Of a stretch of 64,000 nucleotides of DNA, positions 1 through 64,000 are shown one piece after another; the first letter of the stretch is position 1, and every line of letters starts with the position of its first letter. Origin of the DNA: an alpha proteobacterium AAP38 (GTDB lineage: Bacteria; Pseudomonadota; Alphaproteobacteria; Azospirillales; Azospirillaceae); contig LJHR01000004.1 in assembly GCA_001296005.1 (NCBI GenBank), positions 1 through 64,000 of the forward strand. Direction: 5' to 3'. The notes beneath the pieces are model-generated. The model ran no database searches, was not told the origin of the DNA, and was given only the letters and a program-made list of their open reading frames with translations. Made by a program: the position numbers and the translations under genes.

Positions 1-108
1 CTGTTCCGTCGCGTCATGCTGCTCGGTAACGTCGTGCTGTTCCGTCGCGTCATGCTGCTCAGTCACGTCGTGCTGTTCCGTCGCATCATGCTGCTCGGAA
101 GCGTCCTG
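1..108. repeat. Tandem 36-bp coding repeats (two hexapeptides each)
   Basis: Three consecutive 36-bp units (1-36, 37-72, 73-108) differ at only a few bases; the third diverges at its end. On the minus strand each unit encodes two hexads of the type ATEQHD and VTEQHD. The array continues past the left edge, so copy number is unknown. Older, more diverged hexads occur at about 172-243. Near-identity at DNA level implies recent expansion. Confidence 0.9.
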
Positions 109-1449
109 CTTCCCGGCGCTCAGCATATAGTCCCACTGTGACGGAGCAACCGGGGCGCCGCCGTCAACCGGGTCATGCATTTCCTTGGCATCGTGCAGTT
201 CCGATGCGTCATGCAACTCCTCCGGATCGTGCATTTCCGAGGCGTCGGCGCGGACGGGCTTCAGCGGCGTGACGGCGATTTCGCGCGGCGGGGCCTGATC
301 GGCGGCCATGCCGGGGCGCACGATCTGAAGCGACACGGCATGCAGGGCCGGCGCCTTGCGGCCAACCAGGGCCGCCTTTTCATCCTCCGTCAGGCCCGCG
401 AACAGGCTGACATAGGTCTTGGGATCGCGGCGGAAAGCATCGGTAGCACCGGGATTGCCGGCCATCTGCGAGAGGATGCGGTACAGCGCCTTGGAGGTCT
501 GACGCTCCCGCCCACCCAGCGGCTCGCGGCCAAGACGGGCGATGGCATCCATTTCGAACGGGCCGTAATCGCCGGTCGGGCTGACCGGAAGCTGGTCACC
601 GGTCCGGGTGCGGTCAGCCGGACGTTCGATGCCCAGCCGTTCGGCCATATCCGGATCGATGGGCAGAATGTCCTTGGGCGGCAGATAGAAGCTGCAGGCC
701 TGATGCACCGATGCGCGGACAGCCGGATCGCGATAGGCCTTCAGCGGGCGGCGGATGATCTGGCTGTCCAGGCCGGGGAAGGTGGCGCCGACATAATGAT
801 AGGTGGGGTGGTTCTCGCCATAGATCTCGATCAGGCGCTCGAACAGGATGGCGCGCTTGTTGTTCTTGAAGCCCTTCACCGAATAATAGCTGTCACCCAC
901 GGAGCCGACCTGCAACAGCACGACATGGCTAGAGGTCACGACAGGCCGGTTGCGCAGCAGCAGGTCACCGGCATCCAGGATCTGGCAGCCATTGACCGAC
1001 GGATCGATGCGCAGATCGGCAAACAAATAGTCGGTGGAGGAAATGCCGGGCAGCATCTCCGTCCGGTGGCCTTCCTTGCGCGCGATATTCAGGGCGCGGC
1101 GGGCGGGCGACACGAAGAAACCCGGATGGCCGTAGAACACGGCGGTCACGCGCTTGCCCTCGCGCACGGCACGCAGGATCAGTTCGGCCATCTGCACATA
1201 GGTGATCAGGCGGCGCTTGTCCTCGCCATAATGCAGAGCCAGATTATAGGAATTGGGGTTCAGTTCCCGGATGAAACTGGCCGTGACACCATCGGGAACA
1301 CCAAAGAACACGACATCGGCATCACGGATATGGCCGATGGCCTCCTGCGTGAAATGCGAGATCGACCGGATACCCGTGCCGACGACGGTCAGGCTGCCAT
1401 GGGTCTGGCCGGTCACAATCGGCTTGGACAGATCGAAGGAATTGGGCAT
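1..1449 (-). CDS. Fused borosin: OphMA-like peptide-backbone N-methyltransferase with C-terminal hexapeptide-repeat tail (3' end outside window)
   Basis: The reading frame starts at ATG 1449 and is still open at base 1 (483 codons seen). Residues 20-260 are a tetrapyrrole-methylase-fold SAM methyltransferase of the borosin type. Visible motifs are GTG at 24-26, TYVQMAE at 83-89, VFYGHPGFFV at 104-113, MLPGISS and FADLRIDP. Compared from memory with fungal OphMA, catalytic Tyr66, Arg72 and Tyr76 correspond to Tyr74, Arg80 and Tyr84, while Tyr63 is Ala71. Residues 315-372 (TSKALYRILSQMAGNPG, then a GLTEDEKAAL segment) match the clasp/leader or borosin-binding domain, so enzyme and substrate are one chain. 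After a linker, hexads of the form xxE(Q/M/L)HD fill 403-426 and 450-483. Known family members methylate amide nitrogens of their own C-terminus; that this tail is the substrate is inference. AGGGGG and AAGGA lie just upstream of the start. Confidence 0.9.
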   Translation of the reverse strand, partial: MPNSFDLSKPIVTGQTHGSLTVVGTGIRSISHFTQEAIGHIRDADVVFFGVPDGVTASFIRELNPNSYNLALHYGEDKRRLITYVQMAELILRAVREGKRVTAVFYGHPGFFVSPARRALNIARKEGHRTEMLPGISSTDYLFADLRIDPSVNGCQILDAGDLLLRNRPVVTSSHVVLLQVGSVGDSYYSVKGFKNNKRAILFERLIEIYGENHPTYHYVGATFPGLDSQIIRRPLKAYRDPAVRASVHQACSFYLPPKDILPIDPDMAERLGIERPADRTRTGDQLPVSPTGDYGPFEMDAIARLGREPLGGRERQTSKALYRILSQMAGNPGATDAFRRDPKTYVSLFAGLTEDEKAALVGRKAPALHAVSLQIVRPGMAADQAPPREIAVTPLKPVRADASEMHDPEELHDASELHDAKEMHDPVDGGAPVAPSQWDYMLSAGKQDASEQHDATEQHDVTEQHDATEQHDVTEQHDATEQ

Positions 1450-1650
1450 CGTCCTTGGTCCCCCTGGGTACGTATCTGAGGTTGGTCAATTTCCAAACGG
1501 GCTACGCCGAAGGCGCCATGACCCTAACGCATTCGAGGCATGAATGCATGCCGCAAAATTAGAGCGAGTTGCAATGCGATACATCTCAGATTTGTTACCA
1601 GTCATTGGGTTAGATCCCATGTACGCGCGCACACCAGTAAAAGTCATTCC

Positions 1651-2319
1651 ATGATGAGTAGCATGGCGCAATCAACACACAGCGGCCCGCCCCCGGTGGC
1701 GATCATCCTGGCGGGTGGTCTTTCCAGCCGCATGGGCGGTGGCGACAAGGGCTTGCGGCTGCTGGCGGGGGAGCCGCTGCTGGGCCGGATCATTGCGCAT
1801 GTCCGGCGGTGGGGTGATATTGTCCTGCTGTCCGCCAATGATGATGCGGAGCGTTTCGGTCATGTACCGGGGTTGCCCCCCCTGACGGTGGTGGCCGACA
1901 CGGTACCGGACCGGCCAGGGCCATTGGCTGGGATATTGGCTGCCATGGACTGGACCGCCACACACAGGCCGGACCGTACACATATCCTGTGCGTGCCCTG
2001 TGACACGCCCTTCCTGCCCGCCGATCTTTATCCGGCACTGGCGGCTGCGTTGACCGGCGGCGGGGCAGTGGCCATGGCGGTGGGGCCGGATGGCATCCGG
2101 CACCCGACCGTCGCCCTGTGGCCCGTCAGCCTGCGCGAGGACCTGCGCATCGCCCTGCGGGACGAGGGGCTGCGCAAGGTTGGGATCTTTGCCGCCCGGC
2201 ATGGGCGGGTCGACGTCCCCTTCCCCGCCGGTCCGGACGGCATCGACCCGTTTTTCAATATCAACGGCCCGGACGATCTGGTCCGGGCCGAAGGGTTTAT
2301 TCGTAGCGCAGGGCCTTGA
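1651..2319 (+). CDS. mobA: Molybdenum cofactor guanylyltransferase MobA
   Basis: MobA transfers GMP from GTP to molybdopterin to make the MGD cofactor of DMSO-reductase-family enzymes, in the cytoplasm. The nucleotidyltransferase signature LAGGLSSRMGGGDKG lies near residues 20-34, followed by DTVPDRPGPLAGI and the metal/substrate motif CDTPFLP. About 222 residues is normal for the family. ATG 1651 is chosen because the longer open frame (from 1540) adds unrelated residues; ATG 1663 is possible. The gene is divergent from the borosin gene, and its end overlaps the last permease of the ABC operon by 23 bases in convergent orientation. moaD and moaE lie about 42 kb away. Confidence 0.93.
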   Translation: MMSSMAQSTHSGPPPVAIILAGGLSSRMGGGDKGLRLLAGEPLLGRIIAHVRRWGDIVLLSANDDAERFGHVPGLPPLTVVADTVPDRPGPLAGILAAMDWTATHRPDRTHILCVPCDTPFLPADLYPALAAALTGGGAVAMAVGPDGIRHPTVALWPVSLREDLRIALRDEGLRKVGIFAARHGRVDVPFPAGPDGIDPFFNINGPDDLVRAEGFIRSAGP

Positions 2320-4738
2320 CCGGCTTTTCCACGGCCACGCGTGCCGCATGTCCGGCCACGGTGGCCCAGGCGATCACCATGGCCCCCAGACCGGCAACCA
2401 GGAACAGCAGCGGGTCCAGGTCCACACGATAGGCGAACCCCTGCAGCCAGCGGTTCAGCCCGTACCAGGCAACGGGCCAGGCGATCAAGTTGGCGATCAG
2501 CACGGGGCGGGAGAACTGCCAGACCAGCAGCCGCACCAATTGCAGGACGGACGCGCCCAGCACCTTGCGGATGCCGATCTCCTTCGTCCGCCGTTCCGCC
2601 GTGAAGCTGGCCAGGCCGAACAAGCCCAGGCAGGCGATGATGACGGCCAGCCCCGCGAAGGCCGCGAACAGCTTGCCCTGGCGGATATCGTCGGCATAGA
2701 GCAGTTCCACGCGTTCATCCAGGAAATGCCGGCGCGCCGGGACATCGGGCACCATCTCCCGCCACAGGCTGTCGATGCGGTTCAAGGTGGCCGACACGTC
2801 ATCCGGACGGATGCGGACCATCAGCACCCTCGTTTCCAGCGGTTCCGGGTGATAGATGGTGGCAACTGTGCTGTTGCGGGCGGATTTATACTGAAGGTCG
2901 GTGACGACGCCCACCACCTGCAAGGTGATGTCGCCTTCATCCTGGGGGAAATTGATGGTGCGCCCGATGGCTTCTGCCGGGCTGCCCCAGCCGAACTGCT
3001 GTACCGCGGTCGCGGAGATGATGGTGGCGGCCGTCCGCCCCTCCTGGCGAGTACCTTCGGGCAGAGACTTGATTTCGTCGGTCCCGCGCACCTTGTCAAA
3101 GCTACGGCCCGCCACCATGCTGGCGCCCAGCGTTTCGAAATAGCCGAAATCCACCGGCTCAGTCCGGATGGTCACGGTTTCATTCTGTCCGCCCGTGATG
3201 ATGCCGTAGGTCGAGGTCCGTTCCGACGAGTCCGATGGGGCCCAGGGCGCGCCGGCCACGGAGACCACTGCGGGATCGACCAGCAGCCGCTGTTTCATCG
3301 CCTCCAGCTTTGACTTTGCGGCTGCATGTTCAAAACCGCGCAGCAGAACGATATTCTCCTTGTCGAAGCCCAGTTCCTGGCTGCTGGCATAACGGGTCTG
3401 TTCCAGCACGACCAGGGTGCCGACCGTCAGGCCGATGGCGACCGCGAACTGTGCCACGACCAGGGTGGCGCGCAGCCGCCCGCCACCGACACCGGCAGAT
3501 TTGTTGGACCGCAGCACCTGCGACGGTCGGAACCCCGACAGGACAAAAGCCGGATAGATCCCGCCCAGAAGGCCCAGCAGCACGGACAGGCCCAGGGTCA
3601 GCGCGCCCAGCAGACCCTTCCCATGAAAGGCCGAGTCCATCTTGATGTCCAGGGCCGTCTGGAACGGCTCCAGCCCGACCTCCACGATGGCCATAGCCAG
3701 CAGGCCGGCCAGCAGGGTCAGCAGCAAGCTTTCGCCCAGAAACTGCAAGATGATCAGGCGGCGCGGCGCGCCCAGCGTCTTGCGCAGGGCCACTTCGCGG
3801 GCCCGCATGGTGGCGCGCGCAGTGGCCAGATTGACGAAATTGATGGCTGCGATCGCCATGATCAGAGCCGCCAGTGCCATAAGGCCGGAAATGACGGCCA
3901 TGCTGGTCCCGGTGCCACCCGGAAGCGGATGGGTGCGGATATCCAAAAGCGGCTGCAAGCTCAGATCGGCACGATATCCGCCATCCGACCCCGGCGTCGT
4001 GCTGGGGCGGACCCTCGCCAGAAAGTCCTTCAGGTTAGCCTTCAGCCTTTGCACATCAGTATCGGGTGCCAGTTGGAGATAGATTTGCAGCCAGTTATTT
4101 CCCCAGTTCTCCCGCTGCCGTTCCAGGTAGGGGAGCGGTGTGGAAATGGAGATCAGGGCCTCGACCTCGCCCGTCACATTGGACGGCGGGTCCTTCATGA
4201 CACCCGTGACCGTCAGGGCACGGCCATCGACAAGGGTGATGGTGCGGCCCTGCGCGTCCTGGTCGCCAAAGATTTTCGTCGCCAACGCCTTGGTTAGAAC
4301 CGTGCTGTTGGGTTGGGACAGGGCCGTGCGCGGATCGCCCGACAGGAAAGGCCAGTCGAACAGGCGCAGATAATCCACATCCACGGCATTGAAAGTGACA
4401 TAAAGGCTTTCATCCCCGCGCCGCACGATTTCGCGCGTGCGGCCCGATCGGACAATGGTCTCGATCTCGGGGAATTCCTGCTTCAGGGCCGCTGTCATAG
4501 GCATGGACATGGCCGAATGGGTCGCGGGCGGACGGCCCGGCAGATGTTCGGTCCGCACAAGACGCAGGGTCCTGTCCGCATCCGTGAACATGCTGTTGTA
4601 AGACAGCTCATGCCGCACAAAGACCGTGATCAGCAGGGCCGCCGCCAGTCCGGCGGCCAGCCCCAGGACATTGATGCTGGTATAAAGCTTGTGGCGCAGC
4701 AGGTTGCGCAGCGCCACCATGATCCAGTTCCTCAGCAT
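2297..4738 (-). CDS. ABC transporter permease, double MacB_PCD-FtsX (sixth and last of tandem series)
   Basis: This is an 813-residue inner-membrane permease. A cytoplasmic MLRNWIMVALRNLLRHKLY start leads into TM1 (about 20-41). A periplasmic MacB_PCD-like domain follows (about 42-280), then three FtsX-type TM helices (about 283-403), a fifth helix near 425-450, a second periplasmic domain, and three C-terminal helices (about 685-800) containing RRTKEIGIRKVLGAS. The C-terminus EKPVKALRYE is shared by the series. It has no ATPase domain and must use the ATPase at 17289-17969. It follows the preceding permease by 15 bases and is the operon's last gene. The substrate is not evident; this family includes exporters of peptides, lipids and antibiotics. 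Confidence 0.9.
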   Translation of the reverse strand: MLRNWIMVALRNLLRHKLYTSINVLGLAAGLAAALLITVFVRHELSYNSMFTDADRTLRLVRTEHLPGRPPATHSAMSMPMTAALKQEFPEIETIVRSGRTREIVRRGDESLYVTFNAVDVDYLRLFDWPFLSGDPRTALSQPNSTVLTKALATKIFGDQDAQGRTITLVDGRALTVTGVMKDPPSNVTGEVEALISISTPLPYLERQRENWGNNWLQIYLQLAPDTDVQRLKANLKDFLARVRPSTTPGSDGGYRADLSLQPLLDIRTHPLPGGTGTSMAVISGLMALAALIMAIAAINFVNLATARATMRAREVALRKTLGAPRRLIILQFLGESLLLTLLAGLLAMAIVEVGLEPFQTALDIKMDSAFHGKGLLGALTLGLSVLLGLLGGIYPAFVLSGFRPSQVLRSNKSAGVGGGRLRATLVVAQFAVAIGLTVGTLVVLEQTRYASSQELGFDKENIVLLRGFEHAAAKSKLEAMKQRLLVDPAVVSVAGAPWAPSDSSERTSTYGIITGGQNETVTIRTEPVDFGYFETLGASMVAGRSFDKVRGTDEIKSLPEGTRQEGRTAATIISATAVQQFGWGSPAEAIGRTINFPQDEGDITLQVVGVVTDLQYKSARNSTVATIYHPEPLETRVLMVRIRPDDVSATLNRIDSLWREMVPDVPARRHFLDERVELLYADDIRQGKLFAAFAGLAVIIACLGLFGLASFTAERRTKEIGIRKVLGASVLQLVRLLVWQFSRPVLIANLIAWPVAWYGLNRWLQGFAYRVDLDPLLFLVAGLGAMVIAWATVAGHAARVAVEKPVKALRYE

Positions 4739-4753
4739 ATCCCCTGCTCCCCC

Positions 4754-7195
4754 TTATTCATACCGCAAGGCGCGAACCGGCTTTTCCGCGGCTACCCGCG
4801 CCGCATGGCCCGCAACCGTGGCCCAGGCAATGACCAACGCCCCCAACCCCGCCGCCACGAACAGCAGCGGGTCCAGCGCCACACGATAGGCAAACCCCTC
4901 CAGCCAGCGGCTGAGCCCGAACCAGGCCAGCGGCCAGGCGACCAGATTGGCGATCAGCACGGGGCGCGAGAACTGCCAGACCAGCAGACGCACGAGATCA
5001 CCGACACTGGCGCCCAGCACCTTGCGGATGCCGATCTCCTTGGTCCGGCGTTCGGCGGTGAAACTGGCCAGCCCGAACAGGCCCAGACAGGCAATGACCA
5101 CGGCCAGCCCCGCGAAGGCCGCGAACAATTTGCCCTGCCGGACATCCAGCGCGTAAAGCTGCTCAATCCGTTCATCCAGGAACTGCCGGCGCACCGGCAC
5201 CTCGGGCACCATCTCCCGCCACAGGGCGTCGATCCGGTTCAGCACGGCGGGTGCGGCATCAGGCTTGATCCGCACCATCAGGGTGCCGATCTGGCCCTGG
5301 TCGATCTGATAGACAGACGCAACGGTGCGGTCGCGCGCCGTGCGGTATTGCAGGTCGTCCACGACGCCGACGATGGTCAGGGTCACGTCGCCCTCATCCT
5401 GCGGATACATCAGCGTGTGGCCAATGGCGTCCTGTGGACTGGCCCAGCCCAGCTGCCGCACCGCCGACAGCGACAGCAGGGCGGACGCGGTCCGGCCCTC
5501 CACCCGCTGCCCCGACGGCACATCGGCGGCGGCCTCGGCCCCGTATTTCTCATCAAAGGTGCGACCGGCCAGCAGGCGGGCGCCCAGCGCTTCGAAATAG
5601 CCGTAATCGACATTGTCGGTGCGGATGGTGACGCTGGCATTCTGGCCGTCATCGGTACGGCGATAGGCGGCGGTGGTTTCGGCCCCGTCGGACGGAACCC
5701 AGGGGGCACCTGCCACCGCGATGACACCGGGATCGGCCAGCAGCCGCTGTTTCAGGGCCGACAGCTTGGGCTTGGCCGCCTTGTTGTCGGCACCGCGCAG
5801 CAGCACGACATTATCCTTATCGAAACCCAGCTGCTGGCTGCTGGCATACCGTGCCTGTTGCAGCACGACCAGGGTGCCGACGGTCAACGCGATGGCCACC
5901 GCAAACTGTGCCACCACCAGAATGGTGCGCAGCCGTCCGCTGCCGGCATTGCCCTTGCTGTTGCCGCGCAGCACATGGGCGGGCCGGAAGCCGGACAGGA
6001 CCAGGGCCGGATAGATGCCGCCCAGCACACCCAGCACGAAGGACAGGCCCGCCACGATGATCGCCATGGCCCAAAGCTCACGATAGGCGGGATCGATGGC
6101 GACCGACATGGCATCCTGGAACAAAGGCAGCGTCACCTCCACCAGGGCCAGGGCCATCAGGCCCGACAGGAAGGTCAGCAGCAGGCTTTCCCCCAGGAAT
6201 TGCAGCACCAGCAGCCGGCGCGGCGCGCCCAGCGCCTTGCGCATCGCCACCTCACGCGCCCGCATGCTGGCCCGCGCCGTCGCCAGATTGACGAAATTCA
6301 CCGCCGCGATGGCCAGGATGACGGCAGCCAGCGCCGTCAGGCCGGAAATGACGGCCATGCTGGTCCCCTCATCATCGGACAAGGGGGCCGTGTGGACATC
6401 GCGCAGTTTCTGAAGCGTCAGGACGTTGCGGTCGCCCTGGCTTTCATCCTCCACCGCGTTGGGATTGTTCCGGCGCACGAAGTCGGGCAACGCCGCCTCC
6501 AGCCGCGCCACGTCGGTGCCGGGAGCCAGACGCACATAGGTGTCGATCCAGTTCCAATTCCAATGTTCCCGCGCCCGGTCGATGGAGGGCAGCGGCGTGG
6601 ACAGGGCGATCAGCGCCTCTGGCCGGTGGGTGACGTTGACGGGCGGGTTTTCAATCACACCCGTCACGCGCAGGGTGATGCCGGACCCCAGCTCGATGGT
6701 CCGGTCCAGGACATTGGTGGTCCCGAACAGCTTTTCCGCCGTCGCCACCGTCAGAACGGCGCTGTTGGGCTGCGTCAGGGATGATGAAGGATCACCGGAC
6801 AGGAAGCGCCAGTCGAAAATGTCGAAATAGTCGGGGTCCACGGCGGAGAACAGTTGATAAAGACTGTCCCCGTCACGGCGCACCACCTCCCGCACGCGGG
6901 CCACACGCACGGCCTGCACCACCTCCGGGAAGCTCTGTTTCAAGGCGGGGGCCAGGGGGATGGCCTGTGACGCCGTCGGTTCCGGCGCCCGGCCATTGAT
7001 CAGCAGGATGCGGTTGAGCCGCCAGGTGCTGTCGACATTGGCGAACCGGTCATTGAACGACAGCTCATGCCGGACGAACACGGCAATCAGCAACGCCGCC
7101 GCCAGCCCCGCCGTCAGGCCCAGGACATTGATCGCCGTATAGAGCCTGTGGCGCATGAGGTTGCGCACCGCCACCATCAGCCAGTTCCGCAGCAT
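4754..7195 (-). CDS. ABC transporter permease, double MacB_PCD-FtsX (fifth of series)
   Basis: An 813-residue permease with the same eight-helix plan as its neighbours: TM1 at about 20-41, periplasmic domain, FtsX triplet, fifth helix, second periplasmic domain, FtsX triplet. It is closest in sequence to the 2297-4738 protein; the N-terminus, the QEARYASSQ-like segment and the last 130 residues are nearly superimposable. This suggests a fairly recent duplication. The periplasmic domains differ most, so specificity may differ. The gap to the preceding permease is only 12 bases, consistent with cotranscription. Confidence 0.9.
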   Translation of the reverse strand: MLRNWLMVAVRNLMRHRLYTAINVLGLTAGLAAALLIAVFVRHELSFNDRFANVDSTWRLNRILLINGRAPEPTASQAIPLAPALKQSFPEVVQAVRVARVREVVRRDGDSLYQLFSAVDPDYFDIFDWRFLSGDPSSSLTQPNSAVLTVATAEKLFGTTNVLDRTIELGSGITLRVTGVIENPPVNVTHRPEALIALSTPLPSIDRAREHWNWNWIDTYVRLAPGTDVARLEAALPDFVRRNNPNAVEDESQGDRNVLTLQKLRDVHTAPLSDDEGTSMAVISGLTALAAVILAIAAVNFVNLATARASMRAREVAMRKALGAPRRLLVLQFLGESLLLTFLSGLMALALVEVTLPLFQDAMSVAIDPAYRELWAMAIIVAGLSFVLGVLGGIYPALVLSGFRPAHVLRGNSKGNAGSGRLRTILVVAQFAVAIALTVGTLVVLQQARYASSQQLGFDKDNVVLLRGADNKAAKPKLSALKQRLLADPGVIAVAGAPWVPSDGAETTAAYRRTDDGQNASVTIRTDNVDYGYFEALGARLLAGRTFDEKYGAEAAADVPSGQRVEGRTASALLSLSAVRQLGWASPQDAIGHTLMYPQDEGDVTLTIVGVVDDLQYRTARDRTVASVYQIDQGQIGTLMVRIKPDAAPAVLNRIDALWREMVPEVPVRRQFLDERIEQLYALDVRQGKLFAAFAGLAVVIACLGLFGLASFTAERRTKEIGIRKVLGASVGDLVRLLVWQFSRPVLIANLVAWPLAWFGLSRWLEGFAYRVALDPLLFVAAGLGALVIAWATVAGHAARVAAEKPVRALRYE

Positions 7196-7207
7196 GGCCC
7201 CTCTCCC

Positions 7208-9658
7208 CTATTCATAGCGCAAAGCGCGGACGGGCTTTTCTGCCGCCACCCGCGCCGCATGGCCCGCGACAGTGACCCAGGCGATGATCAAGGCACCCAG
7301 ACCGACACCGATGAAAATCAATGGATTGATGGAAACCCGGCTGGCGAACCCTTCCAGCCACAGGCTGACCCCGTACCAGGCCAGCGGCCAGGCGATCAGG
7401 GTGGCCAGCAGCACGGGCCGTGAGAATTGCCAGACCAGCAGGCGCACGATATCGGCCACACTGGCCCCCAGCATCTTGCGGATGCCGATCTCCTTCGTCC
7501 GCCGCTCTGCCGTGAAGGCGGCCAGACCGTAAAGACCCATGCAGGCAATGATGACGGCGAGGCCGGCGAAGGTGGCGATCACTGTCCCCTGACGCGCCTC
7601 CGCCTCGTACAGGCGGTCGATCGTCTCGTCCAGGAACCCGCGATATAGTGGGGTGTTCGGCGCCAGTTGCCGCCAGACATCGCCCACCGCCGCCAAGGTC
7701 GCCTTCTGATCTCCGGGCAGCAGCCGCAGCAGCATCGCCCCGAACTGCGACTGGTCGATCACGAACAGGGCGGCTTCGGCTTCGACGCGCGCAGAGCTGA
7801 ACCGGAAGTCCTCCACCACCCCGACAATATTCAGTATCTGCTGACGCGCGGGTTCACCAACCACACCACCCCGCAACTGCTGCCCCAATGCCGCCGCGGG
7901 GTCACGGACACCCAGCTTTGGCAGCATGGCCCGCGTCACGACAATATTGGCCTCCGCCCTTTCGTGCGGTTCGTTCGGCAGCCTCATGATGTCAGGCCCA
8001 TGTGCTCGGTCGAACAGGCGTCCTGCCAGCAGGGTCGCACCCATCGTTTCCAGATAGCCGAAATCAATGGCTTCCTTGCGCAGATGCACTGTCGCTGTCT
8101 GACCCGGCAGACGGAAACCCATGCTTGCCTTCGATCCCCCTGCCGGCGCCCAGGCGGAGAGGGCGACCGACTTCACACCGGGAAGACGGCTCAATGCATC
8201 CCTCAATGCCTCAAAACGACCGGCCCCACCGTCGGTGGGCAGGCGATTGATGATCAGAACATTCTCGCGGTCAAAGCCCAATTGTTGCGTCGCTGCAAAC
8301 CGGGTTTGATGCAGGATGAACAACGCGCCGATGGCCAGCACGATGGCGATGACGAATTGCGACACGACAAGAGCCGTGCGCAGCCCGCCCCCTGCCGCCG
8401 GCATGCCTTTCGCCCCCGTGGCCACGCCTGTGCGTGACAGGACCAGGGCAGGGTAAAGGCCCGCGACAAGACCCACCAGCGGCGGCAACAGCAGCAGACC
8501 GGTCAGCAGCGCCCGATCCGCGAACGGATCGGCCGGCACCTCAATCTTCAGCAGCCGCAAAAGCGGCAGGATCAGTTCGGTGGCCGGTAGCGCCAGGGCA
8601 CCCGCCAGACTGGCCAGCACAATGGATTCCGTCAGGAACTGCATGGCCAGCCCGGCACGTTTGGCACCCAGCGTACGGCGGATGCCAATCTCCCGCAGGC
8701 GCAGCCCAGACCGTGCCGTTGTCAGATTGATGAAATTGATCCCGGCGACGAGCAGGACCAGCATGCCGGTCAGCAGCATTCCCTGGATAACCGGCATCGG
8801 CGTTCCCGCCTCTCCCGCCACCGGGTTCGTGCGGATGTCGGTCAGGGGCTGCAGCGAAAGGCTGAAAGTGTAGATATCTTTGGCGTCGTTGGGTGACCGA
8901 TAGTCAGGCACCAGAGACGGCAACAGCGTATCAATCTGCCTTTCCAAAGCCGCCGCATCCACACCGGGACGCAGCAGCAGATAGGTGGCGAGCCAGGAAC
9001 TGTTCCACTGCCCTTCCCGTTCGCGAAACTCACGATCCGCCTGATCGCTGACGCTGGTCGCAATCGGAGTCAGAAGACCGGCCCGCAAGCTGGAATTCAT
9101 GGGCGGTTCCGCGATGACGCCTGTTACCGTCAAGGTGCGACCGGACTTCAGCGTCAGCACCTGCCCCATCGCCTCGCCATCGCCGAAATATTTCCGGGCG
9201 GTGCTTTCAGTCAGGACGGCATCACCGGGCCGGGCCAGCGCCAAGGTCGGATCACCCTTCAAGAAAACGAGATCGAAGACCTGGGGATAGTTCGGATCGA
9301 CCCGCAAGGCGGCCTGGATGAACACCTGTCCGTCGGCCCGTTCGACAGAGGTCAGGAACGGGATGGTGCGGACAACCTGTTCCACATCGGGCAGACGCTC
9401 CGCCAGGGCGGGCCCCACCGGCAAACCGGTGACACTTCCGAACCAGGGGGCCTGCCCGGACATGTATTCGATGCGGTTCACCCGCACGATGCGGTCGGCC
9501 TTTTCGTGATAGCCGTCGAAACTGGTTTCAAACCGGACAAGGGTGCCGATGATCATGCAGACGGACAGGCCCAGGGCCAAGCCCACCACGTTGATCGCGG
9601 TATAGAGCTTGTGCCGCAGCAGATGACGCCACGCGATCAGAAGCCAGTTCCACACCAT
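7208..9658 (-). CDS. ABC transporter permease, double MacB_PCD-FtsX (fourth of series)
   Basis: An 816-residue permease with the series' architecture but a more diverged sequence. It begins MVWNWLLIAWRHLLRHKLY, and the first FtsX block contains RLREIGIRRTLGAKRAG where the others have RAREVxxRK. The second block keeps RRTKEIGIRKMLGAS and the C-terminus keeps EKPVRALRYE. The two periplasmic regions show little obvious similarity to those of its neighbours. It starts 35 bases after the preceding permease. Transported substrate is unknown. Confidence 0.88.
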   Translation of the reverse strand: MVWNWLLIAWRHLLRHKLYTAINVVGLALGLSVCMIIGTLVRFETSFDGYHEKADRIVRVNRIEYMSGQAPWFGSVTGLPVGPALAERLPDVEQVVRTIPFLTSVERADGQVFIQAALRVDPNYPQVFDLVFLKGDPTLALARPGDAVLTESTARKYFGDGEAMGQVLTLKSGRTLTVTGVIAEPPMNSSLRAGLLTPIATSVSDQADREFREREGQWNSSWLATYLLLRPGVDAAALERQIDTLLPSLVPDYRSPNDAKDIYTFSLSLQPLTDIRTNPVAGEAGTPMPVIQGMLLTGMLVLLVAGINFINLTTARSGLRLREIGIRRTLGAKRAGLAMQFLTESIVLASLAGALALPATELILPLLRLLKIEVPADPFADRALLTGLLLLPPLVGLVAGLYPALVLSRTGVATGAKGMPAAGGGLRTALVVSQFVIAIVLAIGALFILHQTRFAATQQLGFDRENVLIINRLPTDGGAGRFEALRDALSRLPGVKSVALSAWAPAGGSKASMGFRLPGQTATVHLRKEAIDFGYLETMGATLLAGRLFDRAHGPDIMRLPNEPHERAEANIVVTRAMLPKLGVRDPAAALGQQLRGGVVGEPARQQILNIVGVVEDFRFSSARVEAEAALFVIDQSQFGAMLLRLLPGDQKATLAAVGDVWRQLAPNTPLYRGFLDETIDRLYEAEARQGTVIATFAGLAVIIACMGLYGLAAFTAERRTKEIGIRKMLGASVADIVRLLVWQFSRPVLLATLIAWPLAWYGVSLWLEGFASRVSINPLIFIGVGLGALIIAWVTVAGHAARVAAEKPVRALRYE

Positions 9659-9693
9659 ACGGCCCCCCCTTCCCGGTCCCCGCTAACGCGGCC

Positions 9694-12162
9694 TTACTCG
9701 TGCCGGAGCGCCTTGATGGGGGGGGCCATGGCGGTGGTGGCGGCGTGGCCGGCCACCGTGATCCAGGCGATGATCAGCGCCGTCAGGCCCGCCGCCACGA
9801 AATAGGCCGGCGACAGGTCCACGCGTTGTTCGAACCCGTCCAGCCAGCCGCGCAGCAGCCACCAGGCGATGGGCCAGGCGACGAGGTTGGCGATCATGAC
9901 GGGGCGGGAGAATTGCCAGACCAGCAGGGCCACGATCTGCGCGACCGTCGCGCCGAACACCTTGCGCAGGCCGATCTCCTTGGTCCGCCGCCGGGCCGCA
10001 AAGCCGGACAGGCCATAAAGCCCCAGACAGGCTACCAGGATGGCAAGGCCGGAGAAGGAGGCGAAGACGGTGGCCTGCACCCGTTCCTCATTATACTGGG
10101 CGGCGATCATGTCCTCCACGAAGGCGGCATTGAAGGGCCGGTCGTTGATCATGCGGGCCCAGAGCGACTGCACCTGCGACAGCAGCGCCGACGGATCGCG
10201 CCCGTCGAAACGGATGGAGAGCGTGTCGAACTGGCGTTCGGCCTGGAACATCACGGTCGGCTGTATCCCGTATTTCAGGGACCGGAACCGGACATCCGGG
10301 ATGACGCCGACAATGGTCAGGTCGAAGGGCGCGTTGCCCAGCGTCTTGGTCTTCAGGACACGGCCCACCGCCTCGGCATTGGTGGCAAAGCCCAGCAGGC
10401 GGGCCGCCGCCTCATTGATCATGGCAGAGGCCTGCCCCGTCTCCCCGTCCGCCGGCGGGCGGATCAGGTCGGTACCGAAGGACGGGTTGAAGACACGGCC
10501 AGCCACGGGGGCGACCTTGTACAGTTCCATGAACCCATCACCCAGGCTCTGGTAATTCAATACCTGCCCCTTCTCACCGGAGCCTTCCAGCGTGAAGATC
10601 ATGTTGTTTTCGTTATTGTCGGTGGGCACGTCGGAGGACAGGGCAACGTCTGTCACGCCGGGCAGGCGGCGGACCTGTTCCATCACGGCCTCGCGCGTCG
10701 ACTGGAACCCCGCCCCGCCCAGGTTACGCAGGGCCAGCACATGCTGCCGGTCAAAGCCCAGTTCGGCATTGGTCGCGAAAATGGTCTGGCGATAGACGAC
10801 CAGGGTGATGATCGACAGGCCGATGGCCACCGCGAACTGCATCACCACCAGCAACTGCCGCAGACGCGCGCCACCGCCATCCGCCGCGTCCTCACCCTTC
10901 AGGATGCGGGCCGGTTGGAAGCCCGACAAATACAGCGCTGGGTAGGCACCGCCCAGCAGGGTGACCAGCAGCGACAGGCCCAGCAGCGCCGACAGGAACA
11001 GCGGGTCCAGCAGCGGGATCGACAGGTCCTTGCCCGTCACGCCATTGAAGGCCGGCAGCGCCAGCTCCATCAGGCCCAGCGCCACCAGGATGGACAGAAC
11101 CACCATCACCGACCCCTCGGTCAGGAACTGCGCCACCAGGGAGCGGCGGCGTGCGCCCAGCACCTTTCGCACTGCCACCTCCCGCCCGCGCAGGGAGGAG
11201 CGGGCGATGGCCATGTTGGTGAAATTCACACAGCCCAGCGCCAGGATCAGCAGGGCCACCATGGACAGGGCCGTCACCAGCCCGGCATCGCCCGCCGGCT
11301 TCATATCGCCGATATCGCCAGCCTGCTGCTTGGCATGCAGGCGGATATCGCGGATGGGCATGAAATGCTGGCGCGTGCTGTCGGAGGTGCGGACATTGTT
11401 GTTTTTGTTGGGGATCATCCGGTCGATGAAGGCAGCATTGTCATCGGCCAGCCGGGCGATGTCATCCGCGCGGCGCAGCTTCAGATAGGTGAAGACATTG
11501 ACCGAGGTCCAGGTATCCAGGATGTTGGGAAACCCGGCCAGACGCTGCGGTACGACGGGGGCCAGCATCTCCACCTTCAGATGCGTGTTGAGCGGCAGGT
11601 CAGCGATGACCGCCGTAACGCGGTGGTCATACCGGTCGGGACCGATACAGCAGATGGTCAGGGTGCGACCGATGGGATCGGCATCACCGAAATATTTGCG
11701 CGCCGCGCTTTGTGTCAGCACCAGCGATGACGGGTCCGACAGGGCCGTTGCCGCATCACCTTCCAGGAATTTCAGGCCGAAGATGGCAAGGGCCGCCGGG
11801 TCCGTATAGGTCACGGTCTGCGGAATGACGGTACCGTCGCGCAGGATGGAGGTATCATAGGGGAACATGCGGACCGCCACCTCCACCTGCTCTGGATAGG
11901 CGGTGGTGAGGGCGTCCATCATCCGGCCCGCCGAACGAACAGTGTTGAAGGGCGCGCGGCCCGGTATCTCATAGCTGGTATGGACGCGCACGATGCGGTC
12001 GGCATCGGGCACCCAGGCGTCATAGGACAGCTCGTCCCGGACATGCAGCATGATCATCAGGCAACTGGCCAGACCCACGGCCAGACCGGTGACATTGATG
12101 GCCGTGTACAGCTTGTGCCGCAGCAGATTGCGTACGGCCACCATGACCCAGTTCTTCAGCAT
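9694..12162 (-). CDS. ABC transporter permease, double MacB_PCD-FtsX (third of series)
   Basis: An 822-residue permease. ATG 12162 (MLKNWVMVAVRNLL) is chosen over a longer open frame because it aligns with the conserved start of all six permeases. The architecture is the same: TM1, periplasmic domain, three helices, one helix, periplasmic domain, three helices. The C-terminal block reads RRRTKEIGLRKVFGAT. Its C-terminus (MAPPIKALRHE) departs from the EKPVxALRYE consensus. The gap to the upstream permease is 29 bases. Confidence 0.88.
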   Translation of the reverse strand: MLKNWVMVAVRNLLRHKLYTAINVTGLAVGLASCLMIMLHVRDELSYDAWVPDADRIVRVHTSYEIPGRAPFNTVRSAGRMMDALTTAYPEQVEVAVRMFPYDTSILRDGTVIPQTVTYTDPAALAIFGLKFLEGDAATALSDPSSLVLTQSAARKYFGDADPIGRTLTICCIGPDRYDHRVTAVIADLPLNTHLKVEMLAPVVPQRLAGFPNILDTWTSVNVFTYLKLRRADDIARLADDNAAFIDRMIPNKNNNVRTSDSTRQHFMPIRDIRLHAKQQAGDIGDMKPAGDAGLVTALSMVALLILALGCVNFTNMAIARSSLRGREVAVRKVLGARRRSLVAQFLTEGSVMVVLSILVALGLMELALPAFNGVTGKDLSIPLLDPLFLSALLGLSLLVTLLGGAYPALYLSGFQPARILKGEDAADGGGARLRQLLVVMQFAVAIGLSIITLVVYRQTIFATNAELGFDRQHVLALRNLGGAGFQSTREAVMEQVRRLPGVTDVALSSDVPTDNNENNMIFTLEGSGEKGQVLNYQSLGDGFMELYKVAPVAGRVFNPSFGTDLIRPPADGETGQASAMINEAAARLLGFATNAEAVGRVLKTKTLGNAPFDLTIVGVIPDVRFRSLKYGIQPTVMFQAERQFDTLSIRFDGRDPSALLSQVQSLWARMINDRPFNAAFVEDMIAAQYNEERVQATVFASFSGLAILVACLGLYGLSGFAARRRTKEIGLRKVFGATVAQIVALLVWQFSRPVMIANLVAWPIAWWLLRGWLDGFEQRVDLSPAYFVAAGLTALIIAWITVAGHAATTAMAPPIKALRHE

Positions 12163-12191
12163 GATATCCCCCCTCTCTATCCCTTTAACCG

Positions 12192-14684
12192 TCACTCGTA
12201 CCGCAATGCCTTGACCGGCTTTGCCTGCGCCACGCGGGCGGCATGCAGGCCCACCGTCACCCAGGCGATGGCCAGCGCCACCGATCCGGCGCCCAGGAAC
12301 AGCAGCGGGTTCAGGTCGATCCGGTAGGTGAAATCCGACAGCCAACGATCCATGCAGAACCAGGCCACAGGCCAGGCAATCAGGTTCGCCACCAGCACGG
12401 GCTTGGAGAACTGCCAGACCAGCAGGCGGACAATGTCCGGCACACTGGCGCCCAGCACCTTGCGCAGGCCGATCTCCCTGGTCCGGCGTTCGGCGGTGAA
12501 GCTGGCCAGACCATAAAGGCCCAGGCAGGAGATGAAGATCGCCAGACCCGCAAAGGTCGCGAACATCTGCGAGGTCTTCTGTTCGCGCTGATACTGGTTG
12601 GCGATGTTCACATCGAAGAAGCTGCGCTCAATCGGGCGGTCGGGGATCAGTTCGGCCCAGGTGCGGTCGATCTTGTCCACCACTGCCTGCAACTGCCCGG
12701 CCTTGGCCCGCACAGCCATGGCATGGTGACGGCCCTCGTCGCTGATATACATGACGGCGCGGATGGGCTCATGAACGGAGCGGTAGTGGAAATCCGCCAC
12801 CACGCCGATGACGGTGCCCATCAGATAGGTGGTCATGTTGTCCATGATCTTCACCTGCTGACCCAGGGCCGCAGCCGGGCTTTCATATCCCAGGGTCTTG
12901 ACGGCAGTTTCGTTCAGCACGACGCCGACCGGCAGAAGGATTTCCTTGGTGCCTTCCGGCGGCGGCTTGTTCTCTTTCATCCAGTCGGGACGCTGGACCA
13001 GATCGGTGGCGCGGGTGCGATCGAAGGTGCGACCGGCAACCATGCGCATGCCCAGCGCTTCGAAGAAGCCAGGTCCGACACTGTCCTGGCGCATCACATG
13101 CTGTTCAGGCTTGGTCCCGGTCAGCGGCTCGATCACGGTATTGTTTTCCCCGCCATCGCCGGGGATATGGGCCGCCACACCCACACCGGCGACATTGGGA
13201 TCGGCGCGCAGCATGTCCATGAAGGTCTCGCGCTTCTCCCGCACGCCTTCATCCAGGAAATGGCCGACGATCACGACATTCTCCGTGTCGTAGCCAAGGT
13301 TCTTGTGCTGGGCATAGATGAACTGGCCATAGACGACCGAGGTGGCGACCATCAGGGTGATGGAAATGGCGAACTGCACCACCACCAGCACCGTGCGCAA
13401 CCGACCGGAACCGCCACTGGTGCCGGACCCGGCACTTTTCATGGTCTGGGCCGGGTTGAAGGATGACAGAAGGAAAGCCGGATAGGCCCCGCCGCCGATA
13501 CCGACCAGCAGCACCAGCCCCAGCAGCATGGGCAGCAGCAGCGGGTCCTGGCTGAAATCCAGCACCAGTTCTTTGCCCAGGAACGTGCTGAACCCCGGCA
13601 GGGAAACTTCCACCAGCGCAATGGCGATCAGCAGGGCGAACAGGGTCATCAGCACGCTTTCGCCCAGGAACTGTGACACCAGCTGTGCACGGCTGGCGCC
13701 CACCACCTTGCGCACGCTGACCTCCCGCGCGCGCTGGGTGGCACGGGCGGTCGCCAGGTTCATGAAATTGATGCAGGCGATGATCAGCACCAGAAAGGCG
13801 ACCGCCGTGAAGATGGTCAGCTCTGTCTGGCTGATCCCCGGCGTCACATCGCCGCCCATGGGTTCCGTATGAATGCTGGTCAGCGGACGCAGGTCGGGAA
13901 AGGCCAGGGCAGACAGATCAATGGGGCCCTGCGGCGTCTGCAACGGCGTGAAGGTGCGCTTGACCCATTCCTGCATGCCGGCGCGCAACGGCTCCACCGA
14001 CGCACCCGGCTTAAGCCGCAGATAGGTCTGGCCCTGCGTATTGCCCCAATTCTTTTCTTGTTCGATCATCCAGGTGCCGGCGGGATGACCCATAGGCAGC
14101 AGCACGCCGAAATCCAGATGCGTGTTGCGCGGCAGGCTGGCCACCACCGCCGTCACCTTCAGTTCATACTTGTGATCCAGCGTCAGGGTCTGGCCCAGGG
14201 CCGGCGCATCGCCGAAATATTTCCGGGCCATTTCTTCGGTCAGGACCACGGAATAGGGATCTGTCAGCGCGGTAGCGGCATCACCGGCCAGCAGCGGAAA
14301 ATCAAAGATCCGCAGGAAGGTGGGATCGACCGTGAAGGTCCATTCATAGAATTGCCGGTCACCGACCGATATGATGGCCCGGCTTTGAAGGAAGCGGGTG
14401 AAATCCTCCACCTCCGGATGGGCGTTCTTGAAGGCGGGGCCGAAACCCATCTGGGTATAGGCATTGCGCTCCGGCTTGCGGCCCGGCACATGCCATTCGA
14501 TGGTCGCCTGATAGATGCGGTCCGCGTCCTTGAAGAACCGGTCGTAACCGGTCTCATTGCGAACGTACAAAAGGATCAGAAGACAGGCGGCCAGCCCCAC
14601 GGCCAGGCCCGACAGGTTCAACAGGGCGTGCAGACGGTGACGCAGCAGATTGCGCAGGGCCACCATGATCCAGTTGCGAAGCAT
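12192..14684 (-). CDS. ABC transporter permease, double MacB_PCD-FtsX (second of series)
   Basis: An 830-residue permease starting MLRNWIMVALRNLL at ATG 14684; the frame extends further upstream but without family similarity. It carries RAREVSVRKVVGAS in the first FtsX block and RRTREIGLRKVLGAS in the second, and ends AKPVKALRYE. It pairs with the 14771-17254 protein as the closest relative in the series (shared RAREVSVRKVVGASR and a similar FVRNETxYDRFF after TM1). It is separated from that gene by an 86-base gap holding two hairpins, the widest break within the permease run. Confidence 0.88.
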   Translation of the reverse strand: MLRNWIMVALRNLLRHRLHALLNLSGLAVGLAACLLILLYVRNETGYDRFFKDADRIYQATIEWHVPGRKPERNAYTQMGFGPAFKNAHPEVEDFTRFLQSRAIISVGDRQFYEWTFTVDPTFLRIFDFPLLAGDAATALTDPYSVVLTEEMARKYFGDAPALGQTLTLDHKYELKVTAVVASLPRNTHLDFGVLLPMGHPAGTWMIEQEKNWGNTQGQTYLRLKPGASVEPLRAGMQEWVKRTFTPLQTPQGPIDLSALAFPDLRPLTSIHTEPMGGDVTPGISQTELTIFTAVAFLVLIIACINFMNLATARATQRAREVSVRKVVGASRAQLVSQFLGESVLMTLFALLIAIALVEVSLPGFSTFLGKELVLDFSQDPLLLPMLLGLVLLVGIGGGAYPAFLLSSFNPAQTMKSAGSGTSGGSGRLRTVLVVVQFAISITLMVATSVVYGQFIYAQHKNLGYDTENVVIVGHFLDEGVREKRETFMDMLRADPNVAGVGVAAHIPGDGGENNTVIEPLTGTKPEQHVMRQDSVGPGFFEALGMRMVAGRTFDRTRATDLVQRPDWMKENKPPPEGTKEILLPVGVVLNETAVKTLGYESPAAALGQQVKIMDNMTTYLMGTVIGVVADFHYRSVHEPIRAVMYISDEGRHHAMAVRAKAGQLQAVVDKIDRTWAELIPDRPIERSFFDVNIANQYQREQKTSQMFATFAGLAIFISCLGLYGLASFTAERRTREIGLRKVLGASVPDIVRLLVWQFSKPVLVANLIAWPVAWFCMDRWLSDFTYRIDLNPLLFLGAGSVALAIAWVTVGLHAARVAQAKPVKALRYE

Positions 14685-14710
14685 CGTTCTCCCCCCTCTT
14701 GGTAGCCCCA

Positions 14711-14762
14711 TCCCTGAACCAGGGAACCCTTGCGGGTCCGGTCCCCACCGGACCCGCAAGGG
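14711..14762. promoter_or_regulatory. Two adjacent intra-operon hairpins
   Basis: Between the first and second permease genes lie a perfect 16-bp inverted repeat with a CCCC loop (14727-14762; arms CCCTTGCGGGTCCGGT and its complement) and a 6-bp hairpin (TCCCTG-AAC-CAGGGA, 14711-14725). There is no U-run after either on the transcribed minus strand, so an mRNA-processing or stability element is as likely as a terminator. Confidence 0.7.
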
Positions 14763-14770
14763 CCAGTCGC

Positions 14771-17254
14771 TCACTCGTAGCGCAGCGCCGTCACCGGCTT
14801 GGCCTGCGCCACGCGGGCCGCATGCAGGCCGACCGTGGCCCAGGCGATCAGCAGCGCCACCGCACCCGCCGACACGAACAGCAGCGGATTCAGGTCGATG
14901 CGGAAGCTGAAGCCGTTCAGCCACTGATCCATGAAGTACCAGGCCACGGGCCAGGCGATCAGGTTGGCGACCAGAACCGGCTTGGAGAACTGCCAGACCA
15001 GCAGGCGGACAATGTCCATCACGCTGGCGCCCAGCACCTTGCGCAGGCCGATCTCCTTGGTCCGGCGCTCCGCCGTGAAGCTGGCCAGACCGAACAGGCC
15101 CAGGCAGGCGATCAGGATGGCGAGACCCGAGAAGGCAGCGAACATCTGCGAGGTCTTAGCCTCCCGCACATACTGCGCCTGGATACGGTCATCCAGGAAT
15201 TCGCGGTTCAGCGGACGGTTCGGGAACATGTCGCGCCACACCCGCTCGATCTCCACCAGCGTCTTCTGCACGTTGCCGGGCTTCAGACGGACCAGCACGT
15301 CGGAGAAACGGTCGCGGTTGATGACGAACAGGGCCGGCGGGATCGGGTCATGGACGGAGCGGAAGTGGAAATCCGCCACAACACCGATGATGGTCAGCTT
15401 GTTGGTGCCATCATCATCGGCCCCGACCTCGAACTGCTTGCCTATCGCATCCTCGTTGCTGGCGAAGCCCAGACGCTTCACCGCAGCCTCGTTGATCATA
15501 ACGGCACCGGCATAGGTGCGGGCAGCCGTATCGCCTGCCGGCACCTGGGCCGGGTCGGCAAGGGGCGGCAGCTGGTCGGCGGGGCGGTTGCGGTCGAACT
15601 CACGGCCAGCCACCAGTTGCAGACCCAGCGCCTTCACAAAGTCCCAATCAACACCACCCTGACGCAGGACCAGCATCTGATCCGGGTTGGCACCCGGCAG
15701 GCGGACATTGGTGTTGTTCTCACTACCATCGCCGGGGGTGCTGCTGCTGCCCGCCGCTGCGACAACGCCATCCAGCTTGGCCAGCGCCTCCACCAGCGTC
15801 TGCTGGCGGGCCTGATCGACGGAACGCGGGAAGCCGCGCAGGACCAGGGTGTTCTCTTTCTCAAAACCCAGATTCTTATTCTGGGCATAGAGAAGCTGAC
15901 CATAGACCACGGAGGTGGCGACCATCAGGGAGATGGAGATAGCGAACTGCACCACCACAAGCGCCATGCGCAGCCGGCCCGAACCGCCGCCCACACCAGA
16001 CGATGCGCCCTTCAGCACGCGGGCCGGATTGAAGCCCGACAGGAAGAAGGCCGGATAGGCACCGCCCGCGACACCCACGACCAGCGCCAGCCCCAGCAGG
16101 GCCGGACCCAGCAGCGGATCGGTGAACAGATTGAAGCTCAGCTTCTTGTCCAGGAAGGCGGAATAGGCCGGCAGGGCCAGTTCGACCAGGGCGATGGACA
16201 GGACAAGGCCGATCACCGTCAGCAGCAGCGATTCTCCGATGAACTGCATGATGATCTGGCTGCGGGATGCCCCCACCACCTTGCGCACGCTGACCTCACG
16301 GGCACGCTGGGTAGCGCGGGCCGTGGCCAGGTTCATGAAGTTGATCGAGGCAATCGCCAGAACCAGGGCCGCCACCGCCGCAAACGTGATGATCTCCGCA
16401 TAGGAGGTGGCCGGACGCATTGAGGTCATCACCGGGTCGGTATGGATGTCCTTCAGATTGCGCAGGCGCGGCGTGAAAATCTCACCCAGCACGACATTGC
16501 CGGTGGGGGAATTCAGCGTCGGGGCCGTGGTCTTGAACCAGGCGGGCATCCGGTCGCTCAGCGCCTTGCCATCCACGCCCGGCTTCAGCCGGACATAGGT
16601 CTCGCAGCAGACAGCGCCCCAGTTGGTCTCGATGCCGCGCATGGCCTGGGCCACCGCCGCATAGGGGCGGATGATTTCCAGATCGAAATGCGTGTTGGAC
16701 GGCATGTCGGGGATGATTCCCGTCACCTTGGCCGGTGCCGAACCGTCAATATCCAAGGTCTGGCCCAGCGCGTCCTGATCCTTGAAATATTTGCGCGCCA
16801 TGCTTTCGGTCAGGACGATGCTGTTGGGATCGTCCAGGGCCGTCATGCGGTCACCGCGCAGGAAGGTGAAGTCGAATATCCGGAAAAAGTCGGGGTCCAC
16901 GGCGCGGGCGGTTTCAGAGAAGCTTTCGCCACCCTGCTTGATGACGACGCTGTTCTGGATCACCCGGGCCGTCATCTCCACCTCCGGCAGCCCTTCCTTC
17001 ATGGCGGCGGCCAGGGGCAGCATGGAGGCGGCGAAATGATCCACCTGACGGCCCGGCAACTGCGCCTTGAAGGCCACCTGATAGATGCGGTCATTGTCGG
17101 TGAAGAAACGGTCGTAGGACGTCTCGTTGCGCACAAACAGCAGGATCAGGACGCAGGTCGCCAGACCCACGGCCAGACCCGTGACGTTGATCGCCGAATA
17201 AAGCTTGTGCTTCAGAAGGTTGCGCAGGGCAACCATCAGGTAGTTCTTCAACAT
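14771..17254 (-). CDS. ABC transporter permease, double MacB_PCD-FtsX (first of series)
   Basis: An 827-residue permease starting MLKNYLMVALRNLLKHKLY at ATG 17254. TM1 lies at about 20-41, then a periplasmic MacB-like domain, FtsX helices with RAREVSVRKVVGAS, a fifth helix, a second periplasmic domain and the C-terminal block RRTKEIGLRKVLGAS ending AKPVTALRYE. It is the permease next to the ATPase gene (34-base gap) and so probably the core partner. The five downstream copies look like paralogues built from this plan. Confidence 0.9.
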   Translation of the reverse strand: MLKNYLMVALRNLLKHKLYSAINVTGLAVGLATCVLILLFVRNETSYDRFFTDNDRIYQVAFKAQLPGRQVDHFAASMLPLAAAMKEGLPEVEMTARVIQNSVVIKQGGESFSETARAVDPDFFRIFDFTFLRGDRMTALDDPNSIVLTESMARKYFKDQDALGQTLDIDGSAPAKVTGIIPDMPSNTHFDLEIIRPYAAVAQAMRGIETNWGAVCCETYVRLKPGVDGKALSDRMPAWFKTTAPTLNSPTGNVVLGEIFTPRLRNLKDIHTDPVMTSMRPATSYAEIITFAAVAALVLAIASINFMNLATARATQRAREVSVRKVVGASRSQIIMQFIGESLLLTVIGLVLSIALVELALPAYSAFLDKKLSFNLFTDPLLGPALLGLALVVGVAGGAYPAFFLSGFNPARVLKGASSGVGGGSGRLRMALVVVQFAISISLMVATSVVYGQLLYAQNKNLGFEKENTLVLRGFPRSVDQARQQTLVEALAKLDGVVAAAGSSSTPGDGSENNTNVRLPGANPDQMLVLRQGGVDWDFVKALGLQLVAGREFDRNRPADQLPPLADPAQVPAGDTAARTYAGAVMINEAAVKRLGFASNEDAIGKQFEVGADDDGTNKLTIIGVVADFHFRSVHDPIPPALFVINRDRFSDVLVRLKPGNVQKTLVEIERVWRDMFPNRPLNREFLDDRIQAQYVREAKTSQMFAAFSGLAILIACLGLFGLASFTAERRTKEIGLRKVLGASVMDIVRLLVWQFSKPVLVANLIAWPVAWYFMDQWLNGFSFRIDLNPLLFVSAGAVALLIAWATVGLHAARVAQAKPVTALRYE

Positions 17255-17288
17255 GGCAGATCCCCCCGGATGCCGTGGGCCGCGATCA

Positions 17289-17969
17289 TCAGGCAGCGCG
17301 CAGGTTCTCGGCCACGACCTGTCCGTCGAACAGGTTGATGATGCGTGTGGCGTACTGGGCGTGCGGCATGGAGTGGGTGACCATGACGATGGTGGTGCCT
17401 TCGGCATTCAGTTCGGTCAGCATGCGCATGACCTCGTCGCCATTGGCGCTGTCCAGGTTACCGGTCGGCTCGTCCGCCAGCAGCATCTTGGGCTTGGCGA
17501 CGACGGCGCGGGCGATGGCCACGCGCTGCTGCTGACCACCCGACAGCTGCTGCGGCAGGTGACTTTCACGGTGGCCGATATTTACCTTCTCCAGGGCGGC
17601 CTTGACGCGTTCCTTGCGTTCACGCGCGGGGATGTCGTGATAGAGCAGGGCCAGTTCGACATTCTCGAACACGGTCAGCTCGTCGATCAGGTTGAAGCTC
17701 TGGAAGATGAAGCCGATATTCTTCTTGCGGATATCGGCCAGCTTGCGCTCACCGTATTTCGACACCTCCTCGCCATTGAACCAGTATTGGCCGCTGCTGG
17801 GCGTATCCAGCATGCCGACAATGTTCAGCAGCGAGGACTTGCCGCAGCCCGACGGGCCCATGATGGCGACGAATTCGCCGTCACGAACATGGATGTTCAC
17901 CGAATTCAGCGCCGTGGTTTCAACTTCCTCGGTGCGGTAGGCCTTGACCAGATCAACCAGCTTCAACAT
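17289..17969 (-). CDS. ABC transporter ATP-binding protein (MacB/LolD type)
   Basis: A 226-residue cytoplasmic ATPase that would power the six permeases. The Walker A motif GPSGCGKSS lies at about residues 38-46. The Q-loop is FIFQSFNLI, the signature is LSGGQQQRVAIARA, Walker B is MLLADEPTGNLDS and the switch is VTHS. The DEPTGNLDS form and short length are typical of the LolD/MacB/FtsE mechanotransmission group. ATG 17969 (MLKLVDLVKAY) has AAGG just upstream; the longer frame from 18038 lacks a ribosome site and family similarity. It is the only ATPase in the operon. Confidence 0.95.
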   Translation of the reverse strand: MLKLVDLVKAYRTEEVETTALNSVNIHVRDGEFVAIMGPSGCGKSSLLNIVGMLDTPSSGQYWFNGEEVSKYGERKLADIRKKNIGFIFQSFNLIDELTVFENVELALLYHDIPARERKERVKAALEKVNIGHRESHLPQQLSGGQQQRVAIARAVVAKPKMLLADEPTGNLDSANGDEVMRMLTELNAEGTTIVMVTHSMPHAQYATRIINLFDGQVVAENLRAA

Positions 17970-18017
17970 TCCCTTGGTCCTTCCTGCTAAGATTTCGTTT
18001 TCCCTCAAGCGCCGGGC

Positions 18018-18033
18018 GCCGCCATCCGGCGGC
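18018..18033. promoter_or_regulatory. Short GC hairpin between adaptor and ATPase genes
   Basis: GCCGCC-ATCC-GGCGGC forms a 6-bp stem in the 72-base gap between the adaptor and ATPase genes. Without a U-run on the minus strand it is unlikely to terminate efficiently. Confidence 0.4.
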
Positions 18034-18041
18034 ACCAAGCC

Positions 18042-19304
18042 TCAATTCAACTGGATACGATCCATGCGGATCATGTCGCCATAGGCCGACGTGACCACCC
18101 GTTCACCCTTGTCCAGGCCGCTTTTCACCTCGATCACCTGGGCATTGCGGCGACCCAGCTGGACCGAGCGCTTGGTGGCATATTTGCCGTCGGAACCGAC
18201 GACGAACAGCCACGCCCCGCCCGTATCCTGATAGAAGGCGCCGTTGGGGATCAGCAGCGCCGTGGTCGTGTCACCCAGCTTCAACCGCAGTTGCAGGCTC
18301 TGGCCAGGACGGATGTCCTTGGGCGCTTCGCCCGCGAATTCCAGTTCGACCCGGAACTGACCGTCACGGACCTGCGGGAAGATCTTGGCAACGCGCAGCA
18401 TGAAGGTGCCGGCCCCGATAGCCGCTTCCGCCGTCTGGCCGGTTGCCAGACGCGGCAGGTAGAATTCATCCACCTGCGCCACCACCTTGAACCCGTCCAT
18501 CCGGTCGATGCGGCCCAGACGCTCACCGCGCGTCTTGTTCTGGCCCACTTCGGCCTCCAGCGAGGTCAGCTGGCCATCGACCGGGGCCTTGACGATCAGA
18601 TTGTCCAGGTTGCGGCGGGCAAATTCCAGGTTCTCCTGCAATTTGCCGGTGCTCTCCTTCAGCTTGCCGAACTGTTCGTCACGCAGACGGTCGGTGACGG
18701 TCTGCGTCTCCTTCAGGACGTCGCGGCGACGCTGGAGATAGGTGTATTCGTCCTGGGCCTCGTCATACTGCGCCTGACTGATGGCCTTGGTCTTGATCAG
18801 TTCGGCACGGCGGTCCAGCGTGCGCTTCAGCTGCACCAGCTTGTATTCCACCTCCACCAGGGCCTGGCGGTTGCTGAGACGGGAGACCTCCAGGTTCAGT
18901 TCCACCGTGCGCAGCTGGTTCAACTGCTCGATCACCTGCGCTTCACGGCTGATCACCTCCAGCTGCAGGTCGGTATTGGTCAGCTCCAGCAAGGGCTGGC
19001 CCGCCTTCACGAACTGCCCCGCCTCGGCGAAGCGGCGTTCCACACGGCCCCCCTCGACACTGTCGAGGAAGATGCTGGTCAGCGGTTCAACCGACCCACG
19101 CACGGGGATGAAATCCTCGAACTGGCCCTGATTGACGGTGGATACGATCAGCCGATCCTCCGCCACGCGCACCGTCTGTCCGCCGGTGCCGCCGAACGCC
19201 ATGTAAAGGCCGCCGGCCCCCACCAGCAGGGCGATGGCCGCCCCGGCAATGGCCTTCTTGTGCTTCTGGAGACCCGTCTTCTCGATCCGGCGATCCATCG
19301 CCAT
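18042..19304 (-). CDS. HlyD/MacA-type periplasmic adaptor subunit
   Basis: A 420-residue membrane-fusion protein. A short basic cytoplasmic tail is followed by one TM helix (about 18-36). Then come a biotinyl-lipoyl-like half (VRGSVEPLTSIFLDSVEGGRV), a long coiled-coil hairpin (about 110-215, ending IVKAPVDGQL), a second lipoyl half and beta-barrel domains. It would bridge the permeases to the periplasm or an outer-membrane channel; no TolC-like gene is in the window. ATG 19304 is preferred (GGGAG 8 bases upstream) over GTG 19313. It follows the 47-residue peptide gene by 32 bases. Confidence 0.92.
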   Translation of the reverse strand: MAMDRRIEKTGLQKHKKAIAGAAIALLVGAGGLYMAFGGTGGQTVRVAEDRLIVSTVNQGQFEDFIPVRGSVEPLTSIFLDSVEGGRVERRFAEAGQFVKAGQPLLELTNTDLQLEVISREAQVIEQLNQLRTVELNLEVSRLSNRQALVEVEYKLVQLKRTLDRRAELIKTKAISQAQYDEAQDEYTYLQRRRDVLKETQTVTDRLRDEQFGKLKESTGKLQENLEFARRNLDNLIVKAPVDGQLTSLEAEVGQNKTRGERLGRIDRMDGFKVVAQVDEFYLPRLATGQTAEAAIGAGTFMLRVAKIFPQVRDGQFRVELEFAGEAPKDIRPGQSLQLRLKLGDTTTALLIPNGAFYQDTGGAWLFVVGSDGKYATKRSVQLGRRNAQVIEVKSGLDKGERVVTSAYGDMIRMDRIQLN

Positions 19305-19336
19305 GATGCCCACTCCCTACCCTTGTTTGGTGCCGG

Positions 19337-19480
19337 TCAGGCCAGCCAGTTGATCAGCACGGCCAACATCAGGCCGGCGAGCCACAGGTCCGGATGGACG
19401 CTGAGGACGGCGTCCTCCACCCGGTCCATCAGGTCCGTTCCTTCGGTGATCATTTCCAACTGCTGCTGCGCCTGACGCAT
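19337..19480 (-). CDS. 47-residue membrane-anchored peptide, first gene of ABC operon
   Basis: The frame from ATG 19480 encodes an acidic/polar N-terminal half (MRQAQQQLEMITEGTDLMDR) and a hydrophobic C-terminal end (about 32-47, LWLAGLMLAVLINWLA), as in a tail-anchored micropeptide. AGGGATGGGG lies 7 bases upstream. It sits directly after the sigma-54 promoter and before the adaptor gene. I do not recognise a family. It could be an accessory subunit, a leader peptide, or the exported peptide's precursor; none is demonstrated. Confidence 0.6.
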   Translation of the reverse strand: MRQAQQQLEMITEGTDLMDRVEDAVLSVHPDLWLAGLMLAVLINWLA

Positions 19481-19535
19481 GATCAATCCCCATCCCTTGC
19501 CGTCGGTCCCGTCGCCGGCGTTCCGGGTTTCTACT

Positions 19536-19552
19536 GGCAAGGCGCGTGCCAA
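19536..19552 (-). promoter_or_regulatory. Sigma-54 (RpoN) -24/-12 promoter for ABC operon
   Basis: On the minus strand the sequence is TTGGCACGCGCCTTGCC, a full match to the TGGCACG-N4-TTGC consensus. Transcription would start near 19525 and run into the 47-residue peptide gene 45 bases later. The expression therefore should need an enhancer-binding activator, whose gene is not in the window. Confidence 0.85.
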
Positions 19553-19596
19553 TAGGAATTTTGTTTGTTTTCAAAGAATTGGTCGCTTGGCGCGAT

Positions 19597-19629
19597 TGTT
19601 CGGAAACGAACAGTGTCCGATTTCGGACA
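19597..19629. promoter_or_regulatory. Two adjacent 16-bp palindromes, probable activator (UAS) sites
   Basis: TGTTCG-GAAA-CGAACA (19597-19612) and TGTCCGA-TT-TCGGACA (19614-19629) are perfect inverted repeats one base apart, about 45-80 bases upstream of the -24 element. A further half-site CGGACA follows near 19645. The position fits enhancer sites for a sigma-54 activator. The same DNA also lies upstream of the divergent flagellin gene. Confidence 0.7.
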
Positions 19630-19795
19630 GAGCGCAGCCCAAAGACGGACACTGGACGAACTACCACTTTTTAGGTAGACATATGTGGTTAACGTCGATG
19701 GGAAAAAGTCTCACGCCGTTGACACCGGTTTTCAGCACCAATGAAGGCCGGAGGGGCAAAAAGTCGGCCAAAGGCGGGCACGGAAGATGGGGCAA

Positions 19796-22309
19796 ATGTC
19801 GGTCAATCTGCCGGCATCTTTGCGCAGCACCACATCGATGCTGCGAACCCTTACGGCTGACCGCGAAACGGCCCTTTCCCGCCTGACCAGCGGTTTGAAA
19901 ATCAACACTGCTATCCAGGGACCACAGCAGTTTTTTGCCTCGCGCGGGCTCACGCAACGTGCGGGCGATCTCGACGGGCTGAAATCCGGAATGGCGCAGG
20001 CCATTTCAACCGTGCAGGCGGCCAGTGCTGGCGTCGCATCCGTTAAAGGTCTGCTGGATCAGGCGCGTGGCCTGACCACGGTAACGCTGGCCACCCTGGA
20101 TAACACCCCATCCGCCATCTCCATGCGCCGGGAACTGGCCCAGCAGTTTGATGGCATCCTGCGGCAGATCGACAAGTTCGTGTCCGACAGTTCCTATGGC
20201 GGCAAAAACCTGCTGATGTCCCGTCCCCCCAGCTTTGCCGCAACCGACAAGAGCGTGCGCAATGTTGGCGACATTACCGGCATTGATAAGGCCGCGATCA
20301 GCAGCGTCACATCCGCCGACAGCTATCGCGTGGCCGTCACCGGCAATGGCGCGATTTCCACCGATGCGACGGACCTGTTGCGGGCGCAGGACACACTTGG
20401 TCTGGCGCAGTTGAATCTCAGCGGGTTCAACAGCGCGACCGAAGGCCGATTTGACGACATCAAGTTCGAACTGCACGGCAAGCCCGGACGGGATGCAAAG
20501 CTGGTCGTGCTGGACGGGAACGAAAGCTGGACAACCAGTTATAGTCAGTCTGAACTGAAGGCTTTGGCGGATTCCGGCAATAAACTGGCCGTCAGCCACA
20601 GCTTCAATTCCGGGGCGCAGATCAACCTTCAGATTGACGGCAGGCTGATGGCGGAGGCGCTGGATACAAGCGGGGTCGTAAGGACCAGCCTTGTCCGCGA
20701 TGTCAACCTGACCATCAGCGTCACCAATAACCAGGGTGTGACGCTGGAGCGCAGCGCCGCAACACAGGACACCTCGATCCGTCTTCAGGAGGGGGAGAAC
20801 AGCTTCCGGTTTCCGGCCGGCACCGTGCGACTTGAGGTCGATCCGAAGACCATCCAGGGTGCGGCAGAGACAGCAGGTGGGATCACCGGGGATCTTGGGT
20901 CCTTGACCGGCGCGATCATGCCGGGCCGCCCCACGACCGAGGATCTGGCGGACACCGCCGTCAAGCTGGAGGTGGCACGATCGGGCTTTGGCGCTGGTGC
21001 CGTGGTTTTGAACCAGTATGCCGGCATCGGCGGCGGCGACCAGGTCTGGTCGCAGATTAATGGCAATCAAAGCCTTGCGTCGATCGGGGGCAATGATCCG
21101 CTCGCCAGCAAAGGCGAAATCATCATCACGCCCAGCGCCCTGGCCGGAAAGACAGCGAATGCGGTGTTTCTTTATAATCGCAGCGCCGGCGGCGGGGGCC
21201 TGACCACCGTTGCCGATGGCGATTTCGACGCTGGAGAGTTCGCCAACCCCTTCACCCAGGGTTGGCAGCAAAGCGCGCAATTATCCCTGACCTACGGCGC
21301 GGTTTCGAATGGACGCCGGACGGTCAGCATCGACGACGGGCTGGGCGGCAGCTTCAACGGCTCTGTGGAGGACAAGGGCGACGGTCAGCCCGTGGTTATC
21401 CGTTTGAGTGGCGGCGTCAATAACGGTGCCACGATCGGTCTGTTCCATAAGGATGGTAGTGCCGGCAGCCGTACGATTGATGTCCATCTGGGACTGGACA
21501 GCTATGCCGTCGCCGATGACGCCGCCACCGCCGCTGCCAGCAGCTTCACCAGCCTGGAAGGATGGTCGGGGATCGGCACCGACAGCAATGTCAGCGTCTC
21601 CATCGGCGCCAGCAACAGCGCAGGCCTGGGCCTGAGGACCATCTCTATCACCCATACCGCCATGGATGGCAGCATTGGCGTGACCGACAATCTGACCATG
21701 GGCAATGCCGCGGGGCCGACCGGCTTTACATTGTCCAGCGGCGCCCGAATTCAGTTTGATGCCGCCGCCGGTGCCAACAATTATTCCTGGCGCGTCGCCG
21801 CCATGAGCAGTACGGCCAGCCGCGCCGCAGAGCTGACGGTCCGCAGCGTCTCTTTGGGGGAGAAAGCCACCATGACAACAGAACAGGTCAGTGTTGGCAC
21901 CGCCGAGAATGATCTCACCGTCAACCTGAACGCCAATGGCAGCAGCGCCTTGGAAATCAAGGCCGTCAATTTGGGCAGCGGGCCGCTGGGGCTGGGTATC
22001 GACAATGCGGCCAATGGCTGGCGTGATCGCAGTGACGTGAACCTGGCCATCGACGACCTGGAACGCGCCAATATCCGTCTGATGTCTTCCTTGCGCAGCC
22101 TGGATGTGAACATGGACATCCTGAACACCCGGGCCGACTTCACTGCCGAGTTTTCTGAGGTCCTGCGGGATGGGTCCCGCAAGCTGGTCATTGCCGATGA
22201 TAACACCGAAAGCGCCAAGGTCCTGACCGCCGACCTCCGCCGCCAGCTGGCAACGACCATGGTCAGCCTGATGACGCAGCAGCAGCAACGTATCCTCAGC
22301 CTGTTCTGA
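19796..22309 (+). CDS. Large flagellin-family protein
   Basis: An 837-residue filament-type protein. The N-terminal D0/D1 helices are recognisable ([16 protein letters not shown], then [26 protein letters not shown], through about residue 140). The C-terminal helices (about 755-837) read [22 protein letters not shown]. Between them is a roughly 600-residue Ser/Gly/Asn-rich variable region, far longer than the 250-500 residues of common flagellins. ATG 19796 gives GGAAG/GGGG at good distance; ATG 19787 sits directly on GGAAG and is less likely. No flagellar export, cap or chaperone gene adjoins it. It could be a minor or alternative filament or a lateral flagellin. Confidence 0.85.
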
Positions 22310-22347
22310 TATCACACCGCCGCCAGGGTCAAGCCGGGTGGCCCGGA

Positions 22348-22794
22348 TCAGGCGACCGGGTGGTCCGGACGGCGGGAGGCAGGCCAGGGCTCGCCCTGAT
22401 CCTCGATCCGGCATTCGATGGCAGAGCCCTCCAGCCGGATATCGGCGCCCCCCGACAGGCGCAGCAGCAGCGCCCCCTCCAACGGTTCCAGGGCCAGCAG
22501 CGACAGAAACTGTCCGCGCCGGGTCAGGTCCACCCCGCGACGTTTGACCTTCTCAACGCCCGTGAAGCGCACGGCGCAGCGGATGCGCGTCGGCCCCTCC
22601 CCGCCCTCATCAGGCGTGGGGCCGCCATCGGGTGCCGGACCTTCCCATTGATACCGGCTGGCCAGCAGGACGAACATCCCGTCATCGGGCAGAAAGGCCA
22701 GATCGGTGATGGGGATGATCGCGTCCTGCAACAGGGCGGAAACCACCCGCAGATCATCCGCATCCACTGCCCGAAGCCGTACCGCCGCGTTCAT
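22348..22794 (-). CDS. DUF2948 family protein
   Basis: A 148-residue protein with the DUF2948 opening ([22 protein letters not shown]) and the [11 protein letters not shown] motif, found widely in alphaproteobacteria and without known function. ATG 22794 is the third of three consecutive ATGs and has GGAGAG 6 bases upstream; 22800 is also possible. It converges with the flagellin gene, leaving a 38-base gap. In related genomes it often sits near histidine-biosynthesis or murA genes; none is here. Confidence 0.85.
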
Positions 22795-23025
22795 CATCAT
22801 CTCTCCACCAGCATCCGCCGACAAAATACGGGGGTGCGGGGCACTTGCCAAGGACAAGCCCTTGATGATGGTCCCGGCTTTTGTCAGAATCCCCATCGCC
22901 GCCCACCCATGCGCGCAAGAGGGACCGCCCAGGCTGGCGACAGGGGCGGGATATTGGTAGTTTCCCGCGCATGTTCGGGCGTGCGGCCCGGACGCCCCTT
23001 TCATCGCCCGTCAGGACCCGCTCCC

Positions 23026-23706
23026 ATGAAGTTCTTCGTCGATACCGCCGACCTCGCCGAAATCCGCGATCTGGCCGATACCGGCCTGCTGGATGGCGTC
23101 ACCACCAACCCGTCGCTGGTCGCCAAGGCCGGTCGCAACTTCGTGGAACTGATCGCCGAGATCTGCGACGTCGTCGAAGGCCCGGTCAGCGCCGAAGTGG
23201 CCGCCACCGATTTCGACACGATGCTGAAGGAAGGCCGTTATCTGGCCCAGATCGCCCCGAACGTGGCCGTCAAGGTGCCGCTGACGCCGGCTGGCCTGAA
23301 GGTCTGCCGTACGCTGGCCAATGAGGGCACCATGGTCAATGTGACCCTGTGCTTCTCCGCCGCCCAGGCCATTCTGGCCGCCAAGGCCGGTGCCGCCTTC
23401 ATCTCCCCCTTCGTGGGCCGCCTGGATGATATCGGCCAGAACGGCCTGAACCTGATCCAGGAAATCGTCGAGATCTATTCCAACTACTCGGCCTTCACGA
23501 CGGAAGTGCTGGTCGCGTCGGTGCGCAACCCGATCCATGTCGTGGAATCGGCCCGCATGGGCGCCCATGTCGCCACCATGCCGCCCAGCGTCATCCGCCA
23601 GTTGGGCAACCATGTGCTGACCGACAAGGGTCTGGCCACCTTCGTGTCCGATTGGGCCAAGACCGGCCAGTCCATCCTGGATCAGCCCCTGCCCAAGCGC
23701 GGCTGA
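23026..23706 (+). CDS. tal: Transaldolase (MipB/TalC short type)
   Basis: A 226-residue class I aldolase of the short transaldolase/fructose-6-phosphate aldolase group, acting in the non-oxidative pentose phosphate pathway. The N-terminus [25 protein letters not shown], Schiff-base lysine in VAVKVPLT (near residue 85), [14 protein letters not shown] and [10 protein letters not shown] are typical. Length is standard. It is followed after 58 bases by the DUF484 gene. Confidence 0.96.
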
Positions 23707-23764
23707 TCCGCCACGCAAGGTCGGGCTTCGACAACGATAATAATAAGGATGGAGGAAAGGCCGC

Positions 23765-24496
23765 ATGACCACCGGACCCGGACAGATCACCACCAACCCG
23801 ATGGATGAACTGACGGCCGAGGATGTGGCGGCCTTTCTGATGGACCATCCTGATTTCCTGGCGCGGCGGCCCGACCTGCTGCGCCATCTGCTGGCCCCCA
23901 CCGCCCCGGAAATGGGCCAGGGTATTGTCGATATCCGCGAACGCATCCTGGAAAAGCTGCGGGGTGAGGTGGGGCGGCTTTCCGACCAGCAGCAATTGCT
24001 GGTCGATACGACCCGCGCCAACATGATGAACCTGCGGCGCGTTCATGCCGCCGTCCTGCATCTGCTCTCCTGCCGGGGGCTGGAGGCGATGGTGCAGGCC
24101 ATCACCAGCGATCTGGCCGTCCTGCTGGACCTGGATGGGGCGGCCCTGGTGGTGGAACAGCCCGAGGGCCCCATCGCCAGCATCGGCCCCGCCGGCCTGG
24201 GCATGGCCCATCATGGCACCATCAACCGCGTCATGGGCCGCGCCGATGTGGCCCTGCAATCCGATATCCTTGGTTCGGTCGAGGTCTGGGGCCATCAGGC
24301 CGGCCTGATCCGCAGTCAGGCCCTGGTCCGCCTGCGCCTGGGTGACGGGGAAGAAGCCACACCCGCCCTGCTGGCCTTCGGCTCCGCCGAACCGGAAACC
24401 TTCCATCCCGGACAGGCGACGGACCTGCTGTTGTTCCTGTCGGGTGTGGTGGAACGCGTCATCGCCGCCTATCTGGACCCGGCACCAGCATGGTGA
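23765..24496 (+). CDS. DUF484 family protein
   Basis: A 243-residue cytoplasmic protein with a GAF-like fold predicted for the DUF484 family. The N-terminal segment LTAEDVAAFLMDHPDFLARRPDLL is the family hallmark. Its stop codon overlaps the start of xerC by 7 bases (ATGGTGA), the usual DUF484-xerC arrangement in proteobacteria, implying translational coupling. The biochemical role is not established. Confidence 0.92.
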   Translation: MTTGPGQITTNPMDELTAEDVAAFLMDHPDFLARRPDLLRHLLAPTAPEMGQGIVDIRERILEKLRGEVGRLSDQQQLLVDTTRANMMNLRRVHAAVLHLLSCRGLEAMVQAITSDLAVLLDLDGAALVVEQPEGPIASIGPAGLGMAHHGTINRVMGRADVALQSDILGSVEVWGHQAGLIRSQALVRLRLGDGEEATPALLAFGSAEPETFHPGQATDLLLFLSGVVERVIAAYLDPAPAW

Positions 24497-25431
24497 GCGT
24501 CAGCCTGGGCTTTGCGGCGCAGGCCGATCTGCACGAGGCCATCGAGCGGTGGCAGCGCTGGCTGAGCACGGAAAAGGGCGCCAGCCCGGCTACCATCCGC
24601 GCCTATAATACCGACCTTGCCGAGTTTCTGGCCTTCATGGCCGACTATCGGGAACGCAAGCCGGGCCTGAATGATCTGGGCAACATCTCCTTGATGGAAT
24701 TCCGTGCCTGGCTGTCCGCGCGCGCCATGGAAGGGGCGCAGGCCGTCACACGGGCGCGCGGCATCTCCGGCGTGCGCAATCTGTTCAAATGGCTGGACCG
24801 TCACGGCATCGTGCATAATCCCCATATCGGAGCGCTGAAGGCCCCGAAGCTGAAATCATCCCTGCCCCGTCCGTTGCATGAGAAGGATATGGGGGCATTG
24901 CTGGATGAGGCAGCCAGCCTGCCCGATGCCCCCTGGATCGGGTTGCGCGACCGGGCCTTGTTCACCCTGCTGTATGGCTGCGGCCTGCGTATTTCAGAGG
25001 CGCTGGCCCTGAACCGCAACGACCTGCCACCGGGGTCGGCCACCGTGCGCGTGCTGGGCAAGGGGTCAAAGGAACGGCAGGTGCCGGTGCTGCCCGCCGT
25101 GAATGAGGCCGTGGCAACCTATCTGGAGGCCTGCCCCTGGCAGGGAACGGACGCCATCTTCGTGGGCAGCCGGGGCGACCGGTTGAACGCATCGGTGGCG
25201 CGCAAGCAGATGCAGGCCCTGCGCGGTGCCCTGCAACTGCCCGACAGCGCCACGCCCCACGCGCTGCGCCACAGTTTCGCGACCCATCTGCTGGGCGGTG
25301 GCGCCGACCTGCGCGCCATCCAGGATTTGCTGGGCCATGCCAGCCTGTCCACCACCCAGCGCTATACCGATGTCGATACGGAAAAGCTGCTGGCCGTCTA
25401 TGCCGACGCGCATCCGCGGGCGCGGGGGTGA
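24490..25431 (+). CDS. xerC: Tyrosine recombinase XerC
   Basis: A 313-residue site-specific recombinase that with XerD resolves chromosome dimers at dif. A SAM-like N-terminal core-binding domain (about 15-105) is followed by the catalytic domain with the first Arg in GCGLRISEAL, the HALRHSFATHLL (HxxR) motif, LGHASLSTTQRYT with the second His, and the nucleophile Tyr. Its coupling to DUF484 supports XerC rather than a phage integrase. No dif-like site was recognised in the window. Confidence 0.94.
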   Translation: MVSVSLGFAAQADLHEAIERWQRWLSTEKGASPATIRAYNTDLAEFLAFMADYRERKPGLNDLGNISLMEFRAWLSARAMEGAQAVTRARGISGVRNLFKWLDRHGIVHNPHIGALKAPKLKSSLPRPLHEKDMGALLDEAASLPDAPWIGLRDRALFTLLYGCGLRISEALALNRNDLPPGSATVRVLGKGSKERQVPVLPAVNEAVATYLEACPWQGTDAIFVGSRGDRLNASVARKQMQALRGALQLPDSATPHALRHSFATHLLGGGADLRAIQDLLGHASLSTTQRYTDVDTEKLLAVYADAHPRARG

Positions 25432-25487
25432 TTGCGGGTTACACAGGCCTGTGCGACTATTCTAGTTGTTGGTGAGGAGGCTGAACC

Positions 25488-25730
25488 GTGGCCGAAGAAC
25501 CTGAGAATATCGTGCTGGCCTATCTGCGCCGCATCGACCTGAATGTGAAGGACCTCCAGCGCGGGCAGTCGGAAGTACTGAACCGATTGAACAGGCTTGA
25601 AGAAGGCGTTGCCCGAGTGCGCCCTGATCAGGCAAATGAAGCCGAAACCGTCGCCCATCTTCAGGCGCAGGTGGACCGTCTGCGCGAACAGATTGACCGC
25701 ATCAACCGCCGCATTGATCTGGTGGATTAA
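25488..25730 (+). CDS. Small coiled-coil protein, unknown function
   Basis: An 80-residue acidic protein (begins MAEEPENIVLAYLRRIDLNV) almost wholly helical, with heptad-like Leu/Ile/Val spacing (VLNRLNRLEEGV, LQAQVDRLREQIDRINRRIDLV). Similar small proteins occur next to unrelated genes in alphaproteobacteria; no function is known to me. GAGGAGG-like sequence lies 10 bases before the ATG. It ends overlapping the racemase stop by 3 bases, convergent. Confidence 0.7.
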   Translation: MAEEPENIVLAYLRRIDLNVKDLQRGQSEVLNRLNRLEEGVARVRPDQANEAETVAHLQAQVDRLREQIDRINRRIDLVD

Positions 25731-26416
25731 CCCATCGCCCAATCGGCAATCGCCGCCGCATGGATGGTGGTCGTATCGAACAGGGGCAGGTCGGTATCCG
25801 GCGGCCCGATCAGCATCGTGATCTCGGTACAGCCCAGGATCACCCCCTGGGCGCCTGCCGCCCGCAGTCCCGCGATGATGCGTCTGTAGCTGTCGCGGGA
25901 ACTGTCCTTGACCTGCCCCCGGCACAGTTCCTCATAAATGACGCGGTGAACCTCCGTCCGGTCGGCCTCTTCCGGGGTCAGGATATCCAGGCCGCCGGCG
26001 GACAGGCGGGCGCGGTAGAAATCCTGTTCCATGGTGAAACGGGTGGCCAGCAGCGCCACGCGGGACAGGCCGGCGGCGCGGATGGTCGCCGCCGTCACAT
26101 CGGCAATGTGGATCAGGGGCAGGCCGGTGGCGGCCACCACCTCGTCCGCCATCTTGTGCATGGTGTTGGTGGCAATGGCCAGCGCCTCTGCCCCCGCCGC
26201 CGTCAGGTCGCGGGCGGCGCCCACCATCATGGCGGTCAGCCCATCCCAGTCGCCCGCCGCCTGCATGGCGGCAACGGGTGCGAAATCAACCGAATGGATC
26301 AGCAGCGGGGCCGAGGACAGTCCACCTTGTACCGCGCGCACCCGTTCATTGATCAGCCGATAGTAAAGCTGGGTGGATTCCCAGCTCATGCCGCCGATGA
26401 TGCCGATGCGCCGCAT
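25727..26416 (-). CDS. Aspartate/glutamate racemase family, YgeA type
   Basis: A 229-residue racemase. GIIGGMSWESTQLYY opens the Rossmann-like first domain. The first catalytic position is Thr83 in ATNTMHKMAD and the second Cys196 in ILGCTEI, the Thr/Cys pair reported for E. coli YgeA rather than the Cys/Cys pair of classical Asp/Glu racemases. Broad-specificity amino-acid racemization is therefore likely. ATG 26416 (MRRIGIIGG) is chosen; the longer frame adds unrelated residues. It is an isolated gene. Confidence 0.88.
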   Translation of the reverse strand: MRRIGIIGGMSWESTQLYYRLINERVRAVQGGLSSAPLLIHSVDFAPVAAMQAAGDWDGLTAMMVGAARDLTAAGAEALAIATNTMHKMADEVVAATGLPLIHIADVTAATIRAAGLSRVALLATRFTMEQDFYRARLSAGGLDILTPEEADRTEVHRVIYEELCRGQVKDSSRDSYRRIIAGLRAAGAQGVILGCTEITMLIGPPDTDLPLFDTTTIHAAAIADWAMG

Positions 26417-26504
26417 GGGGACTGCCTTGCAGAAAGGATGGATAGCTTCTGCTTGAGGCCAAATGCGCCCCCGCCGCAATGGCGAACTTGTCCTGACGAC
26501 AAGC

Positions 26505-26927
26505 TCAATCCAGGTCCATTTCCAGGGTCAGGGGCTTGTCGATGACCTCTACCTTAGCATCCTCAAAGACGGGCGGCCCCATGCGACCCTTGGCATCCCG
26601 GCTGACGGCCCAGGGTTCGCTGGGCGCGCCGAACATGCCCCGGTCAAGCTTGGCATTGTCGTTCACGTCCTGAAAGGCCGTGGCGGCATAGGCACCCGGC
26701 GGCACATCCTTGAAAACAATGCGGACCGTATCATCCTTCGCCGCCGCCTTATCGCGCAGGGTGCAGCGTTTCAGGAATTCCTCCTGGGTGCAGAGCTGCA
26801 CGAAGACACCGCGGCCATTGGGCTCGGCATCAGTGACGATGACTGTGACATCGGCGGCCATCGCCATCGGGACCGTGGAGGCAGCGAGAAGGGAAAGGGC
26901 GAAAGCGGAAAGCACGACGCGGCGCAT
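26505..26927 (-). CDS. DUF2141 secreted protein
   Basis: A 140-residue exported protein. The signal peptide (MRRVVLSAFALSLLAASTVP, cleaving after AMA near residue 25) precedes a DUF2141 domain with VTVIVTDAEPNGRGVFVQLC and GAYAATAFQDVNDNAKLDRGMFGAPSEPWAVSRDA. The Gly/Asp-rich NDNAKLDR turn and GxPxEPW are typical of the family. Function is unknown; periplasmic location is inferred. ATG 26927 is preferred since the longer frame has no signal sequence at its start. Confidence 0.85.
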   Translation of the reverse strand: MRRVVLSAFALSLLAASTVPMAMAADVTVIVTDAEPNGRGVFVQLCTQEEFLKRCTLRDKAAAKDDTVRIVFKDVPPGAYAATAFQDVNDNAKLDRGMFGAPSEPWAVSRDAKGRMGPPVFEDAKVEVIDKPLTLEMDLD

Positions 26928-27016
26928 CTGTGAGGGTCCCGTGGCTGGTATGGATGGACATCCCATCACCCAACCGGCCGGGACCGGTAAATAACGGCTT
27001 CGTGCAACCGGCGGCG

Positions 27017-27052
27017 CGTTTCGTGAAATCCGTTTCGCGAAGCGTGAAACGC
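27017..27052. other. Inverted repeat downstream of GNAT gene
   Basis: GCGTTTC (27017-27023) and GAAACGC (27046-27052) pair, with an alternative inner stem CGTTTC/GAAACG at 27031-27051. It lies just after the acetyltransferase stop on the minus strand and has no U-run, so it may be a REP-like or weak terminator structure. Confidence 0.4.
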
Positions 27053-27059
27053 GCGCGGG

Positions 27060-27599
27060 TCAGGCGGCGCGCGGCAATCCCGCCGGTTCCAGCATCATGG
27101 TCAGGGCCGACCCGCCCCGATCCATCGCCTCCAGCGCCAGGGAGAAGGCGTCAGCTGGCGCCAGTTGGAAGTCGCAATGCACCTCCCCGCCATCGAAGCT
27201 GACCAGGGCCGAGAGGCGGCCCGCGATGCGCAGCATGCGGTGATTATCGCCCAGGCAGTAGAATTCTACCCCGCGCAGGCCACGGTTGCGCGCCATGGTG
27301 AAGGCACGGCGGACCAGCATGCCGCCCAGGCCCTGATTCTGCCAGTCGGCCTCGATGGAGATGGCCAGTTCGGTACGGGTGCCGCCATGGCGCAGTTCCA
27401 CGGCCCCCCGGATTTCCCCACCCACAATGGCGGCCAGCACGATGGCCTTGTGCCAGTCGATCCGGCCCACATGTGCGCGCACGGCATCATCACTCAACCC
27501 GCCCATGAAACGGGCGCGGCGGTCGGATGCGGACAGGCGCAGCAGATGGGCGGTGTAACGGGCGGCCTCGGCGGGCAGCAGGGGGCGGAACACGGTCAT
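27060..27599 (-). CDS. GNAT family N-acetyltransferase
   Basis: A 179-residue protein with the GNAT fold. The acetyl-CoA pyrophosphate-binding motif is DWQNQGLGGMLVRRA (QxxGLG), and a YCLGDNHRMLRIAGRL segment follows as the final helix. ATG 27599 (MTVFRPLLP) is chosen over an upstream extension that looks non-coding. The substrate cannot be deduced. It is divergent from the TerB-DnaJ gene over 250 bases. Confidence 0.85.
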   Translation of the reverse strand: MTVFRPLLPAEAARYTAHLLRLSASDRRARFMGGLSDDAVRAHVGRIDWHKAIVLAAIVGGEIRGAVELRHGGTRTELAISIEADWQNQGLGGMLVRRAFTMARNRGLRGVEFYCLGDNHRMLRIAGRLSALVSFDGGEVHCDFQLAPADAFSLALEAMDRGGSALTMMLEPAGLPRAA

Positions 27600-27849
27600 G
27601 ACGGAACAAACCTCGGGACAAACGGACAATACGCCCCTTCCGCGTCCCCTCCCCCGGGATCTGTCCCCCGCCAACCGTATGAGGGGCGGGATTGTTCTTG
27701 TGCAGCGCAATATAGGGGGTGAATACGCGGCTGTGAAGATTTGGGCAGCTATGCCGGAAACGCAGCACCGGTGCTGGCGGCACCAACATCGTTGCATCCT
27801 TTCCCGCCGCCGCTATCCTGCGGACGGACATCGGCGACAGGCGGATATC

Positions 27850-28620
27850 ATGAGCATCTGGGGCAAGGTCATCGGCGGGGCAGCGGGTTTCGCGATGGGG
27901 GGGCCGCTGGGCGGTCTGCTGGGTGCCCTGGCCGGCCACGCCGTAGACGGGTTCAGGGATGCCGAACAGGCCCCGCGCGGCAGCGATGATGAGGGTCGCC
28001 CGGACCAGACGCAGACCATCGCCTTCACCGTCGGCGTCATCGTGCTGTCGGCCAAGATGGCCAAGGCCGATGGCGTGGTTCACCGGGTGGAGATCGAGGC
28101 ATTCAAACGCATCTTCCATGTGCCCGACCATGAGCTGCGCAATGTCGGCCGCCTGTTCGACGCGGCCAAGCGCGACAGCGCCGGGTTCGAATCCTACGCC
28201 AAACAGCTGGCGCAGATGTTCCAGGACAGGCCGGAGGTGCTGGAGGAGCTGCTGGCCGGCCTGTTCCACATCGCGGTCGCCGACGATATCGTGCATCTGG
28301 CCGAACTGGACTTTCTGCGCCGCGTGGCGGAGATTTTCGGCTTTCCGCCCGACGAGTTCGAACAGGTCTGGCGCCAGCATGGCACCCGCATCGAGGGGGC
28401 GAACGCGCCGGAAGATGATCCCCATGCCATCCTGGGCGTGGCCCGGGACGCGGATTTCGACACGATCAAGGCGGCTTATCGCAAGCTGATGCGCGAAAAC
28501 CATCCCGACGCACTGATCGCCAAGGGCATGCCCCAGGAATTCATCGATCTGGCGCATGAGAAAACGGCAGCACTGAACACCGCCTATGAAAAACTGGAAC
28601 GGGAGATGCGGGGGAAGTGA
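27850..28620 (+). CDS. TerB-DnaJ domain co-chaperone (DjlA-like)
   Basis: A 256-residue protein. The N-terminus has a Gly-rich hydrophobic stretch (GKVIGGAAGFAMGGPLGGLL, about 5-30) that may anchor it in the membrane. A TerB-like helical domain (about 55-165) follows, then a C-terminal J domain (about 185-256) with DPHAILGV, YRKLMRENHPDALI (HPD tripeptide intact). This is the DjlA layout, expected to stimulate DnaK ATPase. ATG 27850 is chosen on similarity; residues before it look non-coding. It converges with yajQ. Confidence 0.88.
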   Translation: MSIWGKVIGGAAGFAMGGPLGGLLGALAGHAVDGFRDAEQAPRGSDDEGRPDQTQTIAFTVGVIVLSAKMAKADGVVHRVEIEAFKRIFHVPDHELRNVGRLFDAAKRDSAGFESYAKQLAQMFQDRPEVLEELLAGLFHIAVADDIVHLAELDFLRRVAEIFGFPPDEFEQVWRQHGTRIEGANAPEDDPHAILGVARDADFDTIKAAYRKLMRENHPDALIAKGMPQEFIDLAHEKTAALNTAYEKLEREMRGK

Positions 28621-28638
28621 TCCCCCGCATCTCCCATA

Positions 28639-29130
28639 TCAATCACGGAAATTAATATACTGCAGCGGCTGCTCGATCTTCAGCCCCTTGACCAGGGCGA
28701 TGCAGGCCTGCAGGTCGTCAATCTTCTTGCCCTGCACGCGCAGTTCATCGCCCTGGATGGAGGCCTGGACCTTCATCTTGCTGTCCTTGATGGCCTTGTT
28801 GATCTGCTTGGCCAGGGTCTGGTCGATGCCCTGCTTGACCTTCACGGTCTGACGCAGGGTGCCGCCGGCGGCGTTTTCTTCCTTGCCCCAATCCAGGCAG
28901 CCGGGGTCCAGCTTGCGCCGCACGAAATAGCCTTTCAGCATTTCCGTCAGCTGCGCCAGCTTGGTGCTGTCCTCGGTATGGATGTGGATTTCGTTCTCCT
29001 TCTCCTTCAGCTCCATCGTAGATTTGGAGCCTTTGAAGTCGAAACGCGTCTGCAATTCGCGCAGCACACCCTGCACGGCATTGTTCACTTCGGCGATGTC
29101 GGTCTTGGAGACGATATCAAAGGTGGGCAT
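28639..29130 (-). CDS. yajQ: YajQ family nucleotide-binding protein
   Basis: A 163-residue protein with the invariant start MPTFDIVSKTDIAEVNNAV and DFKGSKSTMELKEKE. Characterised relatives bind nucleotides including cyclic di-GMP; two diguanylate cyclases are encoded 10 kb away, but a link is inference only. Length and sequence are conventional. It lies 18 bases from the TerB-DnaJ stop. Confidence 0.95.
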   Translation of the reverse strand: MPTFDIVSKTDIAEVNNAVQGVLRELQTRFDFKGSKSTMELKEKENEIHIHTEDSTKLAQLTEMLKGYFVRRKLDPGCLDWGKEENAAGGTLRQTVKVKQGIDQTLAKQINKAIKDSKMKVQASIQGDELRVQGKKIDDLQACIALVKGLKIEQPLQYINFRD

Positions 29131-29216
29131 GGGGAAAAGGTTCCGGGTACGGTTTGAAACACTGGCCGCACATTAGCACCAGCCATCCCGGCCCGTCACC
29201 CTTCCCCGGAAACGGG

Positions 29217-29378
29217 TCAGCCCTTCGCCACGCTCACCTGATTATGGGCCATGGTCGCCCCATCACCGGCATGGGCCTGTTCCCCGGCGGACATGGCCGC
29301 CACCACGAACAGACCGGCCAGGACCAGGGCTTGCAGGACCATGGCGGCACGCTGCTTAAAATTCGTCGCTTCACGCAT
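29217..29378 (-). CDS. Small putative exported protein (53 residues)
   Basis: ATG 29378 is preceded by AAGGGAGG at an ideal 5-base spacing, which strongly supports translation. The product has a basic start (MREATNFKQRAAMVLQ), a hydrophobic core (ALVLAGLFVVAAMSA) and a possible signal-peptidase site (AHA) leaving a mature tail of about 20 residues. No family is recognised. It could be a small inner-membrane protein instead. Confidence 0.6.
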   Translation of the reverse strand: MREATNFKQRAAMVLQALVLAGLFVVAAMSAGEQAHAGDGATMAHNQVSVAKG

Positions 29379-29597
29379 TACGGCCTCCCTTAAAGGCTGG
29401 ATGTTGATCCTGGGCATCGCCCCGATACCCGATGAACTGACTATATAAGCGACTCTTTAACATGCAAATGTTTAATATTGTCACGGACAGGTTTCGCATC
29501 GGTAACGCCTATCCTCTGTTGCACGAAGGGCACAGGTGCGGGCTGTCGCGGGACCGCTTTGGGCCTTTGCGGGCCAGGATGCGGGTGCTAGATGTCT

Positions 29598-29632
29598 GAT
29601 GTCGCCGGTCAAAACTCTTGACCGGCGACATC
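29598..29632. repeat. Perfect 15-bp inverted repeat
   Basis: GATGTCGCCGGTCAA, a 5-base loop AACTC, and the exact complement TTGACCGGCGACATC. No U-run follows on either strand, so this resembles a REP-type intergenic element more than a terminator. Confidence 0.8.
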
Positions 29633-29657
29633 CGCGCCGACGGGCGCGGCGGCGGCC

Positions 29658-29711
29658 CATGCCGCCGAAGCTTGAAATACCGACTTGTCGGCATTTCAAG
29701 CCGCTGGCATG
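29658..29711. repeat. Long imperfect inverted repeat upstream of pmbA
   Basis: The core arms (29670-29684 and 29687-29701) pair GCTTGAAAT-A-CCGAC with GTCGG-C-ATTTCAAGC around a 2-base loop and one mismatch. An outer CATGCC (29658-29663) pairs with GGCATG (29706-29711). It lies 39 bases before the pmbA start and would be in its leader or promoter. Confidence 0.75.
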
Positions 29712-29749
29712 AGAACAGGCCCGTTACGGGCAGCTGACAGGATCAAGTG

Positions 29750-31102
29750 ATGACCAAACCGTCCTTCGACCAAGATGCCGCCAACCTGCTGGACGACCTG
29801 ATCCAGCGTGCCCGCCGCGCCGGGGCCGATACTGCCGATGCGCTGCTGGTGGATGGGGCGTCACTGTCGCTGTCCACGCGCCTGGGCAAGCCTGAAGGGC
29901 TGGAACGGTCGGAAGCGGGCGATCTGGGCCTGCGCGTCTTTGTGGGCCGGCGGATGGCCGTGGTCTCCTCCACCGACCGTGGCCCGCGCATGATCGCCGA
30001 ACTGGCGGAGCGGGCCGTGGCCATGGCCCGCGCGGTGCCAGAGGACCCGTTCTGCGGGATCGCCGAACCGGGCCAGATCACACAATCCTGGATCGACCTG
30101 GACCTGAACGATCCGGACGAACCCAGCGCCGATGCCCTGATCGAAGCCGCGAAGGCCACGGAGGATGCGGCCCGCGCGGTGGCCGGCGTCACCAATTCCG
30201 ACGGTGCGGATGCCAGTTGGAGCCGCAGCGCCGTCACTCTGGTGGCCAGCAATGGCTTTGCCGGCGGTTATGGCGTGTCGCGCCGGTCGCTGTCAGTCTC
30301 CGTCCTGGCCGGTGAAGGCACCGGCATGGAACGCGACTATGCCTATCACTCCACGGTCTATGGCAGCGACCTGGAAAGCCCGGCGGAGATTGGCGCGCGT
30401 GCCGGCCGCAAGGCTGTGGCCAAGCTGAACCCCCGGAAGGTGAAAAGCCAGACGGTGCCCGTGATCTTCGATCCGCGCCTGTCGGGCGGGTTCCTGGGCA
30501 ATCTTTGCGGGGCCATTTCCGGCGCCGCCATTACGCGCGGCACCAGCTTCCTGAAGGACAGGCTGGGCCAGGCGGTGTTTGCCCCCGGCATCCAGGTGGT
30601 GGAAGACCCGCATGTGCGGCGCGGCCTGCGTTCAAAGCCGTTCGATGCGGAAGGTCTGCCCAACCATCGCCGCAACCTGATCGAGGATGGGGTGCTGACC
30701 ACTTGGATCCTGGACCTGCGTTCATCGCGCCAGCTGGGCCTGACGCCCACGGGCCATGCCACGCGCGGCACCAGCGGCCCGCCATCGCCCAGCCCGACCA
30801 ATGTCTATCTGGCCCCCGGCTCCCTGTCGCCCACCGAACTGATGGCCGATATCAAGGATGGGCTGTATGTCACAGAACTGATGGGCCAGGGCGTGAACGG
30901 GGTCACCGGCGATTATTCGCGCGGGGCCGCCGGTTTCTGGATCGAGAATGGCCAGATCGCCTATCCGGTCAGCGAGATCACCATTGCCGGCAATCTGAAG
31001 GACATGTTCCGCCGTATCGTTCCAGCCAGCGACCTGCGCCTGCGCTATGGCATCGACGCGCCGACCATCCGTATCGACGGGATGACGGTCGCCGGCATGT
31101 GA
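29750..31102 (+). CDS. pmbA: PmbA/TldE family protease subunit
   Basis: A 450-residue subunit of the TldD/TldE metalloprotease, which in E. coli matures microcin B17 and degrades CcdA. Family features include LGLRVFVGRRMAVVSSTD (about 60-77), the central domain with VIFDPRLSGGFLGNLCGAISG, and the C-terminal ELMGQGVNGVTGDYSRGAAGFWIENGQI. The PmbA/TldE partner lacks the HExxxH zinc site of TldD, as here. ATG 29750 is preferred to GTG 29747. tldD is not in the window. Confidence 0.94.
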   Translation: MTKPSFDQDAANLLDDLIQRARRAGADTADALLVDGASLSLSTRLGKPEGLERSEAGDLGLRVFVGRRMAVVSSTDRGPRMIAELAERAVAMARAVPEDPFCGIAEPGQITQSWIDLDLNDPDEPSADALIEAAKATEDAARAVAGVTNSDGADASWSRSAVTLVASNGFAGGYGVSRRSLSVSVLAGEGTGMERDYAYHSTVYGSDLESPAEIGARAGRKAVAKLNPRKVKSQTVPVIFDPRLSGGFLGNLCGAISGAAITRGTSFLKDRLGQAVFAPGIQVVEDPHVRRGLRSKPFDAEGLPNHRRNLIEDGVLTTWILDLRSSRQLGLTPTGHATRGTSGPPSPSPTNVYLAPGSLSPTELMADIKDGLYVTELMGQGVNGVTGDYSRGAAGFWIENGQIAYPVSEITIAGNLKDMFRRIVPASDLRLRYGIDAPTIRIDGMTVAGM

Positions 31103-31123
31103 GACAGGGCAACATGTGCCAAT

Positions 31124-31160
31124 AAAAAGGCGCGTCGGGTTTATCCCGCCGCGCCTTTTT
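31124..31160. terminator. Bidirectional terminator between pmbA and response-regulator gene
   Basis: AAAAAGGCGCG and CGCGCCTTTTT pair around an inner CGGG/CCCG stem. U-runs follow on both strands, and the genes on either side converge. Confidence 0.9.
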
Positions 31161-31177
31161 ATTTTGTTACATCCGTA

Positions 31178-31936
31178 TCACGCGCATTCGGCGCGAAAGC
31201 CGGTGCGGGCCGCCAGGATGGCGATCTGGGTGCGGTTACGGGCGCCCAGCTTCTGCATCATGGCGCGGACATGCACCTTCACGGTGCCTTCCAGAACGCC
31301 CAGTTGACGGGCGATTTCCTTGTTGGAACAGCCGGATAGCAGCAGGCGGAAAATATCGCGCTGCCGATTGGTCAGGCGGGAAACAGAAGCGAAATCGGCG
31401 CGATCCTCCGCCGCGGGCACGGCAACGGCAGTGGTCAGCATGCCATAGGGCATCTGGACATAGCCTTCGCGCGTCAGGGCCAGGGACACCGCTTCGGCCA
31501 GAACAGCGCTGGGATCGCTTTTCAGCAGGCAGGCGACGGCACCCGCCGTCAGCAGCGTGCGGGTTTCCGCCGGGGTGAAGGCAGAGGACATGATGATGGA
31601 AGGGACACCCTGCACCTTGGCCAGGAAATCGGCGATGGCGGTCATCCGTTCCGGCCCCAGCCCATCGGCATCCATCAAAACCACATCGGGAACGTTGGAA
31701 GCCTGCGACAGCAGACCCAGCGCTTCTGCCGGGGTACCGGCCTGCCACGTCTGCGCCCCATCATGCAGGGAGGCCAGCGTCAGCGCCAGACCATGACGGA
31801 CCAGGGCCTGCGGATCGATGATCAGGAAACAGCGGCGGCGCACACCGGAAACGCCATCAACCCCGGTGGGGCGTGCGTAGGAGTCCGTGGTCACAACACG
31901 AAACGGGCTGCCGCCCCGGCGCACGGCGATGGTCAT
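31178..31936 (-). CDS. NarL/LuxR-type response regulator
   Basis: A 252-residue regulator. The receiver (about 33-150) has FLIIDPQ, phosphoacceptor Asp in VVLMDADG, Ser in IIMSSAFT and Lys in CLLKSDPS. The C-terminal LuxR HTH (about 185-250) reads LTNRQRDIFRLLLSGCSNKEIARQLGVLEGTVKVHVRAMMQKL. The first acidic pair is reduced to one Asp. ATG 31936 has GGAGG 5 bases upstream. No sensor kinase adjoins it. It faces a second regulator of the same class across an AT-rich gap. Confidence 0.9.
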   Translation of the reverse strand: MTIAVRRGGSPFRVVTTDSYARPTGVDGVSGVRRRCFLIIDPQALVRHGLALTLASLHDGAQTWQAGTPAEALGLLSQASNVPDVVLMDADGLGPERMTAIADFLAKVQGVPSIIMSSAFTPAETRTLLTAGAVACLLKSDPSAVLAEAVSLALTREGYVQMPYGMLTTAVAVPAAEDRADFASVSRLTNRQRDIFRLLLSGCSNKEIARQLGVLEGTVKVHVRAMMQKLGARNRTQIAILAARTGFRAECA

Positions 31937-32265
31937 CCCGACCTCCAGCAAAGGGGCATCCAGCCCGGTGTTAACCTCTCGTACATATTCATACGGATTA
32001 AGTCTTCTCGCAACCTCCTTCTGTTCAATTCCATGAGAATCTGTTTATATTATTCTTAGGAACTGAGTTGTTATGAAATTAGATCGAAATTCGAAGCTTT
32101 AATCCTTGGTGGTTACTTCGCATCTCGATCTATCGATTGTATTTTAACTAAACTTTCAGCGACAGGCCCAAAAGGCTTGGAATCATGGGAAAAATTCCCG
32201 TCGGATGCGACATGCGCCTGGTTCAGCGGCGATGGGAATTGGCTGGATCACAGGGGGTACGGGGC
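31937..32265. promoter_or_regulatory. AT-rich divergent promoter region between two response regulators
   Basis: These 329 bases are markedly AT-rich in a GC-rich window, especially 31980-32170. They should hold the promoters of both regulators. A short inverted repeat TCGAT-CT-ATCGA lies near 32130. No ORF with a credible start was found. Confidence 0.6.
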
Positions 32266-32934
32266 ATGACATCTGGGTCGGTGATGCTGGTTGACCATGA
32301 TCAGCTGTTCAGCGCGGCATTGGCCGCCTTGCTGGAAGAAGAAGGGATGGCGGTGGAGTCCCCCCTGCCCTCGCTATCTGCCGCCGAACAGGCCCTGACC
32401 AGCGGGGCCAGGCCTGCCTTGATCATTACCGACCCTTCCGGCCTGGACCGCGTTGATGATGGCGACCCTCTGACGCGGCTGCGTGCCCTGGCGCCGGATA
32501 CGCGGCTGCTGGTCCTGTCCGCCGATCTGGCACCGCCGGCGCTGAACCGCAGCCTGTCTGCCGGCGCACACGGCCATGTCTCAAAGGGGGCGTCGTTCAA
32601 TGCCGTGCTGCGGGCCGTACGCCTGATCCTCATGGGACAGGCCGTCTATCCCGCCGCCGCCACCCAGGGCATGGGGCAGACCCAAGCGCAGTCCCCCACG
32701 CAGGCCGAACCGGGCGCCGATACGGCCAGCAGTGCCGACTTGTCGCCCCGCGAAACCCAGATTTTGGCCTGTGTCATCAGCGGCCATTCCAACAAGGCCA
32801 TCGCCCGGCGCCTGTCGATCACCGAAAGCACCGTGAAGATGCATTTCAAGAATGCCATGCGGAAGATCAACGCCGGCAACCGCACCCAGGCCGCCATCTG
32901 GGCCATGGAACATGGCATCGCCCCCATGGCCTGA
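32266..32934 (+). CDS. NarL/LuxR-type response regulator
   Basis: A 222-residue regulator. The receiver (about 5-120) has VMLVDHD, Asp in LIITDPSG, Ser in LLVLSADL and Lys in GHVSKGAS. A Gln/Ala-rich linker leads to the LuxR HTH (about 155-215) with LSPRETQILACVISGHSNKAIARRLSITESTVKMHFKNAMRK. ATG 32266 has GGGGGT 8 bases upstream; ATG 32185 in the same frame would add 27 residues with no domain. It shares the layout of the divergent regulator but is not a close duplicate. Confidence 0.88.
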   Translation: MTSGSVMLVDHDQLFSAALAALLEEEGMAVESPLPSLSAAEQALTSGARPALIITDPSGLDRVDDGDPLTRLRALAPDTRLLVLSADLAPPALNRSLSAGAHGHVSKGASFNAVLRAVRLILMGQAVYPAAATQGMGQTQAQSPTQAEPGADTASSADLSPRETQILACVISGHSNKAIARRLSITESTVKMHFKNAMRKINAGNRTQAAIWAMEHGIAPMA

Positions 32935-33000
32935 AACGCGAAAACAAAAACGAATTCTCGTAAAAAGCAATATAATCCAAATAAATATAGTCCAAATAAA

Positions 33001-33028
33001 AAAGGGCCGCTGCAGACAGCGGCCCTTT
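33001..33028. terminator. Bidirectional terminator
   Basis: AAAGGGCCGCTG-CAGA-CAGCGGCCCTTT is a perfect 12-bp stem between the response-regulator gene and the convergent OmpA gene. A-rich sequence precedes it, giving a U-run for the minus strand. Confidence 0.9.
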
Positions 33029-33081
33029 CTCGTACCGTCTGCCAGCCCCGAAGGGCCGGCAGGTGTCACCCGATCAGATGA

Positions 33082-34152
33082 TCAGGGGAACACGATCACG
33101 GCGCGGCGGTTCGACGGCTCACGCACGCCATCGGCGGTCGGGACCAGCAGATCCGCCTCACCCTTGGCTTCCACGGAAACCTGATTGGCCGGCAGACCCT
33201 GGCTCACCAGATACTCCCGCACGGCCTCGGCGCGGCGCTGCGACAGCTTCTGGTTATAGTCGGTCGGACCAGACGTGTCGGCATGGCCGGCCACGTTGAT
33301 CTGCACGATCTTGCCAGCCTTGGCGTCGCGGGCGACGTTCTGCAGAACCTGCTGCGCATCAGCCGACAGCACCGAACGATCCCAGTCGAAGAAGACCGTG
33401 AAGTTGCGGGTGATGGTCGGAGCGGCAACCGGAGCCGGGGCCGGCGCGGGGGCCGGCGGCGGCGGCGGGGGAGCAACCACGGTCGTGGCCTGCACCGGCT
33501 GGGCCGGGGCGGAACCGAACACGGTGCGCACGCCGATCAGCACGGAGTGGGAGTTGTAGTTGCTCTTGTAGCGCGGGTTCTCGCTCTTGAACTTCAGGTC
33601 ATCGATACCCTGGTAGCGATAGCCAAAGGTCAGATCCAGATCCGGGGTCAACGCATAGGCAACGCCCACGCCCAGCTGATAGGCGAAGTTGTCCTGCGCG
33701 GCGTTGGAATAGTAGCCGTTGGAGAACACCGGACCGACATTGTCCGTGTCCACCCAGCCCCAGCCCAGACCGGCGCTGACATAGGGACGGAACGGCGAGC
33801 CGACGTCGAATTCCTTCTGCACCACACCCATCAGGGTGAAGGTGGTGGTGTCACCGATCGGGTTGCCCACGGGGCCGCCCTTGATGGTGTCGACCTGGTG
33901 AATGGAATAACCGCCTTCAACGCCAAGGCGCAGGCCATCGCCAAACTGATAGCCGGTTTCGAACACGGCGGCGATGGTCTCCTTGTTGTTCACCTTGTTG
34001 GTGGCGGTGGCGGTCTTCAGATCAAGATCCTGCAGCCAGCTCACGCCGATCTGAGACCCGATATACGGCCCTTCCGGCAGGGTCTGCGCCGTGGCAGCCA
34101 CGGGCAGGACGAGAGCCAGTGCAGTTCCCATCAGCAAATGGTGCAGTTTCAT
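33082..34152 (-). CDS. OmpA-family outer membrane protein
   Basis: A 356-residue porin-like protein. A signal peptide (about 1-22, ending ATA-Q) precedes an eight-strand beta-barrel (about 28-210). A Pro/Ala-rich linker (PPPPPPAPAPAPAPVAAP, about 228-245) leads to a peptidoglycan-binding OmpA domain (about 250-356) with NVAGHADTSG and QRRAEAVREYLVSQG. It should anchor the outer membrane to the cell wall. It is a single-gene unit with a terminator downstream. Confidence 0.95.
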   Translation of the reverse strand: MKLHHLLMGTALALVLPVAATAQTLPEGPYIGSQIGVSWLQDLDLKTATATNKVNNKETIAAVFETGYQFGDGLRLGVEGGYSIHQVDTIKGGPVGNPIGDTTTFTLMGVVQKEFDVGSPFRPYVSAGLGWGWVDTDNVGPVFSNGYYSNAAQDNFAYQLGVGVAYALTPDLDLTFGYRYQGIDDLKFKSENPRYKSNYNSHSVLIGVRTVFGSAPAQPVQATTVVAPPPPPPAPAPAPAPVAAPTITRNFTVFFDWDRSVLSADAQQVLQNVARDAKAGKIVQINVAGHADTSGPTDYNQKLSQRRAEAVREYLVSQGLPANQVSVEAKGEADLLVPTADGVREPSNRRAVIVFP

Positions 34153-34385
34153 CTTTCATTCTCCTTATGGGCCCTTGGGCGATCACCTTGACGAACGGGA
34201 CCCGGTTGATAAGGCGAGGGTCCCGGTGGCGACCTGTTCTCTCACGGGGCGGCCAAGCAAAAGCCAGCGCAGCCCGGTCACACCAGACTTACAGAAATTG
34301 TGCGCCCGACTCAAGGTGGCAACTTGCTGGACAAACATACTAGCCCATAAGGCTAAACAATGGTGAGCCAGAATTTGCGTTTGTT

Positions 34386-34571
34386 CTACGCCGCGCTGCG
34401 AAAGGCTTTTACGGCCTCCCGCCTTGCGGATATGCCGTCGGCAAAGCGCTTGCCATGCAGCCGCTGCACGGCTGGATGGACGGCATGAAACACGAACTCC
34501 TCCTCCATAAGCACCAGAAGTCCAAGCGGTTCCTCTTCAATCTCAACAATTGTGCCCGTTTGCGTATGCAT
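34386..34571 (-). CDS. Small hypothetical protein (61 residues)
   Basis: From ATG 34571 the frame reads MHTQTGTIVEIEEEPLGLLVLMEEEFVFHAVHPAVQ and ends in a basic tail. GGAG lies 9 bases upstream. Codon use and the TGTIVEIEEE pattern look protein-like, but no family is recognised. It overlaps the C-terminal part of another short minus-strand frame (34543-34683), and the two together may represent one frameshifted gene. Confidence 0.4.
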   Translation of the reverse strand: MHTQTGTIVEIEEEPLGLLVLMEEEFVFHAVHPAVQRLHGKRFADGISARREAVKAFRSAA

Positions 34572-34683
34572 CGGTACAGACTCCGGCCTTGATATCCCGC
34601 CACGCCAATACATCGGTAAAGATGACGGTTTCCACCACGCGCGGGGTGACAATGCGGTGCGGCATGGCAAAGATCGGCGACAT
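34543..34683 (-). CDS. Possible 46-residue ORF or 5' part of a frameshifted gene
   Basis: ATG 34683 opens MSPIFAMPHRIVTPRVVETV and continues FTDVLAWRDIKAG before stopping. The composition looks coding, and the end overlaps the start of the 34386-34571 frame by 29 bases in another frame. A one-base frameshift would fuse them into a protein of about 95 residues. Evidence is weak. Confidence 0.25.
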   Translation of the reverse strand: MSPIFAMPHRIVTPRVVETVIFTDVLAWRDIKAGVCTDAYANGHNC

Positions 34684-34747
34684 GTCCTATGTCTTTTGAT
34701 TGCAGCATGACGCGACATCATTCTTTTGAAGAAAGGTCCGCCACCCC

Positions 34748-35785
34748 GTGACCAACCCGGCCCCGACCACGCCGCAGCCGCCGGCCCTGCAAATCACCCA
34801 GGTGGCACCCGGACTCCACGGGCTGCGTCTGCCGCTGCCGTTTCAATTGAACCACATCAATGTCTGGCTTCTGGAAGACCGGATGCCCGATGGCAGCCCG
34901 GCCTGGACCCTGATCGACACGGGCGTGGCCAGCAGCCTGACGCGCGGCATCTGGGAACAGGTGGCGGGCGAGTTCCTGCAAGGATGGCCGGTACGGCAGG
35001 TGATCGTCACCCATTTCCATCCTGACCATATCGGCCTTGCAGACTGGCTATGCCGGCGGTTCGATGCGCCGCTGCGCATGACCCGGACGGAATGGCTGCT
35101 GGCCCGCATGCTGAGCCTGGACAGTTCGGATGAGATCGCGGAGGCGGGCCGCCGCTTCTATGGTGCCATGGGGCTGGATGACGAGATGCTGGCAGCCCTG
35201 ACGGTGCGCGGCAATGCCTATGCGCGCGGCGTTCCCATGGTGCCTGCCACCTTTGACCGGCTGGCGGATGGCGTCACCCTGCGCATTGGCGACCGCGAAT
35301 GGACAATTATCACGTCGGGCGGGCATTCACCCGAACATGCCTGCCTCTATAGCGCCGATGACGGGGTGCTGATCGCGGGTGACATGGTGCTGCCGCGCAT
35401 CAGCCCGAATGTCAGCGTCTGGCCCGCCGAACCATTTGCCGATCCGCTGGCGGAATTTCTGAGCGGGCTGGCCCGGCTGCGGACCCTGCGCGCCGATACA
35501 TTGGTCCTGCCTTCCCATGGCAGCCCGTTCAGCGGCCTGCAGGGACGCATCGATGAACTGACCCACCATCATGCGGAACGATTGAATGAAGCGGTCGGCT
35601 TCTGTGGTGAGGGGCCGCGCACCATCGCAGAGATCACGCGGATGATGTTCAACCGCGCACTCGACACCCATCAGATGAGCTTTGCCGCCGGCGAAGCCCT
35701 GGCCCATCTCAACCATCTGGAACGCCAGGGCCGTCTGGTTCGGCAGTGTCGGGAGGACGGGGTCTGGCTGTTCAGCCGCAACTGA
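34748..35785 (+). CDS. MBL-fold metallo-hydrolase
   Basis: A 345-residue metallo-beta-lactamase-fold hydrolase. The metal motif is THFHPDHIG (HxHxDH, about 98-106), with further ligands in SGGHSPEH and IAGDMVLP, and LPSHGSPF. A C-terminal winged-helix-like region (about 270-345, TIAEITRMMFNRALD) is typical of the RNase Z/glyoxalase II-like group that acts on thioester or phosphodiester substrates. The start is GTG 34748, with GAAAGG about 10 bases upstream. It is a single gene facing the secreted-protein gene. Confidence 0.9.
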   Translation: MTNPAPTTPQPPALQITQVAPGLHGLRLPLPFQLNHINVWLLEDRMPDGSPAWTLIDTGVASSLTRGIWEQVAGEFLQGWPVRQVIVTHFHPDHIGLADWLCRRFDAPLRMTRTEWLLARMLSLDSSDEIAEAGRRFYGAMGLDDEMLAALTVRGNAYARGVPMVPATFDRLADGVTLRIGDREWTIITSGGHSPEHACLYSADDGVLIAGDMVLPRISPNVSVWPAEPFADPLAEFLSGLARLRTLRADTLVLPSHGSPFSGLQGRIDELTHHHAERLNEAVGFCGEGPRTIAEITRMMFNRALDTHQMSFAAGEALAHLNHLERQGRLVRQCREDGVWLFSRN

Positions 35786-35806
35786 ACCCGACCCCGGCCT
35801 TGACCT

Positions 35807-36454
35807 TTACTCCGCCTTCGACTTGACCTTCGGCTTGGCACCGGCGGCGGCACCGGAGACGCCGGCGGACGGGGCGCGCGGCGGGGCGGCATTGGCCGCA
35901 GCCGCGGCATCAGCCATCAGCACGGTGGGGGCCGGCTTGTCACAGCGCGGGGCATTGGCCATGCGCACACCCGCCGCGTCCGGCGACAGGCCGCTTTCAA
36001 TCTCGGCCAAGCTGGCAGCCATGGCTTGGGCTACCAGGGGGGCATGGGTACCACAGAAGACCGGGGTGGTCAGGGCGATGGCGCGCTGCGAGGTTTCATT
36101 GGCCAGACGCGTGCGGAAACTGTCAAAACCGCGGGTCGCATTGCCCTTGGTCGTCCGCTTGAAATAGCCGACCAGGGTCTTTTCCCATTCCTGGATGCGG
36201 GTCTGGTGCTTCAAGGTGAACTGCTTGTACTGGTTGAACAAGCTGACCTGCCCCGGCGCATCCAGATGCTGGCAGGTCAGACCAATGACCATCAATTCGG
36301 TATGCAGACGAATGCCCTGTTCCGCAGCAAATTCCGGCACCGTGTAGCAAGGCCCCTTTGACGCCGGCGCTGCGGCCAGCACGGGCGACGTCGCAATCAG
36401 GGAAACAAGGGCGGAAGCGCCGATGGCGCGGGCGGCCTGACGAAAGAAGGACAT
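35807..36454 (-). CDS. Putative exported protein of unknown function
   Basis: A 215-residue protein. The signal peptide (about 1-28, MSFFRQAARAIGASALVSLI, cleavage after VLA) precedes a helical region with four cysteines (PCYTVPEF, LTCQHL, VFCGTH, PRCDKP), suggesting two disulfides in the periplasm. The last 45 residues are Ala/Pro/Lys-rich and probably disordered. ATG 36454 is chosen because the reading frame continues upstream for over 500 codons without similarity. No family is recognised. Confidence 0.75.
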   Translation of the reverse strand: MSFFRQAARAIGASALVSLIATSPVLAAAPASKGPCYTVPEFAAEQGIRLHTELMVIGLTCQHLDAPGQVSLFNQYKQFTLKHQTRIQEWEKTLVGYFKRTTKGNATRGFDSFRTRLANETSQRAIALTTPVFCGTHAPLVAQAMAASLAEIESGLSPDAAGVRMANAPRCDKPAPTVLMADAAAAANAAPPRAPSAGVSGAAAGAKPKVKSKAE

Positions 36455-36778
36455 GCGGATTGGGTCCGATTGCAACGGGTGGAATGGCCGCGACTGTGCC
36501 CCAAGCCGTAGAAGCCCGCAAGTGGCGCCCGGCCCTGCGGCCTGTGATTTCATTGCCGATCCGATCCGGTCCCGGCCGGCGGCCATGACGACATGGGCCC
36601 CATGCCGCGATTTTTTGCAGCAGGGTCGCAGTTTCTCTTTCAATTCTCTGACAATTCCCCCATATCTGGGTTCACAAATCCTGGCAGTCCCCTTGCGATT
36701 GGCACGCCGTGGCCCCCCTTGGCCCCTGCAAAAGCCTTTAACATGCTGCGGGGCTGTCCCAGACTGTGAACCCGCTGC
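36455..36778. promoter_or_regulatory. Divergent intergenic region, no gene seen
   Basis: These 324 bases separate the exported-protein gene from the HTH gene. The right half is AT-richer (CTCTTTCAATTCTCTGACAA near 36632) and should hold the promoter of the HTH gene. No ORF, hairpin or RNA gene stands out. Confidence 0.5.
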
Positions 36779-38044
36779 ATGACGCAAGAGCCTCTCTGGC
36801 AACCGAGTGATATCTTGAACGCCGAAAATGAAGGTGATGCGGACTCCCCGAAGCGTCGGGGCAGAATTCCGCAATCCGCTTGGCCACGAATTCTTGAGCG
36901 CTACAAGGCAGGGGCAACCCTGTCCGCCATCGCGCGTGAATTCGACTGCACGCCCAGCGCCATTTCCTACATCGTCCGCAAGGCGGAGGCCGCTGGCCTG
37001 ACCGGTGACGGCGATGAGGGAACGGTCGAAGCAGCACCGGCTCCCGCACAACCGGTGGCAATCGCCGCCGCGCCGGTAGCGGAGATCGCTGCTCCTGTCG
37101 CGGCGGAACCGGCCCCCCGTGCACGCCGCGCTCCCCGGGCCGCCGCACCGGTCGTCGCCGAAGAGGTGACACAGGCCGTGGCGCCCGCCCCCGTGGTTGA
37201 GGCGCCGCCGACACCGGTCGCCGCCCCCGCTGAGGCATCGGTTGCTGCCGAGGCAACGGTTGAGCCGAATCGTGAATCGCCGTTCCATCACGATAGCGGA
37301 CGTGCAGGCGAAGCCGCACCCCGTCGGTTCGAGAATCGCGACAACCGTCCGCCGCGTGATGGTCGTGAAGGCCGCCCCGAGCGGGGTGAACGTACCGATC
37401 GTCCCGAACGCGGTGAGCGTTTCCCGCAGGAAGGCCGTGAGGGCCGCCCGGACCGGGGTGAATTCCGGGGCGAGCCGCGCCAGGATCGTGGTGACCGTTT
37501 GCAGGATCGCGGCGACCGTGGTCAGGACCGCAACCAGAATGGCGACCGCCGCCAGGGCCATGTGCCCCGCTTCCCGCAGGGTGGCCAGCCCGGCCCCCAG
37601 CGTGAGCGGTTTGGTGGTGAGCGTCTGGGCCGCGACCGTCTTGAAGCCCGTCCGCCGCGTGACTTCGACCGCCCGCAGGGCGGCGAGGGCCGGGTGGAAC
37701 GCGCGCCTGTCGACGTAGCCCCCAGCGAAGGGCCGATGGACGTCGTCTATCCCTATCGCCAGCAGCAGCGCAATCCGGCCCGGCTGGAAGCGGCGGAAAC
37801 GCCGACCACGCCCGCTGATGAGCGCATGGATGCGGCGGCCAAGGCCTGCGCCGAAGCCTATAAGGCCTGGAAGGGCCAAACCGGCGGCGGTGTGCAGGGC
37901 CTGACCGATGCGTTGCATGAGCTGCGCAAGGTCATTGCCCGTATGGAGATCGAGATTTCGGCCAGCCGCAAGGAAGAGTTGCGTCCGATCCCCTTCCCCT
38001 CCTATCGCACCAACCTGCCCCCGCCGCAACAGTCGCGCGGCTGA
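36779..38044 (+). CDS. HTH-domain protein with long disordered Arg/Asp/Gly-rich region
   Basis: A 421-residue protein in four parts. Residues 28-75 form a resolvase/Hin-like HTH (RILERYKAGATLSAIAREFD and TPSAISYIVRKAEAAG). Residues 80-165 are Ala/Pro-rich. Residues 165-310 are a low-complexity run of RPERGER, DRGDR and similar blocks, like the RNA-binding tails of DEAD-box helicases. Residues 340-400 are an ordered helical region (RMDAAAKACAEAYKAWKG, LHELRKVIARMEIEISA). DNA and RNA binding are inferred. A strong terminator follows. No characterised homologue comes to mind. Confidence 0.8.
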   Translation: MTQEPLWQPSDILNAENEGDADSPKRRGRIPQSAWPRILERYKAGATLSAIAREFDCTPSAISYIVRKAEAAGLTGDGDEGTVEAAPAPAQPVAIAAAPVAEIAAPVAAEPAPRARRAPRAAAPVVAEEVTQAVAPAPVVEAPPTPVAAPAEASVAAEATVEPNRESPFHHDSGRAGEAAPRRFENRDNRPPRDGREGRPERGERTDRPERGERFPQEGREGRPDRGEFRGEPRQDRGDRLQDRGDRGQDRNQNGDRRQGHVPRFPQGGQPGPQRERFGGERLGRDRLEARPPRDFDRPQGGEGRVERAPVDVAPSEGPMDVVYPYRQQQRNPARLEAAETPTTPADERMDAAAKACAEAYKAWKGQTGGGVQGLTDALHELRKVIARMEIEISASRKEELRPIPFPSYRTNLPPPQQSRG

Positions 38045-38075
38045 TCCGGGTAGTTTCGGTTAGTGATCAGAAAGC

Positions 38076-38105
38076 AAAGGCCCCGTCATTTTGGCGGGGC
38101 CTTTT
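38076..38105. terminator. Rho-independent terminator after HTH gene
   Basis: AAAGGCCCCG and CGGGGCCTTTT pair around a 9-base loop, with a T-run on the plus strand. Confidence 0.9.
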
Positions 38106-38198
38106 GTTTGCATCGATGCTGATTTGTCCATGACAGCGCTGGTTGCATGCCTATACTGATATCGACCGGATGACCGGCCGAAGATGCTGGCGGTGGGC

Positions 38199-39410
38199 AT
38201 GACGACACAGCAATTCTTCACTTTGTCCACGCTGATCGGGGCTGTCGCCCTGATCAACAGCATCGCCATTATAATCGTCTGGCGCATCCATTCCGGGATG
38301 CCCGGCCTTCGCTTCTGGGTGGCATCGCAATCGGCCTTCATGCTGGCCTGGCTGCCCAGCCTGTTTGTGAATATAGGGGTCCTGAACGATCCTTTCTTCA
38401 CGGCCTATAATAACAGTGTGAATTTGGGCGGCATGCTTCTGCTGCTGGAGGGGACGCTCCGGTTCCGGGGGATCGGCCAGGGACGGACGCGCCTGCCCTG
38501 GATGCTGCTGGTCATGGCTATCATCATTGCGCTGTCATATGTGAACCGCAGCAATGACACCGCCCGCTATCTGTTCCATGACGCGGTTGCCGCCTTGCTG
38601 CTGTCGGGCACGGCGGCGGGCATGTTGTGGCGCATGGCGCCGCATCAACGGTTGGCCCACAGCATGGCCGCCTTTTATCTGCTGGCGGAGGCCGCGATCT
38701 ATCTGGCCCGCTGGGGGCTGGCAGGGGCCATCACCCAGGGCTGGACAGAGATGAGCAGCCGGTCGTTCAATTTCGCGCTGTTCGGTGGCGTGGCCATGTG
38801 CTGCCTGGGCACACTCTATGGCCTGATCCTGTCGATCAATGCCGAGGCGAAACGGCAGGTGATCCTGACAGGGCTGATCGACCCGCTGACGGGCCTGGAT
38901 AATCGCCGCGCCCTGGAACAGGAACTGGTCCGCGCCCTGGCGCAGCGGTCACGGACCGGTGGTCTGCTGGGTCTGGTCTATTTCGACCTCGACCGGTTCA
39001 AGCCGATCAATGACCGCTGGGGTCATGCGGTCGGCGATGCCGTCCTGATGGCCGTGGCCGAGCGGTTGCGGCAGGACATGCGGACGCAGGACGTGGCGGC
39101 CCGCATCGGCGGGGACGAGTTTGTGGTGCTGCTGCCGGGGCTGGAGCAGCCGGCAGCACTGGAAACCGTGGCGCGCCGTCTGCACAAGGCTGTAGAGGGG
39201 CCGCTGCTGCTCGACCTGGGCAGCGTGGATATCAGGGTCAGCATGGGAACCGCGCTGGCGCCGTTGCATGGGGAGGTCGCGGAGGACCTGCTGCGCCGGG
39301 CCGACAACATGATGTACGAGCATAAGCGCGCCCGGCAGGCCCCGGAATTGCTGTCCCCCATGCTGACAACGGAACTGACAACGGAATTGCAGGACCCCAC
39401 CCCATCCTGA
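38199..39410 (+). CDS. Membrane diguanylate cyclase (GGDEF)
   Basis: A 403-residue protein. Six or seven TM helices occupy residues 5-220 as an unclassified sensor. The GGDEF domain (about 235-395) has DPLTGLDNRRAL, VYFDLDRFKPINDRWGHAVGD and the intact catalytic RIGGDEFVVLL. An RTQD inhibitory site lies five residues before GGDEF, so feedback by cyclic di-GMP is expected. ATG 38199 (MTTQQFF) is chosen by alignment with the next gene's start; ATG 38184 is possible. It is a tandem paralogue of 39492-40718. Confidence 0.92.
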   Translation: MTTQQFFTLSTLIGAVALINSIAIIIVWRIHSGMPGLRFWVASQSAFMLAWLPSLFVNIGVLNDPFFTAYNNSVNLGGMLLLLEGTLRFRGIGQGRTRLPWMLLVMAIIIALSYVNRSNDTARYLFHDAVAALLLSGTAAGMLWRMAPHQRLAHSMAAFYLLAEAAIYLARWGLAGAITQGWTEMSSRSFNFALFGGVAMCCLGTLYGLILSINAEAKRQVILTGLIDPLTGLDNRRALEQELVRALAQRSRTGGLLGLVYFDLDRFKPINDRWGHAVGDAVLMAVAERLRQDMRTQDVAARIGGDEFVVLLPGLEQPAALETVARRLHKAVEGPLLLDLGSVDIRVSMGTALAPLHGEVAEDLLRRADNMMYEHKRARQAPELLSPMLTTELTTELQDPTPS

Positions 39411-39491
39411 CGGATAGGGAAAGCCGCTTGGCGGCGGACCCTATGCACAATATGGTTAACACGGGGTAATTGTATACAGGCGGGCGGGGCG

Positions 39492-40718
39492 ATGCCTGGG
39501 CTTGATTTCTTCACCATGTCAACGGTGGTGGCGGCGCTTGCCGTCATCAATGCGCTTGCCCTGGTTCTGGTCTGGCGGATCAATCCGGGCGTGGATGGTC
39601 TGGATGTCTGGAGCCTGTCGCAGACGCTGCATGTCGGCGCCTGGCTGCTGTCCGTGATGGTCATCCAGCAGGTGCTGACAGGTCCGTTCTATACGGTGCT
39701 TAACAACTCGCTCAACCTGGCCTCCATGATCTTGATGCTGGAAGGTGCCTTACGGTTCCGGGGGTTCGGGCGGGCGGGTACCCGCCGGCTGCTGGTGCTG
39801 GCGGCGGTGCTGACCGTTGTCGCCATCTCTCTTCTGAACCGGGAGGTCGTGACGCGCCGTTACCTCTGGCACGATGCGATCTGTGTCCTGTGCCTGACGG
39901 GCACGGCCTTGGTCATGATGTGGCGTACCGCCCCGCATGAACGGCTGGTCCATGGAATGGCGGCCGCCTTCATGCTGCTGATGGCGGCGGCGGCCGGTTG
40001 GCGCTGGATCGTGGCGCTGACCTTGGAAGAGGGGGGGAAGTTCCCCTATCTCGCCGTCAACAGCATGATCTTCATCATTGTCGCCCTGTGCGGCCTTGGC
40101 TGGGTCTTTGGCTTGATGCTGTCCGTCAATATGCGGGTGCGCCAGCAGGTGCAGGCCGTCAGCCAGATCGACCCGCTGACAGAGCTGGCCAACCGCCGGC
40201 ATCTGGAGGCGGTGCTGGGCCGCGCTCTTGCCCGGCTGGCGCGGGGCGGACACGGCTTCGGGCTGGCCTTCTTCGATCTGGATCAGTTCAAGTCGATCAA
40301 TGACCGCTATGGCCATGGCGGCGGCGATGCCATGCTGTGCGCCGTCGCAGACCGTCTGCGCGAGGGGCTGCGCAGCAGCGATGAGGCCGCGCGCATCGGC
40401 GGGGACGAGTTCGTGGTGCTGTTCAGCAATCTGGACAATGGCGAGGGGCTGGACACGGCCTGCCTGCGCCTGCGCCAAATGGTCGAGGGCCCCATCGTGC
40501 TGGGCGATGATGTCGAGCCGGTGCGTATCAGCCTGGGGGCCGCCTTGGCCCCACGGGATGGGCGGGACATTGACAGCCTGCTGCGCCATGCCGATCAGGC
40601 CATGTATGCCGATAAGCGGCAGCGACAGGAGGGCCGTCACCCACCCACCGGCAACAGCCGCGTCATTCCCTTCCCCATGGACGAAAAAGGCCGCCCACGG
40701 GGGGCGGCCTTCAACTGA
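39492..40718 (+). CDS. Membrane diguanylate cyclase (GGDEF), tandem paralogue
   Basis: A 408-residue protein with the same plan as the preceding gene: a multi-helix membrane sensor (about 5-220, start MPGLDFFTMSTVVAAL) and a GGDEF domain (about 235-395) with DPLTELANRRHL, FFDLDQFKSINDRYGHGGGD and RIGGDEFVVLF. The I-site RSSD is intact. The 81-base gap to its paralogue includes GTTAACACGGGGTAATTGTA, perhaps a separate promoter. Its last codons overlap a terminator. Confidence 0.92.
   Translation: MPGLDFFTMSTVVAALAVINALALVLVWRINPGVDGLDVWSLSQTLHVGAWLLSVMVIQQVLTGPFYTVLNNSLNLASMILMLEGALRFRGFGRAGTRRLLVLAAVLTVVAISLLNREVVTRRYLWHDAICVLCLTGTALVMMWRTAPHERLVHGMAAAFMLLMAAAAGWRWIVALTLEEGGKFPYLAVNSMIFIIVALCGLGWVFGLMLSVNMRVRQQVQAVSQIDPLTELANRRHLEAVLGRALARLARGGHGFGLAFFDLDQFKSINDRYGHGGGDAMLCAVADRLREGLRSSDEAARIGGDEFVVLFSNLDNGEGLDTACLRLRQMVEGPIVLGDDVEPVRISLGAALAPRDGRDIDSLLRHADQAMYADKRQRQEGRHPPTGNSRVIPFPMDEKGRPRGAAFN
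40687..40711. terminator. Terminator embedded in the 3' end of the second diguanylate cyclase
   Basis: AAGGCCGCCC and GGGCGGCCTT pair over a 5-base loop. The stem codes for the last residues (KGRPRGAAFN) of the cyclase and lies 30 bases before the convergent phasin stop, so it can serve both genes. Confidence 0.75.
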
Positions 40719-40740
40719 CGTCAGTGACGTTTGACTGGGA

Positions 40741-41214
40741 TCAGCCCTTCTTGGGCGTAACCTTGGCCAGAACGCCCTGCAGCTCTTCGATGCTTTCCTT
40801 GACGCGCTTGGACAGCACTTCAGCAGCTTCGCTGTTGGACTTAGCCACCAGCTCGGACAGTTCCTTTAGATTGGCGGAGGCCTTCTCGAACGAAGCCTTC
40901 ACCAGGGCGGCCTGCTTGGCCACCTTGTCTTCCGGGGTACCGGGGGTCATCAGCTCGCTGATGATGGTCGAGGTCTCTTCCAGGGACTGGCGGATGATCT
41001 CGGCCTGACGGCGGGCGACAGCCTGATAGCCTTCGACGGCCAGCTGATTGGCGGCGACGATGGCTTCCACATTGCGGCGCTGGGCAGCAACCACACCCTC
41101 GAAATCGGGGCTGGGCAGCTTGAATTCGGTGAAGGCCTTCTGGAAGTCGGTCAGACGGTTCATGTCGAAGAACTTCGCCGGATCGAAGTCCAGAAACGGA
41201 TTCTTGGTGGCCAT
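40741..41214 (-). CDS. Phasin family protein
   Basis: A 157-residue helical protein that would coat polyhydroxyalkanoate granules. Features include the amphipathic N-terminus (FLDFDPAKFFDMNRLTDFQKAF), the phasin core AAQRRNVEAIVAANQLAVEGYQAVARRQAEI, and an alanine/serine-rich C-terminal helix. ATG 41214 has GGGGAAAG upstream; the longer frame from 41349 is non-coding. Two PhaR-like sites lie upstream. Confidence 0.92.
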   Translation of the reverse strand: MATKNPFLDFDPAKFFDMNRLTDFQKAFTEFKLPSPDFEGVVAAQRRNVEAIVAANQLAVEGYQAVARRQAEIIRQSLEETSTIISELMTPGTPEDKVAKQAALVKASFEKASANLKELSELVAKSNSEAAEVLSKRVKESIEELQGVLAKVTPKKG

Positions 41215-41274
41215 GGCTTTCCCCAATGTGTCTGTCGTCAGTGTCGCCGGATCGGCGCGCAGCCAGGAGCATCC

Positions 41275-41289
41275 TGTTGCGTCGCAACA
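41275..41289. promoter_or_regulatory. TGTTGCG-T-CGCAACA palindrome upstream of phasin gene
   Basis: A perfect 7+1+7 inverted repeat 61 bases upstream of the phasin ATG. Its TGC-N3-GCA core matches the core recalled for alphaproteobacterial PhaR repressor sites. Confidence 0.6.
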
Positions 41290-41339
41290 TATCCAGCCGT
41301 AATAATGCCCTTTGCCGCTTTTTTCGTCAACTTCTTTGT

Positions 41340-41351
41340 TGCAGCGCACAA
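41340..41351. promoter_or_regulatory. Second TGC-N3-GCA site upstream of phasin gene
   Basis: TGCAGCGCACAA fits the PhaR consensus TGCRNYGCASMA as I remember it for Bradyrhizobium. It lies 65 bases from the palindrome. Confidence 0.5.
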
Positions 41352-41774
41352 AATGACTGGCAAATCAAGCGTCTGACTGTTTCGGTCCGATAGGTTTACG
41401 CGTGAACATGGCTGCCATCCCCGACCGGTGATGGCAAATGGCTTCGGCGCCAGATTTGGGTGCACATTCCCAGTAACAGGACGATAAGGCGGGTCGCAAA
41501 GAACGCGATCCGCAGGACAGGGCACCGGTCTTACGTAGGGGCCGGATAGGGACAGGCGTCAACCGTAAACGAAGTCTTAACGCCATAGTCGGGGGAGCGG
41601 TTCCCAGGCCGGGACGAATTGCGTCCTGCCGGCTGCGTTCATGGTCCTAGGTTTTTTGCACAGGCAGACAACAGGCCGCGCTACAAACCGATTCTTGGTG
41701 CTGTCAAGCCCCGGAATAGCCTTCATGACAGTTCGGTGTCTGCTTGACTTCCAAAAAACCCAATAAAATCAATG

Positions 41775-41886
41775 CAATGATTTTTTATGCCTATTTTTTG
41801 GGCAATACGATGGAACCCGCAGAACCCCTGGCTTCACACCATCCTCCCCAGTACTTGTCCATAGACTTATCCACAGGTTTCGTGGA
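41775..41886. repeat. Copy A of a diverged ~110-bp element with paired DnaA-box-like sites
   Basis: It contains, in order, CAATGATT, an A/T-tract palindrome TGCCTATTTTTTGGGCA (41788-41804), GGAACCCGCAG, TTGTCCATA (41855-41863) and the consensus DnaA box TTATCCACA (41867-41875). The same order and spacings recur at 49092-49198. Confidence 0.65.
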
Positions 41887-42059
41887 AATCATCTCCAGCT
41901 GTCCCCACCCATCATCGGCTGGCCGGATGGGTGGCCCAGCCCGGTTACCGGTACCGCTTCCGGATATGCTCTATGACCTCCGGCAGGGGCAGAGGGATGC
42001 AGGCGCCGCGGTTCAGCGGGTGATTGACCGGCGGGGCCGGATGCGCCACATGCTGGACC

Positions 42060-43997
42060 ATGATCGACGAAGCTGCCGCCAATCCGCCCGCCCCCCTGCC
42101 CCCCGCCGATGCCCCCGCGCCTGCGCCGGGCAAGCGCAAACGCGCCGTGGCGGATCTGAACCGGGGGGTGGAGATCATCAAGGGCTATCTGCGCACCCTG
42201 CCCGACCGGCCGGGCGTTTACCGGATGCTGAATGATGAGGGGGATGCGCTTTATGTCGGCAAGGCCCGCAGCCTGAAAAAGCGCGTCACCAACTATACGA
42301 TGCCGGTGAAGCTGCCGATCCGGCTGCAGCGCATGATCGCCGAGACCACGCAGATGGAGTTCGTCACCACCCATACGGAGGTGGAGGCGCTGCTGCTGGA
42401 ATCGAATCTGATCAAGAAGCTGATGCCGCGCTATAATGTGCTGCTGCGCGACGACAAGACGTTTCCGCATATCCTGATCACCGGCGGGCAGGATTATCCG
42501 CAGTTGACCAAGCACCGGGGCACCCGGACGGAAGCCGGGTCCTATTACGGCCCCTTCGCTTCCGCCGGGGCCGTCAACCGCGTGCTGACGGCGTTGCAGC
42601 GGGCGTTTCAGCTGCGGACCTGCGCCGATACGATCTTCAACAGCCGCACCCGCCCCTGCCTGCAATTCCAGATCAAGCGCTGTACCGCGCCCTGTGTGGA
42701 GAAGGTGACGGCGTTTGAATATGCCGATCAGGTCAAGGAGGCCAAACAGTTCCTGGAGGGGCGCAGCCGCGACATCCAGACGGCATTGGCCACCGACATG
42801 CAGGCAGCGGCAGAGGCCCTGGATTTCGAGCGCGCCGCCAAGCTGCGCGACCGTATCCGCGCCCTGACCGCCATCCAGGCGCATCAGGATATCAACGTCG
42901 AAGGCGTGGATGATGCCGATATCATTGCCGCCTATCAGGAAGGCGGCAGCACCTGCATCCAGGTCTTCTTCTTCCGGGGTGGGCGCAATTACGGCAACCG
43001 CGCCTATTTCCCCAGCCATGACAAGGTGCTGCAGGTGGAGGAGGTCCTGGCTTCCTTCATTGCCCAGTTCTATGACAACAAGGCCGCCCCGCCCCTGATC
43101 CTGATCAGCCATGATCTGGCCGAAGAAGCGCTGTTGCAGGAGGCGCTGACCGTCCGCGCCGGGTCGAAGGTGGAACTGCACGCGCCCAAGCGGGGCGACA
43201 AGAAACGGCTGCTCGATCACGCCATAACCAATGCCCGCGATGCCCATGGCCGGCGTCTGGCCGAAACGGGCAGTCAGGCCAAGCTGCTGGCAGGTGTGGC
43301 GGAGGCATTTGGCCTTTCCGATCCGCCCAAGCGCATCGAGGTCTATGACAACAGCCACATCCAGGGTGCCCATGCCATCGGCGGCATGATCGTGGCGGGG
43401 CCGGACGGGTTCATCAAGAACGCCTATCGCAAATTCAACATCAAGGCGCCCGAGGCAGCCGGCGACGATTTCGCCATGATGCGCGAGGTCTTCACCCGCC
43501 GATTCGAACGCGCCCTGAAGGAAGACCCGGAACGGGCGGGAGAAACCTGGCCCGATCTGGTGCTGATCGACGGTGGCGAGGGGCAGCTGGGCGTGGTGAT
43601 GGAGGTGATGGCCGAACTGGGCATCGAAGATGTGCCCCTGGTCGCCATTGCCAAGGGGCCGGACCGCGATGCGGGGCGGGAACGTTTCTTCATGCCGGGC
43701 CGCCCGCCCTTCGGCATGGAGCATAAAAGCCCCGTCCTCTATTACCTGCAGCGCCTGCGTGACGAGGCGCACCGCTTCGCCATCGGCACGCACCGGGCAA
43801 AGCGGGAAAAGGCCATCAGCGCCTCTCCCCTGGACGAGATTCAGGGAATCGGGCCCCGCCGCAAGAAAGCTTTGCTGCTGCATTTCGGTTCCGCCCGCGC
43901 CGTGTCGCGTGCGGGGCTGGCCGATCTCCAGGCCGTGGAGGGCATCAGCGAGGCTGTCGCCAGAATCATCTATGATCACTTCCATGGGGAAGGATAG
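42060..43997 (+). CDS. uvrC: Excinuclease ABC subunit C
   Basis: A 645-residue nucleotide-excision-repair endonuclease. The GIY-YIG domain (about 50-130) has [23 protein letters not shown] motif (about 240-275) and the RNase H-like C-terminal endonuclease with [17 protein letters not shown] and [11 protein letters not shown] follow. The helix-hairpin-helix pair at the end has [14 protein letters not shown] Pro/Ala-rich extension of about 30 residues precedes the conserved core. ATG 42060 is chosen over 42024. pgsA follows after 59 bases. Confidence 0.95.
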
Positions 43998-44056
43998 GAT
44001 GCGCGCCACCGGCCCTCCCCAGGCGCCGGCCCCTTCACCATACCGACTTGGCACCC

Positions 44057-44620
44057 ATGCTGACCAGCCTGCCCAATATCCTGACCCTGTCGCGCATCGC
44101 CGTGATCCCCGTGATCGTGGCCCTGCTGTTCTTTCCGGGGAAATGGAGCGCCTGGACCGCGCTGGGTCTTTACGCGGCGGCCTGCATCACCGACTGGTTC
44201 GACGGCTATCTGGCCCGTATCTGGCGGGAGGAAAGCCTGATCGGCAAGTTCCTGGACCCGATCGCCGACAAGCTGCTGGTGGCCGCCGTACTGATGATGC
44301 TGGCGGCTGTGGGCAAGATCGCGGGGCTGGCCGTCATCCCCGCCATCATCATCCTGCTGCGTGAGGTGATGGTGTCGGGCCTGCGCGAATTCCTGGCCGG
44401 CCTGCGCATCTCCTTGCCGGTCAGCCAGCTCGCCAAATGGAAGACGGGTATCCAGATGGGGGCCATCGGCTGGTTGATCGTGGGTGCCGACGGGCCGGAA
44501 GGCTGGCCCGTCACCCTGATCGGGGAGGTGGGCCTGTGGCTGGCCGCCGCCCTGACCCTGCTGACCGGATGGGATTACCTGCGCGCCGGCCTGCGCCATA
44601 TGCTGAACCCACAGGGGTGA
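44057..44620 (+). CDS. pgsA: CDP-diacylglycerol--glycerol-3-phosphate 3-phosphatidyltransferase
   Basis: A 187-residue inner-membrane enzyme making phosphatidylglycerol phosphate. The CDP-alcohol phosphotransferase motif is DWFDGYLAR, then GKFLDPIADK (D-x2-D-G-x2-A-R-x8-G-x3-D-x3-D). Four to six TM helices are visible. ATG 44057 is chosen over TTG 44048. The gene follows uvrC, as in many alphaproteobacteria, and precedes moaD by 4 bases. Confidence 0.95.
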   Translation: MLTSLPNILTLSRIAVIPVIVALLFFPGKWSAWTALGLYAAACITDWFDGYLARIWREESLIGKFLDPIADKLLVAAVLMMLAAVGKIAGLAVIPAIIILLREVMVSGLREFLAGLRISLPVSQLAKWKTGIQMGAIGWLIVGADGPEGWPVTLIGEVGLWLAAALTLLTGWDYLRAGLRHMLNPQG

Positions 44621-44624
44621 TCTT

Positions 44625-44879
44625 ATGCTGAAACTGCTCTATTTCGCCTGGTTGCGCACCAAGATCGGCATCCCGGAAGAACGGGTTTCCGTGCCAGATG
44701 GGGTGACGGATGTTGCGGACCTGATCGGCTGGCTGCGCGGACGCGGCGATGGCTATGCCGAGGCACTGGCCAATCTGGATGTCGTCAAGGTGGCCGTGAA
44801 TCAGGAATATGTGCCCTTCACCCACCCGGTGGTGGCCGGTGACGAGGTGGCCCTGTTCCCGCCGGTGACAGGTGGCTGA
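44625..44879 (+). CDS. moaD: Molybdopterin synthase sulfur carrier subunit MoaD
   Basis: An 84-residue ubiquitin-fold protein ending in the PPVTGG tail whose terminal glycine is thiocarboxylated for molybdopterin synthesis. The ATG of moaE overlaps its stop (TGATG), so the two are translationally coupled. Together with pgsA and uvrC it forms a compact run, the classic alphaproteobacterial uvrC-pgsA-moaD-moaE order. Confidence 0.95.
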   Translation: MLKLLYFAWLRTKIGIPEERVSVPDGVTDVADLIGWLRGRGDGYAEALANLDVVKVAVNQEYVPFTHPVVAGDEVALFPPVTGG

Positions 44880-45358
44880 TGACCGTCCGGGTCCAGCGGG
44901 ATGATTTCGACATCGGGGCCGAACTGGCGGCTTTATCCGATGGCGATACCGGGATCGGCGGTGTGTGCAGCTTCACCGGTCTGGTCCGTGACCTTCACCC
45001 GCAGGCAGGTGAAGGGCCGGGCACCGTCCGCGCCCTGACGCTGGAACATTATCCCGGCATGACCGAACGGCAGCTGGAAGCCATCGAGGCGGAGGCGCGG
45101 GAACGCTGGCCCCTGTCGGCCTGCCTGATCATCCATCGGTATGGCCGCATGGAGCCGGGGGAACGCATCGTCCTGGTCGCCTGCGCGTCCGCCCATCGCG
45201 AGGCGGCGTTCGATGCCTGCCGCTTCATCATGGATTGGCTGAAAACCAAGGCCCCATTCTGGAAGCTGGAAGAGACGGGCGATGCCGGCCAGCGCTGGGT
45301 CGATGCACGTCACAGCGACCAGAACGCCGCCGACCGCTGGTCCGAACTTCCGGGGTAA
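44879..45358 (+). CDS. moaE: Molybdopterin synthase catalytic subunit MoaE
   Basis: A 159-residue enzyme converting cPMP to molybdopterin with MoaD. Conserved segments include GVCSFTGLVRD, LTLEHYPGM, IIHRYGRMEPGE and APFWKLEE with the active-site Lys in the MDWLKTKAPFWK stretch. Length is slightly above the E. coli enzyme (150). It supplies molybdopterin for MobA at 1651. Confidence 0.95.
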   Translation: MTVRVQRDDFDIGAELAALSDGDTGIGGVCSFTGLVRDLHPQAGEGPGTVRALTLEHYPGMTERQLEAIEAEARERWPLSACLIIHRYGRMEPGERIVLVACASAHREAAFDACRFIMDWLKTKAPFWKLEETGDAGQRWVDARHSDQNAADRWSELPG

Positions 45359-45469
45359 CACCTACCACGAATTCGCATCGCCCATGCGGCGGGGACGGCA
45401 AGGTTGCAGGCGACAAGCGGAACCACCTGTGCCAAATATTAGGAACAGTGAAACCTTGCTCGCATCGAA

Positions 45470-46690
45470 ATGCATGTGAAGGACGATCCCGCCACGATCC
45501 TGGTCGTTGGCGGGGATAAATCCAATTATCCGGCACCAGCCGCGCTTAAACGGCTGTCGCCCCAGGTCGATCTGCGCCTTCTGAAATCGGAAGAGGAATT
45601 GCTGGCCTCCTGCCGGTCGCGGCGTCCTGCCCTGCTGGTGCTTGACCTGGACGGGCTTAGCACGCCGCTGGGCCTGATCGCCAATGTCAGGGCTGCCGAC
45701 CTGCCAGTGGAACCGACCATCATCATGATCGGCGACGATGTTCTGCCGCATCAGCGGACCGCCGCGGTGGAACTGGGCGTGCTGGAGGTGATGGAGCGGC
45801 CGGAAACATTGGTGGAGCTGCAAACCCGCCTGCTGGCCCATCTGCGGCTGCGCGACCGGGTGATCAAGGCGGAGCTGGCCGCGGCAGAGCGCAACCAGCG
45901 CCTGACCGAGGCCATGGAATTGCTGAAGATCGCCGAGCGCCGGTTGCTGGAGCAAAGACCAGCGCCGCGTGACAGCCGGCCCACGACGGAAATGATCGCC
46001 AATGCCTCGCATGAGTTGCGGACACCGTTGCATGCCATCATCGGCTTTTCCGAACTGATCCGCGATGCCGCACACGGGGCCCATACGGACCCGCGCTATC
46101 CCGAATATGCCGTGGATATCCATCAGGCCGCGACCCATATGCTGGCCATTGTCGATGGCACCCTGGATTTGGCGCGCGCAGAGGCCGGGGCCGACCCGCT
46201 GGATATTCGCGACATCGATATCGGACGCACGGTTCAGGACAGCGCCCGCATGCTGCGGCAACTGGCGGAGGGTACCGGCATCACCTTGGATATCAAGGTG
46301 CCAGAGGTGCCGCTGCGCATCCGCACCGATCCGGAAAAAATCCGCCAGATCGTCATCAACCTCGCCTCCAACGCCATCAAGTTCACCCCGCGCGGTGGGC
46401 GTGTCACGGTGGAGGTGGCGGGTCTGGATGATGGTGGTGCCATCATCCTGGTAATCCGCGACACCGGCATCGGCATCGCCAACCAGGATATCGCAACGGC
46501 CATGAGGCCCTTTGGTCAGGTCCGCCAGCCCGACAAGCCGCACCCCAAAGGCAGCGGCCTGGGCCTGCCTTTGACCCGCCGTTTTGTGGAGATGCTGGGC
46601 GGGGCGCTGGACATTTCCTCCGTCCCCGGCAAGGGAACGGTCGTCAGTGTGCGCCTGCCCCCGGAAGCCCCGGCTTCGGCACATCAATAA
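45470..46690 (+). CDS. Receiver-histidine kinase hybrid
   Basis: A 406-residue soluble kinase. Residues 8-125 resemble a receiver with VLDLDGL as the possible phosphoacceptor but with a degenerate acidic pocket (VVGGDKSN). A coiled coil (about 125-165) leads to HisKA with the H-box NASHELRTPLHAIIGF (His near 182). The ATPase domain has N-box NLASNAIKFTP, DTGIGI and GSGLGLPLTRR. No TM helix is present. No partner regulator is adjacent. Confidence 0.9.
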   Translation: MHVKDDPATILVVGGDKSNYPAPAALKRLSPQVDLRLLKSEEELLASCRSRRPALLVLDLDGLSTPLGLIANVRAADLPVEPTIIMIGDDVLPHQRTAAVELGVLEVMERPETLVELQTRLLAHLRLRDRVIKAELAAAERNQRLTEAMELLKIAERRLLEQRPAPRDSRPTTEMIANASHELRTPLHAIIGFSELIRDAAHGAHTDPRYPEYAVDIHQAATHMLAIVDGTLDLARAEAGADPLDIRDIDIGRTVQDSARMLRQLAEGTGITLDIKVPEVPLRIRTDPEKIRQIVINLASNAIKFTPRGGRVTVEVAGLDDGGAIILVIRDTGIGIANQDIATAMRPFGQVRQPDKPHPKGSGLGLPLTRRFVEMLGGALDISSVPGKGTVVSVRLPPEAPASAHQ

Positions 46691-46981
46691 AACCGTGCAG
46701 ATTTAATATTGTTTTCAGCCGCCCTGCGCAGGCAGCCCGACAGGCGTATGCGTAACGGACAGGCTCGCTTTGACGCCGCACGGATATTTATCTGACAGCC
46801 AGATATGGGTGTCAAAGACGCAGATAATGTCAGAAACCATTTCCGAACCTGCTGATTTGATTGTCCAAAGCGCTCACGCATGCAGGAGAGTTGATTGAAT
46901 TTTAATATTTTTCTCGTTAACTTTAATAAGCTTTCGCCACATTCTCCAGAATCTTTCAAGCCGCCGAACCGGAGAGCAATA

Positions 46982-48664
46982 ATGTTTAAAAATTTGTCGA
47001 TCAAACTCCGCGTTCTCGCGGCGTTTGGGATCATTCTCGCCCTGACCGTGGCTCTTGGCGCGGTTTCACTGGTACGGATGAATGAAATGTCGAGCGATGG
47101 GATGGTGATTGGCACCAACGCTCTACCTTCAGTGAAATTTGCAGGCGACATTTATACAGCGGCTGTCCGGGCCCGCATGAACCAGTATCAGCATATCCTG
47201 GCCACCAGCGATGAGCAGCGTAAGACCCTTGAAACACGTATGGATGGCGCGCTGAAGGATCTGGAAACAGCCAAATCCAACTATGCAGCGCTGATCAACG
47301 ACAGTGATGAGAGGGCGATTTTCGACCGGGTCGGCACCCTTTGGAATGAGAATATGCAGCTCTGGGCGAAGGTCAGTGCCCTGTCGGTGGCTGAAAAGGA
47401 TGTCGAGGCCGGCGACGTGATGCGCGACGTGCTGACCCCGAAATTCCAGGAGATGCAGATTGAGATCAACAAGCTGATCCAACTGAACGAGCGCAATTCC
47501 GAGGAACTGGTCAAGGACCTGGACCAGAATGCCAGCACCTCCCTGCTGCTGATCGGCGTGATGCTGGGTTTGGCCGTGGCGCTGGCCATCGGGGCCGGCT
47601 GGTCTCTGATTTCCGGTGTTGTGAAACCGGTGCGCGGGATGACCGACACGATGAACCGTCTGGCCCGGCATGAATTGACGGTGGCTGTGGAGGGTGGCGA
47701 CCGGGGGGATGAAATCGGCGACATGGCCCGCGCCGTCCAGGTGTTCAAGGATGGCTTGATCGAGGCCGACCGTCTGGCCGAGGCGCAGCGCCAGGAGCAG
47801 GCCGCCAAGGAGGCTCGCGCCGTCCGCGTCAACGACCTGATCAAGGCGTTTGACGAGCAATCCTCCGCCGTGCTGCGCACCGTCAGCTCTGCCGCCACCG
47901 AGTTGGATGCCACAGCGCAGAGCATGAGCGCCATTGCCGAGGAAACCAACCGTCAGGCCGCCGCCGCCGCTGCCGCTGCCGAGCAGACCACCGCCAATGT
48001 CCAGACGGTGGCCGCCGCAGCGGAGGAGATGGCCGCCTCCATCACCGAGATCAACACCCAGGTCAACCGCTCCAAGACCATCTCCGACCGCGCCTATACC
48101 GAGGTTCGCCAGACCGACAATACCGTCGCGGGTCTGGCCGAGGCGGCGGGCAAGATCGGGGCCGTGGTGCAACTGATCCAGGACATCGCCGGCCAGACAA
48201 ATCTGCTGGCGCTGAATGCCACCATCGAGGCGGCGCGGGCGGGAGAGGCCGGCAAGGGCTTTGCCGTGGTCGCGTCGGAAGTGAAGGCCCTGGCCAATCA
48301 GACGGCCAAGGCAACCGAAGAGATCGCGGCCCAGGTGTCGTCGGTGCAGCAGGCAACCGACAGTTCCGTGTCCGCCATCCGCTCCATCGGCACCACCATC
48401 CAGTCCGTATCGGAAATCGGTGCCTCCATCGCCGCCGCCATGGAACAGCAGGGTGCCTCCACCTCCGAGATCAGCCGCAATGTCACCCAGGCCGCAACCG
48501 GCACACAGGAAGTGTCGGCAAACGTCTCCCAGGTGACCGAAGCCGCCGCGCAGACCGGGGCATCCGCCACCCAGGTACTGGGTGCTGCCAAGGAACTGGC
48601 GCAGCAGGCCGAACATCTGCGCGCCCGGGTCGAACAATTCCTGGCCGATATCCGCGCCGCCTGA
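46982..48664 (+). CDS. Methyl-accepting chemotaxis protein
   Basis: A 560-residue chemoreceptor. TM1 (about 10-32), a four-helix-bundle ligand domain (about 33-185, MCP_4HB type with [18 protein letters not shown]), TM2 (about 188-210), HAMP (about 211-265) and the signalling domain with the hairpin tip [21 protein letters not shown]. No NWETF-type CheR tether is at the C-terminus. ATG 46982 has GGAGAG upstream. The ligand is unknown. Confidence 0.93.
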
Positions 48665-49225
48665 TCCGCCGCACGATCACCGGCCCCTGCGATCCCTGGT
48701 GGCAGCACCAGCCCGGAACGCAGGGGCCGCAATCATTCAGGGGCTGTTACGGGGTTCTGCCCCGCCCGCAAAGACTTCACCCGGTCGTGACTGCTGCCGC
48801 GGCACGCATCAACAGCGAATGGTCAAAGTCCCCACAGCGAACATCCAGCAATCCTTGCTGCGAATATTTGTCCACCGCGCATTGGCGCCGGTTCAAGGCT
48901 TGACGCCCCCCTGTTTTGCGATCCGGCATCGGTTAATGCATGCATGTGTCGCATAACGACGGGCATATGGCCCTTCCGCTTTTCCGTTCCGGAAATCCGC
49001 GAGCGATTCCCAAATCTTCAATCAACACACTGAAAGTAAAAGATTTTTAATCCACCCTCCGCTCACCGGTCAATTTGATCCCCGATCTAGCCAATGATTA
49101 TGCCAAAAAAATAGGCAAATCCCGGAGACCCGCAGGCCGCAATGTTCCGGCGCGGTTACCGCCCCCTTAGCCACAGACTTATCCACAGATTCTGGGGAGA
49201 GCTTGTTTCTCTCCCCAGGCGCGGT
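48665..49225. other. 561-base gene-free region
   Basis: It lies between the chemoreceptor and the convergent MaoC gene. The left part (48665-49000) shows no credible ORF or RNA. The right part is AT-richer and contains copy B of the repeated element. Confidence 0.6.
49092..49198. repeat. Copy B of the diverged element with paired DnaA-box-like sites
   Basis: It contains CAATGATT, TGCCAAAAAAATAGGCA (49101-49117, the reverse complement of the copy A tract with one change), GGAGACCCGCAG, TTAGCCACA (49167-49175) and TTATCCACA (49179-49187). Box spacing (12 bases) is identical to copy A and tract-to-box spacing differs by one base. Confidence 0.65.
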
Positions 49226-49708
49226 TCAGGCGGTGGTTTCAGTGGCCGCAGGGCGGGCAGGCACCATCACCATGGCCTCGCCATCAATCACGACGCGGTC
49301 CCCGACAGTACAGATGGTCGACAGCATGGCGCGGCGCTTTTCCGGGACCAGACCCGTCACCGTGACGGTGGTCGTCACCGTCTCCCCGATACGCACGGGC
49401 GAGCGGAAGCGCAGATTCTGGGACATGTAGATGCAGCCGGGTCCTGGCAGGCGCGTGCCCAGGACCGTTGTGATGAAACAGGCCGACAGCATGCCATGCG
49501 CGATACGCCCGCCGAACGGCGTCGCCTTGGCATATTCCTCGTTGAGATGCATGGGGTTTGTATCACCCGAAATGCCGGCAAACATGACGATATCGGTTTC
49601 GGTAATGGTGCGGGCATAGACGCCTTTCATGCCCACGAACATGTCCTCGAAATAAAAGCCGGTCAAATCGGCCGGGTCCAGGCCGGTGCGGCGGGCGATA
49701 CTATCCAT
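49226..49708 (-). CDS. MaoC family dehydratase / (R)-enoyl-CoA hydratase
   Basis: A 160-residue hot-dog-fold hydratase. The hydratase-2 motif is FAGISGDTNPMHLNEEYA (catalytic Asp and His), followed by GGRIAHGMLSACFI. PhaJ-like members feed (R)-3-hydroxyacyl-CoA to polyhydroxyalkanoate synthesis, which would fit the phasin 8 kb away, but other acyl-CoA roles are possible. It is a single gene. Confidence 0.88.
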   Translation of the reverse strand: MDSIARRTGLDPADLTGFYFEDMFVGMKGVYARTITETDIVMFAGISGDTNPMHLNEEYAKATPFGGRIAHGMLSACFITTVLGTRLPGPGCIYMSQNLRFRSPVRIGETVTTTVTVTGLVPEKRRAMLSTICTVGDRVVIDGEAMVMVPARPAATETTA

Positions 49709-49809
49709 CGTGACGATGCTCCCAGGCTTGGCGGATGGGGCCCCTGCCCCTTAAGCTGCCGTCACAACCATAAGCGTGGCCCTGCAAGACGGTCAAACCA
49801 GCGAAAAGG

Positions 49810-50775
49810 ATGAGAGGCGGCGTGCAGAATAACGGAGCTTGGGCGCATGAGATGCTGTCGCTGCCCGATGGCACAAGGTTGCGCCTGTCGCGCTGGTGCC
49901 CGTCCGGCCCGCTCCCGCCCGATGATGCCGCCACCATGCTGGTCCTGCCGGGCCGGGCGGCACAGGTTGAACGCTATACAGAACTGGCCGAGGATTTGAG
50001 CGGGCGCGGGCTGCATGTCCTGTCCATGGATTGGCGGGGCCAGGGGGGGTCCTCGCGCCTGCTGCCCGACCCGATGGTGGGCCATGCCGTCGATTTCGCG
50101 GCCTTCCTGGATGATCTGGATACGGCACTGGCGCATTGGAAGGACCGGATAAAAGGGCCGCTGATCGGGCTGGGCCATTCCATGGGCGGGCATATCCTGA
50201 TGCGCCATGTCGCGGAACGGCCCCACCCGTTCGCCGGCATCATTGCCTGTGCCCCCATGCTGGGCATCAATGTGTCAATGCCGCAAGCGATGGCGTGGCA
50301 ATTGACCCGTTGGGCCATGCGTAGCGGGCGGGCGGAGAAATACGCCCTGTTGCAGGGGCCGCAATGGGCACCCGATCCCCTGCCCTTCAAAGGCAACCGC
50401 CTGACCAGCGACCCGCAGCGCTTCGCCCTGATGCAGGCGGTGATGGCGCAGGACCCGACGGTGGCACTGGGCGGGGCCAGTTGGGGCTGGTTGCACGGGG
50501 CGCTGTCGTCCATCCGGCATTATTTCGAACAGGACCGGCTGGAGGATGTCACCGTCCCCACCTTGATCCTGTCGGCCCGCGCCGACCGCATCGTGCGCCC
50601 GCAGGCCCATGACCGGGCCGCAAAGCGGCTGCCGAACTGCACCCTGGTGCCGTTCCCCGTGGGTGAGCATGAATTGCTGATCGAGGCGGACCCGATCCGG
50701 AGCGCCGTTCTGTCGGCCATTGATAATTTTCTGGCGGGCTTGCCGGGAATGGACAAGCATAGGGGTAATTCTTAA
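49810..50775 (+). CDS. Alpha/beta hydrolase, monoacylglycerol lipase/lysophospholipase-like
   Basis: A 321-residue serine hydrolase. The nucleophile elbow is GLGHSMGGHIL (Ser near residue 122), with MDWRGQGGSS as the preceding strand-turn, Asp in LSARADRIVRP and His in GEHELLIE. This is the Hydrolase_4 (PldB) family. No signal peptide is seen. It lies 48 bases upstream of a chemoreceptor gene. Confidence 0.88.
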   Translation: MRGGVQNNGAWAHEMLSLPDGTRLRLSRWCPSGPLPPDDAATMLVLPGRAAQVERYTELAEDLSGRGLHVLSMDWRGQGGSSRLLPDPMVGHAVDFAAFLDDLDTALAHWKDRIKGPLIGLGHSMGGHILMRHVAERPHPFAGIIACAPMLGINVSMPQAMAWQLTRWAMRSGRAEKYALLQGPQWAPDPLPFKGNRLTSDPQRFALMQAVMAQDPTVALGGASWGWLHGALSSIRHYFEQDRLEDVTVPTLILSARADRIVRPQAHDRAAKRLPNCTLVPFPVGEHELLIEADPIRSAVLSAIDNFLAGLPGMDKHRGNS

Positions 50776-50823
50776 GGGTTACCCCCTGGGTTGCCAAACC
50801 AAAGCCTGTCAGAAGAAGACGAT

Positions 50824-52509
50824 ATGGATATCAGCCGTCTGTCCATCTCCGCCCGAATCCTGGGCATCATCGCGCTGCTCTCAATGCTCGCCATCGGTGT
50901 CGGTCTGTTCGCCTCCACCCGGCTGGTCAGCACCGATGCCCAATATTCGCGATTGCTGAATGGCGACCAGACGGCAGCGCTGGAGGTTGTGCGCGCCGTG
51001 CGCGAACTGACGGCGGTCAGCCGGCAGAGCTACAAGCTGCTCTCCATGCCCGATGAGAAACGCATCCAGGAAGCCCATGATCGCGGTGTACGCAATTTCG
51101 GGCAGGCATCGGGCCATCTGGACCGGACACGCGAGACCGCACCGCGCTATGCCGCCCGTATCACGGAGATCCAGAAGGATCTTCTTGCCAGCCAGGAGAT
51201 TTTCAAGGAGATCGCGCCGGCGGTGCGGGCCGGCAACCCGGCTGATGCCCTGGCACTGGTCAGTGGTCGTTTTGATCCCGCCATGGACGGATTGCGCGAC
51301 AAGGCCCTGAAATTGTCGGATGAACTGCGCGAAGCGGTCCATGCCGAGTCTGTGGCCGCCACGGCGGATGCACAGCAATCCCGGCTGCTGGTGCTGGCCA
51401 CCATGGGTGCCGGCATCCTGCTGCTGGGGGGATTGGCCTTCTATATCTCCACCTACACAATCGCGCGGCCCGTGGAGGCGGTGACGGGGGCCATGGCGCG
51501 GGTGGCAGGGGGCGATCTGTCCGTTTCGGTACCGGGGCTTGGCCGCCATGACGAGATCGGGCGGCTGGCGACAGCGCTGCAAACCTTCAAGGCCAACGCG
51601 TCAGCGGCACAGCAGCTGGCAGAAGAGGTCAAGCAGGGCGAACAGCGGGCCGAGGCGGAACGGCGCCAGGCGATGCTGACGCTGGCCGACAGTTTCGAGG
51701 CCGGGGTCATGGGGATCGTGTCGCGCGTCGCCTCGGCCGCCAGCCACCTGAATGACAGCGCCATCACCCTGTCAGCGTCGGCAGAGCAGGCGCGGGGGCA
51801 GACGAGCGTCGTTTCCGCCGCTACCGACCAGACCAGCGCCAATGTGCAGACGGTGGCGGCATCGGCAGAACAGATGACCGCCTCCATCGGGGAGATCACG
51901 CGTCAGGTCGGCACATCGGCCAGCATTGCGCGCGCCGCCGCCGAACGGGCCCAGGCCACCAACGGTACGATCCAGGCCCTGGCGACGGAGGCCGATGCCA
52001 TTGGCGCCGTCGTCAAGCTGATCGCAGAGATTGCCAGCCAGACCAACCTGCTGGCGCTGAACGCCACCATCGAGGCAGCACGCGCCGGAGAGGCCGGCAA
52101 GGGCTTTGCCGTCGTCGCATCAGAGGTCAAGAACCTGGCCAGCCAGACGGCCAAGGCAACAGAAGACATCTCCGCCCGCATCGCCGCCATCCAGCAGGCC
52201 AGCGGCGGGGCCGTAGCGGCCACCACCGAGATCACGCGGACCATTGCGGAAATCAATGAGATCGCCACCAGCATTGCCGCCGCTGTGGAGGAACAGGACG
52301 CCGCCACGCGTGAGATCGCCCGCAATGTACAGCAGGCGGCCATCGGCACGGCGGAGATCGCGGGCAATATCGGCGGCGTGAGCCACGCCGTGGAAAGCAC
52401 CAGCGGCAGCGCCACAGACCTCCTGTCGTCTGCCAGCGAACTGACGCGGGAGGCGGATGATCTGCGCCAGCAGGTGGAGAAGTTCATCGCCCGTGTACGG
52501 ATCGGTTAA
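50824..52509 (+). CDS. Methyl-accepting chemotaxis protein
   Basis: A 561-residue chemoreceptor. TM1 (about 10-30), a helical periplasmic bundle (about 31-188), TM2 (about 190-214), HAMP with [19 protein letters not shown], and a signalling domain with [24 protein letters not shown] 50824 (MDISRLSIS) is chosen over a TTG at 50791. It is related to the 46982 receptor in the cytoplasmic half but not in the sensor. Confidence 0.93.
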
Positions 52510-52616
52510 CGTTACGGAAACCTGGAAATGATGCTTATGGTCATACAAGGTGATGTTGCAGCACCGCACTATCACCCATAGTTTCAGAGATCGGTTCCTT
52601 GAATTTGGGGAGGATC

Positions 52617-53402
52617 ATGCGTCGGCTCAAGTCACTGGCATTGCTGTGCGGGCTGCTTCTGGCACCGCTGCCGGTGGCAGGGGCGGAGGAATGGTCCTTC
52701 ACAAGCCTTGAATGGCCGCCCTTTTCGGGCAGCCTGCCGCAGGGCGGATCCATGAGCACCGTCCTGCGGGCAGCGTTCGCCACCCAAGGCGACAGGTTCA
52801 CCGTCACGATACTGCCGTGGAAGCGGGCTGTGTCCACCGCCATGCAGACCGATGGTCATTATGTGGGCTTCTTCACGGCCACGCCGACGGAATGTGCGGC
52901 GGCTGGCGGCATATTGTCAGAATTGCCCATCGGCACCTTCCGCTATGCCCTGGCTGAACGCCAAAACGACCCGATCAAATGGCAAAACCCTAACGATCTG
53001 CAAAACTTGCTGATCGGGATCGTCGACGGTTACGACAACGGACCCATCATTGACGGGCTGCGTGGCAAAGGCACGTTGCGCGTCGAGGTCGCGGCCTCGG
53101 ATATTGCCAACCTGCGAAAGCTGCAGGCGGGACGCATTAACGCGGCCGTTGTGGAAGTATCACAGTTCAGTTTCCTGAAATCTGAACTAGAGCGCGACCG
53201 CAATGCCAAAGACTTCGCTCCGCTTTCGCTGAGTGCATTCTCGATCGGATCGTCTGAAACATTGCATGCCTGTTTTAATCAGAGCGACCGCGCCAAGCGT
53301 GCCCGCCTCAGCCTGCTGCGCGGATTGAAACGCATTGATCGGGAAAGGGTGGCTGACCAGTATCTGGAAAGCCTGCATCAGGATATGGCAGCATCGAACT
53401 GA
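52617..53402 (+). CDS. Periplasmic substrate-binding protein (family 3-like)
   Basis: A 261-residue exported protein. The signal peptide (about 1-23, MRRLKSLALLCGLLLAPLPV) is followed by EEWSFTSLEWPPFSGSLPQGG, WKRAVSTAMQTDG and IGIVDGYDNGPIID, the layout of family-3 solute-binding proteins (often annotated as ABC polar amino-acid binders or sensors). No permease or ATPase is adjacent. ATG 52617 follows GGGAGG by 3 bases; TTG 52599 is less likely. Confidence 0.8.
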   Translation: MRRLKSLALLCGLLLAPLPVAGAEEWSFTSLEWPPFSGSLPQGGSMSTVLRAAFATQGDRFTVTILPWKRAVSTAMQTDGHYVGFFTATPTECAAAGGILSELPIGTFRYALAERQNDPIKWQNPNDLQNLLIGIVDGYDNGPIIDGLRGKGTLRVEVAASDIANLRKLQAGRINAAVVEVSQFSFLKSELERDRNAKDFAPLSLSAFSIGSSETLHACFNQSDRAKRARLSLLRGLKRIDRERVADQYLESLHQDMAASN

Positions 53403-53435
53403 GGGGCGCCCCATGGGCCACCCCTCAGCCGAAAA

Positions 53436-54182
53436 TCACAGCACCGTCAGCATGCTGGCCACCAGCGGGTGGCGCACAATGTCGGCATCGGCCAGACGCA
53501 CGATGGAAATCCCCTCCACCACCTCCAGCCGGCGGGCAATGTCGGCCAGTCCCGACACGCCGGGCAGCAGGTCCGACTGATCCGGGTCACCCGTCAGCAC
53601 CATGGTGGAATGCCAGCCCAGGCGCGTCAGCAGCATCTTGATCTGGGCATAGGTGCAGTTCTGCGCCTCGTCGATCACCACGAAGGCATTGTTCAGCGTG
53701 CGTCCGCGCATGTAGCCGACGGGCGCGATCTCGATGGAGCCATCGGCCATCATGGCCTTCAGCCGCTTTGACCCCAGCCGGTCCGACAGCGCGTCGTAAA
53801 GCGGGCGCAGGAACGGTGCCATCTTCTCATTCACGTCGCCCGGCAGGAAGCCGATGCTTTCGCCGGCCTCGATGGCGGGGCGGGACAGGACGATCCGGTC
53901 CACCTCCCCCTTTTCCAGGGCCGTGACCGCCGATGAAATGGCCAGATAGGTCTTGCCGGTGCCAGCGGGACCCAGCGCCAGGGTCAGGTTGTGATCCTTG
54001 ATGGCCTGCATCAGCAGGGCCTGACCCGCACTCATCGGCTTGACGGTGCGGACATAGGATTGCTCGCGCCGTTCATCCCCGGCATTGCCCAACGGGTCCC
54101 AGCCCGTGGACTGGCGGGGGAAAAGCGGCTGGACCTTGTTATCACTGCTGCTGGACGCGGGCTTGGACTGGCGCTTGGCCAT
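53436..54182 (-). CDS. phoH: PhoH family ATPase
   Basis: A 248-residue cytoplasmic P-loop protein. Walker A is GPAGTGKTYLA (about 70-80), SRPAIEAGESIGFLPGD follows, Walker B is NAFVVIDEAQNC and LTGDPDQSDLLPG is the sensor segment. It lacks the N-terminal extension of the YbeZ-type PhoH proteins next to ybeY. ATG 54182 has GGAG upstream; the frame extends to 54440 through a terminator-like leader. RNA-related roles are reported for the family. Confidence 0.92.
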   Translation of the reverse strand: MAKRQSKPASSSSDNKVQPLFPRQSTGWDPLGNAGDERREQSYVRTVKPMSAGQALLMQAIKDHNLTLALGPAGTGKTYLAISSAVTALEKGEVDRIVLSRPAIEAGESIGFLPGDVNEKMAPFLRPLYDALSDRLGSKRLKAMMADGSIEIAPVGYMRGRTLNNAFVVIDEAQNCTYAQIKMLLTRLGWHSTMVLTGDPDQSDLLPGVSGLADIARRLEVVEGISIVRLADADIVRHPLVASMLTVL

Positions 54183-54897
54183 CTGGCATCTCCTCACTTG
54201 CGGCAAAGGACATTGTCCGGTTGAAGCGGGAACGCGGCAGGACGGCGACGGGGCAACAAAAAACCGCACCCTCGGGTCGAGTGGTGCGGTTGGTGTGCGT
54301 GCCGTCGGACGGCTGATGCTGCTGCGGGCGGTGCGCCGGGTACCGCGCTTCGCGGTGCCGCGCGGCCTGCTATGGCCGCTGCGCTGCGGGATGATGCTGC
54401 TGGGCAATATGCCATCAACATGTATCCGGTCCACCCCCATTTAGGATCAACGATAGGAACGTTACCCCATAAATTTTCAGCCGTCACCAGCCATTGCGGA
54501 TGAAACGGAATATTCACACAATATCTGGCGACATACACCTTTCGGAGGCAGCACCCGAGTCGGGCTTCGCGGGTGCAGTAGGAATGTTGGCAACGATGGG
54601 GCGGCGCCATCGGGGCCGCAGCCGGTTGCAGCGGTGGCATCCCCATACCCCCGATACGGCAGAAAACGGTGGGAACGGGGACCCGAAAGCGGGGTGCGGC
54701 ACCTTCATGCGGCCCCACCCGGAATAGATATTGTGGAACATTGGCGCATTGTCGCAAGATGTGCCGCACGAAAAGCTTGCGTCGGCACGCGAAACGCGGT
54801 TGAACGGCGGGATGATGTGAATGCGGACGGGGATGGGCGGCGGGGCCGCGCCGTTCCCTTGTGCCGTATGCGGGGACAGGTGGGGTCTGACACGGAT
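54183..54897. other. 715-base region between phoH and minC
   Basis: It contains the phoH leader with its terminator and a further hairpin CCGCG-CTTC-GCGG at 54343-54355. The middle (54440-54700) shows short frames on both strands, none with a convincing start or family. The minC promoter should be in the right part. No tRNA or known ncRNA was recognised. Confidence 0.5.
54255..54291 (-). terminator. Terminator in the phoH leader
   Basis: On the minus strand AACCGCACC and GGTGCGGTT form a 9-bp stem with an inner CTCG/CGAG, followed by a run of six U. It ends about 75 bases before the phoH ATG, so it would stop transcripts before phoH (attenuator) or end a small RNA. Confidence 0.8.
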
Positions 54898-55722
54898 ATG
54901 AGCAATCAGGTCGCCTTCAGGGACGCGCCATTCCAGTTGCGCGGCAGCACCTTCACCATGATGGTGCTGAAGGTCAGCGACCCCCACAATCCGAATTTCT
55001 TCCCCGTTCTGTCGGGCAAGATCGCGCAGGCGCCGAATTTCTTCCGCAATGCCGGCGTCGTGCTGGATCTGGATGATCTACCCGCCGGCATGCCGTTCGA
55101 CATGGATGCGTTCTGCAAGCTGCTGAAGAATCTGGGCCTGATGGCCGTGGGTCTTCTGGGTGGCACCAAGCAGCAGCAGGATGCGGCCCTGGCCCGCGGC
55201 ATGGCGCTGATCGCCGCTCCGCGCGGCAAGGTGGAACTGTTCGACCCTCTGGCCGGCACGGGCCGCAGCCCGGCCCAGGGCCTTGCCAATGTGCAGGGTC
55301 AGGGACAGCCGCAGGCCCAGGCCGCCCCCAACCCCGCGCCTGCACCGGCGCCCGCCCCGATGCCGGAACCGGCACCGCAGCGAAGCGCGATGGTGATCGC
55401 CGAGAATGTGCGGTCGGGCCGTCAGATCTATGCGCCCGGCGGTGACCTTGTGGTGATCGGCTCTGTCAGCCCTGGCGCTGAACTGCTGGCCGATGGTTCC
55501 ATCCATGTCTATGGTGCGCTGCGCGGTCGGGCCCTGGCCGGTGTCAGCGGTGACCAGGGGGCACGGATTTTCTGCCAAAGTCTGGATGCCGAACTGGTAT
55601 CCATTGCCGGCCTCTACCGCGTGTCGGAAGATATCGGCAAGGATATCCGCCGTCGTCAGGTTCAAATTTACCTGAACAATGGCTATCTGCATATCGATCC
55701 ACTGGCCACGAATGTGGCCTGA
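54898..55722 (+). CDS. minC: Septum site-determining protein MinC
   Basis: A 274-residue FtsZ-assembly inhibitor. The N-terminal domain (about 5-105) reads FQLRGSTFTMMVLKV and has LGLMAVGLLGG. An Ala/Pro linker (APAPAPAPMPEPAP, about 140-160) leads to the C-terminal beta-helix with VRSGRQIYAPGGDLVVIGSVSPGAELLADGSIHVYGALRGRALAG. ATG 54898 (MSNQVAF) is chosen over upstream in-frame starts. minD follows after 71 bases. Confidence 0.95.
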   Translation: MSNQVAFRDAPFQLRGSTFTMMVLKVSDPHNPNFFPVLSGKIAQAPNFFRNAGVVLDLDDLPAGMPFDMDAFCKLLKNLGLMAVGLLGGTKQQQDAALARGMALIAAPRGKVELFDPLAGTGRSPAQGLANVQGQGQPQAQAAPNPAPAPAPAPMPEPAPQRSAMVIAENVRSGRQIYAPGGDLVVIGSVSPGAELLADGSIHVYGALRGRALAGVSGDQGARIFCQSLDAELVSIAGLYRVSEDIGKDIRRRQVQIYLNNGYLHIDPLATNVA

Positions 55723-55793
55723 GTAATCCGCAGGCCGCCCCATGTGTGGCCTGATGAACAGTTTGATCAACCTTTGAGCTTGGGAGACGCCTC

Positions 55794-56609
55794 TTGGCCA
55801 AGATCATTACGATGACCTCCGGCAAGGGCGGCGTGGGGAAGACCACTTCGAGCGCCGCCTTCGGCACCGGCCTTGCCCTACGTGGGTTCAAGACCTGCAT
55901 CATCGATTTCGATGTGGGCCTGCGCAATCTTGACCTGATCATGGGATGCGAGCGCCGCGTGGTGTTCGATTTCATCAACGTCATCAATGGCGAGGCACGC
56001 CTCAGCCAGGCGCTGATTAAGGATAAGCGGGTCGAGAACCTGTACATCCTTCCCACCAGCCAGACGCGCGACAAGGACGCGCTGACCCAGGAAGGTGTCG
56101 GCAAAATCCTGGACGAGTTGAAGAAGGAATTCGACTACATCCTCTGCGACAGCCCGGCCGGCATCGAAAAGGGCGCGCTGATGGCCCTCTACTGGGCCGA
56201 CCATGCCATCATCGTGACCAATCCCGAAGTGTCGTCGGTGCGCGACAGCGACCGTATCCTGGGCGTGATCCAGGCCAAGTCGCGCCGTGCCGAACAGGGG
56301 CTGGAGCCGGTGAAGGAGCATCTGCTGGTCACCCGCTACGATCCCGACCGCGTGGAGAAGGGTGAGATGCTGAAGGTGGAGGATGTGCTGGAAATCCTGG
56401 CCATCCCGCTGCTGGGCATCATCCCGGAAAGCCCGGCCGTGCTGAAGGCATCGAACGTCGGCATGCCTGTGGTGCTGGACGACAAGTCCAATGCCGGCCT
56501 TGCCTATGCCGATGCGGTCGGCCGCTTCCTGGGCGAAACCATCGAGCATCGTTTCATCAAGCCCGAGAAGAAGGGCTTCCTGGACCGCCTGCTGCGGAGG
56601 ACCGCATGA
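55794..56609 (+). CDS. minD: Septum site-determining protein MinD
   Basis: A 271-residue membrane-associated ATPase that oscillates with MinE. The deviant Walker A is [11 protein letters not shown], and [12 protein letters not shown] is the conserved switch. The C-terminal amphipathic helix ([12 protein letters not shown]) is the membrane-targeting sequence. The start is TTG 55794 with GGGAG 8 bases upstream; it gives the invariant MAKIIT N-terminus and no ATG fits. Confidence 0.97.
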
Positions 56610-56890
56610 GCCTGCTTGACCTTTTCCGCAAGTCGAAGCCGCCCACGGTGGCGGCCCAGGCCAAGGAACGGCTGCAGATCGTTCTGGCGCACGAACGGTC
56701 GGGCCGCGATAGCCCCGATTTCCTTCCTGCCCTGCAGCAGGAACTGCTGGCTGTCATCAAGAAGTACGTCAATATCGACGACGACAAGGTGGCGGTGAAG
56801 CTGGAACGCGAAAGCGGCTGTTCCATGCTGGAAGTGAATGTGGAACTGCCCGGTCCGGCCAAGCGCGGAACAGCAGCCACCATCAACTGA
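56606..56890 (+). CDS. minE: Cell division topological specificity factor MinE
   Basis: A 94-residue protein that stimulates MinD ATPase. The start overlaps minD by ATGA. The N-terminal [31 protein letters not shown] region binds MinD, and the C-terminal topological domain begins near 35 ([16 protein letters not shown]). Length is normal. A strong hairpin follows. Confidence 0.96.
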
Positions 56891-56920
56891 TCCAATACGC
56901 CTCAGCGGCCCTAAACATCT

Positions 56921-56945
56921 TGCCCGCCCCCCATGGGGGCGGGCA
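56921..56945. terminator. GC-rich hairpin after minE
   Basis: TGCCCGCCCCC-CAT-GGGGGCGGGCA is a perfect 11-bp stem with a 3-base loop. The following TTGTGTTATG has no clean U-run, so termination may be partial. Confidence 0.65.
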
Positions 56946-56985
56946 TTGTGTTATGTAACAATGCCTGCTGTATCTGGATGCGACA

Positions 56986-58590
56986 TTGGCTCGACTTGGT
57001 CTGCCCCGGCTGTTGTTATGCGCACTGACGCTGCTGACGGCGTCGGTAGCGCTGCCCGTACGGGCCGGGACGGACCTTGTGGTCGCCACCTCCGGTCTGG
57101 TCAGTGCCGATGACCCGCATCAGGCGCGCACAGGGGCCGATTTCCAATATTATGAGCATCTGTTCGACACGCTGGTGACGCGTGACGGGTTCAACGTCGC
57201 GCCCCGTCTGGCCACCAGCTGGTCCAGCAGCGATAACCGCACCTGGACCTTCCAGATCGATCCCTCCGCCCGCTTTGCCGATGGCAAGCCGGTGACGCCG
57301 CGCGATGTCACCTATAGCCTGTGCCGGTATCAGGTGCTGATGCGCGGCATGGGACGGGACGGGATCGGTTTCACGCGTGTCACGGCAGAGGCCGGGGGCC
57401 GTGTCAGTCTGGTACTGGACACTCCCTACCGCCTTCTGCCCGCCGCCCTGTCATTGCTGTTCATCGTCGCGGCCCCCACGGATGCCGCCGATGGGCCGCT
57501 TGGGTGCGATCCCAAACAGGTGACCGCCAGCCGGGGACAGCCGCAGCGGGGCAGCGGCCCCTATGTGCCGGCCAATGAACCAGCTGCGGCCGAACGGCGG
57601 GTGCTGCTCCCCTCCCCCAATTGCTGGCGCGACTGTTCGGTCTGGCGCCGTGTCGTGCTGTGGTCGCAACCGGATGCGCGCGACCGCCTGCGCCTGCTGG
57701 TGACGGGCGATGCCGACATCATGGAGGATGTGATCCCCAGCCAGTTGCCCTATCTGGGCAAGGTGCGGGGCGTGGCCGTCACCGAACTGCCGACCGACCG
57801 TACCCTGCTCTTGACCTTCAACCTGCGCCCCACCCTGCCCGATGGGCGGCCCAATCCACTGGCGGATATCCGCGTGCGCCGGGCCATCGCCATGACGGTG
57901 GACCGGCATCTGCTGGTCGATCGTGGCCTGGAGGGGTTTGCCGGTCCCGCTTGGCAACTGGCCCAACCCGGTATGGAGGGCTATCTGCCTGACCGGCCCC
58001 GCGCCATGCATCCCGATCCTGATGCGGCCCACGCCCTTCTGGCCGAGGCGGGATATCCTGATGGGCTGCGCCTGCCGCTGCTGCTGCCGGCCACACGCAT
58101 CACCGACCGACCGCGTGTGGCGGATGCCCTGTCCGGCATGCTTCGCGCCATCGGGATCGAACTGGAGATCACACCGGTTCCCGCCGCCGATGCCCGCGCC
58201 CGTGTCGTGGCCGGGGAGTTCGAGATCATGTTCGCCGGCCTGGGTCTGACGGCGGGATCGGCCATGGAGGGGTACAGCTCCATCGCGGGTTCGGCGGAAA
58301 AAGACAGCGTGATCAATCCCAGCGGCTATCGCAATCCGGCCCTGGATGCCCTGCTGCGGCAGGCGCGTGGCGCCAATCCAAAGGATATTCCCAGCCTGAC
58401 CGCACAGGCGACGGTGATCCTGGAAACGGATCTGCCGGTTGTGCCGCTGATGCATATCCGCGACCTTGTCGCCCACCGTGCGGGTCTGACCCTGCATGCC
58501 CGTGACACGGCCCGTGCCTTTGGCCGCATCACGGCGCCCGTTACCGCCGATGCCCGACCGTCGGGGAACAGTGTGCTGGACCGGAACTGA
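56986..58590 (+). CDS. Family-5 periplasmic solute-binding protein (oligopeptide/dipeptide type)
   Basis: A 534-residue exported protein. The signal peptide (about 1-26, MARLGLPRLLLCALTLLTAS) is followed by ADDPHQARTGADFQYYEHLFDTLVTRDG, WTFQIDPSARFADGKPVTPRDV and the central PTDRTLLLTFNLRPTLPDG, which define SBP_bac_5. The start is TTG 56986 (GGATG upstream); no in-frame ATG lies nearby. No permease is adjacent. It is a tandem homologue of 58721-60319. Confidence 0.88.
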   Translation: MARLGLPRLLLCALTLLTASVALPVRAGTDLVVATSGLVSADDPHQARTGADFQYYEHLFDTLVTRDGFNVAPRLATSWSSSDNRTWTFQIDPSARFADGKPVTPRDVTYSLCRYQVLMRGMGRDGIGFTRVTAEAGGRVSLVLDTPYRLLPAALSLLFIVAAPTDAADGPLGCDPKQVTASRGQPQRGSGPYVPANEPAAAERRVLLPSPNCWRDCSVWRRVVLWSQPDARDRLRLLVTGDADIMEDVIPSQLPYLGKVRGVAVTELPTDRTLLLTFNLRPTLPDGRPNPLADIRVRRAIAMTVDRHLLVDRGLEGFAGPAWQLAQPGMEGYLPDRPRAMHPDPDAAHALLAEAGYPDGLRLPLLLPATRITDRPRVADALSGMLRAIGIELEITPVPAADARARVVAGEFEIMFAGLGLTAGSAMEGYSSIAGSAEKDSVINPSGYRNPALDALLRQARGANPKDIPSLTAQATVILETDLPVVPLMHIRDLVAHRAGLTLHARDTARAFGRITAPVTADARPSGNSVLDRN

Positions 58591-58720
58591 CACGATTTTC
58601 CGCAGGGGCGCATACACACAAACGTATTCTCTCGTTTCTGACACTTTTCGTTGCGACGGAAAGGAGTCATGATCCCTTCACGCATGGCCGGTGCGTGGTA
58701 GCGGAACGGGGGTGCGTGGA

Positions 58721-60319
58721 ATGGCTGGACGCCGGACCGTGCCGGGCTTTCTAGGCCTGCTGGGCATGCTGCTGCTTTCCTGGCTGAACGCCGCACAGGC
58801 GCAGGCCGCGGGCCCGACAGAGCGGCTGACCGTGTTGATGGCCAGCAGCCCCAGCTCCCTGGACCCGCACCGCGCCTATACGGGCAGCGATTTTCAGATC
58901 ATGGGCCATCTTTACGACAGCTTGGCGGAACGGGACCTGTTCCATCCGGCGCCCGGCCTTCTATCGGAATGGCAAAGCCAGGATCAGCTTCTATGGCGCC
59001 TGCGCCTGACACAAGGTCGCCGGTTTGCCGACGGATCGCCCGTGCAGGCCCGCGACATCGCCTATAGCCTGTGCCGGTGGGCGGCACTGAACCGCGGCAA
59101 TACCGGCTTGCCCCTGTCGCTGCGCCGTGCGGGGGTGGCGGGGGATGGTGAAGTCGTGCTGGAACTGGCACGACCTTTCACCCGGATGATCTCCGCCTTC
59201 TTCCTGATCTACGGCGTCAAGGCACCTGCGGCCTTCACCGACGCATCCTGTACACCGGACATGCCGGTGGGCCTGCTGATGCTGTACAGCCCGCCCATGG
59301 GCAGCGGCCCCTATCGGATCGCCGGGGTAGATAGCGGCCGGGAATACAGGCTGGCCGCCGTGCCCCCCGTCAATGGCCGTACGGCAGCCCCGTTCGAGGA
59401 AGTGTTGCTGCGCGTGGAAACGGAAAGCCAGGCCCGTGTCCGCGCCCTGGCCGATGGTCAGGCCGACATCATTGAGGACCCGCCACCGGCGCCCATGGCC
59501 TATCTGCCGGGCCTGCCGCATATCAGCCTGACCGAACTGCCCACGGACCGCACCCTGTTTCTGTCGCTGAACCTGTCAGGCGACAGTCCGGGCAACCCGC
59601 TGGCTCGTGGAAGCCCGGCCCTGATGGATACCCGTGTCCGCCGCGCTCTGACACTGGCCATCAACAAGCCGCTGCTGGCGCAGCGCGCCACCGATGGCTA
59701 TGGCGCGGCGGCTAACCAACTGGGTTCCCCCGGCATGCGCGGTTTCGCCTCCGACCGGGCACAGGATAGCTACGATCCCGCTGCTGCCCGTTCCCTGTTG
59801 CGCGCTGCCGGGTTTGAGGCGGGCCTGACGCTGGAACTGCTGACCGCGCCCAGCCGCGGCAGCGACGGCGGACGCACGGCGGATGTGCTGGCCGGCATGC
59901 TGTCCGCCGTGGGGATCAAGGTGAATGTGCATCGCGTCGGGCGAGAGGAATTCCGGGAACGGGTCCGCGATGGCCGCTTCGATATGGCGCTGAACCTGAT
60001 CGGTATCGAGGATGGCATCGTCCTCAGCGCCTATGAGGCCATGCTGCGACCGGTGCCCATGCGGACCATCATGAATCCCGGCCAGTATCAGGATGCCGAG
60101 ATTACCCGCCTTCTGGCGGCGGCGGAAACCGATCCGGCGGCCATCGATACGGCGGTGACGGGCATTCAGGCGGTGCTGGACCGTGACACGCCCTTCATCC
60201 CGCTGCTGCATATGCGCGATCTTGTCCTGCACCGCGCCGACCTGATCGTCGCACCCCGCGATACGGGGCGGGTGTTCGGTCGCGCCGTCACCCCGCGTGA
60301 TGGGGCGCCGGTGCGATAG
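58721..60319 (+). CDS. Family-5 periplasmic solute-binding protein, tandem homologue
   Basis: A 532-residue exported protein. The signal peptide (about 1-31, ending AQAQAA) precedes SSLDPHRAYTGSDFQIMGHLYDSLAERD and WRLRLTQGRRFADGSPVQARDIAYSLCRW, with PTDRTLFLSLNLSGD in the centre. It matches the preceding gene over its length but is clearly diverged, so an old duplication is likely. ATG 58721 has GGGGGTG upstream. It converges with panB, leaving 8 bases. Confidence 0.88.
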   Translation: MAGRRTVPGFLGLLGMLLLSWLNAAQAQAAGPTERLTVLMASSPSSLDPHRAYTGSDFQIMGHLYDSLAERDLFHPAPGLLSEWQSQDQLLWRLRLTQGRRFADGSPVQARDIAYSLCRWAALNRGNTGLPLSLRRAGVAGDGEVVLELARPFTRMISAFFLIYGVKAPAAFTDASCTPDMPVGLLMLYSPPMGSGPYRIAGVDSGREYRLAAVPPVNGRTAAPFEEVLLRVETESQARVRALADGQADIIEDPPPAPMAYLPGLPHISLTELPTDRTLFLSLNLSGDSPGNPLARGSPALMDTRVRRALTLAINKPLLAQRATDGYGAAANQLGSPGMRGFASDRAQDSYDPAAARSLLRAAGFEAGLTLELLTAPSRGSDGGRTADVLAGMLSAVGIKVNVHRVGREEFRERVRDGRFDMALNLIGIEDGIVLSAYEAMLRPVPMRTIMNPGQYQDAEITRLLAAAETDPAAIDTAVTGIQAVLDRDTPFIPLLHMRDLVLHRADLIVAPRDTGRVFGRAVTPRDGAPVR

Positions 60320-60327
60320 GCGACGGT

Positions 60328-61152
60328 TCAGCCCTTACGGACAGGGAACACATGGGCCGCTTCCGGAAAGGCACGGGCGCGCACATCGGCGGCATAGGAT
60401 GCGGCGGCCTGCGACACCTGCTCCCCGATCTCGGCATAGCGTTTCACGAATTTGGGCGTGAAACCTGCGAACAGGCCCAGCATGTCATCGGTCACCAGCA
60501 CCTGACCATCACAGGCCGCACTGGCACCGATTCCGATGGTGACGACGGGTACCTGTTCGGTGATCTGGCGGGCCAGCGGCTCCACCACGCCTTCCACCAC
60601 AATGGCGAAGGCGCCTGCCTCGGCAATGGCACTGGCATCGCCCAGGATCTTGGCCTGTTCGGCATCCGAACGACCACGAGCACGATAGCCGCCCAGCGCG
60701 TTCACCGCCTGCGGCGTCAGGCCGACATGGCCCATGACGGGGATGCCCCGGCGAACCAGGAATGCAACCGTCTCGGCCATCTCCTCCCCACCTTCCAGCT
60801 TCACGGCAGACGCGCCGGTTTCGGCCAGGACGCGGGCGGCATTGCGGAAGGCCTGGGCGGGGCTTTCCTGATAGCTGGCCCAGGGCAGGTCAACCACGAC
60901 ACAGGCCTTGGACGACCCGCGCACCACGGCGGCGCCATGGTTGATCATCATGTCCAGCGTGACGGGCAGCGTGCTGTCCAGCCCGTACAGCACCATGCCC
61001 AGACTGTCGCCCACCAGCAGACAATCACAATGATCATCCAGCAGCGTCGCCATGGAGACGCTGTAGGCCGTCAGCACCACGACCGGTTCCTGTCCTTTGC
61101 GGGCAGCGATATCGGGCACGCTGATGCGCTTCACCTGGGCGCTGGCGCTCAT
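60328..61152 (-). CDS. panB: 3-methyl-2-oxobutanoate hydroxymethyltransferase
   Basis: A 274-residue enzyme of pantothenate synthesis, adding a hydroxymethyl group from 5,10-methylene-THF to alpha-ketoisovalerate. Conserved segments include [56 protein letters not shown] and [18 protein letters not shown] 61152 has GGAGGAG upstream; the longer frame is not needed. panC is not adjacent. Confidence 0.96.
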
Positions 61153-61248
61153 GCCTTTACTCCTCCGGCCGTGATTATTTGTGCGTTGCGGCATCCCGTA
61201 CCGCAGATTGGGGGCGGCGTAAAGGGTGGGCGGTTGGGGGGCGTTGCG

Positions 61249-61386
61249 CCCTCACCCTCCCGTCGGCTGGCGCCGCCGGGCCCCTCCCTCTCCCGCAAGC
61301 GGGCGAGGGGTTAAATTTTTCGTCCCTCGCCCACGAACGTGGGAGAGGGAGGCGCCCGAACGCGTCAGCGTTTGGGAGGGTGAGGG
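61249..61386. repeat. Multi-armed inverted repeat (MITE/BIME-like)
   Basis: Outer arms CCCTCACCCTCCC (61249-61261) and GGGAGGGTGAGGG (61374-61386) are perfect complements. Inner arms CCTCCCTCTCCC (61283-61294) and GGGAGAGGGAGG (61341-61352), and GGGCGAGGG/CCCTCGCCC (61301-61309, 61324-61332), nest within. It fills the panB-rpoH gap. No ORF is inside. Confidence 0.85.
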
Positions 61387-61402
61387 CTACCCCATAAACC
61401 CG

Positions 61403-62326
61403 TCACGCCATCGCCATGGCCCCTGCCCGCCGGCCCAGCGCCAACGGAGGCGGAAGATTGGGCGGCAGCGTCGGGCCTGCTTCCACCTGCGACCGTACCC
61501 GGCGCACCACTTTCTTATACGCCCCGCTCTCGATCTGGCGGATACGCTCCTTGCTGACGCCGTAATGCTGGGCCAGCCGTTCCAGCGTCACCGGCTGATC
61601 GGCCAGATTACGGGCAGCGAAGATATGGCGCTCACGGTCACCCAGCTGGGTCAGCGCATCCTTCATCAGGGCGCGCCGCGCCGTCAGTTCGCCTTTCTCG
61701 GCCAGCAGTTCCTCCACGCTTTCCGTCTCGTCGGCCAGCATGTCGATGGCTTCATGGTCGCCATCCTCCCCGACGGTTACGTTCAGGGAACTGACCGGCG
61801 TGGCGAAACGGTGCTCCATCTCGCGCACATCCTCGATACTGGCGCTGAGCGTCTGGGCGACCAGGGCCGCCTCCGCATCGCTCATCACCCGGTCATGGAT
61901 GCCCAGCTTGCGCTGTGTCTGACGCAGGTTGAAGAACAGGCGCTTCAGGGTGGCGGTATTGCCGCCCTTCAGCAGCGACCAGTTATGCAACACGAAGGAC
62001 TGCACCTCCGCCCGGATCCACCACAGGGCGTAGGTGGCCAGACGGAAACCGCGCGTGGGGTCGAAACGCTGCACCGCCTTCACCAGCCCGATATTGGCCT
62101 CCGACACCAGATCGGCGACGGGCAGGCCGGAACGAGCATATTTGCCGGCCACCTTGACGGCCAGACGCATATGGGAACGGACAAGCTTGTCAAAGGCGCG
62201 GCGATCCTGGCGCTCCGTCCAATCGCGGGCCAGCTGCGCCTCCTGTTCGGGCAGCAGCATCGGGTACCGGTTGGCCTGGGCCGTGAAGGTCCTCAGAACA
62301 TCTGCGCTTTCGCCGTAATGGGCCAT
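61403..62326 (-). CDS. RNA polymerase sigma-32 family factor (RpoH paralogue)
   Basis: A 307-residue sigma-70-family factor of the heat-shock group. Region 2 has MRLAVKVAGKYARSGLPVADLVSEANIGL and FRLATYALWWIRAEVQSFVLHNWSL. The RpoH box is LKRLFFNLRQTQ, and the region 4 HTH is LERLAQHYGVSKERIRQIESGAYKK. Divergence from the canonical RpoH N-terminus suggests a second copy, such as RpoH2 of photo-oxidative stress in related bacteria; which class is not settled. A Fur/Irr-like palindrome lies upstream. Confidence 0.88.
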   Translation of the reverse strand: MAHYGESADVLRTFTAQANRYPMLLPEQEAQLARDWTERQDRRAFDKLVRSHMRLAVKVAGKYARSGLPVADLVSEANIGLVKAVQRFDPTRGFRLATYALWWIRAEVQSFVLHNWSLLKGGNTATLKRLFFNLRQTQRKLGIHDRVMSDAEAALVAQTLSASIEDVREMEHRFATPVSSLNVTVGEDGDHEAIDMLADETESVEELLAEKGELTARRALMKDALTQLGDRERHIFAARNLADQPVTLERLAQHYGVSKERIRQIESGAYKKVVRRVRSQVEAGPTLPPNLPPPLALGRRAGAMAMA

Positions 62327-62379
62327 GATCTGTCTCCCCGGAAGATGCTGGCCGCACGGGCAGCCGCACGCATCTCCCG

Positions 62380-62398
62380 TCTTAGAATAATTCTAAGA
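62380..62398. promoter_or_regulatory. Fur/Irr-family-like operator upstream of sigma-32 paralogue
   Basis: TCTTAGAATAATTCTAAGA is a perfect 9+1+9 palindrome, 54 bases before the sigma gene's ATG. Its TTAGAA-N3-TTCTAA centre resembles the Irr iron-control element and other Fur-family boxes. Confidence 0.7.
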
Positions 62399-62523
62399 TA
62401 GGATGCGGGTGTCGGTGCCGCAAGACCGGCTGGCGTCATATCGCCAAGGACATAGCGGCCCTACGCTTCCCGCATCACTGCTCGGGAAACCAACAACGCT
62501 GGGTGGCGAATGGTTCCGTGCGA

Positions 62524-64000
62524 TCAGGCGTTGGGCAGGCCGGACAGGGCATCCAGCACAATGCCTTCGGTCAGGATCTGCGGCAGGATCACCGGTTCCG
62601 CCTTGCCCGGCAAATAGACGAGGTAGAGCGGCACACCGCTGCGCCCGTGGTTTTCCAGGACGCGGGCGATGGTGGCGTCACGGTTGGTCCAGTCACCCTT
62701 CAGATAGGCGACACCCTTGGCCTTCATGGCGGCCTTCACGGCGTCGGTCGACAGCGAGGTGCGTTCATTGACCAGACAGGTGACGCACCAGGCCGCCGTG
62801 AAATTCACGAAGACCGGCTTGCCCTGCCCCGTCAGTTCGGCCTGCTTCTCTGCGGTCCAGGGCTGGTAATCGCTGCTGGCGGGCTTGGCGCCGGCCACCT
62901 GTTCCGGTGCCGGAACGGTCCGCGCCGTGCTGGCGCCGGCCACCGCCCCGCCCAGGGCCAGGACGGCCAGCAGGCTGCCGAAAGCGCGTCCCGCCCCGCC
63001 CGACAGCCGTGTCTGGCCATAGACCCAGGCGGCAAAGGCGATGGCGACCATGCCGGCCAGAACGGTGGCCAGGGCCGCCGGCCCCGCCTGGATCGACAGG
63101 ACCCAGACCAGCCAGGCGGCAGAGGCATAGAGCGGGAAGGCCAATGCCTGCTTCACCCGCTCCATCCACAGACCCGGACGAGGCAACCGCCTCAGCAGGG
63201 CCGGGCTGAACGACAGGGCCAGGAAGGGCAGCGCCATGCCCAGACCCAGGGCCAGGAACACCGACAGGGCCACGGGCCAGGGCTGGGTGATGGCAAACCC
63301 CAAGGCGGTGCCCATGAAGGGCGCGGTACAGGGCGTCGCGACGACGGTGGCCAGCACACCGGTAAAGAAGCTGCCGGCCAGCCCATCACGGCCCGCCAGC
63401 CCCTGCCCCACCCCCATCACCGACCCGCCCAGGGTGAAGACGCCCGACAGCGACAGGCCCAGCAGCAGCATGACATAGGCCAGGATGGCGACCACCAACG
63501 GGTCTTGCAGCTGGAAGCCCCAGCCGATGGCGGCACCCCCGGCGCGCAGGGCGATCAGGGCGCCTGCCACCACGGCAAAGCAGGCCAGGACGCCCGCCGT
63601 ATAGGCCAGCCCATGCCGGCGGGCATGCCCCGGCCCATGCTGCAACAGGGCCAGCGCCTTCATCGACAGGACAGGAAAAACGCAGGGCATCAGGTTCAGC
63701 ACCGCACCACCCAGCAGGGCCAGCAGCAGGGCCGTGGCCCAGCTTGTCTGCCCATCCCCACCCGTGGATGCCTGGGCAGCGGCCCCCATCGCCGCCTCCA
63801 CCGCAAATGCATGGCGAACCGACTGCCCGTCCAGTTCCTCGGTAAAGGACAGGACACCCGTCACCGGCCCGGCGGGCAAGGCGCCACCGGGCACCAGCGA
63901 CAGGGTCAGGCCATCGGCCCCCAGGCGCAGTTCCTGCGCGGCGTTGGCGGAGGCGACCTTGTAGTCATGCGGGAAGAAGAAGACCTCGCTGATCTTCCCC
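62524..64000 (-). CDS. DsbD/ScsB-type protein-disulfide reductase (5' end outside window)
   Basis: The frame is open at base 64000 and ends at 62524 (492 codons seen). The visible part starts in the periplasmic N-terminal domain (ISEVFFFPHDY), followed by eight TM helices with LNLMPCVFPVLSMKAL and GVLATVVATPCTAPFMG holding the redox cysteines. The C-terminal thioredoxin domain has FTAAWCVTCLVNE (CVTC). It moves electrons from cytoplasmic thioredoxin to periplasmic substrates. The adjacent sigma factor is 197 bases away in the same orientation. Confidence 0.92.
   Translation of the reverse strand, partial: GKISEVFFFPHDYKVASANAAQELRLGADGLTLSLVPGGALPAGPVTGVLSFTEELDGQSVRHAFAVEAAMGAAAQASTGGDGQTSWATALLLALLGGAVLNLMPCVFPVLSMKALALLQHGPGHARRHGLAYTAGVLACFAVVAGALIALRAGGAAIGWGFQLQDPLVVAILAYVMLLLGLSLSGVFTLGGSVMGVGQGLAGRDGLAGSFFTGVLATVVATPCTAPFMGTALGFAITQPWPVALSVFLALGLGMALPFLALSFSPALLRRLPRPGLWMERVKQALAFPLYASAAWLVWVLSIQAGPAALATVLAGMVAIAFAAWVYGQTRLSGGAGRAFGSLLAVLALGGAVAGASTARTVPAPEQVAGAKPASSDYQPWTAEKQAELTGQGKPVFVNFTAAWCVTCLVNERTSLSTDAVKAAMKAKGVAYLKGDWTNRDATIARVLENHGRSGVPLYLVYLPGKAEPVILPQILTEGIVLDALSGLPNA

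What the first reader, a model, noticed from the sequence alone, without database searches (positions are those of the whole stretch)
1..1449. Fused borosin in a bacterium: self-methylating N-methyltransferase with a His-Asp hexapeptide-repeat tail
The frame combines, in one chain, an OphMA-like methyltransferase (GHPG, TYVQMAE, MLPGISS, FADLRIDP), a clasp/leader segment with the TSKAL...LTEDEKAAL pattern, and a C-terminal tail where the fungal core would be. Known fungal cores are short and hydrophobic; this tail is hydrophilic, built of xxE(Q/M/L)HD hexads. Fused architecture plus charged repetitive substrate is a combination I do not know as described. Methylation of the tail is inference.
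Basis: partly seen in the sequence, partly recalled or inferred. Interest (0 to 1): 0.93.

Follow-up and report, generated by a model that had tools for sequence, protein, structure and literature searches.

The report
Self-methylating repeat peptide with matched sensor
A bacterial gene makes an enzyme fused to a repetitive tail that it probably methylates itself, and in its close relatives the wording of the tail changes together with the sensing part of a neighbouring sensor protein, which suggests a new kind of peptide signal, though nothing has been tested at the bench.

Summary
Window 1-1449 (minus) encodes a fused OphMA-like borosin methyltransferase with clasp and charged repeat tail. 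The contig ends inside the repeats; the stop lies on contig C29. A fused bacterial borosin with an acidic core is not new: KchMA (L056 here) methylates one (PMC11395268). New here is the clade, in 18 of 82 Azospirillaceae genomes. Repeat units differ by species, under protein-level constraint; in G012 they form a separate gene. A GAF histidine kinase follows in 10 of 10 named clade loci with flank; none of the 67 other loci has an orthologue. Strongest result: against close relative G006, the window genome keeps 85-100% identity in enzyme residues 1-240 and 92-100% in the kinase core, but the block between (clasp end, tail, TPR sensor) differs, the sensor at 22-68%. Its sensor groups instead with N. 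lacus, which shares the EQH tail. A control TPR kinase in the same genomes shows no such change. This resembles signal-receptor specificity blocks. Methylation, release and signalling are untested; AlphaFold could not be run.

The parts
1..1449 (-). fused borosin precursor: methyltransferase + clasp + repeat tail (5' complete, 3' cut by the contig edge; continues on G000:C29)
625..1404 (-). alpha-N-methyltransferase domain (about residues 16-275; PF00590 at residues 20-225)
1132..1212 (-). stretch holding R80, Y84 and Y106 (KchMA R79, Y83, Y105), invariant in 32 of 32 aligned rows
   Evidence: residue roles from PMC11395268
334..552 (-). clasp / borosin-binding region (about residues 300-372)
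   Evidence: alignment to OphMA through residue 362; alignment A1
1..729 (-). window part of the variable block (residue 241 to the end); the block goes on over C29 to about kinase residue 500
   Evidence: sliding identities
172..243 (-). first repeat block: hexads ASEMHD, PEELHD, ASELHD, AKEMHD
   Evidence: TRF gives 172-246
103..171 (-). non-repeat spacer with WDYMLSAGK; WDYLLSAAK in the C8 MAG relative (L039)
1..102 (-). second repeat block, [A/V][S/T]EQHD hexads; C29 (L005:14984-15214) holds 11 hexads and the tail end, about ten of them beyond the window's own if the 33-nt overlap is real
   Evidence: (TRF gives 1-110)
2297..17407 (-). array of six MacB/FtsX-type permease genes, co-oriented; possible exporter, membership in the system uncertain
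   Evidence: two of the six scanned against families, the others by similarity
17289..19313 (-). ABC ATPase and HlyD-type adaptor beside the permeases

Best explanation
The gene encodes a fused borosin precursor. Its enzyme domain uses S-adenosylmethionine to methylate backbone amides in the tandem-repeat tail (of the dimer partner, if it works like OphMA), most likely at the small aliphatic positions of each hexad. The tail, whole or cut into peptides, is the cognate ligand of the histidine kinase encoded next to it, and the pair diverges together as a specificity block. Shown here: homology, catalytic residues, clasp, selected repeats, a split form, kinase linkage, and co-variation of tail word and kinase sensor. 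Inferred: methylation of this tail (about 0.8), tail as the kinase's ligand (about 0.55), release and cell-cell signalling (about 0.4). I raised the last two from 0.3. The confidence given is for the whole statement without release.
For: OphMA match over methyltransferase and clasp, 1.3e-72. R80, Y84, Y106, Q180 invariant in 32 of 32 rows; S137 and Y74 in the 11 clade rows aligned. KchMA's published numbering fits L056, and its methylated 742-796 is an acidic tract (PMC11395268). Protein-level constraint on repeats. Split precursor in G012, whose enzyme lies in the clade. Kinase linkage; the borosin-side TPR kinases are one group of 11 against 12 paralogues (support 97/97). Mosaic: G000 against G006, enzyme residues 1-240 85-100% and kinase 501-950 92-100% per window, but kinase 1-500 22-68%. 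The TPR data group G000 with G009 (100/99) and reject G000+G005+G006 (p-AU 7.7e-5); kinase core and enzyme reject G000+G009 (1.2e-5 and 0.0014; groups named after seeing the data). Tail word and sensor identity correlate given kinase core and enzyme identity: partial r 0.84 in 9 genomes (0 of 5000 permutations), 0.66 in 7 after dropping near-duplicates (63 of 5040). Control: the TPR part of the paralogous kinase is 98-99% for G000 with G006 and G005, where the borosin-side sensor is 44-45%.
Against: No methylation data for this clade. The tail is far more polar than fungal cores, and the engineered KchMA-TEV did not methylate charged residues at its tested site (PMC11395268). KchMA's Tyr 70 is A, S or T in 11 of 11 clade rows; by its spacing to the conserved Arg it corresponds to SonM Y58 (my inference), whose Phe mutant has a kcat 15-fold lower (PMC8429565). 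Tail and sensor lie next to each other, so one recombination block could carry both without functional matching; the correlation rests much on the G000-G009 pair. In Niveispirillum the kinase has no predicted membrane segment, so a secreted signal would need re-import. No release protease was recognised beside the gene (not searched systematically; the G002 exporter is of a peptidase-containing family). Stem-loops stand between tail stop and kinase in several genomes (no shuffle control), so co-transcription is unproven. In G012 Pfam found no ATPase domain in the kinase frame that I called.
Confidence: 0.5

Rival explanations
1. The tail is a self-methylated core, but the product is an antimicrobial or other secondary metabolite; the kinase only controls its production or tolerance.
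For: Exporter genes lie upstream, including a bacteriocin-type (NHLM) system in G002 and the same gene families in G010. Omphalotin A is nematicidal (PMC11285071, passages read). Toxin-immunity pairs can also diversify as blocks (recalled).
Against: No exporter recognised among the neighbours in Aerophototrophica and Nitrospirillum, most of which I did not scan. The part that varies is a sensor domain of a kinase. Immunity genes were not searched for.
Confidence: 0.2
2. The full-length protein is not cut; its tail acts inside the cell as scaffold or metal buffer, without a ligand role.
For: Cytosolic TPR kinase; tails rich in D/E and N/Q/H.
Against: His is absent from the repeat units of G006, Aerophototrophica and the VQDQNVSTED Nitrospirillum tails, against a fixed metal role; G012 carries the repeats as a separate small protein; co-variation with the sensor.
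Confidence: 0.12
3. Tail and sensor co-vary only because they are physical neighbours in a recombination-prone block; there is no functional match.
For: The block is contiguous and tandem repeats recombine easily (recalled).
Against: It does not explain why the sensor differs by over half within 98-99% similar backgrounds while kinase core and the paralogue's TPR part stay alike.
Confidence: 0.15
4. The tail is not a substrate; the enzyme methylates something else in trans and the repeats drift.
For: Repeat units turn over quickly: tail identity 20% between G006 and N. lacus, though each is 85-86% identical to the window in the enzyme region.
Against: pN/pS 0.36 in the true frame; core position as in known borosins; split G012 precursor of the same kind.
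Confidence: 0.08
5. The gene is broken, or the repeat is an assembly artefact.
For: The contig ends inside the repeat and the junction rests on a 33-nt overlap.
Against: Complete genes followed by the kinase in G006, G009, G002, G010 and G004; three other drafts break in the same place with matching repeat ends.
Confidence: 0.02

Closest known systems
KchMA, type III fused borosin of Kitasatospora cheerisanensis (PMC11395268; L056 here)
   Same: Bacterial; methyltransferase + clasp + long acidic C-terminal core in one chain; same catalytic residues.
   Different: 40% identity. About 370 residues lie between its clasp end and the methylated stretch; core not a short tandem repeat; no kinase hit in its flanks.
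RceM-like split borosin (G012; RceM is listed among types V, VII and VIII in PMC11395268)
   Same: 60% identical enzyme inside the same clade, same kinase family downstream, acidic tandem repeats.
   Different: Repeats in a separate 125-residue gene; the fused repeat tail is gone.
OphMA / MroMA, fungal fused borosins
   Same: Methyltransferase + clasp + C-terminal core; matches at 1.3e-72 and 2.5e-70.
   Different: Short hydrophobic core, macrocyclised by a peptidase (partly recalled; PMC11285071 passages and the PMC12235650 abstract start seen).
SonM/SonA, split type IV borosin of Shewanella (PMC8429565, passages read)
   Same: Homologous methyltransferase domain, 9.4e-34.
   Different: Separate precursor with its own binding domain; two methylations.
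Peptide-pheromone specificity loci such as comQXP and agr, and RNPP-type TPR receptors (recalled; only the start of the PMC3601965 abstract was seen)
   Same: Works like: conserved flanks, variable block covering part of the modifying enzyme, the peptide and the sensor part of the receptor kinase; TPR receptor as in RNPP.
   Different: Enzyme and peptide are one borosin chain; the receptor is a TPR-GAF kinase; no homology claimed; ligand binding untested.

Membership tests
borosin (Class 1, fused) | OphMA/SonM-type alpha-N-methyltransferase domain | tested here: met
   PF00590 5.5e-18; OphMA 1.3e-72, SonM 9.4e-34
borosin (Class 1, fused) | catalytic and cofactor residues (KchMA Y73, R79, Y83, Y105, S136, Q179) | tested here: met
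   window Y74, R80, Y84, Y106, S137, Q180
borosin (Class 1, fused) | further active-site Tyr (KchMA Y70) | tested here: not met
   A71 in the window; A, S or T in 11 of 11 clade rows; Tyr in only 14 of 32 rows, so not a universal feature
borosin (Class 1, fused) | clasp / borosin-binding domain fused C-terminal to the enzyme | tested here: met
   alignment to OphMA continues through residue 362
borosin (Class 1, fused) | core peptide at the C-terminus of the same chain | tested here: met
   repeat tail to the stop codon on C29; position only, not chemistry
borosin (Class 1, fused) | backbone N-methylation of the core | not testable with these tools
   needs mass spectrometry
borosin (Class 1, fused) | interlocked homodimer | not tested
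   structure prediction machine busy at each of ten tries
type III borosin as described for bacteria | core with alternating acidic and other residues | tested here: inconclusive
   acidic and periodic, but in hexads, not strict alternation
split borosin (Class 2) | core peptide on a separate protein | tested here: not met
   met in relative G012, not in the window gene
peptide-pheromone / receptor locus | conserved linkage of precursor and sensor genes | tested here: met
   10 of 10 named clade loci with flank; borosin-side TPR kinase in the same 11 of 82 genomes that hold the non-Nitrospirillum borosins
peptide-pheromone / receptor locus | signal and receptor sensor vary together within conserved flanks | tested here: met
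   post hoc, nine genomes, physical linkage not excluded as cause
peptide-pheromone / receptor locus | product binds the sensor and changes its activity | not testable with these tools
   needs biochemistry

The most novel reading that the evidence does not exclude
A cell-cell signalling family built on borosin chemistry. Each lineage writes its own repeat word (EQHD, ELND, EEHI, ENHD and others) into a self-methylating precursor, exports backbone-methylated peptides that resist proteases, and reads them with a co-diversifying TPR-GAF (or, in Nitrospirillum, propeller-type) histidine kinase, after re-import by a peptide transporter where the kinase is cytosolic. Clasp, tail and sensor are exchanged as one specificity block, like pherotypes.
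Probability: 0.38. Interest if true: 0.9.

Novelty: new variant of a known kind. Interest (0 to 1): 0.77.

Why it matters
The bacterial borosins in the papers that I could read had few known products and no assigned role. Here a clade carries a constant kinase partner whose sensing half varies with the repeat core, which makes function directly testable: swap tails, read the kinase. It also gives a natural test of substrate scope, with one enzyme family facing many polar cores and one member with the core on a separate gene. A practical point: draft assemblies break inside these tails (four genomes here), so such precursors are truncated in databases.

Tried and rejected
Considered and dropped: (1) the tail as part of an unrelated domain - it runs to a stop codon after the last repeat. 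(2) A strict His-Asp metal-binding repeat - the units of several relatives lack His. (3) An N-terminal hydrophobic core in G012 - the Trp/Pro-rich frame proved to be an out-of-frame reading of the separate precursor gene. (4) MobA (window 1540-2319) as part of the system - housekeeping, on the other strand. (5) A second, long fused borosin in G003 and G009 (frames of about 1,015 codons) - a separate clade with no kinase hit. Scripts: one search stopped with an error after most rows and was replaced; the paralogue table used wrong frames for G000 and G007 and is discarded, repeats it with the right ones. In one search repeat units were chosen by an amino-acid motif, which biases pN down; one search repeats the test without that choice. 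In one search the G012 precursor is the exception (0.52 in frame, 0.50 in one reverse frame). Papers: one search listed 20 of 549, of which one (PMC9769878, fungal repeat proteins, not opened) holds 'borosin'; one search listed 10 of 5,147, none with 'borosin'; one search listed 15 of 84, none with 'borosin'. In PMC4340629 (passages only) I found nothing on the locus. The split-borosin surveys of Cho et al. and Imani et al. (cited in PMC11285071) did not turn up in my searches and were not read, so I cannot say that this clade is unpublished.

Full report
WHAT IS THERE. The minus-strand frame at 1449-1 starts with ATG and is open to the window's first base. The window is the start of contig C34 of its genome. 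Residues 16-362 match OphMA with 1.3e-72, MroMA with 2.5e-70 (query 17-390) and SonM with 9.4e-34; Pfam gives TP_methylase 5.5e-18. Behind the clasp lie four hexads (ASEMHD PEELHD ASELHD AKEMHD), a spacer with WDYMLSAGK, and [A/V][S/T]EQHD units.

THE MISSING END. A DNA search of the own genome found the same repeats at one other place, the end of contig C29. Read on the same strand it continues in frame through 11 hexads and ends ...EQHDALEQHVTEK-stop; the contig ends share 33 exact bases. In G006 and G009 the locus is unbroken and the order agrees: permeases, (mobA) borosin, kinase, small open frames, two further conserved genes (mobA was called in G006, not in G009). G003, G005 and G007 break in the same way, with matching repeat units on the kinase-bearing contig. 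The protein has at least about 548 residues.

THE FAMILY. In 59 relatives, 15 had the enzyme at E<=1e-15; in the 82 family genomes searched, 18 at E<=1e-30, in 4 of 13 genera. A scan of named genomes found 344 relatives, of which the best 80 (79 loci) were kept; the other 264 were not seen. A quick tree of 54 rows (49 of the 79 named loci, the window and four unnamed ones, chosen by me) puts 17 rows (repeat tails, plus the split G012 enzyme) on one side of a branch with SH-aLRT 99. It warns of long branches elsewhere.

TAILS. Units differ by species: AELNDA in G006, [T/A]EQH[E/V] pentads in N. lacus, A[T/S]EEH[D/I/V] in SYP-B3756 and RU38E, AGENHD in the C8 MAG, AAEDHD/ATEQND in the Bodden MAG, EQDAAELSS-x in Aerophototrophica, VQDQNVSTED or VQEQNVSVED in most Nitrospirillum, EELNEHNDV in G028, a 13-residue unit in G022. 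Of the sequences, D/E make up 23-37%, there is no Cys, and K/R (0-6) and aromatics (0-2) are few. Codons one period apart differ mostly silently in the true frame. The repeats are kept as protein.

SPLIT FORM. In G012 the enzyme has only a short non-repetitive tail, and a 125-codon frame of VAELSGGELD repeats lies just upstream on the same strand. This fits the Class 2 split borosins of PMC11395268 (enzyme and binding domain together, core separate; figure legend read).

PRECEDENT FOR CHARGED CORES. KchMA of PMC11395268 is L056: the published numbers (C49, Y70, Y73, R79, Y83, Y105, S136, Q179, F188) all fit when numbered from MTDGQ. Its stretch 742-796, with up to 11 methyl groups, mainly on nonpolar residues and some on Asp (paper), is an acidic alternating tract. 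The matching window residues are G50, A71, Y74, R80, Y84, Y106, S137, Q180 and Y189.

THE KINASE. Directly behind the borosin, on the same strand, lies a GAF histidine kinase. Seven scanned kinases of Niveispirillum and kin (L005, L024, L025, L026, L028, L029, L030) have a TPR region; the one Nitrospirillum kinase scanned (L031) has Reg_prop and Y_Y_Y domains (no ATPase hit in the G012 frame, L029). In the 79 named loci, 10 of 12 clade loci have flank and all 10 have it; the other two (L039, L040) end inside the tail. None of the 67 other loci has an orthologue; 4 have weak kinase hits (52-73 bits), of which L114 begins 1.6 kb downstream and was not resolved; several of the 67 have short flanks. 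Searched in 82 genomes, the TPR-GAF part lies beside the borosin in 11 genomes, the same 11 that hold a borosin outside Nitrospirillum (in G000, G003, G005 and G007 beside it only across the contig break). A careful tree puts these 11 against 12 paralogues elsewhere in the genomes (97/97). G001, same genus, lacks the borosin and has only a paralogue; G008 lacks it and has only a partial hit.

THE MOSAIC. This came last and changed my view. G000 and G006 are close: in 40-residue windows enzyme residues 1-240 are 85-100% identical, and in 50-residue windows kinase residues 501-950 are 92-100%. Between, the enzyme end (241-360) falls to 55-80%, the tail word differs (EQHD against ELND), and kinase residues 1-500 fall to 22-68%. 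G005, whose enzyme start (103 residues seen) is 99% identical to G000, carries the G006 word and sensor. The G000 sensor is instead 74% like that of G009 (N. lacus), whose tail also repeats EQH and ends EQHVTDK against EQHVTEK. Trees agree: TPR data join G000 and G009 (100/99) and reject G000+G005+G006 (p-AU 7.7e-5); kinase core and enzyme reject G000+G009 (1.2e-5, 0.0014; G005 left out of the enzyme tree) (groups chosen after seeing the data). Over nine genomes tail 3-mer similarity tracks sensor identity given kinase-core and enzyme identity, partial r 0.84 (0 of 5000 permutations); with G005 and G010 dropped as near-duplicates 0.66 (63 of 5040). Control: the TPR part of the paralogous kinase is 98-99% between G000 and G006 or G005, and 90% between G000 and G009 (8 of 9 genomes, the G004 paralogue, the most distant, left out). 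So the sensor beside the borosin changes fast, and with the tail.

READING. Conserved enzyme, variable clasp end, peptide and sensor, conserved kinase core: this is how peptide-pheromone loci such as comQXP and agr look (recalled). I therefore take the tail as the likely ligand of the kinase. A single recombination block could carry both parts without a functional match, and the data cannot exclude that.

HOW A SIGNAL COULD TRAVEL. Upstream, co-oriented, lie six permeases, an ATPase and HlyD in the window, and an NHLM exporter in G002 with the same gene families in G010. In L031 (Nitrospirillum) a peptide-binding protein (SBP_bac_5) and a second GAF kinase lie on the other side of the borosin. 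A paralogue of the TPR kinase lies beside peptide-transport genes in G018 and G004 (2 of 6 paralogue loci read, of 12). The Niveispirillum kinase has no predicted membrane segment. Export, re-import and sensing inside are possible, but every step is inference. Stem-loops stand between tail stop and kinase in several genomes, the window's among them.

VERDICT. A real, apparently intact fused bacterial borosin of a known class, in a repeat-core form whose tail co-varies with a linked sensor kinase. I found no such form in the papers open to me.

Noticed in passing
L005:10617-12004 (+) and L024:11971-13351 (-): Several small open frames of 50-54 residues in each, of two kinds (MKMTDLTNK... and MSAYLNAAAHD...), convergent with the kinase, conserved between G000 and G006; one of the first kind also on L160 (G007). 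No Pfam match for the two tested.
   Followed up: partly
L033:5167-8208 and L034:5499-8396 (G003, G009); also L054, L055, L057, L064, L088: A second, roughly 1,000-residue fused borosin-like protein with a DDNDD-rich stretch; L034 has a CFI-box hit below cut-off, and a cytochrome P450 gene lies beside L033. Relatives in Bacteroidota.
   Followed up: partly
L031:13341-15323 and L037:12028-12294 (Nitrospirillum): Radical-SAM peptide C-methyltransferase (rSAM_ocin_1) and, in L037, a small Os17-type precursor near the borosin locus, so two kinds of peptide methylation lie close together.
   Followed up: partly
window 2297-17407: Six tandem paralogous MacB/FtsX permease genes with one ATPase and one HlyD gene; the number of permeases looks unusual.
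   Followed up: partly
window 38184-40718: Two tandem 409-codon genes with similar N-termini; not examined.
   Followed up: no
L121 (Azospirillum lipoferum 4B plasmid AZO_p2): Another borosin-like protein, 38% identical to the window enzyme, in a 2397-bp gene on a plasmid typed as conjugative, with no kinase in the incomplete annotation nearby.
   Followed up: partly
L005, just behind the tail stop codon (about 14930-14975, -): Long GC-rich hairpin between tail stop and kinase, with a very similar one in N. lacus (L025); possible terminator or attenuator.
   Followed up: partly
L152 (G000:C15), L153, L155, L156: The paralogous TPR-GAF kinase lies among genes with no recognised link to peptides in these four loci, whereas in G018 and G004 it lies beside peptide-transport genes.
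   Followed up: partly
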